Positions 1 to 64,000 of a DNA stretch of 64,000 nucleotides are shown one piece after another. Source of the DNA: Spirochaetaceae bacterium (GTDB lineage Bacteria; Spirochaetota; Spirochaetia; WTKD01); assembly GCA_011524535.1 (NCBI GenBank), contig WTKD01000005.1, positions 62,001 to 126,000 on the forward strand, read 5' to 3'. Under the pieces are notes generated by a model that was given only the letters and a program-made list of their open reading frames with translations, searched no databases and was not told the origin of the DNA. The translations under genes and the position numbers were made by a program. Within the stretch, counting starts at the first letter, position 1. The number at the start of each line of letters is the position of its first letter.

Positions 1-116
1 AACTCATGATTTATTTCACCAGAAATAAATAGCGTTCTTGTCTTGAGAGATTTCTCAAGAAGAGAATCAGTCTTTGCCTTGCCTTGTTCTGCACTATATT
101 CATCTAGAATTTTCAT
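1..116 (-). CDS. clpP: ClpP-like protease subunit, N-terminus only
   Basis: This gene runs off the left edge; 38 codons from an ATG at 116 are visible on the minus strand. The translated end contains TRTLFISGEIN, which resembles the segment near the N-terminus of ClpP serine protease subunits (R-x-[IL]-F-[IL]-x-G-E-[IV]). The catalytic Ser-His-Asp residues lie outside the window, so activity cannot be judged. It is divergent from era with only 29 bases between the two start codons, so the promoters of one or both must overlap coding sequence. No clear Shine-Dalgarno site precedes the ATG. The family call rests on one short motif and is moderately sure. Confidence 0.55.
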   Translation of the reverse strand, partial: MKILDEYSAEQGKAKTDSLLEKSLKTRTLFISGEINHE

Positions 117-145
117 ATACGCTATGATAGGTAGAAAAAGCAGTA

Positions 146-1051
146 ATGCCAAGAAAAACATTCCGTGCAGGCTTCATTACATTGATCGGGAGACCTTCAA
201 CTGGGAAGTCTACGTTCCTGAACGAAGTGTTGGACCAGAAGGTATCCATTGTATCACCCTATCCCCAATCGACTCGAAATCTAATTCGAGGCATTCATAA
301 TCTTGAAAACGGACAACTGGTATTTGTGGACACACCCGGATTCCATTTGTCGAACAAGCGTTTCAACAAGCGCCTCACCTCGCTTCTCTACCACGCCCTC
401 GACTCTGTAGACTTGCAGCTATATTTTGTCGATGCAACACGAAAACTGGGAACAGAAGATGAGCAGATCCAAAAACTCATCGAAGGAAATAATACACCCA
501 GCATTGTAATAATAAACAAATGTGACATAGCCCCCCCGGAAAAAATTATTAACCTCCAGAAATATTTCAAAGAAAAGGATTGGGTAAAAGAAATATTTGC
601 AATCAGCGCTCTAACACATGGCGGTATCCCAAATCTTCTGAGTCATATTGAAAATGCCCTTCCTATCCACCCTCCCTACTATCCCGACACGGTGTATACC
701 GACCAACATCCATCGTTGCGTATCACCGAAATTATACGCCACACATGCTGGGAAAATTTCAAACAAGAAATTCCTTATGCATTGTATGTCGAAATAGAAA
801 AAAGCCTCGTACATAAGGACGATAACAATGAAATTACATCGGTTGATCTTGATGTGATTATTTATGTAGACAGCAAAAGTCATATTCCAATCGTAGTGGG
901 CAAAAAGGGTAGCCAAATAAAAAAGCTTCGCGAATCGAGTTCAAAAATATTGAAAAATGTATTCCCCTATCCTATCGAACTACATCTCCAATGCAAACAA
1001 AAGCCAAAATGGCGAACAAATTCAGCCGTGTTGAATAAAACCATCTATTGA
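146..1051 (+). CDS. era: GTPase Era
   Basis: Era is a GTPase that binds 16S rRNA during 30S subunit maturation. The 301-residue product has the usual length and both domains. The G domain shows the P-loop GRPSTGKS at 15-22, the switch-like SPYPQSTR at 37-44, DTPG at 62-65 and NKCD at 124-127. The C-terminal KH RNA-binding domain has the GKKG loop at 252-255. A weak GGTAG-like ribosome site lies about 12 bases upstream. The gene stands alone on the plus strand, divergent from the clpP-like gene and convergent with rpiA, whose stop is 20 bases beyond the era stop. Nothing about the protein looks unusual. Confidence 0.96.
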   Translation: MPRKTFRAGFITLIGRPSTGKSTFLNEVLDQKVSIVSPYPQSTRNLIRGIHNLENGQLVFVDTPGFHLSNKRFNKRLTSLLYHALDSVDLQLYFVDATRKLGTEDEQIQKLIEGNNTPSIVIINKCDIAPPEKIINLQKYFKEKDWVKEIFAISALTHGGIPNLLSHIENALPIHPPYYPDTVYTDQHPSLRITEIIRHTCWENFKQEIPYALYVEIEKSLVHKDDNNEITSVDLDVIIYVDSKSHIPIVVGKKGSQIKKLRESSSKILKNVFPYPIELHLQCKQKPKWRTNSAVLNKTIY

Positions 1052-1070
1052 TATCTTGTGGCAAAGGGTA

Positions 1071-1787
1071 TCACCAAGAAATTTTTCTTGCTTCTGTGTT
1101 TGTTCCGTTGTGCACTAAATACGTGTAACTTCTTTCCACGAACAATCCGTGCGCAAGAACATAGGGTTCATTTGACAACAGAGTCGCCAGCCGTTTTGGA
1201 TCTTTGATCGTATCGTATTGTATGTCGAGTATGACAGCTGCGTTTTCGGTGCGAGCTGGTCCAAATATCCTATCTCCACGCCGCAATGTTATCGCTTTTT
1301 TCTCACACCCAACGAGCTTTGAAAGGGAATCTATAGCAATGGTAACCGAGTAAGGAGGAACTTCCACCGGTAATGGGACGGTCAGACTGTCTATTTCTTT
1401 TTCATCGGTGATAAGAATAAGGTATTCTGTCGATACCTGTGCAAGTATTTTTTCCCTCAGCAGAGCTCCCCCACCTCCCTTGATCATCGCTCCACGAGCA
1501 TCGATTTGATCCGCACCATCGACGGTAAGGTCGAGGCATACATCATTGGGTTCGATTTGTTCCAATGAGCAAACCGGCAATTGCAAGGCAGTGCATCTGT
1601 GGAGCGTATCTTCACTGGTTACAAAAAACGTACAATCGTGAAGATCATTAATACGCTGAGACAATGCTTTCAGAAAATATGCCACCGTGCTGCCAGTGCC
1701 AAGTCCGATCCGCATACCGTTTGACACATATGAATCGCATGCGTAACTAGCAAGAAAGTTCTTTTTATCTTCAATTAATGTCGACAT
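1071..1787 (-). CDS. rpiA: Ribose-5-phosphate isomerase A
   Basis: RpiA interconverts ribose 5-phosphate and ribulose 5-phosphate in the non-oxidative pentose phosphate pathway. The 238-residue product carries the phosphate-binding loop GLGTGST at 28-34, the active-site DGADQID at 90-96 and KGGGGALLREK at 103-113. The start codon is four bases after the lysS stop codon, so it is almost certainly the second gene of a lysS-rpiA transcript. Length and motifs are normal for RpiA rather than the unrelated RpiB. Confidence 0.95.
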   Translation of the reverse strand: MSTLIEDKKNFLASYACDSYVSNGMRIGLGTGSTVAYFLKALSQRINDLHDCTFFVTSEDTLHRCTALQLPVCSLEQIEPNDVCLDLTVDGADQIDARGAMIKGGGGALLREKILAQVSTEYLILITDEKEIDSLTVPLPVEVPPYSVTIAIDSLSKLVGCEKKAITLRRGDRIFGPARTENAAVILDIQYDTIKDPKRLATLLSNEPYVLAHGLFVERSYTYLVHNGTNTEARKISW

Positions 1788-1791
1788 TGCT

Positions 1792-3351
1792 TTATTCCGC
1801 GCGTTGCAGAAGGGTCAATATCTTCTCTTTACCCAAAAGTTCCATAAATCCCGCCAGTCGTGGCCCTTGGTCACGTCCTATCAAATACTGATACAAACCA
1901 ACACATAATTGTTTTATCGGTACTTCACAATCAGCACTTATTCGATGCAATAATTCGGTGTATCGCTTGGTTACTAACCCATCCGCTTCGTCTTCTAATA
2001 TACGTGCAAAAGCCATTACTGCACTGTGAATCTCAGGAGGAAGCGTTGGTAATACATCATCTACAGAACCCAGGGAAAACACAAAATCGGGTGGAGCATA
2101 TTTTTGCAGCCAGTGCTTAGCACATTGAGCACGTGAAACAAGAAAATCGCTATCATCAGCTTCTATATCCAAATGATCGAGTAAATGCTGGATATTCAAA
2201 TCATGTATCTGCAAAAGGTTACATAAATGCCGGAAAGGGATCGAATAGGGCAATTTTGTCGTCGATTCATCGATCTGTGAATACTTCCATATACAGGACT
2301 CTTTTTCTGCCCGCTCTTCGCTACACTCATCGATGCGGTGGGCATACCGTGCACAGCGGTCATAATCTTCGTATATTTTTAGAGTATCGAGGTCAAATGA
2401 AACAACAAATTCACTATTCGGTCGAGACCGCACAAACATATACCTAATCACTTCTGGTTGATACACCTGCAAGACATCCTCTAATGTCACAACCATGCCC
2501 TCAGAAGAAGACATTTTCCCGCTTATACCCTTTATGCCAACAAAATCAAATTGAAACCCGAATGGGGCATCGCGATCAAATACTTCGCGTGAAATACAGC
2601 CACCGCTCTCGAAACTGCCTCCCTTTGAAAAATGGTCCTTTCCCGAAGCTTCCGCCGTCACATCAAAATAGCTCCAACGCATAGGCCAATCTATACGCCA
2701 CAATAATTTAACCCGATCGGTCTTCCGAATATCTGGTATTGTGTATACCGTTCCCGACGAATCGCATCGATACACGATACCCCATTTATTGTCCCATTCC
2801 ACAATTTCGGTCGTATCTTTTTCTGAAAATTCACTGTATACAGTGATCGGCCACCAGTCTTCAGGAAGATCGGTAGTACGATATCTGTTCAATATTTCTC
2901 GTAACTGGGCTCTATGCTGCAATGCAACCCTTATTAGTTCAGCATAAGTCGATTGTCGATAATATGCAGATTGATAGATATATTCCGGATGTACACCAAC
3001 TCCTTGCAGAATTTGTTCTACTGGCTTTTCATGTGCTTCGGCATAAGAATTGTAACCAGTAACGGGCGAAGGTATACCATCTAGCGGTTTTCGCAAATGT
3101 TCCTCGTACAATGCATTTACATAGGGGGGAATCTTTCGAAATGCATCAAAATCATCCCATATATGAATATGACGCACCGAAACCCCCGTCGCACGCAGGG
3201 CTCTCGCAAGGATTTCAATGGTTATAAATTCCCGGAAATTGCCAAAATGTACTTTCCCCGAGGGAGTAATTCCAGACGCACATACAAACGTAGTTTTTTC
3301 TGGATGTTTGCGATTCAATTGTTTTGCATAACTATCTGCCCAATGACTCAT
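1792..3351 (-). CDS. lysS: Lysyl-tRNA synthetase, class I (archaeal type)
   Basis: This enzyme charges tRNA-Lys. It is the class I Rossmann-fold form, not the class II LysRS of most bacteria: the HIGH-like signature is HFGN at 35-38 and the second signature is KMSSS at 279-283. At 519 residues it matches known class I LysRS lengths. This form is characteristic of archaea, spirochaetes and some alphaproteobacteria, and it is one of the better lineage clues in the window. rpiA follows four bases downstream. The start ATG at 3351 is directly followed by a typical N-terminal SYAKQL-like segment, so the start is well supported. Confidence 0.95.
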   Translation of the reverse strand: MSHWADSYAKQLNRKHPEKTTFVCASGITPSGKVHFGNFREFITIEILARALRATGVSVRHIHIWDDFDAFRKIPPYVNALYEEHLRKPLDGIPSPVTGYNSYAEAHEKPVEQILQGVGVHPEYIYQSAYYRQSTYAELIRVALQHRAQLREILNRYRTTDLPEDWWPITVYSEFSEKDTTEIVEWDNKWGIVYRCDSSGTVYTIPDIRKTDRVKLLWRIDWPMRWSYFDVTAEASGKDHFSKGGSFESGGCISREVFDRDAPFGFQFDFVGIKGISGKMSSSEGMVVTLEDVLQVYQPEVIRYMFVRSRPNSEFVVSFDLDTLKIYEDYDRCARYAHRIDECSEERAEKESCIWKYSQIDESTTKLPYSIPFRHLCNLLQIHDLNIQHLLDHLDIEADDSDFLVSRAQCAKHWLQKYAPPDFVFSLGSVDDVLPTLPPEIHSAVMAFARILEDEADGLVTKRYTELLHRISADCEVPIKQLCVGLYQYLIGRDQGPRLAGFMELLGKEKILTLLQRAE

Positions 3352-3447
3352 TTTCTAATAATATACAATGAAAAGGCTTTGGTTAAAGTCTTCACCAAGA
3401 CAAAATGTTTTGATGAAGTAGGTAAAAAAAACACCGATGATATTGCC

Positions 3448-4191
3448 ATGAATACTTCTACTTTTAGTACAATATTTTTTGCTGTATGTGCACTATGCGT
3501 AGTTCTTCTGTCGGCGTTTCCTATATTCTCACAGGAACTATCATTCGGATACGATATACACGTTAAAGACGGCACATCACCGGTGCATTTTCCCATTGCG
3601 TCTGAGGAAGAAATTCAAAGCATGATTTCTCATTCTCGAAAAAAGAATATTTCCAATGGTCACAAGCTACAGGGAATCGCATCCTGGTATGGAACAAAAT
3701 TCCAGGGGAGAGAAACCGCTAATGGTGAAATATTTGACACCTACGAACTCACAGCCGCACATAAAACGCTTCCTTTTGGTACGATTGTCAGAGTAATCAA
3801 TCAGGAAAATGAGAAAGAAACAACGGTACGCATAAACGATAGGGGTCCATTTGTAGAAGATCGAGTCATTGATCTCAGTCTCGCTGCTGCAACAACTCTA
3901 GGGTTTGCTCAAAACGGTATTGCGCAAGTGGCAATCGAAATTGTTTCATCCCCCCCCGAAGAAAAATTTGTCACTTTGCAAATATCTGCATTTTCAGACA
4001 AAGAAAATGCCTTCGCCTTACAGAAAGAACTCGCAAACAATAACATCTCCACCGATATCCTTGAGTCCAGCGACAAAACAATTTTTCGTGTAAGCATTTC
4101 TAAGTTGCCAAAAGAAAACCTCGAACAAACAATCAATTCACTCGCTGCTATTGGCTACTCTTCACCCCTAACGAAGCCCTTTGTCGAGTAA
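3448..4191 (+). CDS. rlpA: RlpA-like septal ring lytic transglycosylase with SPOR domain
   Basis: This is a secreted cell-wall protein. The start at 3448 was chosen because it gives a clean signal peptide (hydrophobic core about residues 7-24, likely cut near FSQ-E); the open frame extends upstream into lysS but that part is antisense and lacks protein-like character. The double-psi beta-barrel domain begins at GIASWYG (76-82) and contains H105 in AAHKTLPFGT and D131 in RINDRGPF, the two residues tied to lytic transglycosylase activity in RlpA. A C-terminal SPOR-type domain (about 170-247) would bind denuded peptidoglycan at the septum. The 247-residue length is typical. No strong Shine-Dalgarno site is visible. 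Confidence 0.85.
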   Translation: MNTSTFSTIFFAVCALCVVLLSAFPIFSQELSFGYDIHVKDGTSPVHFPIASEEEIQSMISHSRKKNISNGHKLQGIASWYGTKFQGRETANGEIFDTYELTAAHKTLPFGTIVRVINQENEKETTVRINDRGPFVEDRVIDLSLAAATTLGFAQNGIAQVAIEIVSSPPEEKFVTLQISAFSDKENAFALQKELANNNISTDILESSDKTIFRVSISKLPKENLEQTINSLAAIGYSSPLTKPFVE

Positions 4192-4516
4192 TACGAGACC
4201 CTCTCAATAGGGATGGACCATTACGGTGTTCACGTATACCTCTGAGGCTAGATCAATGGTTCGGTTCAGTGCGGTGCAAAACCATCTGAACCCGAGATAG
4301 CTTTGTTGTGGGTATGTAATTATATCCACGCAAAAGATAGGCGTTCTGCAACGCTGCCAACGCACAGAAATGAACGCTTTCTATGACGAATGATGAGAAG
4401 TCGGATAACCTTTCTTTCCGCTAAAAAAGGTCGAAAATATTCCCACCCAAGGGAAAACTGTTAAGGATGCTTTTCGATACCTGTTTTTTCTTTGCAAAAG
4501 GCTGAACTCGTTTTCG
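4192..4516. other. Gene-free region with several strong hairpins; possible structured RNA
   Basis: No convincing ORF is present on either strand. The sequence holds a hairpin at 4261-4294 (arms GGTTCAG and CTGAACC, extended by TCG/CGA around a bulged C, with an inner GGT/ACC pair). A second candidate stem pairs GCGTTC and GAACGC at about 4346-4380. The terminator-like structure at 4428-4490 follows. The stretch is unusually long for this compact genome. I compared it by eye with tmRNA, RNase P RNA, SRP RNA and cobalamin-riboswitch cores and found no match. It could be a small RNA ending at the 4484-4489 T tract or merely a structured 3' untranslated region of rlpA. Confidence 0.35.
4428..4490. 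terminator. Bidirectional terminator-like hairpin
   Basis: AGGTCGAAAA (4428-4437) pairs with TTTTCGATACCT (4471-4482), with a two-base bulge. It encloses a smaller TTCCC/GGGAA hairpin (4440-4455). A run of six T (4484-4489) follows on the plus strand. Six A (4423-4428) lie on the other side, giving a T run on the minus strand too. It could stop both transcripts from rlpA and minus-strand transcripts coming from guaA. Confidence 0.55.
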
Positions 4517-4545
4517 TTGATAAGTTAATGAAACTGTTTTATAAT
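4517..4545 (+). promoter_or_regulatory. Consensus sigma-70 promoter of the CAU tRNA gene
   Basis: TTGATA at 4517-4522 and TATAAT at 4540-4545 are separated by exactly 17 bases. The -10 box ends eight bases before the first tRNA nucleotide, so transcription would start at or just before the mature 5' end. Confidence 0.8.
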
Positions 4546-4553
4546 TCCGTATC

Positions 4554-4627
4554 GGGCCTATAGCTCAGTTGGTTAGAGCAACGGACTCATAATCCGTGGG
4601 TCCCAGGTTCAAGTCCTGGTGGGCCCA
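4554..4627 (+). tRNA. tRNA with CAU anticodon, probably tRNA-Ile2 (lysidine type)
   Basis: A complete 74-nucleotide cloverleaf is visible. The acceptor stem pairs GGGCCTA with TGGGCCC and is followed by discriminator A. The D arm is GCTC/GAGC, the anticodon loop is CTCATAA and the T arm is CCAGG/CCTGG with loop TTCAAGT. CCA is not encoded. The anticodon CAU alone fits elongator Met or Ile2; the stem-loop context GGACTCATAATCC and the GGGCCTATAGCTC start resemble bacterial isoleucine tRNAs, so Ile2 is favoured. It is not the initiator because it lacks the C1 mismatch and the three consecutive G-C pairs. Confidence 0.9.
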
Positions 4628-4698
4628 CTCTTGTCTTTCCTAGTACACAATTTTTTATGGGCGTAGATGGTCATTATGTTATTTTTTCTAATGTAGTT

Positions 4699-6237
4699 CT
4701 ATTCCCATTCTATGGTTGCTGGGGGTTTTGAACTTATATCGTAGACAACACGGTTAACTCCATTCACCTCGTTTATAATCCGATTTGCTATATGTCCCAG
4801 CAAAGAATGGGGTAATGGGGCCCAATCTGCGGTCATAGCGTCTACACTTTCCACCGCACGCAATGCAATAACATGTTCATACGTGCGCCCATCGCCCATG
4901 ACCCCGACGCTTCGTACCGGCAAAAAGACACAAAAGGCCTGCCACACCTGATCATAATACCCCGAGGATTCCAGTTCTTGCATAAAAATTGCATCTGCTT
5001 CCCGGAGGAGATCTGCTCGCTCTTCCGTAACATCTCCCAGAATTCGTACCGCAAGACCTGGCCCAGGAAAAGGATGACGATTGAGCATACCTTCGGGTAA
5101 ATCCAACTCCGCACCCAGTTTACGCACTTCATCCTTAAACAATTCCCGGAGGGGCTCAATAAGCTCTAAATTCAAAATATCTGATATTCCCACATTATGG
5201 TGATTTTTTATGGTTGCGCTTGGACCCCGAACATGCTGGCTTTCGATAACATCTGGATACAATGTGCCTTGTGCAAAATATGCGACATTTTCGATTTTTT
5301 TTGCTTCTGCATGAAAAACATCAACAAAAAGCTGGCGAATAATTGTTCGCTTCTCTTGGGGATCGGTGATTCCTTTCAAGGTCGAAAAAAAACGTTCCTT
5401 AGCGTCAACCACAACTAGAGAAACACCAAAATGCTTCTCGAATACCTTTTGTACTTCGAAGGCTTCATTTTTTCGCATCAACCCATGATCAACAAGTATA
5501 CACACCAATTTCTCTGGAACAGCACGATGAACCAAGGCGGCGACAACCGAAGAATCAACCCCGCCCGATAATCCACATATTATCTTCCCGGTATGAGCTT
5601 GTTCACGGATAATTTTGCATTGTTCTGCTATAAAATTCCCCATGGTCCACGAAGGACTCACATTACAAACATCGCGTACAAACCTGTGGAAAATTTCTTT
5701 TCCCCGTGGCGTATGGTGTACTTCTGGATGAAATTGAACACCAGCAATCGGTAATGTCTTGTGCTGGATAGCAACGATCGGTGCATTCTCGCTAGATGCA
5801 AGCGTTTCAAACTCTGGGGCTATGCTATCCAAACTATCGCCATGGCTCATCCATACAGCGACCTCTTCCTCCGCATCAAAACAAGAAAAAATCCCCTTTG
5901 CTTTTTTTACACGTATAGCAGTTTTTCCATACTCACGATGTTCGGACAAACCAACCTCGCCGCCGAATTGCACGTTAATGAGCTGCATACCGTAGCAAAT
6001 GCCAAGAATGGGTATTCCAAGCTCCCATACACCCGAATCAACGCGGGGATGTACTGTATTTTCTACCGAAGAAGGTCCTCCACTAAGAATAATACCGGCA
6101 GGATCGAAGGCTTTAATGTTCTCAAGATTCACATCATGAGGGAAAATCTCACAATAGACCTGTAATTCGCGAACGCGCCTGGCAATTAATTGAGTAACCT
6201 GACTACCAAAGTCGAGAATGAGAACCGAATTATTCAT
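4699..6237 (-). CDS. guaA: GMP synthase (glutamine-hydrolysing)
   Basis: GuaA converts XMP to GMP with ATP and glutamine. The N-terminal class I amidotransferase domain has the nucleophile Cys81 in GICYGMQ and H170/E172 in QFHPEV. The ATP pyrophosphatase domain has SGGVDSS at 224-230, and the C-terminal dimerization domain ends in the typical SKPPATIEWE. I chose the ATG at 6237, which starts just before the conserved LILDFGSQ and gives 512 residues. A GTG at 6279 that overlaps the guaB stop (TAGTG) would add 14 residues of unusual sequence. The gene follows guaB on the same strand, so the two last steps of GMP synthesis are co-transcribed. Confidence 0.95.
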   Translation of the reverse strand: MNNSVLILDFGSQVTQLIARRVRELQVYCEIFPHDVNLENIKAFDPAGIILSGGPSSVENTVHPRVDSGVWELGIPILGICYGMQLINVQFGGEVGLSEHREYGKTAIRVKKAKGIFSCFDAEEEVAVWMSHGDSLDSIAPEFETLASSENAPIVAIQHKTLPIAGVQFHPEVHHTPRGKEIFHRFVRDVCNVSPSWTMGNFIAEQCKIIREQAHTGKIICGLSGGVDSSVVAALVHRAVPEKLVCILVDHGLMRKNEAFEVQKVFEKHFGVSLVVVDAKERFFSTLKGITDPQEKRTIIRQLFVDVFHAEAKKIENVAYFAQGTLYPDVIESQHVRGPSATIKNHHNVGISDILNLELIEPLRELFKDEVRKLGAELDLPEGMLNRHPFPGPGLAVRILGDVTEERADLLREADAIFMQELESSGYYDQVWQAFCVFLPVRSVGVMGDGRTYEHVIALRAVESVDAMTADWAPLPHSLLGHIANRIINEVNGVNRVVYDISSKPPATIEWE

Positions 6238-6278
6238 GGGGATATTGTCGTCACACGAAGTATATACACGGCGATCCA

Positions 6279-7772
6279 CTAATTCATAGGATAGTTCGGG
6301 GCTGCTTTTGTAATTGTAACGTCGTGTATATGGCTTTCACGTAGCCCCGCGGGTGAAATCCTTACGAAGGTTCCCTTTTCATACAGTTCACGCAAGGTGC
6401 ATGCGCCAACATATCCCATGCCTGCCCGAATTCCACCAACAAGCTGATATATAGTATTTGAAACGGGTCCTCTATACGGAACTCTCCCTTCAATGCCTTC
6501 TGGAACTAATTTGCTATCGAGTTCAAATTCATCTTTTTCATCTTGAAAATACCTATCTCGACTTCCTTCCATCATCGCATCTAAACTCCCCATTCCTCGG
6601 TATAATTTGTAGAATCGACCTTGATATAGAATCTTTTTACCGGGAGTCTCATCGGTTCCAGCAAGCAATGATCCTAGCATAACCGAATCGGCCCCTGCTG
6701 CAAAAGCCTTTACTATGTCGCCACTAAATATAATTCCACCATCTGCAATGAGTGGCACCCCTGCTTCACAAGTAATTTCTGAAACGTTCAAGATTGCTGT
6801 TAATTGAGGAACTCCCACCCCTGCAACAATGCGAGTTGTACAGATAGACCCTGCTCCTATACCCACTTTTACACCATCTACACCAAGATCTATCAATGCC
6901 TTGGCTGCTTCGCTGGTTGCGATATTACCAGCAACAACGTCTATGCTCGCATACTCTTTTCGAACATTCCTCACCACCTCCATGACACGTTTGCTGTGCC
7001 CATGGGCTGTATCTACAACTATGGCATCAACACCAGCTTCTACAAGTGCTGCAACACGTGCATGCGTGTTGACATCTGTACCTACGGCTGCTGCAACGCG
7101 CAATCGACCTTGATCATCTTTGTTTGCATGGGGATAGAGTCCAAGTTGTTCGATATCTTTGATGGTAATCAATCCAAACAGCGTGCCGTCATCTTCGACT
7201 ACCAATAACTTTTCTATCCTGCGTGTATGGAGTATTTTTTTTGATTCTTCTAATGAAATACCAGGTGATACCGTTATCAAATTTTCCTTGGTCATAACCT
7301 CAGAAACGAGTTTTTTTGAATCAGATTCAAATCGTAAATCTCTATTCGTTAAGATACCAACCAATTTCTTCGAAGCATTGACAACCGGAATACCGCTGAT
7401 ATGCGATTCTTTCATAATCCGTTTCGCCTCACCAATGGGCGCTTTAGGACCAATAGTGATGGGTTGTTGGATTACGCTACCTTCATTTTTTTTCACACGG
7501 CGAACCGCTGCCGCCTGGTTAGTAATAGGCAGATTTCTATGTAACACACCTATCCCCCCTGCATGGGCCAAGGCTATAGCCATCTCTGCTTCGGTCACGG
7601 TGTCCATTGCAGCACTAGCCAGGGGTATATTCAATCGGATTCGTCTTGAAAACCAGGTCGACAAACTAACCTCGGAAGGGAGTACTTCACTCGCACCGGG
7701 CTGTAATAATACATCATCATAGGTTAAGGCGTCTTTGGGATTATCTTTTGGCACACTGTTTATCTTCTTCAT
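6279..7772 (-). CDS. guaB: IMP dehydrogenase
   Basis: GuaB oxidizes IMP to XMP with NAD+, the rate-limiting step of GMP synthesis. The 497-residue product has the TIM-barrel start TYDDVLLQP at 17-25, two CBS domains inserted at about 100-215, and the catalytic loop GAGSICTTR with nucleophile Cys311. Most homologues have GPGS at this loop; here it is GAGS. It is first in the guaB-guaA unit. The 270 bases upstream, shared with the divergent copA, carry several AT-rich -10-like elements, but I could not fix a convincing promoter or a purine riboswitch there. Confidence 0.96.
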
Positions 7773-8041
7773 ACGTTACCGCACATAGTAGGAAAATTAG
7801 CACATGGCTAGCAAACTATACATAAGGAAGCATATATGATCTCAAAGAAATTATCAAAACCCCACACCATATATGTATATAACACATTAAACATTGCCTT
7901 GAACAAAAAAGCATTTATGCTGTCGGTGGCAAAATTCAAGCAGATGATGCATTTTTAACCTATCTATCTGTTACATCATTCATCCTACACTGTAAAAAAT
8001 TCTTGCTATACAATACAGATATAGTTGCGCCATAATAAAAA

Positions 8042-10267
8042 GTGATGAATAAAGCTCCTAAAAAACCAGCTGCATTCCAAACAAAGCGCTTCACAATTCC
8101 GAGTATTTCTTGCGCTCACTGTGCAAAGACAATAGAACAGGAACTTGAGAAAAACCGAGCCATTCATCAGATATCCATAGATATATTACAAAAATATGTT
8201 TCGATCACTTATGACCCATCCCTACCCTTACAAAATATTATCGATACACTGAAAAGAATCGGATACCCTTCAAAAAAAGTCGATGAAACAAACCAATCCC
8301 ACTCTCGCCAAACGCTGCGGCTGCCCATAGCGCTCGGTTTATCGCTCCCCTTCATGGCGCTCATGATAATACAATACTTCACTGCTATACATATTCCTTA
8401 TTGGATACATATCCTCGAGGGTCTTGCCACCGGTATCATTCTATTTGTATTTGGAAGAGAAGTAATACGCGCTTCTTTGCGTTCCTTCCGCACAATGTCC
8501 TTTGCTATGGAATCACTCATCGGAATTGGTAGCATTACTGCCTATAGTGCTGGTTTATTGGCTTTGTTCGGGTTCAATATAGGAAACTTTTTCAGCATCT
8601 CCAGTATGATTTTGATTATCCATTTTATAGGCATGGAAATACGCACAAAATATACAAGGGCCGCCTCTCGCGGGGTTGAAGATCTTCTACAGGCTGAAAT
8701 CAGAACCGTACAACTTCTTACCAAGGATGGGGAAACAAGAGAGACCTCCCTGAGCTCTTTGAACATTGGTGATGTAGTACTTGTTAGAGCAGGAGATACA
8801 ATTCCCGTAGATGGTATCATTGTCCATGGAGATGCTTTTATAGATGAATCTATGATAAGCGGAGAACCTTTGCCCGTCAGAAAAACCATCGAACAAGAAG
8901 TCTATGGGGGAACTATTAATCAAGATGGGTTGCTCCACGTGCGTACCAACCGCCTCGGAAAAGACAGCTTCATCTCACGTATAGCCACATTGATTGAAGA
9001 AGCTCGTCTGGCGAAAATTCCAATACAAGAGCTCGTCGACAGAATTTCAGCTGTTTTTGTCCCCGTTGTGATCAGTCTCGGACTCCTATCGAGTATACTA
9101 TGGATTGTTTTTCCCAGCATTGGATTAACCCTATATGCATCACTCACCGCATGGTTTTCTTGGCTATCTCCAAATCCTAACACAATACAACAAGGGGTAA
9201 CCGCCTTTATCACCACATTGGTGATTGCCTGTCCTTGTGCCTTAGGATTAGCTACTCCGACAGCTCTGAGTGTTGGCATTGGCCTCGCCGCAAATCGTGG
9301 AATACTCATACGACATGCCGCCGCTATCCAGGAAGCAAAAAATATTACAACCTGCATATTCGATAAAACGGGCACATTGACCGAAGGAACTCCCCGCATA
9401 ACCGCGATGTATTGCATCGAAGATTCCTCGAAAACCCTTCAATTTGTCGCCTCCGTCGTATACCACTCGACCCATCCCCTGTCCCAGGCAATCGTCAGGC
9501 ACACGCAGAGCCTAAATCTATCCATCGTCCCTGCGGCAGCCCACACCATCGTATCAGGATTCGGGATACATGCGCGTATACACGAGACGGATTGGTATGT
9601 TGGGAGCTCTTCTTATATGCAAAAACTGGGCATTACAATACCCCCAGACATGTCTGCAAATATTGCGAAAGATAGCACCAGCCTTACGTACATCGCACGT
9701 GAAGATCGAATCATAGCAATATACGCCTTTCACGATACTTTGAGAGCAGAAGCAAAAGATCTCATACATGCCCTACACAAACAAGGTATAGAGACCTGTA
9801 TTCTTTCTGGAGATAATCCGACCGTAGTTGCTGCGATTGCAAAAGACCTTGGCGTCGACCAAGCCTATGGCGGCGTGTCTCCACAGGGAAAAATTGATAT
9901 GGTAAAAAAACTGCAATCTTCGGGACAAAAAATCGCGATGATTGGTGATGGCATAAACGATGGCCCCGCTTTACAACAGGCCGATATAAGTATAGCCATG
10001 AGTAAGGGTAGCAATATAGCAGTAGAACATGCCAATGTAGTACTTGTCGCCGATAACATCGCTCTGTGTGGGGAATTGATCCGCTTATCAAAACGTACAA
10101 TGTCGGCCGTGTCACAAAACCTGTTATGGGCATTTTGCTTCAATGTACTTGCCATTCCACTAGCCATGGTTGGAGCTCTCCACCCGATTGTTGCTGAATT
10201 AGCCATGGCAGCAAGCTCCATATTGGTCGTACTGAATTCACTTCGATTACGCGGTTTTTCGCGCTAA
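8042..10267 (+). CDS. copA: Heavy-metal (Cu+) translocating P1B-type ATPase
   Basis: This 741-residue pump exports monovalent copper. In order: one heavy-metal-associated domain with the metal site C24-AH-C27, eight membrane segments, the intramembrane CPC at 397-399, the phosphorylation site D441 in DKTGTLTEG, the nucleotide-domain HP in STHPLS, and GDGINDGPAL. The last helices carry AFCFN and MAASS...NSLRL; the M-x2-SS pattern of the eighth helix and the Asn of the seventh favour Cu+ over Zn/Cd, although the usual Tyr before that Asn is Phe. The first codon is GTG at 8042 with an ATG directly after it at 8045; either may be used. No copper chaperone or CueR/CsoR regulator gene is adjacent. 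Confidence 0.93.
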   Translation: MMNKAPKKPAAFQTKRFTIPSISCAHCAKTIEQELEKNRAIHQISIDILQKYVSITYDPSLPLQNIIDTLKRIGYPSKKVDETNQSHSRQTLRLPIALGLSLPFMALMIIQYFTAIHIPYWIHILEGLATGIILFVFGREVIRASLRSFRTMSFAMESLIGIGSITAYSAGLLALFGFNIGNFFSISSMILIIHFIGMEIRTKYTRAASRGVEDLLQAEIRTVQLLTKDGETRETSLSSLNIGDVVLVRAGDTIPVDGIIVHGDAFIDESMISGEPLPVRKTIEQEVYGGTINQDGLLHVRTNRLGKDSFISRIATLIEEARLAKIPIQELVDRISAVFVPVVISLGLLSSILWIVFPSIGLTLYASLTAWFSWLSPNPNTIQQGVTAFITTLVIACPCALGLATPTALSVGIGLAANRGILIRHAAAIQEAKNITTCIFDKTGTLTEGTPRITAMYCIEDSSKTLQFVASVVYHSTHPLSQAIVRHTQSLNLSIVPAAAHTIVSGFGIHARIHETDWYVGSSSYMQKLGITIPPDMSANIAKDSTSLTYIAREDRIIAIYAFHDTLRAEAKDLIHALHKQGIETCILSGDNPTVVAAIAKDLGVDQAYGGVSPQGKIDMVKKLQSSGQKIAMIGDGINDGPALQQADISIAMSKGSNIAVEHANVVLVADNIALCGELIRLSKRTMSAVSQNLLWAFCFNVLAIPLAMVGALHPIVAELAMAASSILVVLNSLRLRGFSR

Positions 10268-10342
10268 AGAATTTCTAAAAATTATGAGCCATGCCCTGCG
10301 AAGAGAACATTTTCTTCTCGTTAGAAACCTATTCTCCCTGAT

Positions 10343-12034
10343 ATGATCTTAGAGATTCTCAAAACACATAGCACCAGGATGTATAAAACATTGACAGAGT
10401 TATCAAGCCCCTCTATCGTTCAGATAAAGGAAACTATGAAATCAATATTACAATCGAATTTAAACAAAAAAAATATAGATGTTCCACAGGTTTTGCAAGA
10501 ACCAGCTAGCACGAATATGGCAGTAGAATATACCCAGACCAAGGTCGCAGAGGATATTGCAGTACTAACCCCAAACATTTCTAGCGAAACTGTTTACAAA
10601 TTTGTAAGTGGAGGGGGAGGCGATTTTTCCTCAAAAATCGGTGTTTTGTTTTCGGGCGGACAAGCTCCAGGGGGCCACAATGTTATTTCCGGATTATTCG
10701 ATGCACTTGGACAAAACACGAAACAAGGGGTCCTTATCGGCTTCCTCAACGGTCCATCCGGATTGGTCAATAACGAATACACTCTCATCACCCGGGAGCA
10801 TATCGATGCATATAAAAACACCGGGGGCTTTGATCTCATTGGCTCTGGTAGGACAAAAATAGAGACCAAGGAACAATTTCAACAATCGCTTGAAACCGCA
10901 AAAGAGCATAGCCTAGATACCCTCGTCATCATTGGTGGTGATGACAGCAACACGAATGCTGCGTTGCTTGCGAATTATTTCAAACAACACAAACAGCCTA
11001 CTACGGTAATCGGAGTCCCAAAAACCATCGATGGTGATTTAAAAAACACATTCGTCGAAACCTCTTTTGGCTTTGATACCGCCACACGAGTATACAGCAA
11101 TTTGATCAGCAATATAGCGCGCGATGCACTGAGTGCAAAAAAATATTGGCATTTTATAAAACTTATGGGCAGAAGTGCGAGTCATGTTACCCTTGAATGC
11201 GCCCTGCAAACGCAGCCAAATGTGACCATAATTGCTGAGGAAGTGGCCGAACGATCCCAATCTCTTGCCGAATTGGTTGAATCCATCGCTGATACAGTAA
11301 TAAAAAGACATAAAACAGGCCTCAATTTTGGAATAGCCTTGCTTCCAGAGGGGTTGCTCGAATTCATACCAGAAATGAAAACGCTCATTTCAGAAATAAA
11401 CGAACTCCTTGCCAGCAATATTTCGCTGGAAGAGCTCCCAAAACAACTAACACCTCCATCGCATAATCTTTTTACAATAATACCCGAAGCTATCCGAGCC
11501 CAACTACTACTCGACCGAGACCCCCATGGAAATGTAAACGTCTCATTGATCGAAACAGATAAACTCATCGCACATATGGTGGATGAATACATCAAGAACA
11601 ACCATACAACTGTTCCCTTCTCCTATCATTGCCATTTTCTCGGCTACGAAGGCCGTGCTGCATTTCCTTCCGCATTTGATGCGAGCTATTGTTATTGTTT
11701 GGGTAAAACCGCCTATCTTGCTGGAACCCAAAAGCTCAGTGGATATATGGTAACAATCATGGATACCACCAAGCCAATTCAGGACTGGGTTCCCCTGGCA
11801 ATCCCCATTGCAAGCCTCATGCATCTTGAAAAACGACATGGCCATATGAAACCGGTGATAGAAAAAGCTCTCGTTGAGTTAGATCAGCCTGCATTCAAGC
11901 ATTTTGAAATGCACAGGAATAGCTGGAAATCTCACAATAATTATGTCTTTACCGGCCCCATACAATACTTTGGTCCCAATGACATCGTGTGGCGCTGCAC
12001 CCACACACTCCACCTTGAAAAGTCTACAAAATAA
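10343..12034 (+). CDS. pfp: Pyrophosphate-dependent 6-phosphofructokinase (long type)
   Basis: This enzyme phosphorylates fructose 6-phosphate with pyrophosphate, reversibly, in glycolysis. GGDDS at 198-202 has the extra Asp that blocks ATP and marks PPi use. PKTIDGDLKN at 226-235 carries the catalytic Asp and the Lys typical of PPi enzymes. At 563 residues it belongs to the long plant-beta-like group found in spirochaetes. The N-terminal extension of roughly 90 residues before the GGGGDFSSKIGVLFSGG core contains a second possible start at 10379. Neither start has a good Shine-Dalgarno site. It follows copA by 75 bases without an obvious functional link. Confidence 0.93.
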   Translation: MILEILKTHSTRMYKTLTELSSPSIVQIKETMKSILQSNLNKKNIDVPQVLQEPASTNMAVEYTQTKVAEDIAVLTPNISSETVYKFVSGGGGDFSSKIGVLFSGGQAPGGHNVISGLFDALGQNTKQGVLIGFLNGPSGLVNNEYTLITREHIDAYKNTGGFDLIGSGRTKIETKEQFQQSLETAKEHSLDTLVIIGGDDSNTNAALLANYFKQHKQPTTVIGVPKTIDGDLKNTFVETSFGFDTATRVYSNLISNIARDALSAKKYWHFIKLMGRSASHVTLECALQTQPNVTIIAEEVAERSQSLAELVESIADTVIKRHKTGLNFGIALLPEGLLEFIPEMKTLISEINELLASNISLEELPKQLTPPSHNLFTIIPEAIRAQLLLDRDPHGNVNVSLIETDKLIAHMVDEYIKNNHTTVPFSYHCHFLGYEGRAAFPSAFDASYCYCLGKTAYLAGTQKLSGYMVTIMDTTKPIQDWVPLAIPIASLMHLEKRHGHMKPVIEKALVELDQPAFKHFEMHRNSWKSHNNYVFTGPIQYFGPNDIVWRCTHTLHLEKSTK

Positions 12035-12074
12035 TAGTAGATTGTAAAAAATGCTTTTCTAGGAGGAAAACTCT

Positions 12075-12842
12075 ATGTTTATAAGAACCACGATGTTCTT
12101 TACTCTCTTACTATGTCTTGGTGCAATCATCACCGCCCAACAAGAATGGGTTCCAGCAGCCGGATCCTGGGAATTTTCTGGTGAGAATGTTCTCCAAAAT
12201 GATGCTTCTGGCAAACTGTCACGAGTGGATATTGAGACAAACGAAGATAATTTTTTGAACGTTTCTTTTACCGTTCAATATGTTGCTGGCGGATATTCAA
12301 ATGAACAAATGTTCGAAAAAGGAGAATACCATGCAGGGTTTGGTGTACATCTAGGGGTTGAAGACCCTCTCCTTCGCACCGAATCTTGGGGAAATGGAGA
12401 CTCCTACTTGTTGTGGATAAACCTTGATACACGAGAAGAAACTAGAATAGACAACCCAGAACATTATGGGTTGCGTGCTCAAATTTACAAAAGCAATTCA
12501 CCAAGTAGCATGAATCTTCAAAGAAGCCCATTGATTGCTAATAGCGATGCACTCAGTTCGTTTAGTGTGGAAGATTATGTGAGTATCGATTTGGTTAGTA
12601 CTATCGAGTCACTCTCTGGTGTGAACGCCTCCATTTTGGACGTCATTTCCTATTTTCGTCCTCAAGGAGTTGAAATCAACATGAGTGCCGATTTGACAAA
12701 CGGCAGAATTTCCATTGTCGATCCCACAAATCCTGAACTCACCTTTTACGTTTCCCTTGACCCTTCCGTCCTTTCTGGCAACTATGTATCACTAAGAACG
12801 AACAGCGTTGCTCTTCGATTCGAAAACATTTCAGTAAACTAA
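12075..12842 (+). CDS. Secreted beta-rich protein of unknown function
   Basis: I do not recognise a specific family. The 255-residue product has an N-terminal signal peptide (hydrophobic residues about 6-20, cleavage likely after ITA-Q), and the mature part is rich in beta-strand pattern with few charged helices. The opening GSWEFSGENVLQNDASGKLSR resembles the first strands of concanavalin-like or LamG-like jelly-roll domains, which is only a fold-level impression. An excellent AGGAGG ribosome site lies before the ATG, implying high expression. A very long perfect inverted repeat just after the stop would terminate transcription. The protein is probably periplasmic or exported across the outer membrane. 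Confidence 0.8.
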   Translation: MFIRTTMFFTLLLCLGAIITAQQEWVPAAGSWEFSGENVLQNDASGKLSRVDIETNEDNFLNVSFTVQYVAGGYSNEQMFEKGEYHAGFGVHLGVEDPLLRTESWGNGDSYLLWINLDTREETRIDNPEHYGLRAQIYKSNSPSSMNLQRSPLIANSDALSSFSVEDYVSIDLVSTIESLSGVNASILDVISYFRPQGVEINMSADLTNGRISIVDPTNPELTFYVSLDPSVLSGNYVSLRTNSVALRFENISVN

Positions 12843-12850
12843 AAAACTTA

Positions 12851-12892
12851 GTAAACAAGAGACATACTTTTTTAAGTATGTCTCTTGTTTAC
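12851..12892. terminator. 19-bp perfect inverted repeat, bidirectional terminator
   Basis: Arms 12851-12869 and 12874-12892 are exact reverse complements separated by a TTTT loop. It sits between two convergent genes; its right half encodes the last codons and stop of the dppC-like gene. There is no long T tract after either arm, but a hairpin of this length should still halt or stabilise both mRNAs. Confidence 0.7.
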
Positions 12893-13657
12893 ATATAGAA
12901 TAATCGATACCAGGAATAACAAAAGCAATGGGAAATAGAGCATGCTTGGCTGTGCCTCATTGTATCGCCTCGCTTCGTAAATCATAAACCCCAAACTAGG
13001 TGTTGGTGGCTGTATCCCTATCCCAAAAAATGACAAAGAAGATTCAATATGTATGGAAACCAATATAGTTTGAATCGTAAGAGGACGCATACTCGGCAGA
13101 ACATTGGGTAGATAATGTATTGTAAAGAGATCAAATCGATTGCAACCCACCGACAGCGCCGAATTTATATACTCCTCTGTTTGTATCCGTAATGATTCCA
13201 TTAGGCCTAAACGAACAAAATAAGGCAAGGCGATAAACATCAGAACGATGGCAATAGAAACAATACTCTGCGATATAAATAGAGCTATGATTAGAGCAAA
13301 GAAAATACCTGGAATGGTAATGAGCGTATCGCATATCACGAGCATTCCTAATGCGATCGATTTCGAAATAAATACGACACATGAAATCCCTAAAACCGTC
13401 CCTAATAATGCAGTTACTCCGCCTGCAACCAGGGCGATACTCAGGCTATTCCTCAATCCAAACAAAGATCTAAAAAATATGTCTCGCCCAAATGCGTCCG
13501 TTCCCAAAACATTTTTTGAAGAGATCGGAGCAAGCGCATTTGTAAGATCGGTTGTATTTATGCGTGACTCAAATTCTGGAAAAACGAAGACCAGAACAAA
13601 TAGGGTCAATCCAAATAGAACATAAATACTAGTTCTTAACTGTTTTCCTGAAATCAT
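12872..13657 (-). CDS. dppC: Dipeptide/oligopeptide ABC transporter permease (DppC/OppC family)
   Basis: This inner-membrane permease has about six hydrophobic segments. The N-terminal part has the LGTDAFGRDIFFRSLFGLRNSL segment typical of DppC/OppC. The EAA-like loop is around SALSVGCNRFDLFTIHYLPN, and the C-terminus has the IESSLSFFGIGIQPPTPSLG signature. I chose ATG at 13657 (261 residues), which has GGAAA upstream; an in-frame start at 13687 would add ten residues. The gene overlaps the end of the binding-protein gene by about 29 bases. Last gene of the seven-gene unit; its final codons form half of the terminator palindrome. No ATPase gene (DppD/F) is present here, so it must be supplied elsewhere. 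Confidence 0.9.
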   Translation of the reverse strand: MISGKQLRTSIYVLFGLTLFVLVFVFPEFESRINTTDLTNALAPISSKNVLGTDAFGRDIFFRSLFGLRNSLSIALVAGGVTALLGTVLGISCVVFISKSIALGMLVICDTLITIPGIFFALIIALFISQSIVSIAIVLMFIALPYFVRLGLMESLRIQTEEYINSALSVGCNRFDLFTIHYLPNVLPSMRPLTIQTILVSIHIESSLSFFGIGIQPPTPSLGFMIYEARRYNEAQPSMLYFPLLLLFLVSIILYVNKRHT

Positions 13658-15128
13658 AGGTTTCCAGTTGAGGTTGGAATATAACATGTTTCACGTCATC
13701 GCGAAGCGCAATATACCTGTTCGGTGTTCCTACATACACAAAGGGTAGTTCATCCTTCATACGCTGTAGAATTTCGGTATAATATTTTTTCCTCATCTCT
13801 ACATCGGTAGTCTGTTGTCCCTGTATGATTAAGTTTCCTACTTCGGAATTCCCCCATTGCACATAATTGTCTTCGCTTCCAAATATGGAAAGACGTGCAT
13901 CGGGGTCTAACTTGCCCGTATGTCCAATAACGGTAAATTCAAAATCCTTTCCGCGGTACACCGAGTCTAACCATCGGCTCCATTCATAAAATTCAAGTCG
14001 AACCGGAAGCCCAGCCATACTCAATACTTCATGATATAGTTGTGCAGCCGATACGTGTGGCTCAAAATTCTGCGGAGCAATGATACGAAGCTCATCTTCC
14101 TCGGCATATTGAGAAAGAATACATTGCGCTTCATCTGCCGATACAACGGAGTCTGCTTCCACTAATGAATCTGGATAAAAAGAGCTTCCAATATCCATAA
14201 ATGTTTCTATTGGAGATCCACCTCCATACGCAGAGCGCAAAATCATTTCTTTTTCAATCAAAGCATTAACGGCTCGGCGTACTTCCAGTTGCGACAATAT
14301 GGGATGCTTTGTATTCATCGCAAGAACGAGGACCAATGCGGTCGGCTCAACTTTGACTACCACCCCTTCACTATTTTGTAAAATAGATAACTCGGGTTCA
14401 ACGATCAAATCAACTCCATCAACATCGCCTCGAATTAATGCCTGTGACTGCATAGAAGGATCAGTGATAAACACAAAGTGTATCCCATCCAATTTTGGAT
14501 TGTCTCCCAGTGTGTATTGTTGATTCGCCACCATGCTCACTTGCTGTCTCTCCTCCCATCCTTCAAACACAAATGGTCCCGTGCCAACGGGTTCGAGAGA
14601 AAAATTATGGTCACGGTCTATCAAATCCTTGGGAAGAATAGCTGACCAGCCGGAAGCAAGAACGGTCAAGATAGGAGAATATTGTTCTCGAAGATTGAAA
14701 CGAACTATATGCTCATCCTCTTTTGTTATACTCTCGAGAGATCTAAAATCAGCAACATGCGGACTATCTTCTCCCTGCTCTAATATCCGTTCAAATGTTG
14801 CGATCACATCATCCGCTGTAAATTGCTTGCCATGATGAAAATATACGTCATCGCGTAACTCAAATTGGATACTAAGTCCATCATCTTCAAACGTCCAGCT
14901 CTTTGCAAGAGCTGGGATCAGTTCTCCACTTGCTGTAGGCTCAAGCAATGTATCATATAGAGAACGTGTAATTTGAAATGTCAATGTTCCTGTTGTTTTT
15001 TGCGGATCCAAGGTATCGGGTTCGCCAGAAATGACAAAATTTAGATAATTAGATTCTGCCCCCCCCATAGAGAAAAGCATAGTCACCCGAAAAATAATAG
15101 CAATACAAATAAGACCAATTTTCACCAT
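13629..15128 (-). CDS. dppA: Peptide ABC transporter substrate-binding protein (family 5)
   Basis: This 499-residue periplasmic protein begins with a hydrophobic signal segment (about 4-20, no lipobox cysteine, so probably soluble). The start of the mature protein (residues 31-52) has the SGEPDTLDPQKTTGT pattern of family 5 solute-binding proteins. The following region contains the usual LYDTLLEP and LAKSWTFEDDGL motifs, and GTGPFVFEGWE appears mid-protein. Relatives bind di- or oligopeptides or nickel. It sits between the two permease genes, in order dppB-dppA-dppC. Linkage to an aspartate/glutamate racemase gene suggests peptides containing D-residues as one possible ligand, which is inference. 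Confidence 0.9.
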   Translation of the reverse strand: MVKIGLICIAIIFRVTMLFSMGGAESNYLNFVISGEPDTLDPQKTTGTLTFQITRSLYDTLLEPTASGELIPALAKSWTFEDDGLSIQFELRDDVYFHHGKQFTADDVIATFERILEQGEDSPHVADFRSLESITKEDEHIVRFNLREQYSPILTVLASGWSAILPKDLIDRDHNFSLEPVGTGPFVFEGWEERQQVSMVANQQYTLGDNPKLDGIHFVFITDPSMQSQALIRGDVDGVDLIVEPELSILQNSEGVVVKVEPTALVLVLAMNTKHPILSQLEVRRAVNALIEKEMILRSAYGGGSPIETFMDIGSSFYPDSLVEADSVVSADEAQCILSQYAEEDELRIIAPQNFEPHVSAAQLYHEVLSMAGLPVRLEFYEWSRWLDSVYRGKDFEFTVIGHTGKLDPDARLSIFGSEDNYVQWGNSEVGNLIIQGQQTTDVEMRKKYYTEILQRMKDELPFVYVGTPNRYIALRDDVKHVIFQPQLETYDFRKTVKN

Positions 15129-15160
15129 TTTTTACCTCTGCATAAATCTGAGTATATTCA

Positions 15161-16039
15161 TCACAATATTGTTATTTTACCTGAGAGCAAGCGCCTAGAG
15201 ATATACATACATGCGTTTAGCTGAAATAACATCAAACTTATTGCAATCCCGGAGCTCGCCTGAATCATTGGGATATCTTTTGTAATCACCGAATCCACAA
15301 ATAGGCTCCCAACCCCAGGAATGGAGAATATGCGTTCCAGTACGGCACTAACTCCAAATAGAATACTAATCACTGCGCCAAAATAGACGATCGTGTTTGG
15401 CAATATGTTCGGTAATATATGGCCAAAAACTACCCTTCTTCGGCTAGCTCCAAACGATAAAGAAGTTCTTACATAATCCTTGTTGTATTCTTCCCGTACT
15501 TTCTGGTCAATCATTTGAAATAACAATCCTCCCCCTATCAAGGACATAGAAAGAAAAGGAACAAGAGAACGAACAAAAATATTCGGCGACCAAACGGGAA
15601 GAACATTGAGGACATCGGAAAAAAAATAAGCCAACAATAAAGCCAAGACAAAACGAGGAGGCGCCAATGAAAGTACCGAAACAATTGAAGCAAGTCGTTG
15701 TAGGTTTAAAAATAAAAAGCACAGCAGAGTAGCGCCTCCCACTCCGAGGAGTATAAACACGATAGATTGCCTAGTTGCGGGAAACAGCACATCAGAAATA
15801 TCTCTTCCGGTGTACACAGAGGGGGAAAAGTCGAAGGTAACTATCGCTCGCATCCATTGCATATAAGATTCAAACACAGAAACTTCTATTGATTCTGATT
15901 CTTCCGTCGAAGTTACCGTTAATCCCCTGAGTAATTGATTCGCATTGCCTGGAAGTATCTGCACACAAAGAAAAATAACACTCGTCGCGATATACAAAGA
16001 AAGAAGAAATTGTAGCAAACTTTCAATCAACAGTTTCAT
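15161..16039 (-). CDS. dppB: Dipeptide/oligopeptide ABC transporter permease (DppB/OppB family)
   Basis: This inner-membrane protein of about 292 residues has six predicted membrane segments. The first helix is followed by VQILPGNANQLLRG. The EAA loop is RTSLSFGASRRRVVFGHILPN, and the conserved end of the fold is ERIFSIPGVGSLFVDSVITKDIP. The start at 16039 (MKLLIESLL) is preferred; an upstream in-frame ATG at 16066 adds nine residues. Either start overlaps the 3' end of the racemase gene, which suggests translational coupling. The loop after the first helix is shorter than in DppB of enteric bacteria. Confidence 0.9.
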   Translation of the reverse strand: MKLLIESLLQFLLSLYIATSVIFLCVQILPGNANQLLRGLTVTSTEESESIEVSVFESYMQWMRAIVTFDFSPSVYTGRDISDVLFPATRQSIVFILLGVGGATLLCFLFLNLQRLASIVSVLSLAPPRFVLALLLAYFFSDVLNVLPVWSPNIFVRSLVPFLSMSLIGGGLLFQMIDQKVREEYNKDYVRTSLSFGASRRRVVFGHILPNILPNTIVYFGAVISILFGVSAVLERIFSIPGVGSLFVDSVITKDIPMIQASSGIAISLMLFQLNACMYISRRLLSGKITIL

Positions 16040-16769
16040 AGGCCTTGAATACCAACTTAGTAGCAAGTATCACAAGAGGGTCAAAACATGGAACCGAAAT
16101 ATTCAAACTAGATTGAACCAAGGAGATTTCTGTACACCCAAGTATGATAGCTTGTGCACCATTAGCAATGAGGGTTTCTGCAGTCCCTTGAAGAATATCG
16201 ATCGCCCGAGATCGTATAGACTGTGAAAATGTTTTGATACCGTATTCTGGGTTATAAATAGAGCTATGTACTAAATTGCGTTCTTCTTCTGTTTCTGGCG
16301 ATAAAATATGTTGTGCTCGCTTCTTTCCATGCAACCCGTATACATTGCTTGTATAGGTTCCCTTGGTTGCTAGAAGTCCAATAGTAGTGATTGTGGCATC
16401 GGTTGCGTATATCTCAGCTAGCGTTTCATCCACCATATGCACGAAATCCAATCCGCGTGCGTCCATGTCAGAAGAAATCATCGATAATATGTCGGGAGAA
16501 TGAGCCGTATTACAAGGAATTCCCACTATACGGCATCTTGCGTTCGCAAGAATATCTACCGCGGTTTTTAGCGCTTTTTCTGGGCTTTTTTCATCTCGCG
16601 GGTCCAGCAAATACTCTGTACGATCTGGAATTGAAGAAGCATTGTACAACAACAGCTCAGGATAATCCTGATCGCTACGCGCTCTGATGCTCGCTATGTC
16701 GAGGATATGTTCGAACAATGCCTTTCCTGCATAAGGGCCAACCCCTCCTATGATACCTATTTTGCTCAT
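16023..16769 (-). CDS. Aspartate/glutamate racemase family protein
   Basis: The 248-residue protein belongs to the cofactor-independent Asp/Glu racemase superfamily, which inverts the alpha carbon with two cysteines. Both are visible: GIPCNTAH and ILGCTEI. The N-terminal GIIGGVGPYAG is typical of aspartate racemases rather than MurI. It begins one base after the stop of the symporter-cyclase fusion and overlaps dppB at its end. It may convert imported D-Asp/D-Glu to the L-forms or supply D-residues to the wall. MurI cannot be excluded from sequence alone, but the GVGP start argues for RacX/aspartate racemase. Confidence 0.88.
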   Translation of the reverse strand: MSKIGIIGGVGPYAGKALFEHILDIASIRARSDQDYPELLLYNASSIPDRTEYLLDPRDEKSPEKALKTAVDILANARCRIVGIPCNTAHSPDILSMISSDMDARGLDFVHMVDETLAEIYATDATITTIGLLATKGTYTSNVYGLHGKKRAQHILSPETEEERNLVHSSIYNPEYGIKTFSQSIRSRAIDILQGTAETLIANGAQAIILGCTEISLVQSSLNISVPCFDPLVILATKLVFKAYETVD

Positions 16770-16770
16770 A

Positions 16771-19700
16771 CTATTTGGAAAAGAGTTGCGTCACTTCGCT
16801 CTCTTTAGAATTTCCCCCATCCCGATACAGCCGATAACTCTTTTCGTACAGTTTTCGCGTTGGAAGATCATCCGGAATAAGTTTGAGAGCATTAGCAAAA
16901 TTGTGCACCGCCTTGCCCCAGTTCTTTCTTTTAAAGAAATATACCGCTTCTTGATAATAGAACAAAAACCTTTTCTCTATATCGTGTGAATACTTTGAAA
17001 CGGGCCACAAGGATATGTCGTCTCTTTCTTTCAAAATTTCATACACCGATGTAACTTCGCTTTTTCCTTTGACCATTACATGATCCACAAACCGATACAC
17101 AATAGAATCATCTAATTGCTTCATTGTTTCTTCGCTAATAAGGATAGATGTGCCATAGAATTTATTTAAAGACTCGAGCCGACTCGCTAGGTTTACCCCA
17201 TCCCCCAAGGCTGTATAATTCAACCGTTGGTCAGATCCAACATTACCAACCAACACAACCCCGCTGTGTATACCTATTCGCGTTTTCTGAAAATCATTCG
17301 GAGGCAAATCATATAATCCTCGACTACACCGAATGGCAGCTCGACAGGCCCGTAATGCATGATCATCGATCTTCCATGGAGCACCCCAAAAAGCCATAAC
17401 CGCATCACCGATATATTTATCAATCGTACCCTGTTCGTTCATGATACAGGTGCTGAGGATATTGAAGTATTCTTTCAACTGTTCTAGTAATATTTCAGGT
17501 TTTGTCACTTCACTCAGCTGGGTGAAATTCTGAATATCTGAAAAAAACAGTGTGATATTCATCTTCTCAGCGCCAATCGTTGCAGCTTTATTGATCCTCA
17601 ACAGTTCCCTCACCACCTCGGTGGGAAGATACCGACTAAATGAATCCAATCCTTGCTTCAACGTACCCATTATTTTGTCGATGTTATTCACTTCGCTAAT
17701 ATTGGAACGTATGCCCAATCTGTGATCTATTTTCAGCTTGCTCATGTCACGCATTTCATCAGACAAAAATTCCAATGGCAGAGTGAGCCTACTAACAAGC
17801 ATGCTCGTAAGAACAGCAATAATAATAAAAATCAATACTGTTACCATGAATTGAAGGATAACCCCGCGCGTTGCAATTTCCAACAAAGGTCCTTCAGGAA
17901 TGACCATACCAATCTTCCAATCAAAACTTTCTGAAAATTGAGCATCAACCTGTATTCCGTAATAATACCTGTTTTGGAGTGTGAATCTAGAGAAATCGCC
18001 TAGATCGGTTGGTTCTGCATTGCTACTCACCCCACTTATTTGACGACTCAGGGTTTGCAATATATCGCTGGAGAGCAATCTACTAAGAAATTCAGATTGA
18101 CCAGTCCTCTGTGTGTCCAAATTATTAAACGAGTCAAAAGATGCACGAACCAAACTATCTGGGCTATCAACCGTTCGATAGCGAATAGGATCGAAGGTCT
18201 CTGATTCTTCGTTTTGATAGTAGAGACGAGCTCCTGCTTCTGTTGAATCGCTAGAAATCGCTATCAATTCATTGGATTCCCTTTCAAAAATGTATATCAA
18301 TGCTTGCGCCTGTGTTGCAACGCTCAATTCTGACAAAAATACAGAAAAATCTCCCAGATCAACATCGATTCCAATCACCCCTATCAAATTTCCATCGTCA
18401 TCATAGAATGGATGGGCATATGTAGCCCCTATAACATCGCTGGAAGCAAAAACATACACATTCGTCCAGGCTGGTCCTTGTTTTTCAGCCGCGCGGATAT
18501 ACCATGGACGCAATCGAGGATCATAGGGATCAGCAACAATTCTATCTACCGTCAATAGCGGATCGCTATCAAAGATATACACTTCACGCACATCATTTCC
18601 CTCTAACGTAAAACGTCTGCGCCGTAATCCTTCACCCTGAATTTCTCGACCTACTAGTAAAAATTCTCCATTCTGAAGTCCAAGAAACACTGATGCGATA
18701 GTGTCGTTTTTCTCAATAATTGTATCGCTAAAAATACTTTCAAGTTCATCAAAACTATCAATGTCCACATATTCTGAATCGAAGAGAAGCTCTATAGTAG
18801 TAATCGATGATTTTGCTTGACTAAAATAATCTTCTATTCTTCGCTCGATATGCCTCAGGTTCTCATCCATTATGACATTTGTGACCCCTTGCATCGAAAC
18901 CCTTGTTCCAGAATAGTTCACAATTGTGGTAACAACGCCATACCCGGCAAGCATCACCAACATGAGTAATAATACGCTTATACGAAAAGGAATACTTGTA
19001 ATATTCTCACTTTTATTGGCTTTAAAACGTATTCTTTTGTGTTTCTTTTTTACTTCTGTGCCGAATAGGTCTTCCTTATCGTCTTCGCTCTGCCGCGCAT
19101 GACCCGGCGAAAGTTCTTCTTGATCCAAAGCAGTATCATCTTGCACATCAAGAAGAGCTTTTTCTTCTGGAATCTCTGCTTTACTTGTTTCTTTCGATAA
19201 TTCCATCACTGCATCGTATGCAGGCTGTGACCTAATAGATACAGAAATCAATAAAGAAGAAAGGACTGAAACCACCCTTCCAAACGGGACAAGAATACTA
19301 GCCAGGGCTACTAATGGCACTTGCAAAAATATCCCCAATTGATCGGTATTATAAATCAACTCCTTATCGAGAGAATTAAGAAGTTGTTCAAACGATAGAA
19401 ACAGGGCATTTTGTCCCAAACTGAATATTTGCTGTAGTGTTTCCCAGATTGTCAAATCGATGTTGTATATTTCCAGACTGGTTAAGACTGTGAATACAAT
19501 AATGGCAAAGAATCCCAGGTTCAGGGGTATAATTAGTGAAAAAAATAGTTTGACAGCGGCTCTTCGCCTTGGATGAGGATTAAGAAGATGTACGACTTCT
19601 GGAAAGGCAATCACATTTGATCCACCAAAAAAGCTAAGCGAAATAATTCTAAACACACCTCCAGCCGTTTTGCCGGTAGATATACCATCATTTCGTGCAA

Positions 19701-20478
19701 TAATTGTGATAAGGGCTACGAATAGAATCCCAATAATTGCGCCAAATATGAGTACATAACGTGGGATGAGAAATGAAAATGGGATTTCTGTCGCGGTCAT
19801 TTGTACTACTATACTCGCAACCGAAGGTACCAAAATTATTGGCAACACCGACAAAATCACTCGGTATATTTTTTCTAGCGCAGATGATAATCCGTCGCTC
19901 AGATCCACAAAATAGTTCGTCTCTTTTTTCGACAATATAACGAACACAATCCCCAGAAGGATGGACATGAAAACTATACCGTATAGTTCTCCCGTATAGA
20001 TCGCCGAAAAAAGGTTTTCAGGTATGACGGTTCGTATGATATCGAAAATTAATCCATTCGGACCCCAGACTGTTGTAGAAGTACTGCTTGTCGCACTGTA
20101 AATGGTTGTTTCTTTGTCGAAAGAATCGTTTGAACTGTAAAGCTCAGAACGTTGGCTTTCGCTTAAAGGATTTGAAGAACTAATACCTTGATGTCCAAGA
20201 AAAATTGCACCAACCAATAAAAGTAATATCCCAAAGCCTAAAAAGAGGAGCCATATAATTTTTCGTAATACCTTAAAATCTCCAGCTAACTTGGTTATCG
20301 TGACTATGAGCGAGAGAAAAACAATAGGAACGGCAATTGCAATAAGTAATTCATAATACAGTCCTATGATTTCTTGAAGGACGAGAAAAATATTCGATTG
20401 TACGCCTAGACCCAAGAACACCCCCGCGATAACCGCAATAGGTATACTGAAAAGGTTCTGGAGAATTTTTCGAATCAT
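16771..20478 (-). CDS. Symporter-like membrane domain fused to dCache sensor and class III adenylate cyclase
   Basis: A single 1235-residue chain. Residues 1-415 form a dicarboxylate/amino-acid:cation symporter (SDF) fold. Residues 420-490 are an acidic then basic linker. A membrane helix lies at about 498-520. A periplasmic dCache domain at about 525-860 has Y652, R657, W659, Y660 and D705, the spacing of the amino-acid-binding dCache motif. Then come a helix (872-895), a HAMP-like segment, and a class III cyclase at 970-1150. The cyclase keeps metal Asp981 and Asp1025, Lys1021 and Thr1089 for adenine, and Asn1096/Arg1100. A short TPR-like tail ends at 1235. The symporter part has lost most canonical site residues (NMDGT is NLGFF), so it may sense rather than transport. 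It is third in the unit, three bases after the binding-protein gene. Confidence 0.9.
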   Translation of the reverse strand: MIRKILQNLFSIPIAVIAGVFLGLGVQSNIFLVLQEIIGLYYELLIAIAVPIVFLSLIVTITKLAGDFKVLRKIIWLLFLGFGILLLLVGAIFLGHQGISSSNPLSESQRSELYSSNDSFDKETTIYSATSSTSTTVWGPNGLIFDIIRTVIPENLFSAIYTGELYGIVFMSILLGIVFVILSKKETNYFVDLSDGLSSALEKIYRVILSVLPIILVPSVASIVVQMTATEIPFSFLIPRYVLIFGAIIGILFVALITIIARNDGISTGKTAGGVFRIISLSFFGGSNVIAFPEVVHLLNPHPRRRAAVKLFFSLIIPLNLGFFAIIVFTVLTSLEIYNIDLTIWETLQQIFSLGQNALFLSFEQLLNSLDKELIYNTDQLGIFLQVPLVALASILVPFGRVVSVLSSLLISVSIRSQPAYDAVMELSKETSKAEIPEEKALLDVQDDTALDQEELSPGHARQSEDDKEDLFGTEVKKKHKRIRFKANKSENITSIPFRISVLLLMLVMLAGYGVVTTIVNYSGTRVSMQGVTNVIMDENLRHIERRIEDYFSQAKSSITTIELLFDSEYVDIDSFDELESIFSDTIIEKNDTIASVFLGLQNGEFLLVGREIQGEGLRRRRFTLEGNDVREVYIFDSDPLLTVDRIVADPYDPRLRPWYIRAAEKQGPAWTNVYVFASSDVIGATYAHPFYDDDGNLIGVIGIDVDLGDFSVFLSELSVATQAQALIYIFERESNELIAISSDSTEAGARLYYQNEESETFDPIRYRTVDSPDSLVRASFDSFNNLDTQRTGQSEFLSRLLSSDILQTLSRQISGVSSNAEPTDLGDFSRFTLQNRYYYGIQVDAQFSESFDWKIGMVIPEGPLLEIATRGVILQFMVTVLIFIIIAVLTSMLVSRLTLPLEFLSDEMRDMSKLKIDHRLGIRSNISEVNNIDKIMGTLKQGLDSFSRYLPTEVVRELLRINKAATIGAEKMNITLFFSDIQNFTQLSEVTKPEILLEQLKEYFNILSTCIMNEQGTIDKYIGDAVMAFWGAPWKIDDHALRACRAAIRCSRGLYDLPPNDFQKTRIGIHSGVVLVGNVGSDQRLNYTALGDGVNLASRLESLNKFYGTSILISEETMKQLDDSIVYRFVDHVMVKGKSEVTSVYEILKERDDISLWPVSKYSHDIEKRFLFYYQEAVYFFKRKNWGKAVHNFANALKLIPDDLPTRKLYEKSYRLYRDGGNSKESEVTQLFSK

Positions 20479-20481
20479 TCT

Positions 20482-21297
20482 TTATTCGATAGCAGCCAAT
20501 TCAAATTGATTCAACAATTTATCAACCGTCAGATTTAGATTTTGAGACTCCAAATATATATTCACCCATTTTGCAAACTGACTACTTTCCCAAGGCAAAG
20601 CCATCGCAATAGGATCGCGTGTATCTTTCAACAATACCGTCTTCACATTCAATGCGGAATCGGGCCTTGATTTTATTACTTTTTTTATTTCAAGTTCATC
20701 GCGATAGGCAGCAAGGATTTCTCCTGAAAACACCGCCTCAACAACCGCATCCCATGTCGGATACTCAACCAATGTTGCACTTGGAAAGTTAATACCCGCA
20801 AACACTGCGTAGGAAGAATTCGCTACAACTCCAAGACTTCCTGTAAATTGCCGAACAAAAGAATCAACTTCATCATCCCGAACTTTTTCGGCTAGTAGCA
20901 ATCGGTTGACCATCAAGGCTTGCCGGAGCACTATGTATGGCTCGCTATACTGCACCAGTTGAGCTCGTGTGCTCGTTCGGCTCAATTTTGAAATAACAAT
21001 ATCAGCATCACCGTTTGCGACAATAGTTACCAAATCATTAAATGACTGTGCATTACGATTGAATTCCAGATCAACCCCTAGCCCATCTGCGATTCCACGG
21101 GCTAGTTCCACATCAATCCCTGCCCAATTTCCTTCGTTATCCCTGAAAAAAAATGGAACTTGTTCTCGAGGGAGCTGAGCAACCACCAGTGACCCTCGTT
21201 CGCGTATACGGGTTATGTCTGGTGCGTATTCCTGCGCCGACAATACCGTTCCAAAAAGTAAAAATATAACAACAGAATAAATCAATGTTTTCATCAC
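20482..21297 (-). CDS. Periplasmic amino-acid-binding protein (SBP family 3)
   Basis: The 271-residue product has a signal peptide (about 1-21, cleavage near LSA-Q) and a family 3 fold. It shows the ERGSLVVA start, FFFRDNEGNWAGIDVELARGIAD, the GDADIVISKLSRTSTRAQLVQYSEPY ligand-site region, and the DPIAMAL segment. Such proteins normally feed polar amino-acid ABC transporters, but no ABC permease or ATPase of that type is adjacent. It lies between a symporter gene and the symporter-cyclase gene. The start may be GTG at 21297, eight bases after GGAG, or ATG at 21294; both overlap the stop of the symporter gene. A role in presenting ligand to its neighbours is inference. Confidence 0.9.
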   Translation of the reverse strand: MMKTLIYSVVIFLLFGTVLSAQEYAPDITRIRERGSLVVAQLPREQVPFFFRDNEGNWAGIDVELARGIADGLGVDLEFNRNAQSFNDLVTIVANGDADIVISKLSRTSTRAQLVQYSEPYIVLRQALMVNRLLLAEKVRDDEVDSFVRQFTGSLGVVANSSYAVFAGINFPSATLVEYPTWDAVVEAVFSGEILAAYRDELEIKKVIKSRPDSALNVKTVLLKDTRDPIAMALPWESSQFAKWVNIYLESQNLNLTVDKLLNQFELAAIE

Positions 21298-22613
21298 TGT
21301 ACAGTCTCCGTACTTTTGGTAAAATTTTGCAGAGCATCACTTACATTTTTCTTGCGCTTACTTGTCGAAATTGGTGATACCAATGTAGTAAACATAATGT
21401 TTGTATGAACAATAAGTAAACTTCTCATTGGATCAACAATTGGATCGATGGCAAATAGAATTAATAACAGCGTTTCCGTTGGCAGCCCGAGACCTCTGAC
21501 CGCAATTGCAATCATACTCAGCGTGGCAAATCCCGTTGCTCCAGCGGTTCCAATTCCTGCAGCAACAGCGGTCACTATCAACAATAAAATTTGCGGAATT
21601 TCCAATGAAATACCATATAGCTGCGCCCCAAAAACTCCAGCAAGAGCAAAGTACAACACGTTTCCATACCTTCCCAACGTTATACACAAGGGAAAAACAA
21701 ATTTTGTCGTTAATCGCTCAGAATTAAGCCCCTCCGTTAGGGTTTCCAGCGAGGCAGGAATTGCTGCAATACTGCTTCTCGTTGAGAATGCAACAAAGAT
21801 AGGGCTCAAACAAGCCTTCAGCACCTTCACGATAGATAACCTTGAACGCACCGAGATGATTACGGTATTAACAACAATGAGAAGTAGACCCAGTCCATAG
21901 AATGAAATAATTAGTTTGATTGATGCCAACAAGGCTGTAATCCCCGTAGACTTAACTTGCTCTGCAACAAGCACAAACAAACCAATGGGTAGCAAATACA
22001 TGGTCCAAGCGATGATCTTGTTAAATGACAGATATATCCCTGTGCTGAGACTAATAATGTAATCGCTTTGCTCTTTCTTTATATAGGCGATAGCAATACC
22101 AAACAAAATAGCAAAAAACACAATTCTCAGTATTTCAGAATTAACAAGAGAAGCAAAAATATTCTTTGGAATGAGTTCTTGGAGGAAAATCAGCACCCCC
22201 TCTTCAGTATTGACAGGTTCATCATCTGCATCGGCATCAAGGCTTACGCCATAATCTGTTTCGACGCTAGAAGATTCGACTATCTGCCCTAGAATATTTC
22301 TCTGATCTTGCTCTACCACTCCTGGTCCAGTCACTGTCCCGGTAAACACACCAAGTGTACTGGTCGCAAATAATGTGAGGAATAGAAATACAGTAAATTT
22401 CCAGAGTACCCTTTGAGTAACCGAAGGAGATCGTATCAGCTCAGCTATACTCGAAAGAATTGCAGTCAATACAATTGGAACCACACACATCTGGAGCAAG
22501 GCAACATATACTGTGCCAATGGGAGCCACGTACGAAACAATTCCATCGCCCGCAAATATGCCAAATACTATCCCACCAACTATTGATAAAAGAATTAACC
22601 AAGGGTTTTTCAT
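21294..22613 (-). CDS. Dicarboxylate/amino acid:cation symporter (DAACS/SDF family)
   Basis: An inner-membrane symporter of about 439 residues with eight helices and two re-entrant hairpins. HP1 keeps TRSS in FSTRSSIAAIPASLE. Helix 8 keeps D and R in AIDPIVDPMRS, equivalents of the substrate-binding D394 and R397 of GltPh. Helix 7 differs: the canonical NMDGT is RYGNV, so the cation sites must be altered. An acidic extracellular insert (QIVESSSVETDYGVSLDADADD) lies between helices 3 and 4, as in the neighbouring fusion protein, suggesting both arose by duplication. The ATG at 22613 has GGGAG eight bases upstream. First gene of the seven-gene unit. Confidence 0.9.
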   Translation of the reverse strand: MKNPWLILLSIVGGIVFGIFAGDGIVSYVAPIGTVYVALLQMCVVPIVLTAILSSIAELIRSPSVTQRVLWKFTVFLFLTLFATSTLGVFTGTVTGPGVVEQDQRNILGQIVESSSVETDYGVSLDADADDEPVNTEEGVLIFLQELIPKNIFASLVNSEILRIVFFAILFGIAIAYIKKEQSDYIISLSTGIYLSFNKIIAWTMYLLPIGLFVLVAEQVKSTGITALLASIKLIISFYGLGLLLIVVNTVIISVRSRLSIVKVLKACLSPIFVAFSTRSSIAAIPASLETLTEGLNSERLTTKFVFPLCITLGRYGNVLYFALAGVFGAQLYGISLEIPQILLLIVTAVAAGIGTAGATGFATLSMIAIAVRGLGLPTETLLLILFAIDPIVDPMRSLLIVHTNIMFTTLVSPISTSKRKKNVSDALQNFTKSTETVQ

Positions 22614-22699
22614 GATATTATCTCCCAAATACAATAACTTACCAACATTTATTAGATACCGTTATCATCCTTCGTTATATATAATAACTTTTTTGCTAT

Positions 22700-22728
22700 A
22701 TTATACAAGCGACCACATTTCTTATCAA
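22700..22728 (-). promoter_or_regulatory. Consensus promoter of the symporter-cyclase-peptide transport unit
   Basis: On the minus strand TTGATA (22728-22723) and TATAAT (22705-22700) are 17 bases apart, and TTG lies just before the -10. The predicted 5' leader is about 80 bases. No other equally good promoter appears before the six downstream genes. Confidence 0.75.
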
Positions 22729-22852
22729 AAAATTATACAACCGACAAACTATGCCTCACTCCGGGTCTGTTGTGTTACTATAAAAAGAAGGCGAGAACAC
22801 GAGCATTGAAGAGTACTGTGAACCCGCCAAAAGGAAGGAAAAAGGAGGAACC

Positions 22853-22912
22853 ATGAACAGCATTAAAGCTGGTCTTAAATATTATTTAAGACATTGTCAG
22901 TGTAGATGGTAA
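22853..22912 (+). CDS. 19-codon mini-ORF with a perfect ribosome site, possible leader peptide
   Basis: ATG at 22853 is preceded by AAAGGAGG four bases upstream, one of the best ribosome sites in the window. The frame encodes MNSIKAGLKYYLRHCQCRW and stops at 22910-22912, about 48 bases before murD. A 9-bp perfect inverted repeat (22872-22880 and 22884-22892) lies inside it. The peptide is basic with two cysteines. It may be a leader peptide for murD, a small protein, or a decayed gene start. The remaining gene-free sequence at 22729-22852 shows no further clear element; an ACTATAAAA near 22778-22786 could be a weak -10. Confidence 0.45.
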   Translation: MNSIKAGLKYYLRHCQCRW

Positions 22913-22960
22913 CAAAGAATTAGTCAACTATTTTTGGAGTTATTTGAAATTTTTTTTATT

Positions 22961-24457
22961 ATGGACTTATTTAGTTTAAAAAAAAAGATTGTTGTTGTGT
23001 TGGGATTGGGTCTTCATGGGGGTGGCATATCTGCAGCAAAATTTTGTTCAAAAGCCGGGGCACATGTTATTGTTACCGACAAAAAAGATGCCAAAACATT
23101 AAGGAATAGCATTGAAGCATTGAAAGGATATCCTATCACATTTGTACTCGGTGAACATCGAAAGAAGGATATAGAAGAAGCGGACATCGTATTAAAGAAT
23201 CCCGCCATACCCGCGCAATCGCACATATTAACATGGGCGAATTGGATAGAAACCGATATTTCGCTTTTTTTACGAACAAAAAAAGACTGGCAACAGCATT
23301 GGGGTATTACCGGCAGCAAAGGAAAATCGACGACAACTGCTTTGCTTGGGCATGTAGCCCAACAATGCCTCTCTTCTTCTGTAGGGATCGCTGGAAATAT
23401 AGGTGTCTCCCCTCTATCCAGTGCCTCGCAAAAACTACATACTCTTGTTCTAGAACTTTCATCATTTCAGTTAGGCGATCTAAAAAGAGTCTGTGAACAA
23501 CAAAGCGTAAAAAAAAGCCCATTTGGGGAAAAACTGATTCCAGAATTCTCACAGGCATTCCTTACCAATATCTATCCGGATCATCAAAACCGCTATAACA
23601 GTTTCGAAAGCTATGTGGCCGATAAAATGGCTCTATTTGAATTTCAAAATCCAAACGATCAAGCGTATATCGCAGAGCAAGCCCTCCCATTCATTCCGCC
23701 GGTTGCTGCTCGCCTCCATACCATAGGTTCGAACGACCAACACCATCCAGAACCTAGAGTACAAAGCATCATACAAAATAGTCATTCACAGACCCGAATC
23801 CATAGCGATTCCATCACCATCCAGGATAATGCAGGTTCTCACATAATCCCATTTTCAAAAATCCCCATGATACCGAGTATCCCAAATCTATACGCGGTAA
23901 GTTTTTGTATACAAAGTATGCTCCAGAATGAGGTTGAACTGAATGCAATTCTCGAAGCATTACATTCATTCAAGGGATTGCCTCATCGCATGCAATACCT
24001 AGGCTCGTTTCACGGAACAACAATTTTCAACGATAATGCTGCAACCATCCCCCAGGCAACTCAAGCTTCTCTGAGTCAATTTAATCCAACAAGCAATCCC
24101 CATTCCGCCGCTTCACCCGTAGTGCTTATACTTGGGGGCGCCGATAAAAACCTCGACCTATCCCCACTAGAAACAATAGCAAAAAACGTATCTGCCATCT
24201 TTCTCGTACCTGGTAACGCCAGTGAACGATTCAAACAATATCTCATGGGTATAGGGTATCAAAACCTACATTCTTCATACAAAACATTTGAAGAAGCCTG
24301 CATCGCTGCCTTGAAAGCTGCTCACACAATGCCATCCTCTGTTCTTCTTTGCTCTCCTGGGGCAACATCTTTTGCTGAATTTGATCATGAGTTCCAAAGA
24401 GGTGATGCATTTGTTACATGCGTCCATCGCTTTTTTGGTATCAACCAACAGCATTAA
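22961..24457 (+). CDS. murD: UDP-N-acetylmuramoylalanine--D-glutamate ligase
   Basis: MurD adds D-glutamate to UDP-MurNAc-L-Ala in the cytoplasm. The product has the N-terminal Rossmann segment VVVLGLGLHGGG, the ATP loop GITGSKGKST (115-124), the LELSSFQL segment, the central NIYPDHQNRY motif, the third-domain KGLPHRMQYLG and the C-terminal LLCSPGATSFAEFDHEFQRGDAF. I chose ATG at 22961 (498 residues); a TTG at 22934 would add nine hydrophobic residues. The ribosome site GGAG lies 21 bases before this ATG, which is far, so the TTG start remains possible. It is longer than E. coli MurD, partly from an insert around residues 165-185. Confidence 0.93.
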   Translation: MDLFSLKKKIVVVLGLGLHGGGISAAKFCSKAGAHVIVTDKKDAKTLRNSIEALKGYPITFVLGEHRKKDIEEADIVLKNPAIPAQSHILTWANWIETDISLFLRTKKDWQQHWGITGSKGKSTTTALLGHVAQQCLSSSVGIAGNIGVSPLSSASQKLHTLVLELSSFQLGDLKRVCEQQSVKKSPFGEKLIPEFSQAFLTNIYPDHQNRYNSFESYVADKMALFEFQNPNDQAYIAEQALPFIPPVAARLHTIGSNDQHHPEPRVQSIIQNSHSQTRIHSDSITIQDNAGSHIIPFSKIPMIPSIPNLYAVSFCIQSMLQNEVELNAILEALHSFKGLPHRMQYLGSFHGTTIFNDNAATIPQATQASLSQFNPTSNPHSAASPVVLILGGADKNLDLSPLETIAKNVSAIFLVPGNASERFKQYLMGIGYQNLHSSYKTFEEACIAALKAAHTMPSSVLLCSPGATSFAEFDHEFQRGDAFVTCVHRFFGINQQH

Positions 24458-24533
24458 TTTCTATTACACAACCGCCAGCACCTATAGTGGGGTATCTACT
24501 TTTTATAATTAATTGTCTGTTTTCTGTGACAAA

Positions 24534-25670
24534 TCAGCGCCTTCGAATTTTTTCGTATAGACGCATCATGTAGGCAGAGAGTGGCCGCTGAACAATATCC
24601 CAACATCCCATCCGCTCTAACAAGATTCCCCCAAACATCTTCTTGAATCGGGTAATGCCTGCGTATCGTTGCTTATGTGGATGTAGTCCAAAAAAGTCAT
24701 ACAGATCCGCCCCTTGTGATTTTGAATGACGAATGGCTTCCCATTGTATCGCATAATTAGCCATTGTTTGCTGCCCTTCATGATTACTTCCTCCAAAGAG
24801 GTATGTAGCTGAACCCTTGTACTGCAAGACCATGATACTTGCCACGAGTCGCTTATTCACATAGGCCCCCAAACAGAAACAAGAATCTTTTCCAAACAAG
24901 GCACAAATATCCCGCATATAGGAAAGAGACCGAACAGAAATCCCTCGTTCAATTCCCGTCTGTTGGTGAAGTGTATAAAAATCTTCTACGCTACACACAT
25001 CAATCTGCACACCGCGCTTCTGCGCCAAACGAATATTATATCGACATTTTGGCTTCATCTGCGAAAGTAATTCTTCTTCGCTCTGCATCAACTCCATTAC
25101 TAGCGTATGCCTCATCTGAACGTCCCCAGGAGATTTGATGAGCCCAATGCACCTCAGATCCCTTTCACAGATTTCACTCATGGTTTCAGGGCTGGTTTTT
25201 CTTACAGAGTTTTGTTCAATCTGTAAGGCTTCTTTTTTTTCTGATTTCTCAGAAACATCAGTATCTTGGTAATGAAAATAATAAGGCAGATCCCAACGCA
25301 GAACTCCCGATCTCACTTTTTTCGACTTCAATCGATCTATATAAAAACGATGGAACTCCTGTATAAGCCTTTCACTGATCGGCTCTTCTGGGTCCCCTTC
25401 ACCCTGTTTTCTTGTTTGGGGTGTATTGATCAAATGTTCGGATAGAATAGGAGGATTTTCTTGTGTCGCTTCCTTTTTTTCTGGACTATTTTTATGCACC
25501 CCAAAATAAGGAGCATAGGAAAAAGAGAGAATTCCCGCCAAACGTCTCGTTAAAAGAAACCCCTCTGCAACACGCACGACGCGCCACCCATGACGCTCTT
25601 TTACATGTGCCCATTCATCGGATTGCAAAAAGCTGTTTAACCGATTAGAGTACAGCTCTCTAAGAGACAT
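24534..25670 (-). CDS. FemAB/FemX-like peptidoglycan aminoacyltransferase
   Basis: FemABX enzymes use aminoacyl-tRNA to add residues to the peptidoglycan stem peptide. The 378-residue product has the split GNAT-like fold signatures: SFLQSDEWAHVK near the start, KPKCRYNIRLAQKRGV in the middle, and YLFGGSN plus ADLYDFFGLHP toward the end. Two charged low-complexity inserts (about 57-100 and 135-170) are unusual. ATG at 25670 was chosen because it gives the normal FemX start; it overlaps the end of metG by 11 bases, so the genes are co-transcribed and probably translationally coupled. The identity of the added amino acid cannot be read from sequence. Confidence 0.85.
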   Translation of the reverse strand: MSLRELYSNRLNSFLQSDEWAHVKERHGWRVVRVAEGFLLTRRLAGILSFSYAPYFGVHKNSPEKKEATQENPPILSEHLINTPQTRKQGEGDPEEPISERLIQEFHRFYIDRLKSKKVRSGVLRWDLPYYFHYQDTDVSEKSEKKEALQIEQNSVRKTSPETMSEICERDLRCIGLIKSPGDVQMRHTLVMELMQSEEELLSQMKPKCRYNIRLAQKRGVQIDVCSVEDFYTLHQQTGIERGISVRSLSYMRDICALFGKDSCFCLGAYVNKRLVASIMVLQYKGSATYLFGGSNHEGQQTMANYAIQWEAIRHSKSQGADLYDFFGLHPHKQRYAGITRFKKMFGGILLERMGCWDIVQRPLSAYMMRLYEKIRRR

Positions 25671-27873
25671 CACCCGCTGAGAGTGCGTTCGTACGCACAG
25701 GTTTTCCATCGCATTCTAGATGCTTTTTTCCAACCCCCACAGTATGATTTTTTACCGTTATTTTCATAGATAAAAATTTCTTGATATCTATTCTTTTTAC
25801 GATTTCTTTGGAGGCTCCCCCTTCTGTGCGGACCGAGGTTCCTGCTACAGCCCAAGGGACTTCCAAAAGTTCCAAATCATCACCCTGAGAAGCGGCGAGT
25901 AACATTCCATTGCTTTGAATGCCGCGTAGTTTTGATGGTTTGAGGTTTTTTACCAAAACAATATGCTTGCCCTCAAGTTCATCTATCTCATAATATCCCC
26001 GTAAACCCGAAACAATGACTCTACCCGCTTCACTGCCATCATCAAGATTGATAACATATAATTTTTCTGCATCTGGATGAGATTCTGCCTTCTGAATGAC
26101 GGCAACCACCAAGTCAACAGAGTTATCAAATTGTTCTTCTATAGAAGATGTTTCTTCTGTTGATGAATCTCCTGAATATCTATCATCAAACTTTTTGATT
26201 ATGTTTTTATCCAAGAATGAAAACAACACTTCAACGGCTCTTATTTTATTGATACGTACATCTGGAGTTGCTATTGCATCAAGACTCAGTGGTTTATCTT
26301 CTTCGTATTCCAACAAAGACCTGATTCGTTCCGCAGTATCTGGCAAAAAGACCGACGCCATCGTCGATAAATCCAAAACAAGTCGCAAAAGGTTTCCCAA
26401 TAAAACCTGCAACTGGGTGTCCAGAGCTTCTTTTTGTTTCCATGGTTCGGCAGCTTGGAATAGTTTATTTCCCATATCACTCAGTGAAAGCATCGTACGA
26501 ATGGCTTTCCTCAGTTCCGTTCGTTCCATATGTTTCACAAACGCGGATTTTGCTTCTTTCACCGAATCCCAAAACGCATTGTTATAGTCAGGCGAAGGCA
26601 GAGCTGTAAGTACATCTATCTTCAGCGAACGAGTTATAAATTTCAGTATTCGATTCACGAAATTCGAAAAATTCCCTATGAGCTCCGAGTTCACAGTCTC
26701 CTGGAAATCTTTCCACGTAAACGCATAATCAGAGCTCTCGGGACGATTGTATATAATATAAAAGCGCCACACATCTGCTGGTATCCCAGTTTCAAGGACA
26801 TCAGAACCAAAAACCCCAACGTTCCTGCTTTTTGAAAATGCTCCGCCTTTATAAGTAAGGTATTCACTCGATGACATCTGGTTCACTAGAGTCCATTCTT
26901 CACCCGTCCCCAACAAACAGGCAGGAAATATCACTGTATGAAAGGGTATATTATCTTTCCCAACAAATTGAACGAGCTCTACTTCTTCAGGAGCCTTCCA
27001 CCAATTGGTCCAATCCTCGGTATGTTCTGCTGTGATAGAGATGTATCCAATGGGGGCATCAAACCATACATAGAATACTTTGTGTGAATAATTCTCCAGT
27101 GGCACTGGAATTCCCCATGAGAGGTCGCGTGTTATCGTGCGTTCTTTTAGTCCATCGCGAATCCAGGCACGGGTCATTTGCACTGCATTCTTTGCCCAGT
27201 ATCCCGTTGAAAATTTTCCTTCCAAAAATGATTCAAGCCGTTCGGTAAGCTCGGGAAGATTCACATATAAATGCGAAGTTTCTTTCAATACAGGAGGTGA
27301 ATTATCGAAAACGCATCGAGGATTTACTAAATCCATAGGATCAAGAAGGGTGCCACATTTTTCACACTGATCGCCTCGAGCTTCTTTAAAACTACAATGC
27401 GGACAGGTCCCCACAATATAGCGATCCGCCAGAAACATATTCATGCTCTCCGAAAACAATTGCTTGGTCGTATGCTCGGTGACGAATCCTGACTTGTACA
27501 ATTGCAAAAATATGGATTGGGTGATAGACCGGTGTTGAGCACGGCTAGTTCTTCCAAAATTATCAAATGATATGTTAAACCATTTGTATATGTTTTTATG
27601 TTCTGTATAAAATGTGTCGCAGAGCTCTTGAGGAGTAATTCCCTTTCCTCGTGCACGGGTTTCGGTTGCGGTTCCGTATTCATCGGTACCACATACATAC
27701 AGCGTTTCAAATCCAGCAAGACGGCAATATCGAGCATACACATCCGCTGAGATAAGTTGCACAAGATTTCCCAAATGCGGGATGTTATTCACGTAAGGTA
27801 GGGCAGAAGTAATAAGTCTCTTTTGTTTCACTATAATGTGCATGGTAGCCATAGATTTTAGCGATGTCAACAA
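25660..27873 (-). CDS. metG: Methionyl-tRNA synthetase with C-terminal tRNA-binding domain
   Basis: MetRS charges both tRNA-Met species; the initiator tRNA gene lies 3 kb away. The 737-residue protein has the HIGH-like PHLGNL near residue 33, a knuckle with CPHC and CEKC zinc ligands, a KMSKS-like AFSKSRNVGVF and an anticodon domain. It ends in a Trbp111/EMAP-II-like OB domain (about residues 585-690: DLVVAVIQKAESHPDAEKLY and VLVKNLKPSKLRGI) that improves tRNA binding. About 45 residues after the OB domain, ending SAGDVS, are extra. The true start may be the internal Met11, as the first ten residues are not conserved-looking. femX follows with an overlap. Confidence 0.95.
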   Translation of the reverse strand: MLTSLKSMATMHIIVKQKRLITSALPYVNNIPHLGNLVQLISADVYARYCRLAGFETLYVCGTDEYGTATETRARGKGITPQELCDTFYTEHKNIYKWFNISFDNFGRTSRAQHRSITQSIFLQLYKSGFVTEHTTKQLFSESMNMFLADRYIVGTCPHCSFKEARGDQCEKCGTLLDPMDLVNPRCVFDNSPPVLKETSHLYVNLPELTERLESFLEGKFSTGYWAKNAVQMTRAWIRDGLKERTITRDLSWGIPVPLENYSHKVFYVWFDAPIGYISITAEHTEDWTNWWKAPEEVELVQFVGKDNIPFHTVIFPACLLGTGEEWTLVNQMSSSEYLTYKGGAFSKSRNVGVFGSDVLETGIPADVWRFYIIYNRPESSDYAFTWKDFQETVNSELIGNFSNFVNRILKFITRSLKIDVLTALPSPDYNNAFWDSVKEAKSAFVKHMERTELRKAIRTMLSLSDMGNKLFQAAEPWKQKEALDTQLQVLLGNLLRLVLDLSTMASVFLPDTAERIRSLLEYEEDKPLSLDAIATPDVRINKIRAVEVLFSFLDKNIIKKFDDRYSGDSSTEETSSIEEQFDNSVDLVVAVIQKAESHPDAEKLYVINLDDGSEAGRVIVSGLRGYYEIDELEGKHIVLVKNLKPSKLRGIQSNGMLLAASQGDDLELLEVPWAVAGTSVRTEGGASKEIVKRIDIKKFLSMKITVKNHTVGVGKKHLECDGKPVRTNALSAGDVS

Positions 27874-27990
27874 ATTGTCGCATATATGATGTGCTCAATG
27901 CCTCGTCTGATCATCGAGTGTGCAGAAAAATGATGTCGGTCTAACGCCCCAAGACCTCTCGTGGGTTAAAAATATCAGAACGATTGGTCG

Positions 27991-29361
27991 CTAGCTTATA
28001 AGCTCATCCGGAAATATTGAGTCGTGGTGGAGAATTTCCTGACAGGCTTTTTTATGTTCTTTGCGTATCTGCAAATCATGGATAATCATATCATCGATTT
28101 GCTTCATTCGTAAGGTCCAAGGAGGATTTCCATGGGTTCCCGTTGAAGTCCTAAGCTTTCGAGAATCTTCGAAGGAAACCGTTTCTCCATAGCGTTTCGG
28201 ATCTTTTGCAATTTCACGATAGGCGTCTCTAAACGTTTCTCCTTCTTCAATCTTTGAAAAAACAGCATCCGTTGCAAAAATTTCCGGAGGAAGAGATTTT
28301 GCCAACCCTTCATTGTTTATTTCTAGTTCTTTGATGACGAGTATCATCATATCGAGAGTAGATTCCGCAGCATCAAAAGCCTCCATACAAGCCTGTTTAG
28401 TTATCTGCATATCACGGTGATACCCACTAATCAGCCCAATCGGTAGCATTGTTACCCGATCCGCAAGCGAATGAACGGTGTGTACAGACGCTCGAATCAG
28501 CTCAAGAACATCTGGATTGTGTTTTTGCGGCATAATACTCGATCCCGTGCACAAGGATTTCGGAATAGAAACATAATTAAATTCTGGAAGGCTGTACAAG
28601 ATCAATTCCTGTGCAATCCGAGCACTAGTAATCATTATGTGATCCAAGGCCTGAAGTACAACAGACTCAATCCTTGCCCGTGAATTCTGAACAGCAAGTA
28701 CATTTGTTTGAACTCCAGAAAATCCAAGCAATTTGGCTACATACTCCCTGTCGAGTGATACAGGAACACCGTATCCAGCAGCAGAACCCAGCGGTGATCT
28801 ATTGTTTTTTTCATATGCTGTATGTAAAAGAGTAATATCATCAAGATATTGCTCAAACCAAGCGTCAAAAAGCATTCCAATACTAAATGGCATTGCAACA
28901 AGGGTGTGCGTTCTCCCTGGAAAAGGGGTGTTCTCGTGTTCTTTCGCCCTAGAAAATAATAGTTGTAACAAAGAAATACATTTTTCAAGCAAATCAAGTG
29001 TCTTTTCCCGTGTATACACACGAGCAGCAGCGAGGACCTGATCGTTTCTACTACGACCTGTATGGATCCTCTTGCCCAGATCTCCAAGCCTAGAGACAAG
29101 TTTTTGTTCGATCCAGGTATGACAATCTTCATCCTGCATGCGTATATCGGGTTTATGCTGCCAGATATCCTGAAGAACATGGGTCAATCTTTCGGCATCT
29201 GTCTTCGCGATCACACCACTATACGCTAATCCTCGAACATGCGCTATGCTCGCCATCACATCAGCATAGAATAGCTTTTTGTCTAACTCGTAATCAGAAC
29301 CTACCGTGAAGCGCATAATTCTATTATCTGCTTCGTAGTCTTTTTTCCACAATTGGCTCAT
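27991..29361 (-). CDS. argH: Argininosuccinate lyase
   Basis: ArgH splits argininosuccinate into arginine and fumarate. The protein has TGRSRNDQV, TVGSDYELDKKL near the start and the family signature GSSIMPQKHNPD containing the catalytic serine. ATG at 29361 has GGGGAG eight bases upstream and gives 456 residues; an in-frame start at 29379 is less likely. No other arginine gene (argG in particular) is adjacent, so it appears as an orphan in this window. It is divergent from the small plus-strand gene at 29416 and shares a short intergenic region with it. Confidence 0.94.
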   Translation of the reverse strand: MSQLWKKDYEADNRIMRFTVGSDYELDKKLFYADVMASIAHVRGLAYSGVIAKTDAERLTHVLQDIWQHKPDIRMQDEDCHTWIEQKLVSRLGDLGKRIHTGRSRNDQVLAAARVYTREKTLDLLEKCISLLQLLFSRAKEHENTPFPGRTHTLVAMPFSIGMLFDAWFEQYLDDITLLHTAYEKNNRSPLGSAAGYGVPVSLDREYVAKLLGFSGVQTNVLAVQNSRARIESVVLQALDHIMITSARIAQELILYSLPEFNYVSIPKSLCTGSSIMPQKHNPDVLELIRASVHTVHSLADRVTMLPIGLISGYHRDMQITKQACMEAFDAAESTLDMMILVIKELEINNEGLAKSLPPEIFATDAVFSKIEEGETFRDAYREIAKDPKRYGETVSFEDSRKLRTSTGTHGNPPWTLRMKQIDDMIIHDLQIRKEHKKACQEILHHDSIFPDELIS

Positions 29362-29415
29362 AGGTGAACTCCCCATCACTGTACCACATCAAAGCGAATT
29401 ACTACAATTTATGAT

Positions 29416-29655
29416 ATGAAGGACAAAAATCTCGACGAAAAAGAGCCCCAACACAAAGTGATCATTATGCACGGGTACAGCGCCGAGGAAATCAACAAAA
29501 TAATGAAAACGGTAAAATCACTCTTTACTAACACAAGAAACTTTGTCTTTGCAAAATCAACAAAAAAATCACTCGAAACGAAACTGGGAGATCTGATTGA
29601 AGACATGTGCACCGATCATGAATACCTTATTAAAAATCCCCCAAAGAGAGACTGA
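29416..29655 (+). CDS. Small DUF3783-like protein
   Basis: A 79-residue charged, cytoplasmic protein without signal or membrane segment. Its layout, HKVIIMHGYSAEEINKIM followed by a region ending LIEDMCTDHEYL, resembles DUF3783 proteins (hydrophobic strand, G-[FY]-s-x-E-E, then an acidic helix). The function of that family is not known to me. There is no good Shine-Dalgarno site, and the gene lies between argH (divergent) and hisC (75 bases downstream, same strand). It is a likely real gene because the frame is uninterrupted and the pattern is protein-like. Confidence 0.65.
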   Translation: MKDKNLDEKEPQHKVIIMHGYSAEEINKIMKTVKSLFTNTRNFVFAKSTKKSLETKLGDLIEDMCTDHEYLIKNPPKRD

Positions 29656-29729
29656 CTCATACACTTCGTGCCATGGCAGCAACCAATATTCCGGAGATAC
29701 TCCTATAATAAGCCCCTACCCATAAGACT

Positions 29730-30821
29730 ATGAATAAACATTCGAAGAACAATTCTGTATTTCCACAACCTCGTTCAGCACTGGCAAATATACTCCCCTA
29801 TGTTTCTGGGAAAGGGGATTCACGTCATATAAAACTCTCTTCAAACGAGAATCCTTTGGGAACCGCACCGCTTGTATTGTCTGCATTACAAAAACAGGCA
29901 GAACAACTTCATCGATACCCCGACGGCTCTGCCTCAGAATTAAGGGAAAAATTAGCAGCCATTAACTCATTCTCTCCAAATATGGTCCTCGTCGGAAATG
30001 GTTCTGACGAAATCATTAGACTGATCACCCAAGCCTATATCGATCCAGATGACTGCGTATTAATTCCTCGTCACACATTCAGTGAATACAAAACGGCAAG
30101 CCACATAGCCTCAGCTAATATAGCTTACATCGATATGCATGATGGCCAATTGTCTAACAGCCACCTTCTAGAATTGTTGTCAAAAAATCCGAAAATAATA
30201 TTCCTATGCCACCCGAATAATCCAACGGGCACCACCGTCAACGATCTTGGGGAATTATTAATCCGAATACCTCGCTCTACCCTTGTTGTTATTGATCAAG
30301 CATACGCCGAATTCGCAGGAAACTCTTTTGAAGATGCAAAACGCTATATACAAGACTTGCCGAATATCATAGTGCTCCATACATTTTCAAAACTATACGG
30401 GCTCGCTTCATTACGTATAGGAGCTGCCTACGCGCAGCCTTCTATCATAGAAACCTTATATAAAGTAAAAATGCCATTCAATATCGGTATCATTTCCCAA
30501 CTAGCTGCGCATGAGGCTTTGGACGATACCCAATTCAAGAATGACACTATACAAACAGTACTAACCGGTCGCACACGCCTGCAAAAAGCCTGTGACATCC
30601 ATGGACTCAAATATTACCCAAGCGAAGCAAACTTTTTGTGCATCCACATGAAGGATCTGGCGTCTCCCTTTTATTCATTTTGCTCAGAAGAAGGTCTATA
30701 CATACGACATCTTGCATCCTTTGGACTTCCCGAATACCTGCGCATAAGCATTGGCACCGCCTCAGAGCTAGACCATCTCCTAGATTTACTCGAGCGTTTT
30801 CTGAAAAAACACTCCATGTGA
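29730..30821 (+). CDS. hisC: Histidinol-phosphate aminotransferase
   Basis: This class I/II PLP enzyme converts imidazole acetol phosphate to histidinol phosphate; some homologues also act on aromatic amino acids. The 363-residue product begins with the typical KLSSNENPLG, then HRYPDGSASELR, GNGSDEII, the HPNNPTGT loop, DQAYAEF and the PLP-lysine segment TFSKLYGLASLRIG. No other his genes are nearby, so a role in aromatic amino-acid transamination (with the DAHP synthase in this window) is possible. The gene precedes the initiator tRNA by 65 bases. Confidence 0.9.
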   Translation: MNKHSKNNSVFPQPRSALANILPYVSGKGDSRHIKLSSNENPLGTAPLVLSALQKQAEQLHRYPDGSASELREKLAAINSFSPNMVLVGNGSDEIIRLITQAYIDPDDCVLIPRHTFSEYKTASHIASANIAYIDMHDGQLSNSHLLELLSKNPKIIFLCHPNNPTGTTVNDLGELLIRIPRSTLVVIDQAYAEFAGNSFEDAKRYIQDLPNIIVLHTFSKLYGLASLRIGAAYAQPSIIETLYKVKMPFNIGIISQLAAHEALDDTQFKNDTIQTVLTGRTRLQKACDIHGLKYYPSEANFLCIHMKDLASPFYSFCSEEGLYIRHLASFGLPEYLRISIGTASELDHLLDLLERFLKKHSM

Positions 30822-30886
30822 GTATCAAATTTCCATCAAACGAGGGCTTGACGTACGCCCGTTCATATGGAACACTGATCATACGA

Positions 30887-30959
<73 letters not shown>

Positions 30960-31030
30960 TAACTACTTGATTCTCCTTAGAAACATCCAAAAATCCAGAT
31001 TTTTCTGAAGCTTATCAGAGATCAGCGTGT

Positions 31031-32035
31031 ATGCATTTACGTAAAAATGTCCGTATGAGTTCGTATTGTATACTCATATTACTAATGCTACACTTCACGT
31101 GGCTATTCCCTTCACGTTCGTTGTCTAATGATATCGACCAAAGTCTGCAAGACTCTTTGGGATATGCTCAAATAAACAGAACATGTATGACTAAGACGGA
31201 AAAACCATTAGCAAAGCCTCTCGTTATCTTCATCACGGGAGCATCATCGGGCATTGGGAGAGCAGCTGCCATCTTATTGGCGCAACAAGGTCATCGTATA
31301 TATGCCGCAGCTCGAAGAACCAACAAACTACAGGAACTTAGACAGTATGGCGTGACACCACTTACCATGGATATTAGCTCACACTCGGACAATGTTAATG
31401 CTGTAGATGCCATCATTACGCAAGAAGGACGAATCGATGTGTTAATCAACAACGCTGGTTTTGGGGTCAAGGGAACGGTTGAAGACCTGCCCATGGAAAC
31501 GGCCCGACATCAGTTTGAAGTAAACTTCTTTGGTTTGGCTCATCTAACGAAACTTGTCTTGCCTCATATGAGGAAAAATAAATCTGGAACAATTATCAAT
31601 GTATCGTCGGTTGCAGGAAAAATATTCATCCCCCTGGGAGCCTGGTACGTAGCAACCAAACATGCTCTTGAGGGATGGAGTGATTGTTTAAGAATCGAAA
31701 CAAAGGATCTTGGAATAAAAGTGGTGCTTGTTGAGCCGGGGTATATACAAACAGAATTTTTCGATGCTTCATTCGATGCAAGCCAAGAGCATGCAATAAC
31801 CAGCGAGTATAAAGTTTTTGCCGACGCCTTCACAGCGTTCACCATGAATCCAAAAACACGAAAAAATGCGAGCAGCCCCATGGGCATTGCAAAAACAATT
31901 GCAAAGATCATTAAAGCAAAAAAACCAAAACGCCGCTACGCCAGCGGGAAAATGGCGCAATCCTCTATTCTTCTCAGACGCTTTTTTGGAGACATGCCTC
32001 TTGAAAGGATTTGGTCATATCTCATAAAACGATGA
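31031..32035 (+). CDS. Short-chain dehydrogenase/reductase with hydrophobic N-terminal extension
   Basis: A classical SDR NAD(P)-dependent oxidoreductase: TGASSGIG at 69-76, NNAGFG, the serine in NVSSVAG and the catalytic pair in Y-VAT-K. R-rich AARRTN after the second strand suggests NADP(H). With the start at 31031 there are about 60 residues before the Rossmann fold, including a hydrophobic stretch (10-26) that could be a membrane anchor. An internal ATG at 31187 would give the usual short N-terminus, and neither start has a good ribosome site. The substrate is unknown. The 218 bases after the gene hold no ORF, only a weak CTTTAC/GTAAAG hairpin. Confidence 0.85.
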   Translation: MHLRKNVRMSSYCILILLMLHFTWLFPSRSLSNDIDQSLQDSLGYAQINRTCMTKTEKPLAKPLVIFITGASSGIGRAAAILLAQQGHRIYAAARRTNKLQELRQYGVTPLTMDISSHSDNVNAVDAIITQEGRIDVLINNAGFGVKGTVEDLPMETARHQFEVNFFGLAHLTKLVLPHMRKNKSGTIINVSSVAGKIFIPLGAWYVATKHALEGWSDCLRIETKDLGIKVVLVEPGYIQTEFFDASFDASQEHAITSEYKVFADAFTAFTMNPKTRKNASSPMGIAKTIAKIIKAKKPKRRYASGKMAQSSILLRRFFGDMPLERIWSYLIKR

Positions 32036-32253
32036 CACCGCTTCTCTTTACCCTCTCTGAACTGGCTGTATATTCAGCCTCTCCCGAAAAACGCGTATTG
32101 CTGTGCTGCATGCAATGACAAATAGTGACCGAGATACGTCCTCTTTCGTTGAGGTATATCCCTATATGGACCAGCTTTCTTTACCTGTGGTTGTAAAGTA
32201 CTAGATACCATACTCCAATAGCCGCAGATCCCCAGTTACTGTCTATAGAATAA

Positions 32254-32922
32254 TTATTTTTCTTCTAAAAGAACGTGGATGTTTTTTGCAATATTGAAAG
32301 ACAATGATACCGCATTTCTATCGTCGACAGATAAGGTGATGATTTCTACAGCCGCATCCTTGCTAGCAACGACAATATTTGATCCAGGAACCACGGCATG
32401 CTCTTCCAAATATTTCATGACCGAACAATCAATTTGGTGTAGTCGTTGAATTACTCCTTTCACACCTATTTCCATTGTGGGGAGAGGGACGCCAATCTGT
32501 TCAGAAATTTCTCCTGATTTATTTGGAATCGGATCGCCATGTGGATCCCTAAGTGGATAGTTTAGCATTTCATCTATTCGATCTATAAAATAATTTGATA
32601 CAACATGCTCGAGTGTTTCAGCTTCATCGTGGATACTATATCGAGAATATCCTAGAATCTTGAACAAAAATTCTTCAATAAGCCTATGTCTCCTCAACAG
32701 TGTAATGGCAACGGTCCTTCCTGCCTTTGTTAAAGAACAGCCCTTTTGAGGAACGTATTTTACAAAATTTTGTCTATCTAGATTTTTTATCATGCTCGTG
32801 ACCGTTCCTGAGCTCACAGACATGCGCAAACCTATTTCCCTCATGGGAACCAGCTCTCTAGACTGTTCTATGGATAATGAATAGATTATTTTTAAATATT
32901 GTTCTTCGCTACTCGTCGACAC
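32254..32922 (-). CDS. troR: DtxR/MntR/TroR-family metal-dependent repressor
   Basis: The 222-residue regulator has an N-terminal winged helix (residues 1-70; recognition region SVSSGTVTSMIKNLD), the metal-binding dimerization domain with RHRLIEEFL, HDEAETLEHVVS and FIDRIDEMLNYPLRDPHGDPIP, and a C-terminal SH3-like FeoA domain. Relatives sense Mn2+ or Fe2+; TroR of Treponema pallidum is the closest named example by context, since there too it neighbours phosphoglycerate mutase. It is last in the sod-sufS-sufU-gpmA-troR unit, five bases after gpmA. No troABCD transporter is in the window. Metal specificity cannot be settled from sequence. Confidence 0.9.
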   Translation of the reverse strand: MSTSSEEQYLKIIYSLSIEQSRELVPMREIGLRMSVSSGTVTSMIKNLDRQNFVKYVPQKGCSLTKAGRTVAITLLRRHRLIEEFLFKILGYSRYSIHDEAETLEHVVSNYFIDRIDEMLNYPLRDPHGDPIPNKSGEISEQIGVPLPTMEIGVKGVIQRLHQIDCSVMKYLEEHAVVPGSNIVVASKDAAVEIITLSVDDRNAVSLSFNIAKNIHVLLEEK

Positions 32923-32927
32923 AATCG

Positions 32928-33668
32928 TTAATTTTTAGAAGTTTGCGAGGCAACTACTTCTGCGGCTTTTCGTGCCTTTTCAGGATCTCCCAAATATCTA
33001 TGTGAGACAACCTTCATAGAATCATCAAATTCGTATACCAAGGGAATACCCGTCGGGATATTTAGATGTACAATATCATCTTCAGAGATATCGTCCAAAT
33101 ATTTAACCAAAGCTCGGAGTGAGTTTCCGTGTGCTGCAATAAGTATATTTTTTCCTGATTCAACAAGAGGCTTTACTTCCTCGTTCCAAAACGGAACAAC
33201 CCGATCATAGGTATCTTTTAAACATTCTGTACGTGGCAAATTTGGCACGCCATAATACCTAGGATCGCGACCAGGATATCTTTCGTCGGTCTCTTCGAGC
33301 CCCGGGGGAGGGGTGGCATAACTTCTTCGCCAAACGAGTACTTGCTCGGATCCAAATTTGTCGGCGGTTTCTTTTTTGTTCAATCCCTGTAATGACCCGT
33401 AATGTCGTTCATTGAGCTCCCATCGCTTCGATACGGGAATCCATAAAAGAGACATTTCTTCGAGCACATGGTTGAGAGTTTGTATGGCCCTTGTGAGCAA
33501 GGATGTATACGCCATATCAAACGTATATCCTTCCGATGTTAGGAGAGCACCCCCTTCTATCGCTTCTTGATGCCCTTTTTCACTCAATGAAACATCATGC
33601 CAACCAGTAAACCTGTTTTCTTTATTCCACGTACTTTCACCGTGACGTATCAGAACTACTTTCTTCAT
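32928..33668 (-). CDS. gpmA: 2,3-bisphosphoglycerate-dependent phosphoglycerate mutase
   Basis: This glycolytic enzyme interconverts 3- and 2-phosphoglycerate. The 246-residue product has the phospho-histidine motif LIRHGES (His9), [13 protein letters not shown], the ERHYGSLQG segment, the RRSYATPPP segment and the second histidine in [16 protein letters not shown] lies about 12 bases before the ATG. It follows sufU by 58 bases and precedes troR by five. In Treponema pallidum a phosphoglycerate mutase gene is likewise linked to the metal-regulated tro genes, so this linkage is probably ancient. Confidence 0.95.
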
Positions 33669-33726
33669 ATTTCTTACTATCCTCCTGATCTATCGAATGG
33701 GATTTTAGGATAATACGATTACTACA

Positions 33727-34119
33727 TTACTCTGAGAAGCAATCTCTACATCCAGCCCAAACATACCGATAACATACTGTCCTACTTGAATCCAATGGAA
33801 TGCCTGAAAAGGCGGCGAACACCTCCCCATACTCTCCATTGTCAAGCCTTTCAAGGTTCTGAACAAGGTATTCCTTCGCGTCGTTCATGGACATACCTTT
33901 TACTCTCTCGCATAACACATGAGCAGAAGCCTTTGAAAACATGCATCCCTCTCCTTTATGCCTCATTTCAACGGTATGATCGTCAATTCTTTTTACATAT
34001 ATATCCACATAGTCAGCACATGTTCGATTTCTGCATGAACATAGATGCTCAAAGCCGGGTTCATCGGCATATACATGGGTTTTATCGGTTGCTAATTGCT
34101 TTAATTCCAAACTATACAT
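33727..34119 (-). CDS. sufU: SufU-type Fe-S scaffold / sulfur acceptor
   Basis: SufU receives sulfur from SufS. The 130-residue protein keeps the Zn/Fe-S ligands: C34 and D36 in RTCADY, C59 in GEGCMFSKAS and C116 in RTVCYRYVW. Extra cysteines occur at 27, 29, 124 and 127, including a CRDC near the C-terminus, which is unusual for SufU. It starts four bases after sufS. SufB, SufC and SufD are not in this window, so the cluster is split or the rest lies elsewhere. Confidence 0.88.
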   Translation of the reverse strand: MYSLELKQLATDKTHVYADEPGFEHLCSCRNRTCADYVDIYVKRIDDHTVEMRHKGEGCMFSKASAHVLCERVKGMSMNDAKEYLVQNLERLDNGEYGEVFAAFSGIPLDSSRTVCYRYVWAGCRDCFSE

Positions 34120-34123
34120 AATG

Positions 34124-35332
34124 TCATCTCAAAAATTCCAAGGAATCTCGAATGGCCTTAACGGCTATATCAACTTCCTCGAAGGTATTGTACACACCGA
34201 AAGATAATCTAGATGTAGAATGCGCATTGAAATGACGCATCAACAGTTGTGCGCAATGATGTCCAGTACGCATCGCCACACCCGAATGATCTACAAGCGT
34301 GCCCAAATCGTGCGCATGGACCGACTCAACAAGGAATGAACACACCGAACAAGTATCTTGATCCGGACCAATCAGCCGTATTCCGTCGATATTTGCCAAG
34401 GCGGATCGTAGACAAGAAAGAATATCTACCTCATGCTTCTTTGCGGATTCTCTATTTATCGACATCAAAAATTCTAATGCGTATTTAGTACCGATAACCC
34501 CTGCAATATTTGGGGTTCCTCCCTCGAATCTTTCTGGAATGGTGGCCCAAGTGCTACGCTCATAACCAACATGGTCTATCATTCCACCACCATAGAGTCG
34601 TGGAGGCATATCTTCGAGCAAACTAGTCTTTGCTAGAAGGATTCCCACACCCGTTGGACCATACATCTTGTGTACCGAAGTTGCAAAAAAATCGCAAGAA
34701 AGATTACCAAGATCGACTGGAGCATGACTAGCGAGCTGTGCAGCATCTATCACAAAAATGATGTTGTTTTTTCGACACAAAGCAGAAATTTTTTCGAGCG
34801 GTGGCAAATATCCGGTAACATTCGACATACCCGTTATTGCACACACTTTCACCCCTTCAAAAAAGGAATCGTCTAAAGCAGCCATATCAAACGTGCTGTC
34901 CTCGGTTATAGGGATATATTTTATGTTTGCACCTGATTTTTCTGCTGCAATCTGCCAAGGGACCAAGTTTGCATGATGATCGATTGGAGACAACAATATT
35001 GTATCTCCTTCACTCAAGCTAGGAATCAATCCACGAGCAACAAAATTCAAACCATCGGTTGCACCAGCCGTGAATAAAACCGTCATATCGTCTGGAGCAG
35101 AAAAAAATGACCGAGCGACTTCTCGCGAGTCCTCGTATGCCTTACTCGCCTTTTCGCCAAACGAATACACACTCCTGTGTATGTTAGAACAGTAATGGGT
35201 GTAATAGTCATTTACGGCATCTATCACCGATTGAGGCTTTGGAGTTGTCGAAGCATTATCTAAGAAGACAACTTGCTTATCATGTACCTTTTCAGAAAGT
35301 AATGGAAACTGTGAGCGTATATCAGAATTCAT
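34124..35332 (-). CDS. sufS: Cysteine desulfurase SufS
   Basis: SufS removes sulfur from cysteine with PLP and passes it to SufU. The 402-residue protein has FLDNASTTPKP near the start, DHHANLVPW, DAAQLASHAPVD, the PLP lysine K222 in SVHKMYGPTGVG and the persulfide cysteine C360 in MRTGHHCAQ. These are group II (SufS/CsdA) features. It lies 20 bases after the superoxide dismutase gene and four before sufU, so all are likely on one mRNA. Confidence 0.95.
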   Translation of the reverse strand: MNSDIRSQFPLLSEKVHDKQVVFLDNASTTPKPQSVIDAVNDYYTHYCSNIHRSVYSFGEKASKAYEDSREVARSFFSAPDDMTVLFTAGATDGLNFVARGLIPSLSEGDTILLSPIDHHANLVPWQIAAEKSGANIKYIPITEDSTFDMAALDDSFFEGVKVCAITGMSNVTGYLPPLEKISALCRKNNIIFVIDAAQLASHAPVDLGNLSCDFFATSVHKMYGPTGVGILLAKTSLLEDMPPRLYGGGMIDHVGYERSTWATIPERFEGGTPNIAGVIGTKYALEFLMSINRESAKKHEVDILSCLRSALANIDGIRLIGPDQDTCSVCSFLVESVHAHDLGTLVDHSGVAMRTGHHCAQLLMRHFNAHSTSRLSFGVYNTFEEVDIAVKAIRDSLEFLR

Positions 35333-35352
35333 CGTCTTAAAAAGAAATTCGG

Positions 35353-35967
35353 TTACTTATTGTATTCTTCAAACATTTCAGATATCCAATTCCAATTTAT
35401 GATATTGAAAAAAGCTTCTATATAATCAGGACGTTTGTTCTGGTATTTTAGATAATACGCATGCTCCCAAACATCTAAGGCAAGATAAGGGCTGGAAACA
35501 CCATCTCTACCGATAAATTCCTGATTCGCTGTTGTTTGAACGGTGAATTTCCCATCTTTCCAAACCAACCATGCCCATCCACTACCAAAAAGACCTGCAG
35601 CCTTGCTTGAAAATTCAGATTTGAATGCATCATAGCTACCGAAATCACGATCAATACTTTGCTTTAGCTTTCCACTCGGTTTTTGATTTTCTTCGGGACT
35701 AAGCATCATCCAAAACATATAGTGATTCGTGTAGCCTCCACCAAATTTATTGACTTTTGTCTGTAGATCGGAAGGCAAAGTGCTGTATCGTTCCCATATG
35801 GCGTGCATAGATTCAAGTTCATCTATCTCAGTACCCGCCTTTGCGTCATTTAGTTTGGAAATATATCCTTTGTAATGTTTCTCATAATGTATTTCCATTG
35901 TCTTGGCATCAAAATAAGGCTCCAAGGCATCAAATTTGTAGGGAAGTGCGTCAGCTTTAAATAACAT
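35353..35967 (-). CDS. sodA: Superoxide dismutase, Fe/Mn family, probably Mn-type
   Basis: The enzyme dismutates superoxide. The start at 35967 is supported by GAGGAG five bases upstream; the frame is open further upstream but that part has the promoter in it. The 204-residue protein has metal ligands H27, H82, D165 and H169. Gln149 in TTANQE, with GGGYTNH at the other active-site position, is the arrangement of Mn enzymes; iron enzymes place this Gln at the earlier site. Spirochaetes such as treponemes often lack SOD or use other defences, so its presence suggests regular exposure to oxygen. First gene of the sod-suf-gpm-troR unit. Confidence 0.93.
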   Translation of the reverse strand: MLFKADALPYKFDALEPYFDAKTMEIHYEKHYKGYISKLNDAKAGTEIDELESMHAIWERYSTLPSDLQTKVNKFGGGYTNHYMFWMMLSPEENQKPSGKLKQSIDRDFGSYDAFKSEFSSKAAGLFGSGWAWLVWKDGKFTVQTTANQEFIGRDGVSSPYLALDVWEHAYYLKYQNKRPDYIEAFFNIINWNWISEMFEEYNK

Positions 35968-36000
35968 GGTTTCTCCTCGATTTATAAGTAAATATGGTGT

Positions 36001-36029
36001 ATGGTACGTCCTATGATCTCGCTTGTCAA
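36001..36029 (-). promoter_or_regulatory. Consensus promoter of the sod-suf-gpm-troR unit
   Basis: On the minus strand TTGACA (36029-36024) and TACCAT (36006-36001) are 17 bases apart, giving a leader of about 27 bases before the sod start codon. No clear TroR-like operator palindrome is visible over it. Confidence 0.72.
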
Positions 36030-36114
36030 GAGAACCGATCACCCAAGCAATCAAGGGAAAATGAAATAACTACAGATAAGTTCCAAGCTATATATCGCTG
36101 TCTACTATGACACG

Positions 36115-36144
36115 AAAAACATTGCTCAAGAGATTGGCGCAATG
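36115..36144 (-). terminator. Candidate intrinsic terminator of dacA
   Basis: CATTGC (minus 36144-36139) pairs with GCAATG (36125-36120) across a 13-base loop that includes the dacA stop, followed by TTTTT (36119-36115). The stem is short, so termination may be partial. Confidence 0.5.
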
Positions 36145-37382
36145 CGTACAATTCCTCGATACGCAGGTTCCGGAATCATCAAACGTCTTAACCAAAACCA
36201 AATATTTTTCCACCAGGGGGCTCGTTCGACTCTCTCTTTAGCTGTTAGAGAAGCGACTCGGTGCGAGTTCCCATCTATCATGGCATACATATGCGCAATG
36301 ATTTCCCCTTTGTCTACGGGAGCACTTACAAACTCAGGGGTATCAATGGATAGTTCTGGTGAAATAATTTGACTCTTGTGAAGATACAAGGTCGAAGGAA
36401 AATCCATATTTGTAGGTGCTCCGGACGCTGGACCTCCATCAATAGTTATAAGAGGGTCTTGCATAGATATGCCATACAATTGAAATTGTTCGAAAGCGCT
36501 GTCCATCAATTGAACAGCCTGTTCATGCCTAAATCGATACCCTATCTCTCTTGTTTCGGCCTCAATCCCCAGCAAGACAACGATCATTCGTCGCCCGTTT
36601 CGTTTTGCAGAAGCCACAAAAGTATATCCCGCTTCATCCGTATACCCCGTCTTTAATCCATCTGCTCCATCATATTGATCGAGTAAGGTATTCCGATTGT
36701 ATTGCATGATGCCATTTTCGGTGTGTGGAAATTGAAACGATCTCCTGCCAAAAAGTAGTTTTGACATCGCTTCCCACCGCTTGTACATAGACGATGCTAG
36801 AACCATTAACTCACGCGCCGAACTCTTATTTGCACTCCCTAGCCCCGAACTATCGACAAATACGGTCGAATACATTCCAAGCGATTGCGATAATTCATTC
36901 ATTTGCTGAACAAATACCGTAGGAGATCCAGCGATAATCGATGCAATGGCATGCGCAGCATCATTGCCAGAACTTACGGTCAAGCCATAGAGTAAATCTA
37001 ATCCTGTGACGTTTTGATTCGGACCTAGGAACAACAATGAAGATCCCGCCGGTTGAGCATTCGCATACGAAGCAGGACTGATATCAAGAGTTTCGTGCAG
37101 AGAAAAATTTCCTTCTTCTATTGCTTTGAGCGCTACATATACCGTTGCTATTTTTGTGAGTGATGCAATCGAATATAATGAATCGGCATTTTTTTCAAAT
37201 AAAACCAAATTATTGCTGGCATCGTAAACAATGGCACTTTTTGCTCGTAATTCAATATCGATACTTTTGAGATATCCCGGTATCTGGGGCAGCTCTTCAG
37301 CAAAAGTAGCGGTTGCGATAAAAAGAAATACCAGTGGTAATACACAAGCTGCGACGAAAAAAAATCTAGATTTGAATCCCAT
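36126..37382 (-). CDS. dacA: D-alanyl-D-alanine carboxypeptidase (PBP5/DacA family)
   Basis: This periplasmic enzyme trims the terminal D-Ala of peptidoglycan stem peptides. A signal peptide (about 1-28, AFA-type end at TFA-E) is followed by the penicillin-binding motifs S74-LTK77, S138-GN and K244-TG. A C-terminal beta domain follows, and the extreme end APWWKNIWFWLRRLM is aromatic and amphipathic, suited to membrane anchoring as in PBP5. The 418-residue length is normal. The start codon abuts the first possible codon of the divergent glucokinase gene, so promoters must overlap coding sequence. Confidence 0.93.
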   Translation of the reverse strand: MGFKSRFFFVAACVLPLVFLFIATATFAEELPQIPGYLKSIDIELRAKSAIVYDASNNLVLFEKNADSLYSIASLTKIATVYVALKAIEEGNFSLHETLDISPASYANAQPAGSSLLFLGPNQNVTGLDLLYGLTVSSGNDAAHAIASIIAGSPTVFVQQMNELSQSLGMYSTVFVDSSGLGSANKSSARELMVLASSMYKRWEAMSKLLFGRRSFQFPHTENGIMQYNRNTLLDQYDGADGLKTGYTDEAGYTFVASAKRNGRRMIVVLLGIEAETREIGYRFRHEQAVQLMDSAFEQFQLYGISMQDPLITIDGGPASGAPTNMDFPSTLYLHKSQIISPELSIDTPEFVSAPVDKGEIIAHMYAMIDGNSHRVASLTAKERVERAPWWKNIWFWLRRLMIPEPAYRGIVRIAPIS

Positions 37383-37406
37383 ATGTTAGAAATGATACTA
37401 TGCATA

Positions 37407-38447
37407 ATGCAACAAAAACAAATTCTTTGTTGTGATGTGGGGGGCACAAATACGAGTATTGCACTCGTGAGGGTTGAAGGCGATAACTACCACATCGGTG
37501 ACATTCAACGATTCAACACCCAATCGCTTGAGAACCTAGAACAAGCACTCGACATCGTGATTGGAAACCTCGACAGCGCAGGACTTTCCTTGGCCTGTTC
37601 AGGAGCTGGGCATATCATCAATCACGTCTCTCATCTTTCAAATGTGTCATGGAAAATTGATGCCCAAAAGATAGCAAACCACTATAAAATACCAACTCTT
37701 CTGATAAATGACTTTTCTGCACTTGCCTACTCCTTACCAATCATCAAAAACAACGAGCAAACAGTATCGCAATTGCAAACCGGCGAATACGCATCCGACA
37801 ATACGCCCTTATATGTAGTAATTGGATCGGGGACTGGACTGGGCACTGGGGCTTTGATGCACACGAAGGATTCATATGTCGCAATACCTAGTGAGGGTGG
37901 GCATGCCGATGTAATCCCGATGGATGAACAAACTGAGGCATTATTTTCGTATTGGAGAAAAAAACTAGGATCTCCTCCGGGAGCCGAATTCTTTGTTTCC
38001 GGTCCTGGGATTCACAATATTTCGGAATATTTTATCGATTCTGAGTCCTGGGATTCACAAACAATGCTAGAAACCATTCGCAACACAGACAAAAACGACC
38101 GCTCAAAACTGATAACCACTCATATGGATTCTGATCCGCAATGTAAAAATATTTGGGATATATTCCTGAAATTGTTGGCACGTTTTACCGCAACAACGTG
38201 CATGTTTTTTGGATTGCATGTGCACGCCTTCTTGGCTGGCGGTATTATTGCAAAACATGCGCAAACCATCAAATCATCTTCGGTCTTTCAAGACGCGTTT
38301 TGCGAAAATTATACCGAATTGTTCAGAACTTTCTTGAAAAAAATTCCAATTTCCATCATCACCGACTATAACGTATCATTGATTGGAGTTGCACATGCCT
38401 ACATGCATATGGGAGCCAGTGTCCTTCCGGACATACCAAAAAAATAG
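37407..38447 (+). CDS. glk: Glucokinase (Glk family)
   Basis: Phosphorylates glucose with ATP. The product, about 346 residues, shows CCDVGGTNTS (phosphate 1 loop), LLINDFSALAY with the catalytic Asp, the phosphate 2 region GSGTGLGTG and the SEGGHAD segment of Glk-type glucokinases. The start could be ATG at 37407 (chosen, just before the conserved strand) or at 37383, directly abutting dacA. The UDPGP-family gene follows 18 bases downstream on the same strand, so the pair may be co-transcribed for glucose 6-phosphate and nucleotide-sugar supply. Confidence 0.88.
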   Translation: MQQKQILCCDVGGTNTSIALVRVEGDNYHIGDIQRFNTQSLENLEQALDIVIGNLDSAGLSLACSGAGHIINHVSHLSNVSWKIDAQKIANHYKIPTLLINDFSALAYSLPIIKNNEQTVSQLQTGEYASDNTPLYVVIGSGTGLGTGALMHTKDSYVAIPSEGGHADVIPMDEQTEALFSYWRKKLGSPPGAEFFVSGPGIHNISEYFIDSESWDSQTMLETIRNTDKNDRSKLITTHMDSDPQCKNIWDIFLKLLARFTATTCMFFGLHVHAFLAGGIIAKHAQTIKSSSVFQDAFCENYTELFRTFLKKIPISIITDYNVSLIGVAHAYMHMGASVLPDIPKK

Positions 38448-38465
38448 CATGGATACCAAGATACG

Positions 38466-39938
38466 ATGAATTCAGAAGACTTAAAGCAAAAATGTCTAAC
38501 CGCGGGTATCGATTGGGAGCTCACAAACCAATTACTTGAAAAAGTTAATGCAAAATCAATATCTCCCCAGGTCTTCGAACCAGTCGTTCACCATCCAGAC
38601 TTGATGTCGTTGGACCAAGGAATCGATCTCGAGGAAAAGCAGAAAAACGTTCTTCTCCACACCTTTCCGCAAATAAGTCGATTGCCTTATTTACAGACCA
38701 AGGATCCCTTACATTTAGATTCTGAGAAACTTGTAGAGATAGGTACCCTACTGTACCCAACCTATTCCTATGGTATATTAAACGGAGGATCTGCCTCCAG
38801 TTATGCAGATACCACGAAGAACCATTCCTATTCTCCCGAGCTATACGCCATATACGAAGAACTATTCAAAACCTATGCTCCACGCCTGCAAGGTCTACCC
38901 AAGGCCCTTGCTCCCGCTTGGTATACACCAAAAGCCCCTGGCCCGACATTCCTTGAGCTAAAATTCCGCATGATCAAAACCATGTACGAACGGTATGAGC
39001 AGATCACACATAAATACAACATCCCCGTACAAGGGCATCCCGCCCCTTTGTTTCAGATGCTAAACACAAAGAATGCGTCTCATATCCGAAAAGCTCAACA
39101 AGATATCTTAAAAACAGAATTTTGTACAAGCTCCGTATGGGAAGGCAGTATCTACGAAGCAGAGCAAGCATTGATTGCAGCCATCACCCACGAAAAACTT
39201 GGATACCCTCGAAGGGTATTTCAATCTGCGTTCGGTAATAGCGGTGAACCGTATGGATTACCGGGTGGTCATGGACAACAGTTTCATGTGTTACGGAACA
39301 TATACAAGGAATTGTATGCGCAGGGAATTCATTTTGTGAGTATCGGCAATATCGACAATCTCGGTTATACAATCGACCCGAGAATTATTGCATATCTTGC
39401 ATGCACCTCGGTTTGCTCGATCTACGAGTTCAGTCCGCGCACCGCCCTAGATAAAAAGGGAGGTATCCTGGTCACTGACGAACATGGTCGACTGACGTGC
39501 GCTGACATAGGCGTATCTATCGATCCATCCAGTATCTCTCAAATAGAACCAACGTATTTCAACTGCGCAAACGGGTGGTTCAGGCTCTCAGCCTTGCTCG
39601 AAAAGCTTGAGGACATCATAGAAAACCTACCGCTCAGGATCTCGAATCAAAGCAAGGATGCCGGTGACTACGCTCAAATTGAAATGATCACCTGGGAGGC
39701 AATGCCCTATACCCAACCTCTTAAGGTTCTGTGCGTTAAAAAGAAAGACCGACTTTTGTCGGCAAAAATGATTCTTGAGACGTTTATATTGAGTAATATA
39801 CATCTCGAGCGTGTTACCAGCATCTTCCCCTATGCAGCAGAACTAGGGTCATCGATCAGTCAACTGCTCAACACACAGTACAACACTTCACTCGATGAAT
39901 TGTTCACAGAAAAACATAAACACCACGAAACTCCCTAG
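38466..39938 (+). CDS. UDPGP-family nucleotidyltransferase (UTP-sugar-phosphate uridylyltransferase)
   Basis: The 490-residue protein belongs to the eukaryotic-type UDPGP/UAP family, not to bacterial GalU. It has LNGGSASSYAD (the nucleotide loop, where relatives have L-x-G-G-x-G-T-R), the lysine in GLPKAL, GLPGGHGQQF and IGNIDNLGYTIDP, the family's N-V-D-N-L-like motif. It probably makes UDP-glucose or UDP-N-acetylhexosamine. The loop deviates from the consensus, with SSY in place of TRL, which may alter activity. It follows glk closely. A CTCGCCTT/AAGGTGAG hairpin (39948-39966) comes just after the stop. Confidence 0.85.
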   Translation: MNSEDLKQKCLTAGIDWELTNQLLEKVNAKSISPQVFEPVVHHPDLMSLDQGIDLEEKQKNVLLHTFPQISRLPYLQTKDPLHLDSEKLVEIGTLLYPTYSYGILNGGSASSYADTTKNHSYSPELYAIYEELFKTYAPRLQGLPKALAPAWYTPKAPGPTFLELKFRMIKTMYERYEQITHKYNIPVQGHPAPLFQMLNTKNASHIRKAQQDILKTEFCTSSVWEGSIYEAEQALIAAITHEKLGYPRRVFQSAFGNSGEPYGLPGGHGQQFHVLRNIYKELYAQGIHFVSIGNIDNLGYTIDPRIIAYLACTSVCSIYEFSPRTALDKKGGILVTDEHGRLTCADIGVSIDPSSISQIEPTYFNCANGWFRLSALLEKLEDIIENLPLRISNQSKDAGDYAQIEMITWEAMPYTQPLKVLCVKKKDRLLSAKMILETFILSNIHLERVTSIFPYAAELGSSISQLLNTQYNTSLDELFTEKHKHHETP

Positions 39939-40298
39939 CGAACGGCACTCGCCTTCACAAGGTGAGCTGGTTAGCCCAAAAACGCAAGAAACACACAACA
40001 AACAGGCATCCGCAAACGACCTTTGTATCACATATATTCTCACAACTAGATCAACGACTGCGCTGCAGTCTTGTGTTATAAAGTGATACAAGCATTAAAA
40101 CTTAACCCATGGTATGTCTACTTGTTTGATTCGAACACTCAACTCCAACATCATTCCTTTTTTACCGCAGAGTGACCATGTCTAGCACTTTTTTATCCAT
40201 GAATACAATTGCCGCGACAAAGCATTGCTTGTAAAGCTCCACACACCCGTCCTGCCGACCTCCCCAACCCTGGTCGATTACCAATCACAGTCTCTATA
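39939..40298. other. Gene-free convergent intergenic region
   Basis: No ORF with protein-like character lies in these 360 bases. Visible elements are the hairpin at 39948-39966 (one G-T pair, no T tract) and a 9-bp inverted repeat, TTGTATCAC at 40023-40031 and GTGATACAA at 40083-40091, 51 bases apart. I see no promoter or tRNA. It is the junction between the plus-strand uridylyltransferase and the minus-strand lipoprotein gene. Confidence 0.4.
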
Positions 40299-41489
40299 TT
40301 ATTCTGTTTCTGTCTGCCAGAAGAGGACGGGCCAAACAGCATCACCTCTAAATACCCAGGTAGGATCGATTGCCGGGTTTGTATTGCGTTCTCCGGTAAA
40401 ATCAAATCCAGCAAATTGAGCTTGCAGATTCTCTTTGTCGGTTCCTAGCAGATCTATTTCAGAGAGTAACGTTATTCCAGCAACAACTCCACCGTTTCCG
40501 ATTGCCGGGACATTAACTGTATTCCTATCTTCATTGACAAAAGTTTGCTCTTTACCATAGACATTGGAGATGGTAGTCCCCATTACTATTGCATTCCACC
40601 CAATCAACCCGCCTACTACCTCCCATTCACCGGTAACAGCGGCATTCACGTAGCTCTTTTCGATCGTTACATCGCCATTTGTTATTCCAATCAACCCACC
40701 CACCTGGGCATGACCAGAAACAGTGCCACTCACATAGCTCTTTTCGATCGTTACATCGCCATTTGTTATTCCAATCAACCCACCCACCTGGACATGACCA
40801 AAAACATCACCGTTCACAAAACTCTCTTTGATGGTAGTCGTCCCAATATTCATTCCAACCAACCCACCCACCGCGTCACGACCAAAAACATCACCGCTCA
40901 CAGAGCTCTTTTCAATCGTTACATCATCATCAAATCCAGCCAACCCTCCCACAATTGAGCCTCCTGTTATAGAAACACTACGTAAATGAACATTCCTGAA
41001 CGTTGCACCATCTGCACCAGAAAACAACCCAACCTCATCTTCATCTGGTCTGTTGATTACCAGATCAATGATTGCATGCCCGTCTCCGTCAAAGGTCCCG
41101 GTAAATTGGCGCTCGATTGTACCAATCGACTGAAACCCTGCAGACTTCGCGTATGATTCACTCTCCTTGCCACTGGGAACATTACTTCTACTAGGAAATC
41201 GTATGTCATCAGTCAATCGATACTCTGCATCAGCAGGGGCTCCTGCTTCCCCAAAATTTGCACTCAGAAATTCAAGATCACGCCACGTCCCAATAAGATA
41301 TACGTTATTGCCTCTTGTAAGCGCTGTTGTCTCTTCTATTGCCCAAAGCTCTGGCCCAGAACTAGCACCATCGCCTTGATTGTCACCACTCCCTCCCGAT
41401 AAACCAACGCTCCCACAGGCTCCTATGCCAACGACGACACCTATAAAAACACCAATTATGCCCCATCTATATATCATTCGACTCTTCAT
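40299..41489 (-). CDS. GLUG-repeat surface lipoprotein
   Basis: A 396-residue predicted lipoprotein: signal segment 1-24 ends in GIGA-C25. A Gly/Ser-rich stalk follows, then a conserved-looking domain (about 50-170) and GLUG repeats with the pattern VGGL[VI]G-x-N-x8-S[YF]V-x-G-x-V (about 180-300). Repeats of this type occur in bacterial surface and adhesin-like proteins. The DNA of two repeats is nearly identical (84-bp units). The start has AGGAG upstream and shares TAATG with the dcd stop, an odd pairing of a surface protein with a nucleotide enzyme. Exact function unknown. Confidence 0.85.
   Translation of the reverse strand: MKSRMIYRWGIIGVFIGVVVGIGACGSVGLSGGSGDNQGDGASSGPELWAIEETTALTRGNNVYLIGTWRDLEFLSANFGEAGAPADAEYRLTDDIRFPSRSNVPSGKESESYAKSAGFQSIGTIERQFTGTFDGDGHAIIDLVINRPDEDEVGLFSGADGATFRNVHLRSVSITGGSIVGGLAGFDDDVTIEKSSVSGDVFGRDAVGGLVGMNIGTTTIKESFVNGDVFGHVQVGGLIGITNGDVTIEKSYVSGTVSGHAQVGGLIGITNGDVTIEKSYVNAAVTGEWEVVGGLIGWNAIVMGTTISNVYGKEQTFVNEDRNTVNVPAIGNGGVVAGITLLSEIDLLGTDKENLQAQFAGFDFTGERNTNPAIDPTWVFRGDAVWPVLFWQTETE
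40651..40818. repeat. Two tandem 84-bp direct repeats within the GLUG gene
   Basis: Units 40651-40734 and 40735-40818 share 57 consecutive identical bases at their start, one mismatch, then a further identical octamer. Each unit equals 28 codons, so gain or loss keeps the reading frame. Confidence 0.9.
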
Positions 41490-42010
41490 TACAAAAACTC
41501 CTGAAACAATTTGCTGGGAGAAGGATCCTGGCTATGCTGATACTTCCCCGTATTGTCGTACAATTCGTATGACCCTTGTATCGTATGATAAAAAATTTGA
41601 CAGATTTTGACAAATGGATATATTTTGAGGGGCTTTACGCAATACATTTCCAATGTCCATTTTCCAGAAAATCCAACATCTCCAAATCCCGCCGAAACAT
41701 GAATAAATAAGCCAAGCCGACCTATAGAAGATCGTCCTTCAAGCATTGGAACATATCGCTTTGTTTCCGTATGCTCATAGGTTTGCCCAAGATAGAGGGT
41801 ATTTGGTTCGAGTAAAAAACCACCCTCTGGTATAGTCATCTTCTTGACTGGCTCTTCTTTGCGCATATCAAGCACATCCGAGGTGTACACATAGAGCGTG
41901 TTATCCAATCTAAGATTATAGCTATTCGGATTTATCTGAGATGGTTCAAAAGGATCTATAATTATGCTTTCACCGATCTCTCTAGAAATCTCTTTTCCAG
42001 AAAGAATCAT
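41489..42010 (-). CDS. dcd: dCTP deaminase
   Basis: Dcd deaminates dCTP to dUTP for thymidylate synthesis. The 173-residue protein has NPNSYNLRLDN, the substrate-binding EGRSSIGRLGLFIH, AGFGDVGFSG and the catalytic glutamate in WTLEM. Length and motifs are normal. It starts three bases after the small basic gene at 42014 and shares TAATG with the lipoprotein gene. A promoter before the small gene probably drives all three. Confidence 0.94.
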   Translation of the reverse strand: MILSGKEISREIGESIIIDPFEPSQINPNSYNLRLDNTLYVYTSDVLDMRKEEPVKKMTIPEGGFLLEPNTLYLGQTYEHTETKRYVPMLEGRSSIGRLGLFIHVSAGFGDVGFSGKWTLEMYCVKPLKIYPFVKICQIFYHTIQGSYELYDNTGKYQHSQDPSPSKLFQEFL

Positions 42011-42013
42011 CGC

Positions 42014-42181
42014 TTACATCAGATCGCGAGGTCTTCGAGCTTTGTTGCCACTTTTTTCACAAGTTGCGTAATAAGTAAGACGACCATTCTTGAAGAGCCC
42101 CTTCATGACTATCTTGCCACCCCAACGGCTTGTCAATTCTTTTTCGCCTACGCGTCTTGCATTTTTTGAAACTTTAGACAT
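42014..42181 (-). CDS. Small basic protein, 55 residues, unrecognised
   Basis: An ATG at 42181 is preceded by AAGG seven bases upstream and encodes a 55-residue, strongly basic, Lys/Arg-rich peptide beginning MSKVSKNARR and ending KARRPRDLM, with a single cysteine. It has the look of a ribosomal or RNA-binding protein but matches none I know (not L28, L32, L33, L34, L36 or THX). It sits between a FolB-like gene and dcd, three bases before the latter. A TATACT box at about 42206-42211 on the minus strand could be its -10. I consider it a real gene because of the ribosome site, tight spacing and protein-like composition. Confidence 0.75.
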   Translation of the reverse strand: MSKVSKNARRVGEKELTSRWGGKIVMKGLFKNGRLTYYATCEKSGNKARRPRDLM

Positions 42182-42263
42182 GTTATACCTTCTTTTACCT
42201 TTTTAGAGTATACCGTTCTGAAACATTGTACAAGAATCTTCGAATTTATCCACAGTCTACCCG

Positions 42264-42665
42264 CTATTCTTCTGATCCATTCATGACTTTTACCCTACTC
42301 AGACCCACTCGATACTTTCCATAAAATTTACCGCGTTTTATAATACGGACACTTAACTCTTTTGGATACTTACATAGAGGATTTAATCCATCGAATAATG
42401 CTGACACAGCGGTTTCTATCAAGAAATAACGCCCCGAACGTAGGGTCTTTCTGATATAAGACGCGAGCATCGTATAATCAATTGTTTTATTCAAATCATC
42501 AATGGTAATCGGTGCATAATTCTGTGCAATAGTACAGCGCAGGGCAACACTCAGTCTCTGAGGTATTATTCGCTCCCACCAATACACCCCAATATGGCAC
42601 CAAACACGAAGCTCGACAATTTCTAAATCAAGGTAATACTTTTCGGGCATATCGGTGATTCTCAT
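42264..42665 (-). CDS. FolB-like dihydroneopterin aldolase / epimerase family protein
   Basis: A 133-residue protein of the tunnelling-fold FolB family, which acts on dihydroneopterin in folate synthesis. The pattern LEIVELRVWCHIGVYWWERIIPQRLSV (strand, G-[IV]-x-x-x-E, Q) and IDYTMLASYIRKTL match FolB. The length is near the FolB norm of 120. The start is uncertain: ATG at 42665 was chosen, with a TTG at 42698 and an ATG at 42650 as alternatives. No other folate gene is adjacent. The WW where FolB usually has other residues is unusual. Confidence 0.7.
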   Translation of the reverse strand: MRITDMPEKYYLDLEIVELRVWCHIGVYWWERIIPQRLSVALRCTIAQNYAPITIDDLNKTIDYTMLASYIRKTLRSGRYFLIETAVSALFDGLNPLCKYPKELSVRIIKRGKFYGKYRVGLSRVKVMNGSEE

Positions 42666-42739
42666 CTTTTTCTTCTCTTCGAATATCTTTTTGCTCAAAC
42701 ACGAAGGTTGAGTGATCCATACACTACCAAAGTCATCTG

Positions 42740-43819
42740 TTAATAAAACACAATATCGCTTGGCCTTGCGATCAATTTTTTGTTATTGCCAAGATTCTCA
42801 GCGATTGTCTCAGAATGACGTCCCAAAACGCTTCTCAGTTCGGAGCTGCTCAAGACCGTTACCAGTTTTGCTTGATCGTTCACGGCCAAGACCGCCCCAG
42901 CAGGAAATTCCCCTTCAACAGCTTTCAGGCCACTGGGCAACAAGCTTTTTTTCGCCTTGATCGCGTCAATAGCGCCGCCATCGACAGTAAGATGCCCCTG
43001 TGCAATGCTTTGTAGTATCCACCTTTTGCGACTAGAAATTCTTTTTTCTGATAGTATGCGTGTGCCAATCGATTCACCCTGCATTATTCTTTTTAGAACA
43101 GCCTCTGCCCTTCCATCTGCAATAATCGTGTCGCATTGGGCTCTGCTTGCTAGTGAGGCAGCCTCAAGTTTTGAACGCATTCCACCAACAGCATATTTAT
43201 TATTTGTCGATTTTGCCGCTTCCCAGTCGAATGCAGACAATGAATTTATCCGATCAATTTTTTTTGCATCCTTGTCGGTTTTCGGGTTGTCTGTGTAAAC
43301 GCCATCTATGTCGCTGAGCAAAACAAGCAAATCGGCATCTATTTTTGAGGCAAGCAATGCGGACAATATATCATTATCTCCAAAGCCCTCATCTATCTCA
43401 CTCGTAGAAACACTATCATTACCGTTACAAATCGGCAAAACATTCTGGGCTCCTAACAAAGTTTCAAGATTTGTACGCAATGCCAAAAAGGATTTTCGTT
43501 CGTTGAAGGCAGAACGACTAAACAAAAGCTGTGCGGTGAGGATGCCGTGGCGCTCGAACGTACTCCGATAGGTTTGCATCAAAAATGGCTGACCAATCGA
43601 AGCAGCGGCCTGCCTGTATGCTATGCTGTTTATCTCTTCGCTGATACCCAGCATCTTTTTCCCGAGCCCTATAGCTCCCGAGGATACGAGGATGACCTGT
43701 AAACGCTTTTCTCGCATCGCCCAGGCGATTTGACCGCAAAGATTTTCTATATACCCTTCGTCAACTCCCTTCTGGGCCCTCAAAGTATTAGTGCCAACCT
43801 TTACAACGATCCGCTGCAT
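42740..43819 (-). CDS. proB: Glutamate 5-kinase with PUA domain
   Basis: ProB phosphorylates glutamate, the first step of proline synthesis. The kinase domain has VVKVGTNTL at 5-13, VSSGAIGLGKK, ICNGNDSVS, FGDNDILSALLA, LSDIDGVYTDNP and GGMRSKLEAA. A C-terminal PUA domain (about 265-350) is present, as in E. coli ProB. It lies ten bases after proA on the same strand, so the order proA-proB is reversed relative to many bacteria. The start is the second position before the first strand, which is normal. Confidence 0.95.
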   Translation of the reverse strand: MQRIVVKVGTNTLRAQKGVDEGYIENLCGQIAWAMREKRLQVILVSSGAIGLGKKMLGISEEINSIAYRQAAASIGQPFLMQTYRSTFERHGILTAQLLFSRSAFNERKSFLALRTNLETLLGAQNVLPICNGNDSVSTSEIDEGFGDNDILSALLASKIDADLLVLLSDIDGVYTDNPKTDKDAKKIDRINSLSAFDWEAAKSTNNKYAVGGMRSKLEAASLASRAQCDTIIADGRAEAVLKRIMQGESIGTRILSEKRISSRKRWILQSIAQGHLTVDGGAIDAIKAKKSLLPSGLKAVEGEFPAGAVLAVNDQAKLVTVLSSSELRSVLGRHSETIAENLGNNKKLIARPSDIVFY

Positions 43820-43828
43820 AAAAAAATC

Positions 43829-45118
43829 CTATGATAGCAAATTCTTGTGCTTAAATGATCCCGTCCCAGCATAATCACCAATTATATGTCCTTGTCCTCT
43901 GAGGATCCATTTATACGTACACAAACCTTCTAACCCCACGGGTCCACGCGCATGAATCTTTCCAGTGGCTACCCCAGACTCTGCACCAAGTCCGTATACA
44001 TAGCCATCCGAAAAACGGCTGCTACAATTCACAAAGGCATTTGCAGTGTCTACCTGCCGCAAAAACATATCTGCATTTTTCTTGTTTTCTGTGATGATAA
44101 CATCGGTGTGTTTCGACCCATACCGATGTATGCATTCAAGTGCTTCATCCAAAGATTCCACCACACGGAGAGAAACCACCAAATCGAGGTATTCCATCCC
44201 CCAATCTTCTTCCTCGGCAGGTATCACCCTTGCATCGACTTTCTGAGATCCGATATCCCCTCGAACGGTAACTCCCTTGCTACTCAATACATCGATTAAT
44301 GCAGGAATATCGTTTTTCCTATCTTTGTGAATCAAAAGACTTTCCACCGCATTACACACCGCAACATATTGTGTTTTTGCATCAACAACAATGCGCTTTG
44401 TCAATTCCATATCGGCATCAGTATCTATGTATATGTGGCAATTGCCATCTGCATGCCCAAGCACTGGTATATTTGAATGCTTCATAATGTCTCTAACAAA
44501 TTCGTTGGAGCCACGAGGAATAACCAAATCTATATGATCATCACATCGAAGCAGTTCATGCACTTCTGCTCTTTCTTCAAGCAGAAAACACCAATCAGAA
44601 GGCATATCTAATTCTTTGGTGACCTTGGTCAATAGTTCAAAAAAGACTTTGCAAGTCCGCAACGATTCACGACCTGGTTTCAACAAGAGCACGTTTCCCG
44701 TCTTCATTGCAAGCGAAACCATTTGTATAAAAGCATCTGGTCTTGATTCAAAGATGAATAATACAACCCCGAGTGGTACAGACCTTCGCTCTAGGACAAG
44801 TCCATCATCCAGCATGGTGTTCACCTGTAGCATATTTAGCGGATCATCAAGCTGTAAAATACTTAGCGGATATTCTATTATTTTGTCTAGTTTTTGAAGA
44901 GAAATTGCCAAACGTGATCGAAGAGCTGCAGGAATATCTTCCGCTGCACGACAGTCTTCTTTATTTTCTGCTATGATCGTCTGCGCTTCTTGTCGGAGTA
45001 ATTCTGAGAATCTACGCAGATATTCACATCGCTGTGCATGTGATAATCCTCCCAATTTCCTAGAAATCCTAGCGGCACGCGCAGCTATAGATGTCGATCT
45101 TTGAACAGAATCACTCAT
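43829..45118 (-). CDS. proA: Glutamate-5-semialdehyde dehydrogenase
   Basis: ProA reduces glutamyl 5-phosphate to the semialdehyde with NADPH. ATG at 45118 was chosen for its GAGGGG ribosome site and MSDSVQ start; a further upstream ATG at 45154 has none. The 429-residue protein has VPLGVVLFIFESRPD, LLLKPGRES, the catalytic cysteine in VAVCNAVES, and HADGNCHIYID. It leads the proA-proB unit for proline synthesis. Confidence 0.95.
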   Translation of the reverse strand: MSDSVQRSTSIAARAARISRKLGGLSHAQRCEYLRRFSELLRQEAQTIIAENKEDCRAAEDIPAALRSRLAISLQKLDKIIEYPLSILQLDDPLNMLQVNTMLDDGLVLERRSVPLGVVLFIFESRPDAFIQMVSLAMKTGNVLLLKPGRESLRTCKVFFELLTKVTKELDMPSDWCFLLEERAEVHELLRCDDHIDLVIPRGSNEFVRDIMKHSNIPVLGHADGNCHIYIDTDADMELTKRIVVDAKTQYVAVCNAVESLLIHKDRKNDIPALIDVLSSKGVTVRGDIGSQKVDARVIPAEEEDWGMEYLDLVVSLRVVESLDEALECIHRYGSKHTDVIITENKKNADMFLRQVDTANAFVNCSSRFSDGYVYGLGAESGVATGKIHARGPVGLEGLCTYKWILRGQGHIIGDYAGTGSFKHKNLLS

Positions 45119-45223
45119 TTGTATATCCCCTCGTTTCAGAAAAAGCATACACATAATGCTCAGACTTCATAGCTTGTTCGGATGTCTTCGTTGTGACCGA
45201 TATTCGAGATTTTGCCATCTGCA

Positions 45224-46282
45224 TCACCTATGCGCATTCAGTTGTTCGGCGCAATACAACAGTAATTCTTCTGTCTCGGTCCAACCAACACAGGCGTCTG
45301 TGATCGAAATACCATAATCCATCGAGTTCCCAAGGTTCTGCCGACCTTCTTTAAGATTACTCTCCAACATAACACCGAGGATACTTCTTGTTCCTCGAAT
45401 TCGTTGTTCTAACACCGAGCGGAGCACATGTTTTTGCATAGTAAAATCTTTTTGAGAATTACCATGCGAACAGTCTATAACCATACTTTTTTCCAAGCTC
45501 GCCTGTTCGAGGTGTTGCTCTGCTTCTCTTATATGTGTTGATGAAAAGTTGGGACCAGAAGAACCTCCTCTTAAGATGAGGTGTACATCTGCATTGCCAT
45601 TGGTGTGCACTACCGCCAATGTTCCATCCTGGTCAACTCCAAGAAAGCAACGTGCATCCTGAGAAGATATCATTGCATCAACAGCAACCATGACATCGCC
45701 ACTCGTGCCATTTTTGAACCCAATTGGCATCGATAAACCACTAGCCATGTCCCGGTGAATTTGGGATTCAGTGGTACGAGCTCCAACCGCAGCCCAGGAA
45801 ATAACATCATCCAAATATTGAGGTACAATAGGATCGAGTACTTCAGTTGCTATGTGCAAGCCCATACATATAATGTTTTTTAGAAGATTACGAGCAGTCC
45901 GCAAGCCTTCCGTCATATCGTATGTACCATCAAGATGAGGATCAACGATCAGTCCACGCCACCCAAGCCGGGTACGAGGTTTTTCAAAATAGCATCGCAT
46001 AAGCACGACTATCTCTTTTTCAATCTTTTTACTGAGCTTCTGGAGTTTTTCTGCATATTCTTGAGCCGCTCCAACATCGTGAATAGAGCATGGTCCGACA
46101 ATAAATAGCATCCGATCGTCTTTCTTTTGTAAAATATCTGATATGATATCCCTCGATCGATGTACCGATGCCCTGACCGATTCGTCCACTGGCACTTCAC
46201 GTTTTAAATCCTCTGGTGAAGGCAGGTGTACAAAGCGCTTTATACGAGTATTTGTAATAACTTCATTTGACTGTTTTGACAT
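45224..46282 (-). CDS. aroG: 3-deoxy-7-phosphoheptulonate (DAHP) synthase, class I
   Basis: Catalyses the first committed step of aromatic synthesis from PEP and erythrose 4-phosphate. The protein has the metal-ligand segment FIVGPCSIHD, MRCYFEKPRTRLGWRGLI, GARTTESQIHR, MPIGFKNGTSGD, VIDCSHGNSQKD and the C-terminal DACVGWTE. These are class I AroF/G/H features. About 350 residues, normal. Start is ATG at 46282 or GTG at 46297 (AGGT six bases before it); which AroFGH paralogue, and its feedback amino acid, cannot be told by eye. Confidence 0.93.
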   Translation of the reverse strand: MSKQSNEVITNTRIKRFVHLPSPEDLKREVPVDESVRASVHRSRDIISDILQKKDDRMLFIVGPCSIHDVGAAQEYAEKLQKLSKKIEKEIVVLMRCYFEKPRTRLGWRGLIVDPHLDGTYDMTEGLRTARNLLKNIICMGLHIATEVLDPIVPQYLDDVISWAAVGARTTESQIHRDMASGLSMPIGFKNGTSGDVMVAVDAMISSQDARCFLGVDQDGTLAVVHTNGNADVHLILRGGSSGPNFSSTHIREAEQHLEQASLEKSMVIDCSHGNSQKDFTMQKHVLRSVLEQRIRGTRSILGVMLESNLKEGRQNLGNSMDYGISITDACVGWTETEELLLYCAEQLNAHR

Positions 46283-46437
46283 AGAAATATTCTTCACAAT
46301 TACCTAGATAGAAGTGTAGCACATAGCACTGATTAATACATCAGCAACGATCGCGGAACTCTAGGTTTTTCCTCTGTACTTCTCATTAAACAAATACTCC
46401 CCTGATACATCAAAAGCATGGGTAGATTCTAGAAGCG

Positions 46438-46466
46438 TTGTCAAACGAGATGCAGACATATACCAT
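46438..46466 (+). promoter_or_regulatory. Promoter of the small membrane-protein pair
   Basis: TTGTCA at 46438-46443 and TACCAT at 46461-46466 are 17 bases apart. The same -10 hexamer is used for the sod promoter. The start codon at 46492 follows a leader of about 20 bases. Confidence 0.65.
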
Positions 46467-46491
46467 ATCTCATATTGTTAAGGAGATATAT

Positions 46492-46881
46492 ATGAAAGAA
46501 GTTGATGATGGATTTAGAGGGATGAGGGAATTTTTACGGGACAACCCAGATTTCGAGTCCTGGCTCGATTCTACACCAGAATTCCTGGGCGATATACCCG
46601 TAGAAATCATCGGATTTTTTGTTGGTATGGGATTCCTTGGGTTGCTTTTCCTAGGGATTATTGCATCATTTCTGTTTGTATTTTATTTGGTTATCAGCGC
46701 AAAAATTGGTCAAGAAATAGGAGCCCAGAGGGGTTTCACCGTGGGATGGCTTTGGGGATTGATCATGGGCCCCGTTGGTATAGCTCTCTTGTTGGTCCGT
46801 CCAAAGAAAGAACTCCCTAGCCCAAAACCGAAACTAACAGAAAATAGCACCAAAGATATTAACACAGGAGGCAGCGAATAA
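46492..46881 (+). CDS. Small membrane protein, unknown family
   Basis: ATG at 46492 has AAGGAG six bases upstream, so I prefer it over an in-frame TTG at 46438 that lies within the promoter. The 129-residue protein has an acidic N-terminus and two hydrophobic segments (about 36-70 and 85-105). Its C-terminal motif, IGQEIGAQRGFTVGWLWG, then VGIALLLVRPKK, recurs in the next gene. The basic tail ends before a TAATG overlap with that gene. Function is unknown; the shared motif suggests the two proteins form a complex or arose by duplication. Confidence 0.8.
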   Translation: MKEVDDGFRGMREFLRDNPDFESWLDSTPEFLGDIPVEIIGFFVGMGFLGLLFLGIIASFLFVFYLVISAKIGQEIGAQRGFTVGWLWGLIMGPVGIALLLVRPKKELPSPKPKLTENSTKDINTGGSE

Positions 46882-47087
46882 TGTTTTCAAGTTCATTAGG
46901 CATTATCCAAGGCGGACTGGCTTTATCATGGATATTCTGCATCGTTGTATGTCATGAAATAGCCAAGAAAAAAGGATTCAAATACGGCTGGTTTTATGGC
47001 TTTGCACTGTCATATGTTGGAGTGTTCTATCTATACGTGAGACCTAGTAAAAAAGCGACCGAGAACACTCAACAACACGTTGAGTGA
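46881..47087 (+). CDS. Small membrane protein, paralogue of its upstream neighbour
   Basis: The 68-residue protein starts at the ATG sharing TAATG with the previous stop; AGGAGG lies nine bases upstream. It has two hydrophobic segments and repeats the neighbour's motif: HEIAKKKGFKYGWFYG, then VGVFYLYVRPSKK. The common pattern E-I-x3-[KR]-G-F-x2-G-W-x2-G followed by VG-x3-L-x-VRP-x-KK implies tandem duplication. The location is probably the inner membrane with a short basic cytoplasmic tail. Confidence 0.8.
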   Translation: MFSSSLGIIQGGLALSWIFCIVVCHEIAKKKGFKYGWFYGFALSYVGVFYLYVRPSKKATENTQQHVE

Positions 47088-47128
47088 ATTGTTTTTTATA
47101 CGATATGTAAAATTTCTAGGGGGATCAC

Positions 47129-47563
47129 TTGGCTGTAATGCGTTTTGATATGTTGGGAATATACACCAACGATCTGTCAAAAATGGTTGAATTCTATAGG
47201 GATGTTGTTGGATTAGAAACAAGCTGGGAATCCTCTGACGATTTTGCAGAATTTGAGAATGATGGGATACGTTTTTGTATCTTTCAGAAAATGGAACTAG
47301 TGGATCTACTCGATGACCTTACTCCACAATATCCGCCTGGTACACCCAACGGCACATTCCTTGTTTCTTTCAACTTCCCTTTGGTTGAGGATGTCCGTCG
47401 CGAGTATACTCGAATGATCGATTCAGGAGCGCATCCAGTATACGGCTGTAGAGAAATGTCTTGGGGTGCATATAGCGCCATGATTACCGATCCCGAAGGT
47501 AATCTCATCGAACTGACTACATGGAACGATTCTGAACCAGGCACCTCGAATGGATCCCATTGA
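47129..47563 (+). CDS. VOC/glyoxalase-superfamily protein
   Basis: A 144-residue single-module vicinal-oxygen-chelate protein. It shows the first-half segment GIYTNDLSKMVEFYRDVVGLE and the second-half segment ending ITDPEGNLIELTTW, whose Glu is the usual metal ligand. The first ligand position is not a clear His or Gln, so metal use is doubtful. The start is probably TTG at 47129, since AGGGGG lies six bases before it; an ATG at 47138 is possible. Substrate unknown; relatives include glyoxalase I, dioxygenases and resistance proteins. Confidence 0.8.
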   Translation: MAVMRFDMLGIYTNDLSKMVEFYRDVVGLETSWESSDDFAEFENDGIRFCIFQKMELVDLLDDLTPQYPPGTPNGTFLVSFNFPLVEDVRREYTRMIDSGAHPVYGCREMSWGAYSAMITDPEGNLIELTTWNDSEPGTSNGSH

Positions 47564-47641
47564 ACACCTTGTACAAAAAAGCAGGGGTATGCGAGCTCTT
47601 TCACCAAACACGCTTTTGTGGTCTGTTTATAAAGTAAAAAA

Positions 47642-48985
47642 ATGATGTTTACTGTAAGAGTAATAGATATTACAAAGAACCATATGCAGGACATGCCAGT
47701 TCATATATCTGGCTGGGTTAGATCTATCCGCACAATGGGTTCGGTTTCATTCATATCTCTCGGAGATCAATCCTGCTTACAACCATTACAGGTTGTCGTC
47801 GACAATGAACTTCTCTCAGAAACAACAGGTGCTATAAAAACCGGCTCTAGCGTTTCGGTTGAAGGAACCGTTATGGCTTCTCCCGCAAAAGGACAGCTAT
47901 ACGAACTCCGCGCAGACACCGTCCAACTGTTAGGGGCATCGGATGACAATTATCCTTTACAAAAGAAAAGACATAGTTTCGAATTCCTGAGGACAATTCC
48001 TCACTTACGCGTCCGTTCTAACACTTTCTCTACCATCATGCGAATTCGCCACGCAGCACTCATGGCAATTCATCGATTTTGTGATGAAGAACAATTTATA
48101 TACGTGCAAACTCCTATTATTACACAAGCAGATGCAGAAGGCGCCGGTGAATTATTTCAGGTTGTTCATAAAAAGAATGAAGATTTCTTTGGAGCTCCTA
48201 GCTATTTGACGGTAAGTGGCCAACTTGCTGCCGAAGCAATGGCCTGTTCCCTTGGCAGAGTTTATACGCTTGGCCCCACATTTCGTGCAGAAAATAGCAA
48301 TACGAGTCGGCATTTATCTGAATTTTGGATGCTTGAGTTGGAAGCAGCTTTTGTAAATCTATTTGACAATCATACCATAGCAGAACGTCTCATAAAATAC
48401 GTAATCTGCACGTTGCTTGATAATCACCAAGAGGATATGGAATTCTTCTCGAGATACATAAAAAAGAACCATATCGATGAGCTGCAAAACATTGCAAACA
48501 CACCTTTTGAACGTATTGAATACAGCGATGCTATCACCCTTCTTTCCAAAGCGAAGCGATCATTCGAATTTAAACCAACCTGGGGTATTGATTTGCAGAG
48601 CGAACACGAACGCTATCTTACCGAAGAACTATTCAAAAAACCTGTTGTCGTCACTAATTATCCAAAAGGTATAAAGGCATTTTATATGCGTATGAATGAC
48701 GATGAGAAAACCGTCGCAGCGGTGGATATTTTACTTCCAGCTTTTGGAGAAATCGTTGGAGGAAGTCAACGCGAAGAACGCCTCGATGTCCTCATAAAAC
48801 GTATGAAAGAATGTGGGATTGATCAACAAGAATACGGTTGGTATCTTGACCTCCGCAGGTATGGGTCGGTTGAACACTCAGGATTTGGATTAGGGATAGA
48901 ACGTTTCATCCAATGTATTACTGGAATGGCCAATATTCGAGATGTAATTCCATTTCCTCGCTCTGTCGGACAGGCCTTCGCCTAA
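47642..48985 (+). CDS. asnS: Asparaginyl-tRNA synthetase
   Basis: A class IIb enzyme that charges tRNA-Asn. The 447-residue protein has an N-terminal OB anticodon domain (VHISGWVRSIRTMG), motif 2 FRAENSNTSRHLSEFWMLE, and motif 3 GFGLGIERFIQ followed by IRDVIPFPRS. FRAENSNTSRH rather than the FRDEDLR-like AspRS sequence identifies Asn. Its presence suggests that Asn-tRNA is made directly rather than by GatCAB. It ends four bases before the convergent ankyrin gene. Confidence 0.95.
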   Translation: MMFTVRVIDITKNHMQDMPVHISGWVRSIRTMGSVSFISLGDQSCLQPLQVVVDNELLSETTGAIKTGSSVSVEGTVMASPAKGQLYELRADTVQLLGASDDNYPLQKKRHSFEFLRTIPHLRVRSNTFSTIMRIRHAALMAIHRFCDEEQFIYVQTPIITQADAEGAGELFQVVHKKNEDFFGAPSYLTVSGQLAAEAMACSLGRVYTLGPTFRAENSNTSRHLSEFWMLELEAAFVNLFDNHTIAERLIKYVICTLLDNHQEDMEFFSRYIKKNHIDELQNIANTPFERIEYSDAITLLSKAKRSFEFKPTWGIDLQSEHERYLTEELFKKPVVVTNYPKGIKAFYMRMNDDEKTVAAVDILLPAFGEIVGGSQREERLDVLIKRMKECGIDQQEYGWYLDLRRYGSVEHSGFGLGIERFIQCITGMANIRDVIPFPRSVGQAFA

Positions 48986-48989
48986 TAAT

Positions 48990-49973
48990 TCATCTAGAAT
49001 TGAGGCTATTTTGTAGCTGCAAATAATACTGAGAATTTCTAATCTTTGCGTTTCCTTCCAAAAAATTAGATGGCGATTTTCCCGAAGTACTGAGGGCAAA
49101 CCTTTCTGCTCCATGTTCAATTAAAACCAACCCAACTTCAGCGTTTTCATTAAAACCAGAGGCAAGCATGAGAGGGGTTTGACCATTGTCGTCACGAACA
49201 TCGACAGTGATGTTTCCTTCTAACAGAGCGTCTACAATGCCTGGGTTGGGATTTACTGCCGCTATATGCAAAATAGATTTTCCTTGATCAAATTTCTGGA
49301 GAATGTCTGCTCCATACTCCAACAGCAAACGTATAATGTTCGGGTTTTTTGCATTTCTAGCTGCCCACAACAAGGGCGGATTTTTTGCATCATCGACAAC
49401 ATGAACATCTGCACCGTATTTAATCAATAACTCGGCCATTTCTACATTGCTGTTCATTGCCACGGCATGCATCAAGGGAGTTTTCCCAAAAAAATCTCTT
49501 TCAGAAACATGCAATCCCATGCTCAACAATAGCCGAAGATAATCAGGGTTATCTGAATAGTGAGCAGCAATCATATGAACCTGACGCCCCGCAGCGTCAC
49601 GATGCCACAAATTAGCTCCCCGGTCCAATAATCTGATCATCATAGAAGTATTTTTATTCAGGACACTCCAAAAAAGCGGAGTTATCTCGGACTTGGTAGT
49701 CGCATCAACATCGGCCCCTCTGTCAATCAAATAATCCAAAAGATCCGGATCTGATGCGTATTGTGCTGCATAAGACAAAGCTGTACGCTGCCTGTTATCG
49801 ACTGCTGAAACAGAATAATCATCTAAGTAATATTGAAGTTGTTCTATGCTCATAGAACTCCATTCCGCTTCGGTTAAAAGTGGCCAACTGCCTTCAGCAA
49901 ATCCAAAGATTGGCACAAGCCCGAACAACAATCCAAAGAAAAGGCTCATCCTACTATTTATAATTTTTTTCAT
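48990..49973 (-). CDS. Secreted ankyrin-repeat protein
   Basis: The 327-residue protein has a signal peptide (about 8-26, GFA-E) and then about six ankyrin repeats with recurring LLDRGAN, LLSMGLHV, LIKYGADVH, LLEYGADI and the G-x-TPL[ML] turn. The canonical helix-turn-helix layout is clear over residues 45-290. A periplasmic location is inferred. Ankyrin proteins bind other proteins; the partner is not evident. It is monocistronic on the minus strand, upstream end separated by 138 bases from clpC. Confidence 0.88.
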   Translation of the reverse strand: MKKIINSRMSLFFGLLFGLVPIFGFAEGSWPLLTEAEWSSMSIEQLQYYLDDYSVSAVDNRQRTALSYAAQYASDPDLLDYLIDRGADVDATTKSEITPLFWSVLNKNTSMMIRLLDRGANLWHRDAAGRQVHMIAAHYSDNPDYLRLLLSMGLHVSERDFFGKTPLMHAVAMNSNVEMAELLIKYGADVHVVDDAKNPPLLWAARNAKNPNIIRLLLEYGADILQKFDQGKSILHIAAVNPNPGIVDALLEGNITVDVRDDNGQTPLMLASGFNENAEVGLVLIEHGAERFALSTSGKSPSNFLEGNAKIRNSQYYLQLQNSLNSR

Positions 49974-50111
49974 GGTTTTCCAATACTCCCCAAAAACTTG
50001 TACCTACAAGCAATCTGGTAGAATCACGCATGACATGCGGAAACTAAACCAGTAACTACACGGTGTCAATAACTGTGTACATATAAAAAAATCCCTTACC
50101 ACACAACATAA

Positions 50112-52577
50112 TCATTCTTGCGCTTGTTTTGTAACAATTTCTGATCTATCTACCAGACTAAAACGAAGTTCATCATTTTTTGCTCCAATCTTAATTTCGC
50201 TGTTGTATTGGTAGCGTCCTTCAAGAATACCCGTAGCGATTTCATCTTCTATTTCCCTTGAGATCAACCTGCGTAAATTTCTTGCTCCAAATCGAGAGCT
50301 ATGACCTTTCTCAACGAGATATTCCATGGCAGATCGAGTAAGCCTTATTTTTATCTGCATAGAATGTAGACCCGAAGAAACATCATCTATCATGAGTTTT
50401 ACAATCTGTCGCATATGAGATTTTTCAAGGGCGTGAAACATCACTATGTCATCAAGGCGGTTAAGAAATTCAGGTCTAAATGAATGGCTAAGCGTTGTCA
50501 TGTTTACGCTTGGATTGCCTGCCTTAGTTTTTTGATTCTTCGAAAATCCCATTCTGTCGTTGAACATTTGTTCAGAACCGACATTTGAGGTAATAATTAT
50601 CACCGTGTTGTGGAAAGAAATCGTATGACCCAAATTGTCTTGCAGTTCACCTTCTTCGAGGACTTGGAGCAAAATATTGTACACATCGTGATGGGCTTTT
50701 TCAATTTCATCAAATAGTACAACCGAATAGGGTTTTCTACGAATACGTTCGGTAAGAACCCCGCCTTCCTCATAGCCTACATATCCTGGAGGAGACCCAA
50801 TCAATCGTGCCACGGAATGCTTTTCCATATAATCTGACATATCGATGCGTATCAAGGACTTCTTGTTGTTAAACAAATAATCGGCGACTACTTTTGCTAT
50901 GAATGTTTTTCCAACTCCAGTAGGACCAAGAAACAAAAAGGACCCTATCGGTCTTTTCTGTCTGTGTATGCCAACACGCGAACGACGTATGGCCGATGCA
51001 ATTGTTTGTATCGCCTTTTCTTGTCCAACAACACATTTATAGAGAGTTTCTTCCAAACCCAATAATCGCTTCGATTCTGATAATGCAATTCGAGTCAAAG
51101 GAATTCCTGTCAAATCGGAAACAACCGTATATACATCTTCCTCGTTGATGGTTTTCCATTCTTTAGTATCTGGCTTTTGAGCGCCTATGTATATTTGTTC
51201 AATCTTATTGCGGAGAACTTGAACTTCGTCACGGATCTCCGCTGCTTTTTCGTATTTTTGCATCGTTACAAGGGCTATTTTTTCAGCGTTGAGTCTATCA
51301 ATTTCCCTATCTAATTCAAGGACTTCTTTTGGAGGAGCCGAATCAGCAATACGTTTTTTTGCTCCAGCCTCATCGATAATGTCTATCGCCTTGTCTGGTA
51401 GACTGCGATCATGGATGTAACGCTGCGATAATTCCACCGCAGCAACAAGCGCTTCGTGGGTAAAACTAACCGAATGATGCTCTTCGTAGAAGCAGGCGAT
51501 TCCTTCGAGAATATCTACCGTTTCACTAACCGTTGGTGGTTCGACTAGAATCATTTGAAACCTACGTTCGAGAGCACTATCTCGCTCAAAGTACTTTCTA
51601 TATTCAGCAAGTGTTGTAGCTCCAATACATTGTATTTCACGACGCGAAAGAGCTGGCTTTAGCATATTTGAAGCATCTATGGCTCCTTCTGCACCCCCAG
51701 CACCTACAATAGTATGAATCTCATCTATGAACACAATGATGTCTTTGTTCTTTTGAAGTTCTTTGATAATCTTTTTTAATCGTTCTTCAAACTCTCCGCG
51801 ATATTTTGTTCCCGCAATAAGTCTCCCCAAATCCAGCGAATATACCTGCTTTTTTCTCAATTCCGAAGGAACCATCTTATCCGCAATGCGTTGAGCGAAC
51901 CCTTCTATAATGGAAGTTTTTCCAATGCCTGGTTCACCAACAAGTACCGGACTGTTTTTGTTCCTCCGAATAAGTACCCGCATAAGCTGGCGAATCTCTT
52001 TCGATCTTCCTACAACGGGGTCCAACTTTTTTTGCCGAGCCATCTCGGTAAGATTAACCGAGTATTCCTCAAATAATTGTTGATTTTTCTTTAACGTAGG
52101 GAATCCATGTTCTTTAACGTCAGATTTGCTGCTTACCTTCTCCGAATAAATCATCTGGACTACAAGACGAATATTATTTACCAAGATTTCGTGTTCTTTG
52201 AAAAACTGTGCAACAATACCATATTCTTCATTACAACAAGCCAAAAGTATATGCTCTACATCTATCAGATTTCTTCCTAATTGTGTTGCTTCTTGTGAGG
52301 AACGTTCCAACACAAATTTACAGCGAGTACTCGGAGGAATATCTCCAAGGGGAAAACTTTCTCGATCGGTTTTCACGCTGCTGATTACGTAATTTCGTAA
52401 AGAATCTACGGATAAAGCAAGATCCACAAATATCTGATGTATAATTTCACTACGCGTACGCAAAACACCCAAAAGTAAATGTTCTGGTTGTAATTGCGTT
52501 GCATGCAATCTGCGAGCTTCCTCTTGTGCTAATATTCTGATTACTCTCTGTGCGAGTGGTGAAGTACCCATAGCCAT
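50112..52577 (-). CDS. clpC: ATP-dependent Clp protease ATP-binding subunit ClpC
   Basis: A hexameric AAA+ unfoldase that feeds ClpP (a clpP-like gene starts at the left edge of the window). Domains in order: two Clp N repeats (1-145), AAA1 with Walker A GEPGIGKT at 214-221 and VFIDEIHTI, a UVR-containing middle segment (about 425-460), and AAA2 with GPTGVGKT at 551-558 and [11 protein letters not shown]. The C-terminal D2-small domain completes it. Total 821 residues, normal for ClpC. The UVR motif distinguishes it from ClpA and ClpB. It starts ten bases after the lolE gene, as last gene of the prfB-to-clpC unit. Confidence 0.94.
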
Positions 52578-52587
52578 ATCTCTTTCT

Positions 52588-53967
52588 TTATCGGTACACT
52601 CTGCTTCTATCCATAGTGTTCTTGACTATTCTTTGTCTCTTTTGATGCAAGTTATTTGTAATATTCTTAGTAGAAAATACTCCTACAAAAACAATAAGTC
52701 CACATACTACTACACACACACCAAACAACCTAAAAAGAGAAATAGTTACTGGTATTGTATTGAGATAAAACGAAGAACTGAGTGTAAGAATATTGTCATT
52801 ACCACCAGCAAAAAAACTTGCTAATGAAGACACGCCACTCAATATACTGTTTATGTGTCCAAGTACCACCAGGGAAATACACAAACTAGTGAATACAGAA
52901 GCAACCCCACAAAGCAATGCAAAGTAAAACATCGACAAGCGTAAAACTACACTTGGAACACCTAGTAGTTTTAGTATCTTCAATTGGTATATTACTTCGG
53001 TTGTCATCCTGATTAAGAACGTTACGATCGCAATAGAAGAAACAACCAGTATAATAACCATAAGAACGGTCAACATCGCTCTCGTTTGCTGAAATCGAAA
53101 AAATTGTCCTCTACCTAACTCACTCCAAGTAGCCACATCCCAATGAGCAGGCAATTGTGATCGCATCATTGCTATGAGTTCTTTATATCGAATTCTACGG
53201 CTAAGCCGTTCCGCATCGGGGATGGCAATTACAGAAAGATCATTCTCGATCGCAAAGAGATCTTCCACATTTACTCCAATCGTAAATTCAGTTACGCGTG
53301 GCGGAAAAAAATTAGAAAAATCATCATATGAAACAAATATCCAATTTTGCTCGAGTTCTTCCAGACCAGTTGTGAATATCCCATGTACGCGAACTTCAGT
53401 GACTCTGGGTATACCCGACCCTCCAATCGAATTAACACTCAGCAAGCGGAGCTCATCACCCACCGCAACACCCAATTTGCGAGCCATTGGAGCAGAAACA
53501 AGTATGCTTGCATCGTCGTGAGACGAAAACTTTTTGTCACCATCTATAATAGTTATATAGCGTGAAAAAGTAGATCCCGAGTCCAATAATGCCGAATCAA
53601 TTCCCCTCATCGCTCCGAAAACCCGCTTTTTCTCGCTCTGAATCATGATAGGGGCGGTAATCTCAAAAAAGACTGATTCTACATCTGGGTGATTATTTAA
53701 TATTGATTTCATTTCTCTTGCAACAATATCGACATAGGCAGAATTTGTTTTTGCACTGATATGGTACAAACTCGTTTCAATCATCCTGTTGCTCATTCCT
53801 TCAATGATCCCAATTGATATTTCTTGTACAAGTATAAGGGGCAATATTCCAAAAGTCATGCTCAATATCGCTGCCAAGGTCTGTCCTCTTCTTCGAACAA
53901 AAAAAATCTTGTACATCAAATATAAACTAAGTAATGATCGTTTGTAAAAAACCTTGAGAAAGTTCAT
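52588..53967 (-). CDS. lolE: LolE/LolC-like ABC permease, lipoprotein release
   Basis: A membrane protein of about 459 residues with one N-terminal helix, a large periplasmic domain (about 45-300) and three C-terminal helices, the FtsX/MacB topology of LolC/E. The FtsX-like QQTRAMLTVLMVIILVVSSIAIV and EVIYQLKILKLLGVP segments support this. ATG at 53967 was chosen; the longer frame uses TTG at 53982. It overlaps lolD by about 41 bases. Such permeases pull lipoproteins out of the inner membrane for the outer membrane. Confidence 0.85.
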   Translation of the reverse strand: MNFLKVFYKRSLLSLYLMYKIFFVRRRGQTLAAILSMTFGILPLILVQEISIGIIEGMSNRMIETSLYHISAKTNSAYVDIVAREMKSILNNHPDVESVFFEITAPIMIQSEKKRVFGAMRGIDSALLDSGSTFSRYITIIDGDKKFSSHDDASILVSAPMARKLGVAVGDELRLLSVNSIGGSGIPRVTEVRVHGIFTTGLEELEQNWIFVSYDDFSNFFPPRVTEFTIGVNVEDLFAIENDLSVIAIPDAERLSRRIRYKELIAMMRSQLPAHWDVATWSELGRGQFFRFQQTRAMLTVLMVIILVVSSIAIVTFLIRMTTEVIYQLKILKLLGVPSVVLRLSMFYFALLCGVASVFTSLCISLVVLGHINSILSGVSSLASFFAGGNDNILTLSSSFYLNTIPVTISLFRLFGVCVVVCGLIVFVGVFSTKNITNNLHQKRQRIVKNTMDRSRVYR

Positions 53968-54604
53968 AGTTACATGTTCCAAATGTTAGAAACTCTCGGT
54001 TATGGGTCACCAACACTAAAATTCTTTTTTCTTCCTTGGCAAGACGTACCAGAAGAGAGACAACTTTTTTTGCATTCTCTTGGTCGAGATTTCCCGTTGG
54101 TTCGTCTGCGAGAATAACGCTTGCATCGGTAATGAGCGCACGCGCCACTGCAACACGCTGGCTTTCACCACCAGATAATTCCTGTGGCTTATGAATAATT
54201 CTTTCGATCAGGCCAACTCGCTCTAAAAGTTCTGTCGCTCTTTTTTTTGCAATACGCGAACGTACCCCCTGCAAGATCAATGGGAGCATTACGTTCTCGA
54301 GAGCTGTAAAATCATCCAATAAAAAATGAGACTGAAACACTAAAGACACAACGTTGCGCCTAAATGCATCTGCTTCAGATCCCGAGAGATCGTGCACCGA
54401 TATACCCTGTATGGACACCTTACCCGAATCAATACTCTCAATCGCTCCCATAATGCTTAGTAGCGTAGTTTTTCCACAACCACTCTCCCCACAAATAACA
54501 CATACAGCGCCTTCATCTATCGATGCGGTAAGTCCATTCAAAACCGATATGGAAGCATTCCCCTGCGTATAAGATTTACACACAGACACCAAGTCTATAC
54601 TCAT
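53927..54604 (-). CDS. lolD: LolD-like ABC transporter ATP-binding protein
   Basis: The ATPase of the lipoprotein-release complex. The 225-residue protein has Walker A GESGCGKTT, the Q-loop VFQSHFLLDDFTALENV (LolD-like), the signature LSGGESQRVAVARAL, Walker B VILADEPTGNLD and the switch His in VTHN. ATG at 54604 overlaps the lolC stop by ATGA. MacB-type exporters share the ATPase features, but separate C and E permeases on both sides favour Lol. Confidence 0.92.
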   Translation of the reverse strand: MSIDLVSVCKSYTQGNASISVLNGLTASIDEGAVCVICGESGCGKTTLLSIMGAIESIDSGKVSIQGISVHDLSGSEADAFRRNVVSLVFQSHFLLDDFTALENVMLPLILQGVRSRIAKKRATELLERVGLIERIIHKPQELSGGESQRVAVARALITDASVILADEPTGNLDQENAKKVVSLLVRLAKEEKRILVLVTHNREFLTFGTCNYELSQGFLQTIIT

Positions 54605-55797
54605 CCTCCATCTCCCTTCAATAAGGCAAACACGCTCAACTTTTCCGTTCCTTTTATCGTACCCACACAAGAAAGAAAAATGAATATACTACATACAAGA
54701 TGTACAAAAAACACATTACTATACTCAATTGTTCCCAATAGTTTTCTTAAAAACAAACTAAGAAATCCAACCGGACGTACTTGAGGAGCATTATTCACCA
54801 TATATTCTATGGAATACATAACAACTCTAGCCCCCTCTGACAAAATGTATAAATTACGCACCAGAAAAAGAGCTATCGCTGATCCAATAACACCACAAAT
54901 CACAGAGAGTATGCCTATTTCCACAAAAAATATTATTTGTATTTGAAACATATTCGCCCCCAGACTCCGAAACAGAGCTATGTCCTGGTAACGTTCTAGC
55001 ACCGATCGTTTGAACATCTGTGACATACTATAGGTGATTACAAGAAATAAGAGGAGCATAAAAAATATAACAGCCATCCTCTCAAGTAGAAGCGCCGCCA
55101 AGAGCTGTCTGTTTAATTCCATCCAAGTTTGAATATTGTATTCTGGAAAGCGATCATTCAAAAATGCCTTATATGATTGCGCATCTTGAGGATCAGACAG
55201 ATATACGCCCAAAACTGTTTTCTCTTGTTCATCTGGATTCACTAATTCAAGCGGATAATACCCAATAAGTGATTCTTGAATCACCGATGGCAGGGCAACC
55301 GTGGTCATCACGGGCAGAGAAATTCCTCGGATTGGCTTATCTGGGTTTTCGGGAATTAATAAACCCTTCAATAGGGCATCATTATCTACTGCGAAGCGAC
55401 GCGCAACCGAGTCGGATATCACTAGGCCTGTTATTTCGCCCATCAGGGAAAAACGATCCCCAATAAATCGAGATGAAACAAATCGAATGGTTGCTGGAAC
55501 CATTCCATTGGCATCCGTATATAGTAAGACCTGTGAATCATAAAAAGAATACCCCGATTCAATTCCTGGGTATGAGGGGGGCAGAATTCTTTCAGAATCA
55601 GATATCTGTACGTGGAAACTATCATATTCCAGAAGTGAGAAAATGATATCTCCCTGTAAGGCATTCACCATCCCCAGTACAAGAAGCAGCACAATGATAC
55701 CCGAACTAAAGCATATGGCAAGCAATCTGTAGATTATTTTACGTTGTGCAGAAAAAAAATAGCGAAAACTTATCCATCCTAAGCGGAGAATGTTCAT
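54601..55797 (-). CDS. lolC: LolC-like ABC permease, lipoprotein release
   Basis: A 398-residue membrane protein with one N-terminal helix, a periplasmic domain and three C-terminal helices. The segment SQMFKRSVLERYQDIALFRSLGANMFQI carries the [QE]-x2-D-I-A-[LI]-[LF]-[RK]-[AS]-[LM]-G motif of LolC/E and FtsX. Spirochaetes carry many outer-membrane and periplasm-anchored lipoproteins, so this machine is expected. It overlaps the upstream secreted-protein gene by ATGA and lolD by ATGA. Confidence 0.88.
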   Translation of the reverse strand: MNILRLGWISFRYFFSAQRKIIYRLLAICFSSGIIVLLLVLGMVNALQGDIIFSLLEYDSFHVQISDSERILPPSYPGIESGYSFYDSQVLLYTDANGMVPATIRFVSSRFIGDRFSLMGEITGLVISDSVARRFAVDNDALLKGLLIPENPDKPIRGISLPVMTTVALPSVIQESLIGYYPLELVNPDEQEKTVLGVYLSDPQDAQSYKAFLNDRFPEYNIQTWMELNRQLLAALLLERMAVIFFMLLLFLVITYSMSQMFKRSVLERYQDIALFRSLGANMFQIQIIFFVEIGILSVICGVIGSAIALFLVRNLYILSEGARVVMYSIEYMVNNAPQVRPVGFLSLFLRKLLGTIEYSNVFFVHLVCSIFIFLSCVGTIKGTEKLSVFALLKGDGG

Positions 55798-56711
55798 CGA
55801 TTAATATCCTGAAAAATCTGCACATCTATTTTTGATTCTCCACTATACGTTTCAACTACGAATACTTTGCCGTTTCGAAAATAAGTCTCAACTCTACCCT
55901 CATCTTCACTGTAGTCTATGCTCCGCAGAATATCGTTCTCTTCGTACAATTCTTCCCGTACCAACACATCGCCATCGTAAAAATACTCGGTATACGTCTC
56001 TTTGTCTGCTTGTTCAACCAACAAAAGCTGTAATTGGCCAGTAGGCGAATAGACCCTTCGTACGCGCCTCCTCAGCACACCCGCGTTGTATTCTTCTTGA
56101 AAGATTAACTTGTTATCTTGAAAAAACTCAACAAGACGATCTCCCGCAGAGTATATCTTTTCGATACGAAGCAAGCCATCTACATCTTCATTTCTTCGTT
56201 GTTGTTCGACGGAATCGTTTGCATTTCGTAATTCTTGAAACAGTACAGAAGCAGCTTTGTCCGCATGCACCCGGATACGGTCGTATAATTCAGTGAACTG
56301 AAAATACTCGAATCCTCCGTTGCGCAATTCTGAAATAACAAAGATCTCTTCATTACCCCCTGCATCCTCTCGTCTCATCACTCTTGGTCTTCCATCCGGA
56401 TAATAAGAGTATTGGACTCGATCAATCAAACTCCCATCTTGTTTTTTGCGTTCCTCGAGTAACAGTCTGTCCGATTCATCATAGGTACGTGCAATACTCC
56501 CGCGTATGATATTGTTTAACTTCAGCTGTCCATCTTCACGAAGTCCTTCTCTTGTTAATTCCAAGATATACTCTCCAACATAGGCACTGAGATTCTCTTC
56601 AAGGATTTCTGATTTTTGAAAAAATTCTTCGTTTGAAAGAAAATAGGTGGTTTGAGCAAATAGAGGCGTACACCACAAGCACATTACAATGATACGAAAA
56701 CCGCTAATCAT
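55794..56711 (-). CDS. Secreted protein with MORN-like repeats, unknown
   Basis: The 305-residue product has a signal peptide (about 1-19, cut after LFA-Q). The mature part is dominated by short beta-hairpin repeats of the form Y-x2-G-x-[LV]-x5-Y or E, such as YYPDGRPRVMRREDAG and YFYDGDVLVREELYEENDI, similar to MORN/toxin-WG-type repeats. It begins just past ftsY (eight bases of overlap) and ends on lolC by ATGA. It lies within a lipoprotein-export and targeting unit, so a periplasmic or outer-membrane assembly role is possible; there is no resemblance I can see to LolA or LolB. Confidence 0.75.
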   Translation of the reverse strand: MISGFRIIVMCLWCTPLFAQTTYFLSNEEFFQKSEILEENLSAYVGEYILELTREGLREDGQLKLNNIIRGSIARTYDESDRLLLEERKKQDGSLIDRVQYSYYPDGRPRVMRREDAGGNEEIFVISELRNGGFEYFQFTELYDRIRVHADKAASVLFQELRNANDSVEQQRRNEDVDGLLRIEKIYSAGDRLVEFFQDNKLIFQEEYNAGVLRRRVRRVYSPTGQLQLLLVEQADKETYTEYFYDGDVLVREELYEENDILRSIDYSEDEGRVETYFRNGKVFVVETYSGESKIDVQIFQDINR

Positions 56712-57564
56712 CTGCTATCTCCTCAAGCAATCCTCGCACAAAAGCATCTGGGTCAAACTCCCGATAATTATCATAGCCTTCCCCATCTGCTAATCCGATG
56801 CATGGAATCTTATACTGTTTTGCAATTGGAATGAGTACCCCTCCGTGAGCAGCACTATCCATCTTGGTGAGTATTATACCGTCAACCCCCACAGCTTTGT
56901 GAAACATTTCTACTTGTGTGATTGCATTCTTTCCCGTGTTGGCATCTAAAACCTGTATATTCCGGCATGATACATCATGTTTCTGTATCACCCTTTGTAT
57001 CTTTTGCAGTTCTCCCATGAGTTGTGTGTTGTTATGCATCCGCCCAGCCGTATCAATCAGCACCACGTAATCGCCTCTGCTTTTTGCGCTTTCAATAGCG
57101 TCGTATACAACCGCTGCCGGATCAGCCTTTAATCCTTGCGACACAAGGCGAGCATTGGTTTTTTCGGCATGCACTGCCAATTGTTCTACAGCAGCTGCTC
57201 GAAAAGTGTCTGCAGCTGCGAATACTATTCCTATATCGCCCGCTCTTTTTCGCATATGCATGACTATTTTTCCGATACAGGTTGTTTTTCCGGTTCCATT
57301 CACGCCAAAAAAACAAATAACTTCCGGACGCTTATTTAGGGGGAAAAAACTACTTTTCTTCAGGTGTGACAAAAAATTCTGAGTGAGAATAGGATATATG
57401 CGTTCATCGGTTTTCAGTTCATGCAATATAGCCAAAATCTCGTCGGTTGTCTCTACTCCGATATCTGTTTTCAACAATAGTTCTTCTATTGACTCTAATT
57501 GCTCTTGCGATATTTGTTTTCTTGCACCAAAAATACGCGCAATTTGTTTGAATACGCCCTTCAT
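56704..57564 (-). CDS. ftsY: Signal recognition particle receptor FtsY
   Basis: FtsY docks SRP-bound ribosomes at the membrane. The NG domains are complete: GVNGTGKTT at 87-95, DTFRAAAVEQL, VLIDTAGRMHNN, ILTKMDS and the GLADGEG end. The acidic A domain of E. coli FtsY is absent, as in many bacteria; the protein is 286 residues. The start at 57564 shares TAATG with the PEGA-protein stop, so I prefer it to a start at 57579. Confidence 0.94.
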   Translation of the reverse strand: MKGVFKQIARIFGARKQISQEQLESIEELLLKTDIGVETTDEILAILHELKTDERIYPILTQNFLSHLKKSSFFPLNKRPEVICFFGVNGTGKTTCIGKIVMHMRKRAGDIGIVFAAADTFRAAAVEQLAVHAEKTNARLVSQGLKADPAAVVYDAIESAKSRGDYVVLIDTAGRMHNNTQLMGELQKIQRVIQKHDVSCRNIQVLDANTGKNAITQVEMFHKAVGVDGIILTKMDSAAHGGVLIPIAKQYKIPCIGLADGEGYDNYREFDPDAFVRGLLEEIADD

Positions 57565-59051
57565 TATCGAATATTCCAATCCTCAGACAGACTATTGGAA
57601 TAATTGACATATTGCCCGAGCCTAATCCCCATATACGTGATGGCAGCAAGATTTAGGGCAAGGCTTCCCCAAAATGAATAGTAATATGTGTCTCGAAGGT
57701 TTTTGTTGTTTGTATAACTTTCTTGAGTGAGGTTTGTCGAACTCAAATAGGGGTCACGCTCCCGATACAAGGCAGAAAAGACAATAGGAAAAGGTACGGT
57801 AGCAGCCATAATTGCAACAGAAACATAGAAACGATCGCGATATGCCTTCAATTCTTCTTGAGTATTGATGTCATTTGACTGCAACGCAATAGAGATAATA
57901 TCACTACTGTCGGTTTCTAGCAAAGTCCAAGCATCAGTATACCCATCTTTTTGCAATGAAATGTATTGCGCTACTTTCGGCCTTTCTAAGTTCAGCGGAG
58001 TTACTCCCATATACAGCGAATCCTTGTACACACTAGCCCCTAGTGGAAAACTAAGAATCTGTATTGGTGTTCCTGGAGTATCTTCATCATAAAAAAACAC
58101 TTTTCTTGTTTCTCCACTCAATAAATCGACTTCCATCGATTCTTCTCTTCCTGTTGCAAATCTGGCAACTATAGTATGCTTCCCTCGTGAAAAGGCAATG
58201 TTGTGATAATTACCAAATCCAACCGGTTCGCCATCGATAATAATTTCTGAACTAATATCTATCGAGTTTTCTTGATTAAACACTTGCACGGTTAAATCCA
58301 CAGTCTCACGCCCGCGAAGACTGAATAGTATGGGTAAAATTAAGCGATTCGAAATCCCTGCAGTATCCTGCCCCAAAACAATCTCTTCTAATAGAATTTC
58401 AGATTTATCCAAGAGACTATTATATACAATGATCGTATATATTCGGTATTCTTCGAATAATACAACATCGATAAAAAACACCTGCTGAAGATTGTGCTCC
58501 ACCGACAATAGTTTTGCATAAAACAAAAAATTCTCGGTAGTGACCGCGATACTTGTTTGATCAATAGGTACATTCTCCACCGGTCGCTCAAGTAATACAT
58601 CGATCTCTGCGTGCTGTTCTTCTGTTAATCGTGTACGTTCTCTTTTTGCATCTCTCAGTGCACCCGATAAGCTTGCTCGTTCTTGTGCAATTTCAAGCCA
58701 TGTTTTTTCCTCAAAAATGAGATTATCTATCTGCTGTTGAATAGTTATGATCTCTTTTTCTTTTTCATCTATTGCGTGATCCTTTGCCGCTAGTTTCAAT
58801 AGTTCCACTTCTTCTGGTCCGCTTTCGTGCGTCTGTATGTCCTGGAGTAATTCATCTGAAAAAGTATAAAAACTGGGTAAGGAAGGGTTTTCCACCGTGG
58901 TGTTTGGTCTCAATACCGTATATCGCCACGTGGTATTGGGTTCTTCTATCGCAAATCCTGATGCAAGGCTGCCAAATAGAAGCAGTAAAAAGAAAAAAAC
59001 AAACAAATCTAGCCGAATTTCATCACCTTGTGCTATTTTCTTTAAACACAT
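57564..59051 (-). CDS. PEGA-domain protein with coiled coil, secreted or membrane anchored
   Basis: The 495-residue protein starts with a hydrophobic signal or anchor (about 15-32). A coiled-coil-like helix follows (about 88-155, rich in E, K and Q). A PEGA domain lies at about 330-375 (PIQILSFPLGASVYKDSLYMGVTPL). Two C-terminal hydrophobic segments come at about 410-430 and 465-485. PEGA domains are often surface or periplasmic modules. It begins within the last codons of prfB (10-base overlap) and shares TAATG with ftsY. No enzymatic motif is visible. Confidence 0.78.
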   Translation of the reverse strand: MCLKKIAQGDEIRLDLFVFFFLLLLFGSLASGFAIEEPNTTWRYTVLRPNTTVENPSLPSFYTFSDELLQDIQTHESGPEEVELLKLAAKDHAIDEKEKEIITIQQQIDNLIFEEKTWLEIAQERASLSGALRDAKRERTRLTEEQHAEIDVLLERPVENVPIDQTSIAVTTENFLFYAKLLSVEHNLQQVFFIDVVLFEEYRIYTIIVYNSLLDKSEILLEEIVLGQDTAGISNRLILPILFSLRGRETVDLTVQVFNQENSIDISSEIIIDGEPVGFGNYHNIAFSRGKHTIVARFATGREESMEVDLLSGETRKVFFYDEDTPGTPIQILSFPLGASVYKDSLYMGVTPLNLERPKVAQYISLQKDGYTDAWTLLETDSSDIISIALQSNDINTQEELKAYRDRFYVSVAIMAATVPFPIVFSALYRERDPYLSSTNLTQESYTNNKNLRDTYYYSFWGSLALNLAAITYMGIRLGQYVNYSNSLSEDWNIR

Positions 59052-60158
59052 TCTACTTTTTCGGTACCTCCCTTTTGATTCAAGTACTCTTGTATAAATT
59101 CATCTATATGCCCATCGAGACAAGTTTGTGGATTACCTATCTGATGCCCCGTTCGATGATCTTTCACCATAGTATAGGGATGAAAAACATAAGAGCGAAT
59201 TTGATGTCCCCATGCTATCTGCTGTTTTTCCGAACTATGCTTCAATCGTTCTTCCTGCTGCTGCTCTTGCATGTGATTGTACAACCGGCTTTTCAAAATC
59301 TTCATTGCCATAGATTTGTTCTTCACCTGCGAACGTTCGTTCTGACATTGGGCGACGATACCAGTTTCCAGATGCGTGATACGTACGGCTGAATCTGTTT
59401 TATTCACGTGTTGCCCCCCCGCTCCGCTGGCCCGATAGGTATCTATTCGGATATCCTCGCTTCGTATTTCTACGTCTATATTTTCCTCAAGTTCGGGACT
59501 TACGTGAACAGATGCAAAGGAAGTATGCCTCCGATTTCCTTTGTCGAAAGGAGAAATTCTGACCAAACGATGTATACCAACCTCAGACTGCATATATCCA
59601 AATACATATGAACCTTGTATAAGTATCGTTGCTGATTTCACCCCTCCTTCATCTTCTGTGTATTCAAGCATATTACAGGTATATCCGTGTAATTCCGCCC
59701 ATTTTAGATACATCCGGAGGACTAACCCAGCCCAATCACTTGCATCCAGCCCCCCAGCTCCTGAATGAATTTGAACATACGCGTTTGCATTATCATAGGG
59801 TCCGGTCAACAGCGTTTGGAATCTAAGCCTCTGATAGAATACCTCAGCTTTCTTATACAAGTTCCGAACTTCTTCAAGAGCCTGTTCGTCTTGCTCTTCT
59901 TTTGCGAGTGTTAAATATAATTCGACGGTTTCACATTCTTCTCGCAGAGCTTGCCAGGGTAAAAATCGATCTTTTAACTTCGAAAGGCGAACCAAGTGTT
60001 CTTCAGCACGCGAAGAATCGTTCCAGAATTCTGGTGCGGCACTTTCTTTCTCAAGTGAGGCAATCGTATCTCGAATATGATCGAGGTCAAAGTCGCCTCC
60101 AAATAGAAGAAACATTTTGTGATAGCACTTCTATGTTTGACTCAAGTTCGCGGTCCAT
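59042..60158 (-). CDS. prfB: Peptide chain release factor 2, +1 programmed frameshift
   Basis: RF2 ends translation at UGA and UAA. The gene starts at ATG 60158, reads 23 codons and meets an in-frame UGA at 60089-60087. It then continues in the +1 frame from GAC at 60088 to the stop at 59042, for a full product of 371 residues. The C-terminal reading frame carries the peptidyl-tRNA hydrolase loop GAGGQHVNKTDSAVR (GGQ) and the RF2-type stop-recognition region. Read without the shift, the frame would have a false start at 60115. It overlaps the PEGA gene by 10 bases at its end. Confidence 0.93.
60086..60100 (-). promoter_or_regulatory. prfB: prfB +1 frameshift site (SD-like stimulator plus CTT TGA C)
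   Basis: Minus strand: GGAGG (60100-60096), a three-base spacer CGA, then CTT TGA C (60092-60086). This is the same arrangement as in E. coli prfB, where slow termination at UGA by low RF2 favours slipping of the CUU-bound tRNA by +1 and restores RF2. Confidence 0.93.
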
Positions 60159-60280
60159 GTAGATTATCGTACAGATAATCTCCAAAATCCGCAATGATTA
60201 TGCAAAATATCTAAAAACCAGTCTGAACTTTCAAAAAAATATACCGAAAGTATATTGTTGAAGCGGTATGGAGTACCCAA

Positions 60281-62125
60281 ATGAATCAGATAAGTAATAA
60301 ACGTTCTGTACGACTGTATTTGTGTGTAACCTGCACGCTTTTGATGTTAATACAAACGCCTGCATTATACGCACAATTAAGCAATATAGCTATAAACGAC
60401 CTGAGAGCATCGGTAAACGATCGAATTGTGTTACTCGACTGGATCCCTCAATCGGTAAGTGAAGCAAATTATACATTGTTGCGCCGTAACAGTCCCTTTA
60501 CCCAACAAAATATTCGAAACTCAGAAATAATAGCCAACGTTCCCACAACCGTGACAAAAGTTGCCGATATAGTTCCGACTACCGGACGTTACTATTACTC
60601 TTTGATACCAACAAACGTATTTAATTCTTCAGAAGTCATTACCATTGGAGATGAACTGCATACGAAAACTCCTGCGATTGTAAGTCGTATTTCCACCGCA
60701 ACCCAAGACAGTGTGATTGTAACCAATATACGCAGGAGGCTCATCGATGACACCATACAAATTGATTTTTCTGCAAGAAATGACTTCTCAGATTTATACC
60801 TCTTTAGAAGTCAAAGACCCATAGCTAACCAAAGAGATCTTAGACAGGCAACCCCAGTACAATCTTTCAAAAGTAATACACGATCGGTTCTAGATAGACC
60901 ACCGAGCGGGTCCAGATGGTACTACAGCATACAAGACAAAGCTCTTTACGATAATAACCTCGCCCTGGTTCTCGTTGGGGTAAACACAACATCAGGGGTA
61001 GAGTTATCCAGCCAAAACCCGCCAATAGTAGAGCTACCACAGGCACCAAGCACAGAACCAGAAATCGCCCCCAATTCTATGGATGAACTCGTCGCACGTC
61101 TAGTAGATGCCCTTGAAAACCGTCAGCCGGCCCCCCAAGAGCAACCGCTTCTCCAGTCCGTCCCTCCAACTATTGTTGAACAGCCGCCTATTACCGTTGT
61201 AACGCCAACACTCCCCCCAAGGGACGAAGACTTGAGCAGTGATGAAATAATCGAACGCGTCATTGGTGTATTGGCCATTCGTGGGTTATTAGATCAAGGA
61301 AACGAAGCATCTTCTTCACTAAGTGACATTGCATTGGCACGATTGGCACTTGAACAAAATTCTCCAAGCAATGAATCTAGGGAACCCAGGGCTTCAGAAG
61401 AAGAAATCATTACCCGAGTCATAAATTCCATGGTCGCACGTGGAATTTTACAACAGGACAATTCCAACGAAGATAGAAATAGAACAATTGTTCCAGAAAT
61501 TTCTGAAGAACCAAATATACCACCGGCTCCAACCCCAGAAATCAGAACTGTTCCTCAAATCATTCAAATACCTGTGGCATCGTCCAACGACACCTTGATA
61601 GATCAAGTACTCGGTATTTTGATTGCACGAGGATTACTCTTGCCAGAATCTGTACAGACACAAGTCGTCGAAGAAGCCTCTCCAAAGGAAGAACTTGAAT
61701 TGGAAGCTTTATTAGAAATATATAGACAAAATTTTATGCGTAGTGGATTAGATTCCGCCCCCGAGTCTTCCTCCTTATCTGACTCCAGTGTCATAGGAGA
61801 TCATCTATATTTCGTGTCAGAAGAAGATCTAGCCCCTTCGTTGTTTGCATTTAAAAACATTCTCGCAAGTATCTTGCGTGAAGATTTCTTGCAAGGAAAC
61901 TATGGAAATTCTATCAAGAGAATACAAGACCTGCTTATAGCCTCAAACAATGAGCCAGACGAACATTTGGCTCGCGCCTACTTTTATTTGGGCCAATCTT
62001 ATCTCGGACAAAGACAGTACAATGATGCATTAGCCGCTTTCCTATCAGCACGAGGGGATAGAGGCATCGCAATATACAATGATTTGTATATTGATAAATT
62101 GCTTATACAAAACAGCGCAAACTAG
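60281..62125 (+). CDS. Secreted repeat/TPR protein, unknown function
   Basis: A 614-residue protein with a signal peptide (about 10-31, cut near ALYA-Q). Residues 33-240 look like two FN3-like beta domains (WIPQS..ANYTLLR, YYYSLIP, WYYSIQD). A Pro/Glu-rich linker region holds four copies of a short helix motif at about 266-281, 320-337, 373-390 and 436-453. Near the C-terminus YFYLGQSYLGQRQYNDALAAF (about 562-582) is a TPR unit. GGAG precedes the ATG by seven bases. The domain order is not one I recognise; envelope location is inferred. Confidence 0.8.
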   Translation: MNQISNKRSVRLYLCVTCTLLMLIQTPALYAQLSNIAINDLRASVNDRIVLLDWIPQSVSEANYTLLRRNSPFTQQNIRNSEIIANVPTTVTKVADIVPTTGRYYYSLIPTNVFNSSEVITIGDELHTKTPAIVSRISTATQDSVIVTNIRRRLIDDTIQIDFSARNDFSDLYLFRSQRPIANQRDLRQATPVQSFKSNTRSVLDRPPSGSRWYYSIQDKALYDNNLALVLVGVNTTSGVELSSQNPPIVELPQAPSTEPEIAPNSMDELVARLVDALENRQPAPQEQPLLQSVPPTIVEQPPITVVTPTLPPRDEDLSSDEIIERVIGVLAIRGLLDQGNEASSSLSDIALARLALEQNSPSNESREPRASEEEIITRVINSMVARGILQQDNSNEDRNRTIVPEISEEPNIPPAPTPEIRTVPQIIQIPVASSNDTLIDQVLGILIARGLLLPESVQTQVVEEASPKEELELEALLEIYRQNFMRSGLDSAPESSSLSDSSVIGDHLYFVSEEDLAPSLFAFKNILASILREDFLQGNYGNSIKRIQDLLIASNNEPDEHLARAYFYLGQSYLGQRQYNDALAAFLSARGDRGIAIYNDLYIDKLLIQNSAN

Positions 62126-62146
62126 TATATATAAAGAATCCTAGGA

Positions 62147-62773
62147 TTATTGTATATCAATAATCCTTAGAAAATAAGGATTCCAGACAAGGAAATACTC
62201 TACTGCGTAGATACCAACAACAAGGAATATGAGATATTTCCCGCGAGAAATCGATTGTCCTAATCCAGATTTTTTCATACCACGCCATTGGATCACTGCC
62301 AGTTTTTTCGCTATGTACAAGAAGAAAACCGAACAAATAATCGAATAAGAAAATAATATAAAGAGATGTGTATAAGAAAAAGGAATAAAAAATATAAACA
62401 ACACACACAACACATAGGTCACAACAGACTGTGCAAGAATATAGCTGGTAGTTTGCTTATCGATCCATGAAGAATATCGATCCTGCAAGACATGGACTGC
62501 ATACATCAAACCAGAATTACAGACGAGTGATACAGCAAGTACTACAAAAGCACCCAGTATAGGATAGCGTTCTGGATAGCCTAGCAGCATACCGATTAAA
62601 AAATGTACCAAGACATGTACGGCAACTATAAGACTTTCTACGATCAATAGCCCGGCATATCTCTGAATCGAAGCTTTCCGCGTACGCACCCCAAAAAACT
62701 CGTAAACATCATATCCCAGCATCACCAATCCTTGAACAAAAAATAATACCGCTAAAGGGGGGATAACACTCAT
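62147..62773 (-). CDS. Polytopic membrane protein linked to rnfD
   Basis: A 208-residue, strongly hydrophobic protein with about six membrane helices, starting three bases after the rnfD stop. It does not show the RnfA/RnfE features I know, nor the FMN-binding RnfG motif that usually follows rnfD. A basic WRGMKKSGLG loop lies in the C-terminal third. It is probably part of the same transcript as rnfC and rnfD and may replace or supplement a membrane subunit. Function unknown. Confidence 0.8.
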   Translation of the reverse strand: MSVIPPLAVLFFVQGLVMLGYDVYEFFGVRTRKASIQRYAGLLIVESLIVAVHVLVHFLIGMLLGYPERYPILGAFVVLAVSLVCNSGLMYAVHVLQDRYSSWIDKQTTSYILAQSVVTYVLCVLFIFFIPFSYTHLFILFSYSIICSVFFLYIAKKLAVIQWRGMKKSGLGQSISRGKYLIFLVVGIYAVEYFLVWNPYFLRIIDIQ

Positions 62774-62776
62774 GCC

Positions 62777-63829
62777 CTATGTAAGTTCCCATTTCCCATA
62801 TTTTTTGCGTGTATTCAAAAAAACGTAATAATCCCATAGAGGAACTAATAGCGCCGGCAAAAATAGCGCAAAAATTGTGCCATCACTCGTGGACCCAAAC
62901 AATCGAAACAATGCCGCCAGGCTTCCAAATAAACATCCAAACAGAATATTGCCACGTAGATTTTTGGAAGTGATTGTCGGATCTCCAACAAAAAACAACA
63001 ATGCAAACAAATACCCCCCATTTAGTACGTGATGGAGTATATCGCCTTGGAACAATCCTAACCCACTGGACAATCCATCAAACGCGTATATTGGGGCTAC
63101 AAAACTCAGTAATCCTAGCATCACCGGTACTGTGTGAGTTCCTGTATACACAAACAATATGATAGATACCGCCAGCACAAGTAACGAATACTGTTCAGCT
63201 ATGGTTCCTGCTGTGACTCCAAACAGGTGAATAACTAACTGTTCCGGGATCGCTAGGAATGCGAATTGCGCAAATGTGGCTTGAGCGTTTTGAATGAACA
63301 AACCAATCCAGCTTGGTATTTCAGTTATTTCAGCACTTGTTCCAAGAAAAAAACGTTCGGCTAACGGAGTTGCGCTAGTTGCCACATCAAAGAACCAATA
63401 CGATGGAGTTACGTAAGAATTTTGTAATATATTGGGAAAAAAGGCGTAGAGCACCAACAATGTTGTTATCGATACATCACAAATAGGTTGATGCTCAGAA
63501 GTAAATGTCCACTGAGTTAACACATGAATACTCAGCATGACAAGTAACGTCAGTAGCAAAGGAGTAGCGGGAGGAATACAGGCCACGATAAGGAGTCCCC
63601 TATACACACTACGCTCCCACAAGAAATGTATGTTCAACACACGATACAAAATAACATCGGTGAGCAACAAAACTATTGGAATAATTACCGCCCGCAGCAC
63701 CGCCAACACACCGAATTGATAACACCCAATAACTACTAATACTCCAACAGCAAAACATTTCAATCGATATACGCTGCTGCTGTTATTTCCGTAATGCACA
63801 AAGGGCATGTTTGACATACGCCTATTCAC
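62777..63829 (-). CDS. rnfD: RnfD-like membrane subunit of an ion-translocating complex
   Basis: A 350-residue protein with about ten hydrophobic helices matching RnfD/NqrB. The flavinylation-site region reads DVATSATPLAERFF (T154), where family members have S-G-A-T; the Gly is Ser here. The C-terminal GDPTITSKNLRGNILFGCLFG and DGTIFALFLPALLVPLWDYYV match the RnfD end. GTG at 63829 overlaps the rnfC stop by GTGA; ATGs at 63817 and 63808 are alternatives. The Rnf complex couples ferredoxin:NAD oxidoreduction to ion transport; the other subunits are not visible here. Confidence 0.87.
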   Translation of the reverse strand: MNRRMSNMPFVHYGNNSSSVYRLKCFAVGVLVVIGCYQFGVLAVLRAVIIPIVLLLTDVILYRVLNIHFLWERSVYRGLLIVACIPPATPLLLTLLVMLSIHVLTQWTFTSEHQPICDVSITTLLVLYAFFPNILQNSYVTPSYWFFDVATSATPLAERFFLGTSAEITEIPSWIGLFIQNAQATFAQFAFLAIPEQLVIHLFGVTAGTIAEQYSLLVLAVSIILFVYTGTHTVPVMLGLLSFVAPIYAFDGLSSGLGLFQGDILHHVLNGGYLFALLFFVGDPTITSKNLRGNILFGCLFGSLAALFRLFGSTSDGTIFALFLPALLVPLWDYYVFLNTRKKYGKWELT

Positions 63830-64000
63830 ATCTTTTTTCCCTTTGATTCCATGAGTAATTGCTTATTTCGAGTAATTTGTTGGGTCAACGGAATACGTGA
63901 AGGGCAGACATATGAACATAACCCGCAAGATATACACCGATCGATATGCATATCTCTTAAGTATGAAGTATTTTCAGATTCTATCAAATTGTACAGAATA
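63826..64000 (-). CDS. rnfC: RnfC C-terminus (truncated by window edge)
   Basis: The last 57 codons of an electron-transport subunit. They include one complete 4Fe-4S ligand set, CISCGLCSYVCPSRIP, preceded by HIDR. This matches the second cluster of RnfC. The stop TGA overlaps the rnfD start. The rest, with the NADH/FMN region and first cluster, lies outside the window. Confidence 0.85.
   Translation of the reverse strand, partial: ILYNLIESENTSYLRDMHIDRCISCGLCSYVCPSRIPLTQQITRNKQLLMESKGKKM

Follow-up and report, generated by a model that had tools for sequence, protein, structure and literature searches.

Organisation of the locus

The window analysed here is a stretch of 64,000 nucleotides from contig WTKD01000005.1 of a Spirochaetaceae bacterium. 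All seven open reading frames between positions 12872 and 22613 are located on the minus strand (Table 1), as a preliminary description of this DNA had stated, and their Pfam families in gene order are SDF, SBP_bac_3, SDF+dCache_1+Guanylate_cyc, Asp_Glu_race, BPD_transp_1, SBP_bac_5 and BPD_transp_1. The tight junctions described earlier could be confirmed from the sequence for all six gene borders: the stand-alone SDF gene and the gene for the family 3 solute-binding protein (SBP3) share a TGATG overlap, the gaps between SBP3 and the fusion gene and between the fusion gene and the racemase gene measure 3 bases and 1 base, the racemase gene overlaps dppB, 32 bases separate dppB from dppA, and, with the first ATG of dppC taken as its start, dppA and dppC overlap by 59 bases. 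The proposed promoter is present as well and is the top-scoring site of the 10.6 kb scanned; such sites are not enriched in this region (19 found versus 27.6 expected from shuffles). The 19-pair stem of the terminator-like hairpin after the last gene supports a single transcription unit.

Table 1. Features of the seven-gene unit, with positions in the window
Feature	Position	Strand	Evidence
Promoter-like TTGATA-17-TATAAT, upstream of unit	22700..22728	-	consensus match 11/12
Stand-alone SDF (SLC1/DAACS) transporter, 439 aa, R-F/Y-G-N class	21294..22613	-	Pfam SDF E 1.2e-75
Family 3 solute-binding protein (SBP3)	20482..21297	-	Pfam SBP_bac_3 E 6e-20
1235-aa fusion: degenerate SDF' domain, TM, dCache, TM, cyclase	16771..20478	-	
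Degenerate SDF' domain, aa 10-352 of fusion	19423..20451	-	Pfam SDF 60.3 bits, profile positions 3-321 of 387
dCache domain, aa 555-777 of fusion, Y-D-x-R-x-R-x-W-Y amino-acid-sensor pattern	18148..18816	-	Pfam dCache_1 E 7.5e-13
Class III cyclase catalytic domain, aa 972-1144 of fusion	17047..17565	-	Pfam Guanylate_cyc E 2.7e-23
Two-cysteine amino acid racemase (Asp/Glu family)	16023..16769	-	NCBIfam asp_race 124.3 bits, cut-off 93.1
dppB/oppB-like permease	15161..16045	-	Pfam BPD_transp_1
dppA/oppA-like binding protein	13629..15128	-	Pfam SBP_bac_5 E 1.5e-68
dppC/oppC-like permease	12872..13687	-	Pfam BPD_transp_1
Terminator-like hairpin, 19 pairs and T-rich tail, past last gene	12851..12892	-	

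The preliminary description was also right that SBP3 has no ABC partner and is flanked by two SDF genes, and that an Asp/Glu racemase precedes dppB. The sensor-cyclase and the second symporter it had listed are both present as domains, but they are parts of one polypeptide and not separate genes. A misreading of a separate gene as fused is unlikely, given the open 1235-aa frame and the fused layout at other loci.

Conservation of the first four genes and the dpp trio

With the full-length fusion protein as query in 60 relatives, the matches listed outside its own genome covered only the sensor and cyclase parts; therefore, the SDF part was used as a separate query. The sample contains 51 related spirochaete-type loci, and the same scan included 23 canonical SDF loci; 85 non-window loci were scanned for dpp genes. 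SBP3 is located immediately upstream of SDF in 50 of the 51 spirochaete-type loci, as a binding-protein gene lies beside a permease gene in SBP-dependent secondary transporters, and the single locus without it begins at a contig end. No SBP3 gene was found in the 23 canonical loci. The dCache-cyclase was found in 44 of 51 loci, in 24 of them fused to SDF, the racemase in 38, and all four genes in 34; these counts are partly hand-assigned, with L081 not counted as fused (weak match, 42 bits) and L079 and L090, in which the cyclase lies upstream, classified by hand. The cyclase was not seen in seven and the racemase not in 13 of the 51 loci, some of which are cut by contig ends. L080 and L094 contain neither gene within about 8 kb on either side and, together with L103 and L107 outside the spirochaetes, are SBP3-SDF pairs without a cyclase.

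SDF, dCache and cyclase were recognised by Pfam as one chain in L045, L069 and L083, with the dCache domain of L083 under the Pfam cut-off. By parsimony, the fused or separate state changed at least three times on the tree, the window included; the two forms can also be read as fissions. The gene order of the window, with SDF first and a degenerate fused SDF', is unlike that of all other loci. Clustering of the neighbours revealed no further gene family recurring in a constant position near the unit. The spread is patchy: of the 394 genomes of this class, 8 have an SDF profile match at E <= 1e-60.

The dppB-dppA-dppC trio is a lineage-specific, local addition, since its profiles gave no match at any of the 85 non-window loci; in the genome of the window itself, the same profiles do detect dpp genes at other sites. 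Two co-encoded ATPases, as expected of a Dpp/Opp importer, do not accompany the trio: no ATPase reading frame lies beside it, and the sole ATPase-like frame of the window is found at 53930-54688. Dpp sets with ATPases are located on other contigs of the genome. Earlier, all seven genes had been read as one uptake-and-signalling system, and a gene-neighbourhood comparison had been proposed as a check. This reading holds up for the first four genes, whose order is conserved in spirochaetes, but not for the seven as one conserved system, which we reject because the other loci lack the dpp genes. The seven-gene unit is two things joined, a conserved four-gene module (SDF symporter, SBP3, SDF'-dCache-cyclase and Asp/Glu-type racemase) and an added dpp trio.

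Sequence signatures of the module proteins

The stand-alone SDF protein matches the SDF profile nearly end to end (positions 3-385 of 387). Its AlphaFold model has a pLDDT of 85, and the best PDB match to this model is 9bgz, an ancestral uncoupled aspartate transporter (E 1.2e-15). According to PMC12668577, Na+ coupling in SLC1/DAACS proteins is marked by N310, [M/S]311, [D/E]312 and [D/E]405, and H+ coupling by [ALIVMF]92, L311 and N405. The window's SDF keeps D394 and R397 and lacks N310, D312 and D405: it reads G, R, Y and N at the four Na+ positions, and of the H+ signature N405 is present, with R at position 311. This pattern is shared by the subfamily. D394 and R397 are found in 50/50 relatives and the HP1 Arg and Ser in 51/51; N310 and D312 occur in none of 50, R311 and N405 in all 50. 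As judged from these residues, the SDF subfamily has kept the predicted substrate residues and lost the Na+ motif. In the window, this intact SDF accompanies the degenerate cyclase-fused copy, which is without a close relative. The fused SDF' reads GGSN in HP1 and NLGFFA in TM7, its HP2/TM8 region is not alignable, and its structure model (pLDDT 55) is not usable.

The N-terminus of SBP3 looks, by eye, like a signal peptide. Where the alignment places amino-acid ligand residues, Arg is present in 50/50 and Asp in 49/50 proteins. The genome holds three other SBP_bac_3 matches.

The amino-acid-sensor motif of dCache_1 domains comprises Y121, D122, R124, R126, W128, Y129, Y144 and D173 in PctA (PMC6974571). 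The dCache domains of the module show this pattern with exact spacing up to Y144, and the Asp, found in 44/44, is shifted by one position in the window; of three cyclases used as controls, one has the pattern too. In the cyclase domain, both Asp and the Lys are present in 43/43 aligned sequences, and Thr, Asn and Arg in 41/43, the remaining two being gapped. We take these residues to be the two metal-binding Asp, the base-binding Lys plus Asp/Thr, and the transition-state Asn and Arg. The predicted catalytic residues are thus intact, in line with the class III signature. The genome also contains five cNMP_binding matches, possible cAMP receivers.

Both catalytic cysteines of two-Cys, PLP-independent Asp/Glu racemases are present, that of CNTAH in 39/39 and that of GCTE in 38/39 aligned sequences. 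The retained R397, the Arg-rich SBP3 motifs and the Asp/Glu-type racemase make an acidic substrate plausible.

Proposed function and comparison with known systems

The conserved order, the repeated fusion, the intact cyclase and racemase residues and the amino-acid-type signatures of SBP3, SDF and, tentatively, dCache are the basis for reading the first four genes as an uptake and signalling unit, and this gene set points to a so far undescribed coupling of amino-acid uptake to an internal signal. They probably encode a conserved amino-acid sensing-and-uptake module, in which an SBP-fed, Na+-uncoupled SLC1-type transporter would be wired to an adenylate cyclase. Periplasmic SBP3 would capture an alpha-amino acid, which is probably acidic and may be the D-form, and pass it to the SLC1-type elevator transporter. 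Since arginine occupies the former Na+ motif, we propose that this transporter works without Na+. The dCache domain might sense either the amino acid or which state the tethered transporter is in, and thereby set cAMP synthesis, and the racemase would convert the enantiomers into each other inside the cell. In the window's lineage, transport would have shifted to the separate intact SDF, and the fused SDF' would have decayed into a pseudo-transporter that may be a membrane scaffold or docking part. The dpp trio, having joined behind the unit without an ATPase, may borrow ATPases from elsewhere.

It might also be that the SDF proteins no longer transport and that SBP3 and SDF both act as receptor components for the cyclase, the former transporter now being a co-sensor. 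The replaced TM7/TM8 Na+ ligands, the recurring cyclase fusion and a fused copy in the window that lacks even the substrate motifs would agree with this. However, a pure scaffold would not need the invariant D394, R397 and HP1 residues, SBP3-SDF pairs without a cyclase exist within and outside the spirochaetes, and the window retains an intact SDF beside the decayed copy; we consider loss of transport rather unlikely. Co-transcription of uptake and regulatory genes is common, and the locus could be an ordinary nutrient operon with a chance cyclase gene and no physical coupling, in which SBP3 may serve the dCache domain or an ABC permease elsewhere; the other SBP_bac_3 matches of the genome would fit. 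This is quite unlikely in view of the SBP3-SDF adjacency, which the canonical SDF loci lack, and of the in-frame SDF-cyclase joining at least three times by parsimony.

Two alternatives concern the substrate. The unit could salvage D-Glu, D-Asp or their peptides from peptidoglycan turnover, with the racemase and dpp serving recycling. The divergent neighbour of the unit is murD (TIGR01087, 303 bits), no PF01177 match besides the racemase was found in the 96% complete genome, and a D-Ala-D-Ala ligase gene lies behind SDF at two related loci. However, neighbour clustering at the other loci revealed no wall gene in a constant position, multiple PF01177 matches occur in four of seven other bearers, and the other loci lack dpp. 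We regard wall salvage as unlikely, and the link to peptidoglycan, based on murD and the sole PF01177 gene, as weak. With unchanged machinery, the substrate could be a different anionic amino acid, for instance cysteate, for the best single-function racemase model is the CuyB cysteate racemase (139 bits). This score is under the model's cut-off of 190, whereas the broad asp_race model passed, and the aspartate racemase 1jfl is the solved structure closest in sequence, making such a substrate improbable.

For the favoured sensing-and-uptake module, the systems nearest in logic appear to be DctB/DctA/DctS and CbrA. DctA is an SDF-family transporter. In the tripartite DctB-DctA-DctS sensor unit of B. 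subtilis, and similarly in DctA/DcuS of E. coli, this transporter and an accessory co-receptor act with a membrane sensor (PMC6978683). These systems involve C4-dicarboxylates and a histidine kinase, whereas the spirochaete module combines SBP3, a class III cyclase as output domain, a racemase and direct SDF-cyclase fusion. The CbrA transceptor of Pseudomonas (SLC5-STAC-histidine kinase, PMC13022988) likewise carries a transporter and a signalling enzyme in one chain. It works independently of Na+, its old Na2 site being occupied by a lysine, and R311 of the module's SDF might play a like role; it differs in its SLC5 fold, its kinase output and a small peptide, CbrX, in place of the binding protein. 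GltPh, GltTk and the ancestral uncoupled AncInt (PMC12668577) share the fold and the substrate residues D394 and R397; the module's SDF differs from them in carrying neither the Na+ nor the H+ signature and in its link to a binding protein and a cyclase, neither of which is mentioned in the searched text of that article. As in TRAP and TTT transporters (PMC5812351), the secondary transporter of the module would receive its substrate from a periplasmic binding protein, but the membrane protein is SDF instead of the TRAP/TTT subunits; the portions of that article covered list no SLC1 member among SBP-dependent secondary transporters. A search of the open-licence literature found nothing on SBP-linked SDF, SDF-cyclase fusions or the four-gene unit.

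Tentatively, and with less confidence than for the module itself, the system could be a third kind of SBP-dependent secondary transporter, with an SLC1 elevator instead of TRAP/TTT parts and arginine replacing Na+ ions, hard-wired to adenylate cyclase; it would be the first 'transceptor' of the transporter-cyclase type. In the window, this system would then be seen dividing into a transporter free of the cyclase and a decayed pseudo-transporter retained for signalling alone.

The loss of Na+ coupling in glutamate-type transporters is an active question (PMC12668577), and natural SDF proteins that have lost the TM7 Na+ ligands yet retain the substrate Asp and Arg allow it to be tested directly. 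If SBP3 feeds SDF, SBP-dependent secondary transport arose on another fold. The SDF-cyclase fusions are single chains in which coupling between transport and cyclase is measurable, and the module offers a candidate input signal for spirochaete cyclases.

The gene unit and its fusion protein

The preliminary description was correct in placing seven genes in tandem on the minus strand; each has a Pfam match, and the described junction layout was borne out when re-read from the sequence. A promoter-like site upstream agrees with the consensus at 11 of 12 positions, and a terminator-like stem of 19 pairs follows the last gene. We looked for enrichment of promoter-like sites in this region and saw none (19 found, 27.6 expected), thus a promoter ahead of the seven genes is likely rather than proven. 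A 255-aa ORF runs convergently towards the end of the unit.

Features of the window, the fusion protein and related loci
Feature	Position	Strand	Remark
Seven-gene unit	12872-22613	-	SDF (SLC1/DAACS-type) symporter, family 3 binding protein (SBP3), 1235-aa protein, amino acid racemase, dppB-A-C-like trio
255-aa ORF	12075-12842		signal-like N-terminus; NCBIfam match sought, none found
murD	22964-24457		TIGR01087, 303 bits; divergent from unit
FemAB-like gene	24534-25709		next after murD
Racemase, own genome (G000)	C3:78059-78751		the racemase of the seven-gene unit; PF01177
SDF-like domain (SDF')	aa 10-352		1235-aa fusion
Transmembrane stretch 1	aa 492-523		1235-aa fusion
dCache	aa 555-777		1235-aa fusion
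Transmembrane stretch 2	aa 865-905		1235-aa fusion
Class III cyclase	aa 972-1144		1235-aa fusion
L152, variant unit	2738-8934		cyclase-SBP3-SBP3-SDF-D-Ala-D-Ala ligase (Pfam)
L047, variant unit	2-3899		two binding proteins, SDF, D-Ala-D-Ala ligase (Pfam)
L103, cyanobacterial SDF	6914-9197		R-Y-G-V motif; family 3 binding protein 13 bases upstream
L102, cyanobacterial SDF	164-1510		R-Y-G-V motif

The 1235-aa protein joins an SDF-like domain, a dCache domain and a class III cyclase in a single chain. Judged by its residues, SDF' is degenerate; it reads GGSN and NLGFFA at the positions of TRSSSG and TINMDGT in GltTk, its HP2/TM8 part is not alignable with GltTk, and its AlphaFold model (pLDDT 55) was unusable. 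The genome (1.42 Mb, 96% complete) contains only two SDF matches, both inside this unit.

Conservation among related loci

Five SDF proteins were aligned, and the genome collection was scanned with this alignment. Of 438 pattern matches, 206 were confirmed and 80 kept: 57 loci (L051-L107) in or near the R-F/Y-G-N subfamily and 23 (L108-L130) with canonical SDF genes. Custom profiles were run against the ORFs of 85 loci and the window, and tallies were made for the 57. Fifty-one of these are of spirochaete type, including L080, which is labelled Chitinispirillales yet groups with them; the other six come from Clostridia, Magnetococcales, Cyanobacteria (two), Paenibacillus and Lachnospiraceae.

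Among the 51 loci, which are not independent since many stem from related rumen or termite-gut MAGs, SBP3 lies directly upstream of SDF in 50 (the exception, L076, begins at a contig end), a dCache-cyclase is present in 44 (24 fused, 20 separate; L081, L079 and L090 were assigned by hand), a racemase in 38 (the one in L055 is weak by custom profile and confirmed by Pfam with 89 bits) and all four genes in 34. Three loci lack only the cyclase (L073, L077, L086), and four have SBP3 and SDF alone (L051, L104, L080, L094), with little downstream room in L051 and L104. SBP3 adjoins SDF in two of the six non-spirochaete loci (L103, L107; Pfam), and the custom profiles found it at none of the 23 canonical loci. 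Around the unit, no further gene family keeps a constant position from locus to locus. The SDF gene all0342 of Anabaena, loss of which was reported to increase amino acid uptake (PMC4500139), might belong with the R-Y-G-V proteins of Cyanobacteria.

Within the class the unit is patchy, with matches at E <= 1e-60 in 8 of 394 genomes. The SDF-like domain as query matched in 11 of the 394 (own genome counted), among them one from another family that encodes a second fusion, of 1217 aa, with SBP3 on its upstream side and the racemase after it. A further genome of the class (L151) has the order SBP3-SDF-cyclase-racemase, and the variant units L152 and L047 also come from genomes of the class.

The profiles for dppA, B and C matched at no locus outside the window; the identical profiles do match other dpp sets of the genome to which the window belongs. 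Those sets carry ATPases, whereas the trio of the window is without them and may borrow them from elsewhere.

A quick tree was built with IQ-TREE from 70 SDF rows (SH-aLRT support only; four duplicates, the truncated L104 and all but seven canonical loci left out). It requires at least three changes between fused and separate states: in a clade of 22 rumen-type sequences, in L083 and L097 within a termite-gut clade with separate genes, and in the window, whose SDF' sits on an end branch of 10 with unsure placement. Since the outgroups have a separate SDF, fusion is the simpler direction, and fission a possible one.

Residues of transporter, sensor and enzymes

SDF residues were read by alignment to GltTk and are reported in GltPh numbering. 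D394 and R397 are kept in 50 of 50 full-length spirochaete SDFs, and the HP1 Arg and Ser in 51 of 51. R311 and N405 occur in all 50, N401 in two, and N310 and D312 in none; canonical SDFs have both N310 and D312 in 30 of 30 sequences (from 23 loci). In the cyclase, the Lys and the two Asp are conserved in all 43 sequences, and Thr, Asn and Arg in 41, the remaining two being gapped; the Lys/Thr pair suggests ATP and class IIIb. Both Cys of the racemase are kept. For SBP3, alignment with amino-acid-binding proteins located the Arg of the S-K-L-S-R-T-x-x-R motif (50/50) and a second-lobe Asp (49/50).

The dCache domain has the pattern Y-D-P-R-x-R-x-W-Y, described for PctA (PMC6974571, PMC11245519), with equivalents of Tyr121, Arg126 and Trp128 in 44 of 44; the pattern is not unique to the unit, being carried by one of three control cyclases. 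The spirochaete-type SDF family fits neither the Na+- nor the H+-coupling signature published for SDF-type transporters (PMC12668577). Arginine 311 may act like the lysine that CbrA has in its Na2 site (PMC13022988). The stand-alone SDF of the window was modelled by AlphaFold with pLDDT 85, and its best PDB match is 9bgz, an ancestral uncoupled aspartate transporter.

Possible roles of the unit

Across the genome, PF01177 (Asp/Glu racemase family) matches no gene other than the racemase of the unit, and a search of the 96% complete genome for a separate MurI-type gene found none; four of the seven other bearers have more than one PF01177 match (G362, G020, G156, G243). One Aminotran_4 gene is present, which could be an alternative D-Glu maker. 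Because of these counts and the divergent murD, the racemase may, in this organism, additionally supply D-Glu.

The seven genes had been proposed to form together an uptake-and-signalling system for acidic amino acids and their peptides; as uptake plus signalling, this reading stands for the first four genes, but it does not extend to all seven as a single system. In its logic the four-gene core resembles the DctB-DctA-DctS co-sensor (PMC6978683) and CbrA (PMC13022988), yet is a member of neither. Its sequences suggest a transporter and sensor for amino acids that is coupled to a cyclase.

Follow-up and report, generated by a model that had tools for sequence, protein, structure and literature searches.

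The question raised by this locus is what a glutamate-transporter-fold membrane domain (SDF) does in one polypeptide with an amino-acid sensor and an adenylate cyclase. The locus lies in a window of 64,000 nucleotides from a Spirochaetaceae bacterium, and an earlier note on its sequence had described the protein as a single SDF-dCache-cyclase chain. ORF analysis confirmed one uninterrupted frame of 1235 codons (1235 aa) at 16771..20478 on the minus strand. In the Pfam search, all domain calls for the fusion protein exceeded the curated cut-offs: SDF (PF00375) at aa 10–352 with 60.3 bits (cut-off 27.9), so that the SDF assignment held; dCache_1 (PF02743) at aa 555–777 with 49 bits (cut-off 45), alongside MCP-like_PDC_1 (PF22673) with 49.8 bits; and Guanylate_cyc (PF00211) at aa 972–1144 with 83 bits. 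HAMP was not significant in the same search. Relatives with the identical architecture were found in other genomes.

The predicted order in the chain was SDF membrane domain, linker, TM helix, periplasmic dCache, TM helix and class III cyclase. All parts are encoded on the minus strand. The degenerate SDF domain (aa 1–430) occupied 19189..20478, and a charged linker, predicted to be cytoplasmic (aa 431–495), occupied 18994..19188 in a region of low model confidence (pLDDT <50 over aa 347–494). The TM helix and periplasmic dCache domain (aa 496–865) occupied 17884..18993, the cyclase catalytic domain (aa 972–1144) 17047..17565, and a C-terminal helical tail (aa 1161–1235) 16774..16998. The tail had no Pfam match; it was TPR-like by eye and helical in the AlphaFold model of a full Treponema relative, a model whose cyclase part was not usable. 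The linker between SDF and dCache was variable in the Treponema fusions too. GC3 across the SDF/dCache junction changed only modestly (0.36, 0.28, 0.34).

The AlphaFold model of aa 1–935 had low to modest confidence (pLDDT 62). In Foldseek searches it matched the amino-acid-binding dCache domains of Mlp24, Tlp3 and PctA (E 3e-8 to 1e-6) and the transporter GltTk (E 5.9e-6). A transporter-fold domain is covalently joined to a signalling output in this protein, which is the arrangement expected of a transceptor.

Motif scanning of the dCache part found Y652-x4-R657-x-W659-Y660 and D705 (aa 652–705, 18364..18525, minus strand), as claimed earlier, and additionally Y675, which we take to be the position of PctA Y144. 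The Arg of this motif (R126 in PctA) contacts the ligand carboxylate (PMC10104139). The Y-x4-R-x-W-Y part was present in almost every dCache partner of the related loci; a motif as common as this does not tell which ligand is bound.

The cyclase residues named in the earlier note were all in place: the metal-binding D981 and D1025, the selectors K1021 and T1089, and the transition-state pair N1096 and R1100. Lys and Thr at the class III selector positions indicate ATP as the substrate, and by these residues the catalytic domain is of the adenylate-type class III. Its best solved relative was Pseudomonas aeruginosa CyaB (3r5g, E 3e-28). The host genome contained four cyclase domains (three besides the fusion) and five cNMP-binding domains, which makes a cAMP circuit plausible.

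The fusion gene was the third in a run of genes on the minus strand. The run began with a free SDF of 446 aa (21294..22634), followed by a type-3 periplasmic solute-binding protein (SBP_bac_3) of 271 aa (20482..21297), the fusion, and an Asp/Glu-type amino-acid racemase of 248 aa (16023..16769); the junctions among these four genes were −4, +3 and +1 nt. An Opp-like permease, an SBP_bac_5 protein and a second permease (Pfam; 12872..16066) completed the run, with a 44-nt overlap between the racemase and the Opp-like genes. A sigma-70-like promoter candidate (11/12) at 22700..22728 was a consensus match only, such sites not being enriched over shuffled sequences, and a terminator-like hairpin with a 19-bp stem and a T-run (12851..12892), likewise a consensus match only, closed the run.

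The solute-binding protein (SBP) scored 71.8 bits to PF00497, and its best solved relatives were amino-acid SBPs. The racemase scored above the cut-offs of PF01177 and TIGR00035, matched the aspartate racemase 1jfl (E 6e-29), and was the sole Asp_Glu_race match of Pfam in the genome; it suggests acidic amino acids as the ligand. The free SDF scored 255 bits to PF00375.

Comparison of SDF sequences indicated that the SBP-linked SDFs are a distinct subfamily, which is defined in this analysis. In TM7 of this subfamily, the NMDGT motif of canonical members was replaced by a motif ending in R-[FY]-G-N (RxGN), the equivalent of N401 was Ile or similar, and the equivalent of D405 was Asn (GltPh numbering, from general knowledge and PMC12668577). 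The HP1 Arg/Ser and the helix-8 Asp, Arg and Thr/Ser were kept; the non-spirochaete members L088–L090 had no helix-8 Arg, and two of them ended the TM7 motif differently. Among loci with enough flanking sequence, an adjacent SBP on the same strand was found for 30 of 33 RxGN SDFs vs 0 of 31 NMDGT SDFs, a count in which the loci are related to each other rather than independent and the SBP profile was built from this SBP group. The NMD motif helps to coordinate the substrate and each of the three sodium ions (PMC12668577); with this motif replaced in the RxGN SDFs, GltPh-like sodium coupling appears doubtful in them.

The free SDF of the window is a full-length member of this subfamily (429 bits to the RxGN profile vs 173 bits to the canonical profile), with the RxGN motif and the substrate-site residues present. 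The fused SDF also scored higher with the RxGN profile (76.9 bits) than with the canonical NMDGT profile (27.5 bits), a comparison that disfavours a canonical GltP-like transporter. With a complete, well-conserved SDF encoded upstream, the fused domain is a second, degenerate paralogue. Its TM7 contained NLGFF where NMDGT is expected, as the earlier note had stated, and RxGN was absent as well. The loss of NMDGT does not mark this protein, the whole SBP-linked subfamily having RxGN there; the window copy has in addition lost the HP1 and helix-8 residues that the subfamily keeps. Its HP1 read GGSN, and the substrate-site residues (R276/S278, D394, R397 and T398 of GltPh) were not found. The profile alignment covered aa 1–350 and stopped near aa 350, so that TM8 was not alignable by profile; the claim that helix 8 retains only its Arg is no more than plausible, with one possible residue (R401, in VPFGR).

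The signatures of HP1, TM7, HP2 and TM8 were gone from the fused SDF and were all kept in the free SDF. In the fused copy, 23 of 53 conserved positions were retained in TM1/2/4/5 vs 18 of 78 in the transport core (p = 0.02); on the reliably alignable part this contrast was not significant (p = 0.14), and the free SDF had no such bias. Retention of the scaffold only is suggestive at best. The branch of the fused SDF was saturated in the SDF tree. Together, the residue losses argue against transport, and the fused SDF is apparently a dead or near-dead transporter core.

Scanning the contigs with the single sequence of the window protein yielded no relatives, and a full-length search among relatives was dominated by unrelated cyclases; the search called for a profile built from the SDF part. 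A search of the phylum with this part found four genomes with frames of 1211–1217 aa and two genomes with the parts separate. Where the contig was long enough, the order was SBP > SDF-dCache-cyclase > racemase, or SBP > SDF > dCache-cyclase > racemase; the clusters included a type-3 SBP and usually an Asp/Glu racemase. The profile scan of named genomes gave 80 loci, of which about 23 had the SDF-dCache-cyclase fusion, mostly in rumen Treponema and one in a termite-gut spirochaete (L078), and 12 had a separate dCache-cyclase near the SDF within the same cluster. Class-level searches added three further relatives (L132, L178 and L179). Comparison of these predicted genes showed a conserved spirochaete set of SDF, SBP, dCache-cyclase and Asp/Glu racemase, in which SDF and cyclase are either joined in one chain or encoded apart.

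The output beside the SBP-SDF genes was exchangeable. In L071, L074 and L077, a dCache chemoreceptor (MCP) lay directly upstream of SBP > SDF > racemase, and in L089, from a Desulfobacteraceae genome, a dCache-HAMP-SpoIIE phosphatase took that position beside the SBP-SDF genes. In L088 a HAMP-SpoIIE part was visible beside SBP-SDF, with the sensor part running off the contig. Some RxGN SDFs, e.g., those of L070, L090 and L091, had no dCache partner nearby, and therefore the SDF-SBP pair can act without a dCache output. In L068 neither an SBP nor a cyclase was visible beside the SDF.

The fused cyclases did not form one clade: with the window copy left out for its long branch, the AU test rejected a single clade, and with it one ancestral fusion for the relatives, at p = 9e-56, requiring at least two changes. 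The fusion therefore arose more than once. On this evidence, the fusion of the termite-gut spirochaete is independent, and the fusion in the window may be a third event. The architecture recurs among spirochaetes as a module that was fused at least twice.

Taken together, these results are best explained if the fusion is a transporter-coupled receptor adenylate cyclase, in which dCache senses and the SDF serves as an integral co-sensor; we assign this reading a probability of about 0.55. A periplasmic acidic (or related) amino acid, as we infer the ligand to be, would bind the dCache domain, and the same amino acid would reach the SDF through the SBP. Like DctA with DcuS, the SDF would adjust the dCache-cyclase in its gain or specificity, the cyclase would alter cAMP, and the cNMP-binding proteins of the genome would read it. 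In the relatives, transport and co-sensing may both fall to one SDF. In the window organism, the two roles are apparently split: the free SDF keeps the transporter residues, and the fused SDF, with its N-terminal half recognisable and the substrate and ion site lost, is probably a regulatory or tethering module only, perhaps joining SDF oligomers and so forming a mixed oligomer.

Fusion and operon linkage suggest that an SDF physically controls a Cache-type receptor. Adjacency and fusion, read from gene order, are signs of functional linkage and not of the direction of signalling. The transceptor reading of the earlier note stood as far as the architecture, the near-dead transporter core, the sensor motif and the catalytic set are concerned; it had missed the intact SDF, the SBP and the racemase in the same operon. 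It seems that a cAMP receptor has acquired a transporter as one of its parts.

Of the other explanations, the one that survives best, though we think it improbable, is that the SDF part is a mere membrane anchor or relic: co-transcribed neighbours would have fused without regulatory coupling, leaving an ordinary dCache receptor cyclase. The eroded transport core of the window copy and the separate dCache-cyclases without an SDF part in related loci are consistent with it. However, the fusion arose at least twice and was retained in about 23 records, a membrane domain of about 430 residues is still open and recognisable as SDF despite strong divergence, and dCache receptors with three different outputs adjoin SBP-SDF genes even where unfused.

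It is more doubtful that the protein is a true transceptor, in which the SBP hands the amino acid to the SDF (in relatives, to the fused SDF itself), the resulting conformational change of the SDF supplies most of the signal, and dCache adds a further input. The Treponema-type fused SDFs keep the HP1 Arg/Ser and the helix-8 Asp/Arg/Thr and have a fold like that of GltPh (E 2e-14), the RxGN SDFs are strictly paired with SBPs, and CbrA is a precedent (PMC7096432); but the HP1 and helix-8 residues are gone from the window copy, the absence of sodium-site residues from the whole subfamily makes normal sodium-coupled alternating access doubtful, and the dCache domain is already a complete sensor.

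We give little weight to a scheme in which the cyclase controls the transporter, with the dCache-cyclase signalling the presence of amino acid outside the cell and cAMP governing the expression or activity of the SBP-SDF-racemase-Opp run. The shared gene run and the cNMP-binding proteins of the genome agree with such control, but it leaves the covalent SDF fusion and the adjacency of MCP outputs unexplained, and the cluster has no regulator gene. An assembly or frameshift artefact merging two genes is hardly credible: conservation is low at the end of the SDF and in the linker, and the window frame comes from a single genome assembly, yet the frame is open across a junction with little change in GC3, and the recurrence of the identical fusion in about 23 other named records from independent assemblies argues strongly against such an origin.

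Beyond the co-sensor reading of the fusion, we tentatively propose that SBP and RxGN SDF could form an undescribed sodium-independent, SBP-fed system with a chiefly signalling role in spirochaetes, as a modular sensory front end for dCache receptors whose output can be a cyclase, a chemoreceptor or a SpoIIE phosphatase; in the window organism, a dead transporter would have evolved into a dedicated receptor subunit next to a transporter that still works. In that case an SBP-linked subfamily without sodium sites would be added to a family that has been investigated chiefly for ion-coupled transport, and, if the co-sensor reading is true, the glutamate-transporter fold would join the transporter-type receptors. 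Even in the cases of DctA/DcuS and CbrA, it is not clear how a transporter informs a receptor. The module occurs unfused, fused with substrate residues kept, and fused with a dead core beside a live copy, which makes the co-sensor idea directly testable. No description of an SDF-cyclase fusion was found in the open-access literature searched, which is not proof of absence.

Among known systems, the dCache-class III cyclases and the receptors PctA, Tlp3 and Mlp24 share the dCache fold and amino-acid motif, and the catalytic set is as in P. aeruginosa CyaB. To our knowledge, none of the known dCache-class III cyclases and amino-acid dCache_1 receptors has a transporter domain or an SBP-SDF operon. 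GltPh, GltTk and the EAATs share the fold, and their HP1 Arg/Ser and helix-8 Asp/Arg/Thr(Ser) are found in the free SDF and its relatives; they differ in that RxGN replaces NMDGT and the N401 and D405 equivalents are replaced here, with the substrate site also missing from the fused window copy.

In GlnH-GlnX-PknG, an amino-acid SBP of type 3 relays its signal to an enzyme in the cytoplasm by way of a membrane protein (PMC9769921); GlnX, however, is a four-TM receptor and not an SDF, and the output is a kinase. The SLC5-STAC histidine kinases CbrA and CrbS fuse a secondary-transporter domain to a signalling output and have been termed rare transceptors (PMC13022988, PMC7096432), CbrA carrying transporter domain and output within one chain (PMC7096432). 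They have the SLC5 fold and STAC/kinase parts, and CbrA transports histidine, whereas here the fold is SDF, dCache precedes a cyclase, and the window copy is without transport residues. DctA is a structural co-regulator of the Cache-type kinase DcuS, and in this pair, as in DctA/DctB, an SDF-family transporter works with a receptor bearing a Cache/PAS-type periplasmic domain (PMC8307970). DctA and DcuS are two proteins with histidine kinase output for C4-dicarboxylates, in contrast to the single chain and operon with cyclase, SBP and amino-acid-type dCache described here. The transporter-coupled receptor is an already known type, of which the SDF-dCache-cyclase form would be a new variation.

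The Asp/Glu-type racemase of the gene run (16023-16769, minus strand) gave the only Asp_Glu_race match in the genome, which is 96% complete, and one Aminotran_4 protein was encoded. The D-glutamate ligase gene murD (22934-24454, plus strand; TIGR01087, 303 bits) was divergent from the run containing the fusion gene. The run's racemase might supply D-glutamate for the cell wall.

The run also included Opp-like permeases and a binding protein (12872-16066, minus strand). The run had no ATPase genes; because oligo_HPY-type ATPases were located on other contigs of the genome, the ATPase of the Opp-like system may be shared. Adjoining the run on the plus strand were, as judged by eye, a P-type metal ATPase (8042-10267) and a phosphofructokinase-like gene (10343-12034).

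Among the SDF loci of other genomes, some carried two type-3 SBP-like genes in tandem ahead of the SDF gene (L179:4982-6611, L180:2-1574, and L182:3588-5352). In four loci of termite-gut Treponema (L071, L072, L077, and L085), the SDF C-terminus was extended by approximately 130-210 aa; the extension weakly matched part of SBP_bac_3, and is possibly a half-SBP fused to the SDF. The alphaproteobacterial SDFs L091 and L102, near which no SBP was detected, had the motif LRFG[NT]; the motif thus occurs also beyond the SBP-linked SDF group.
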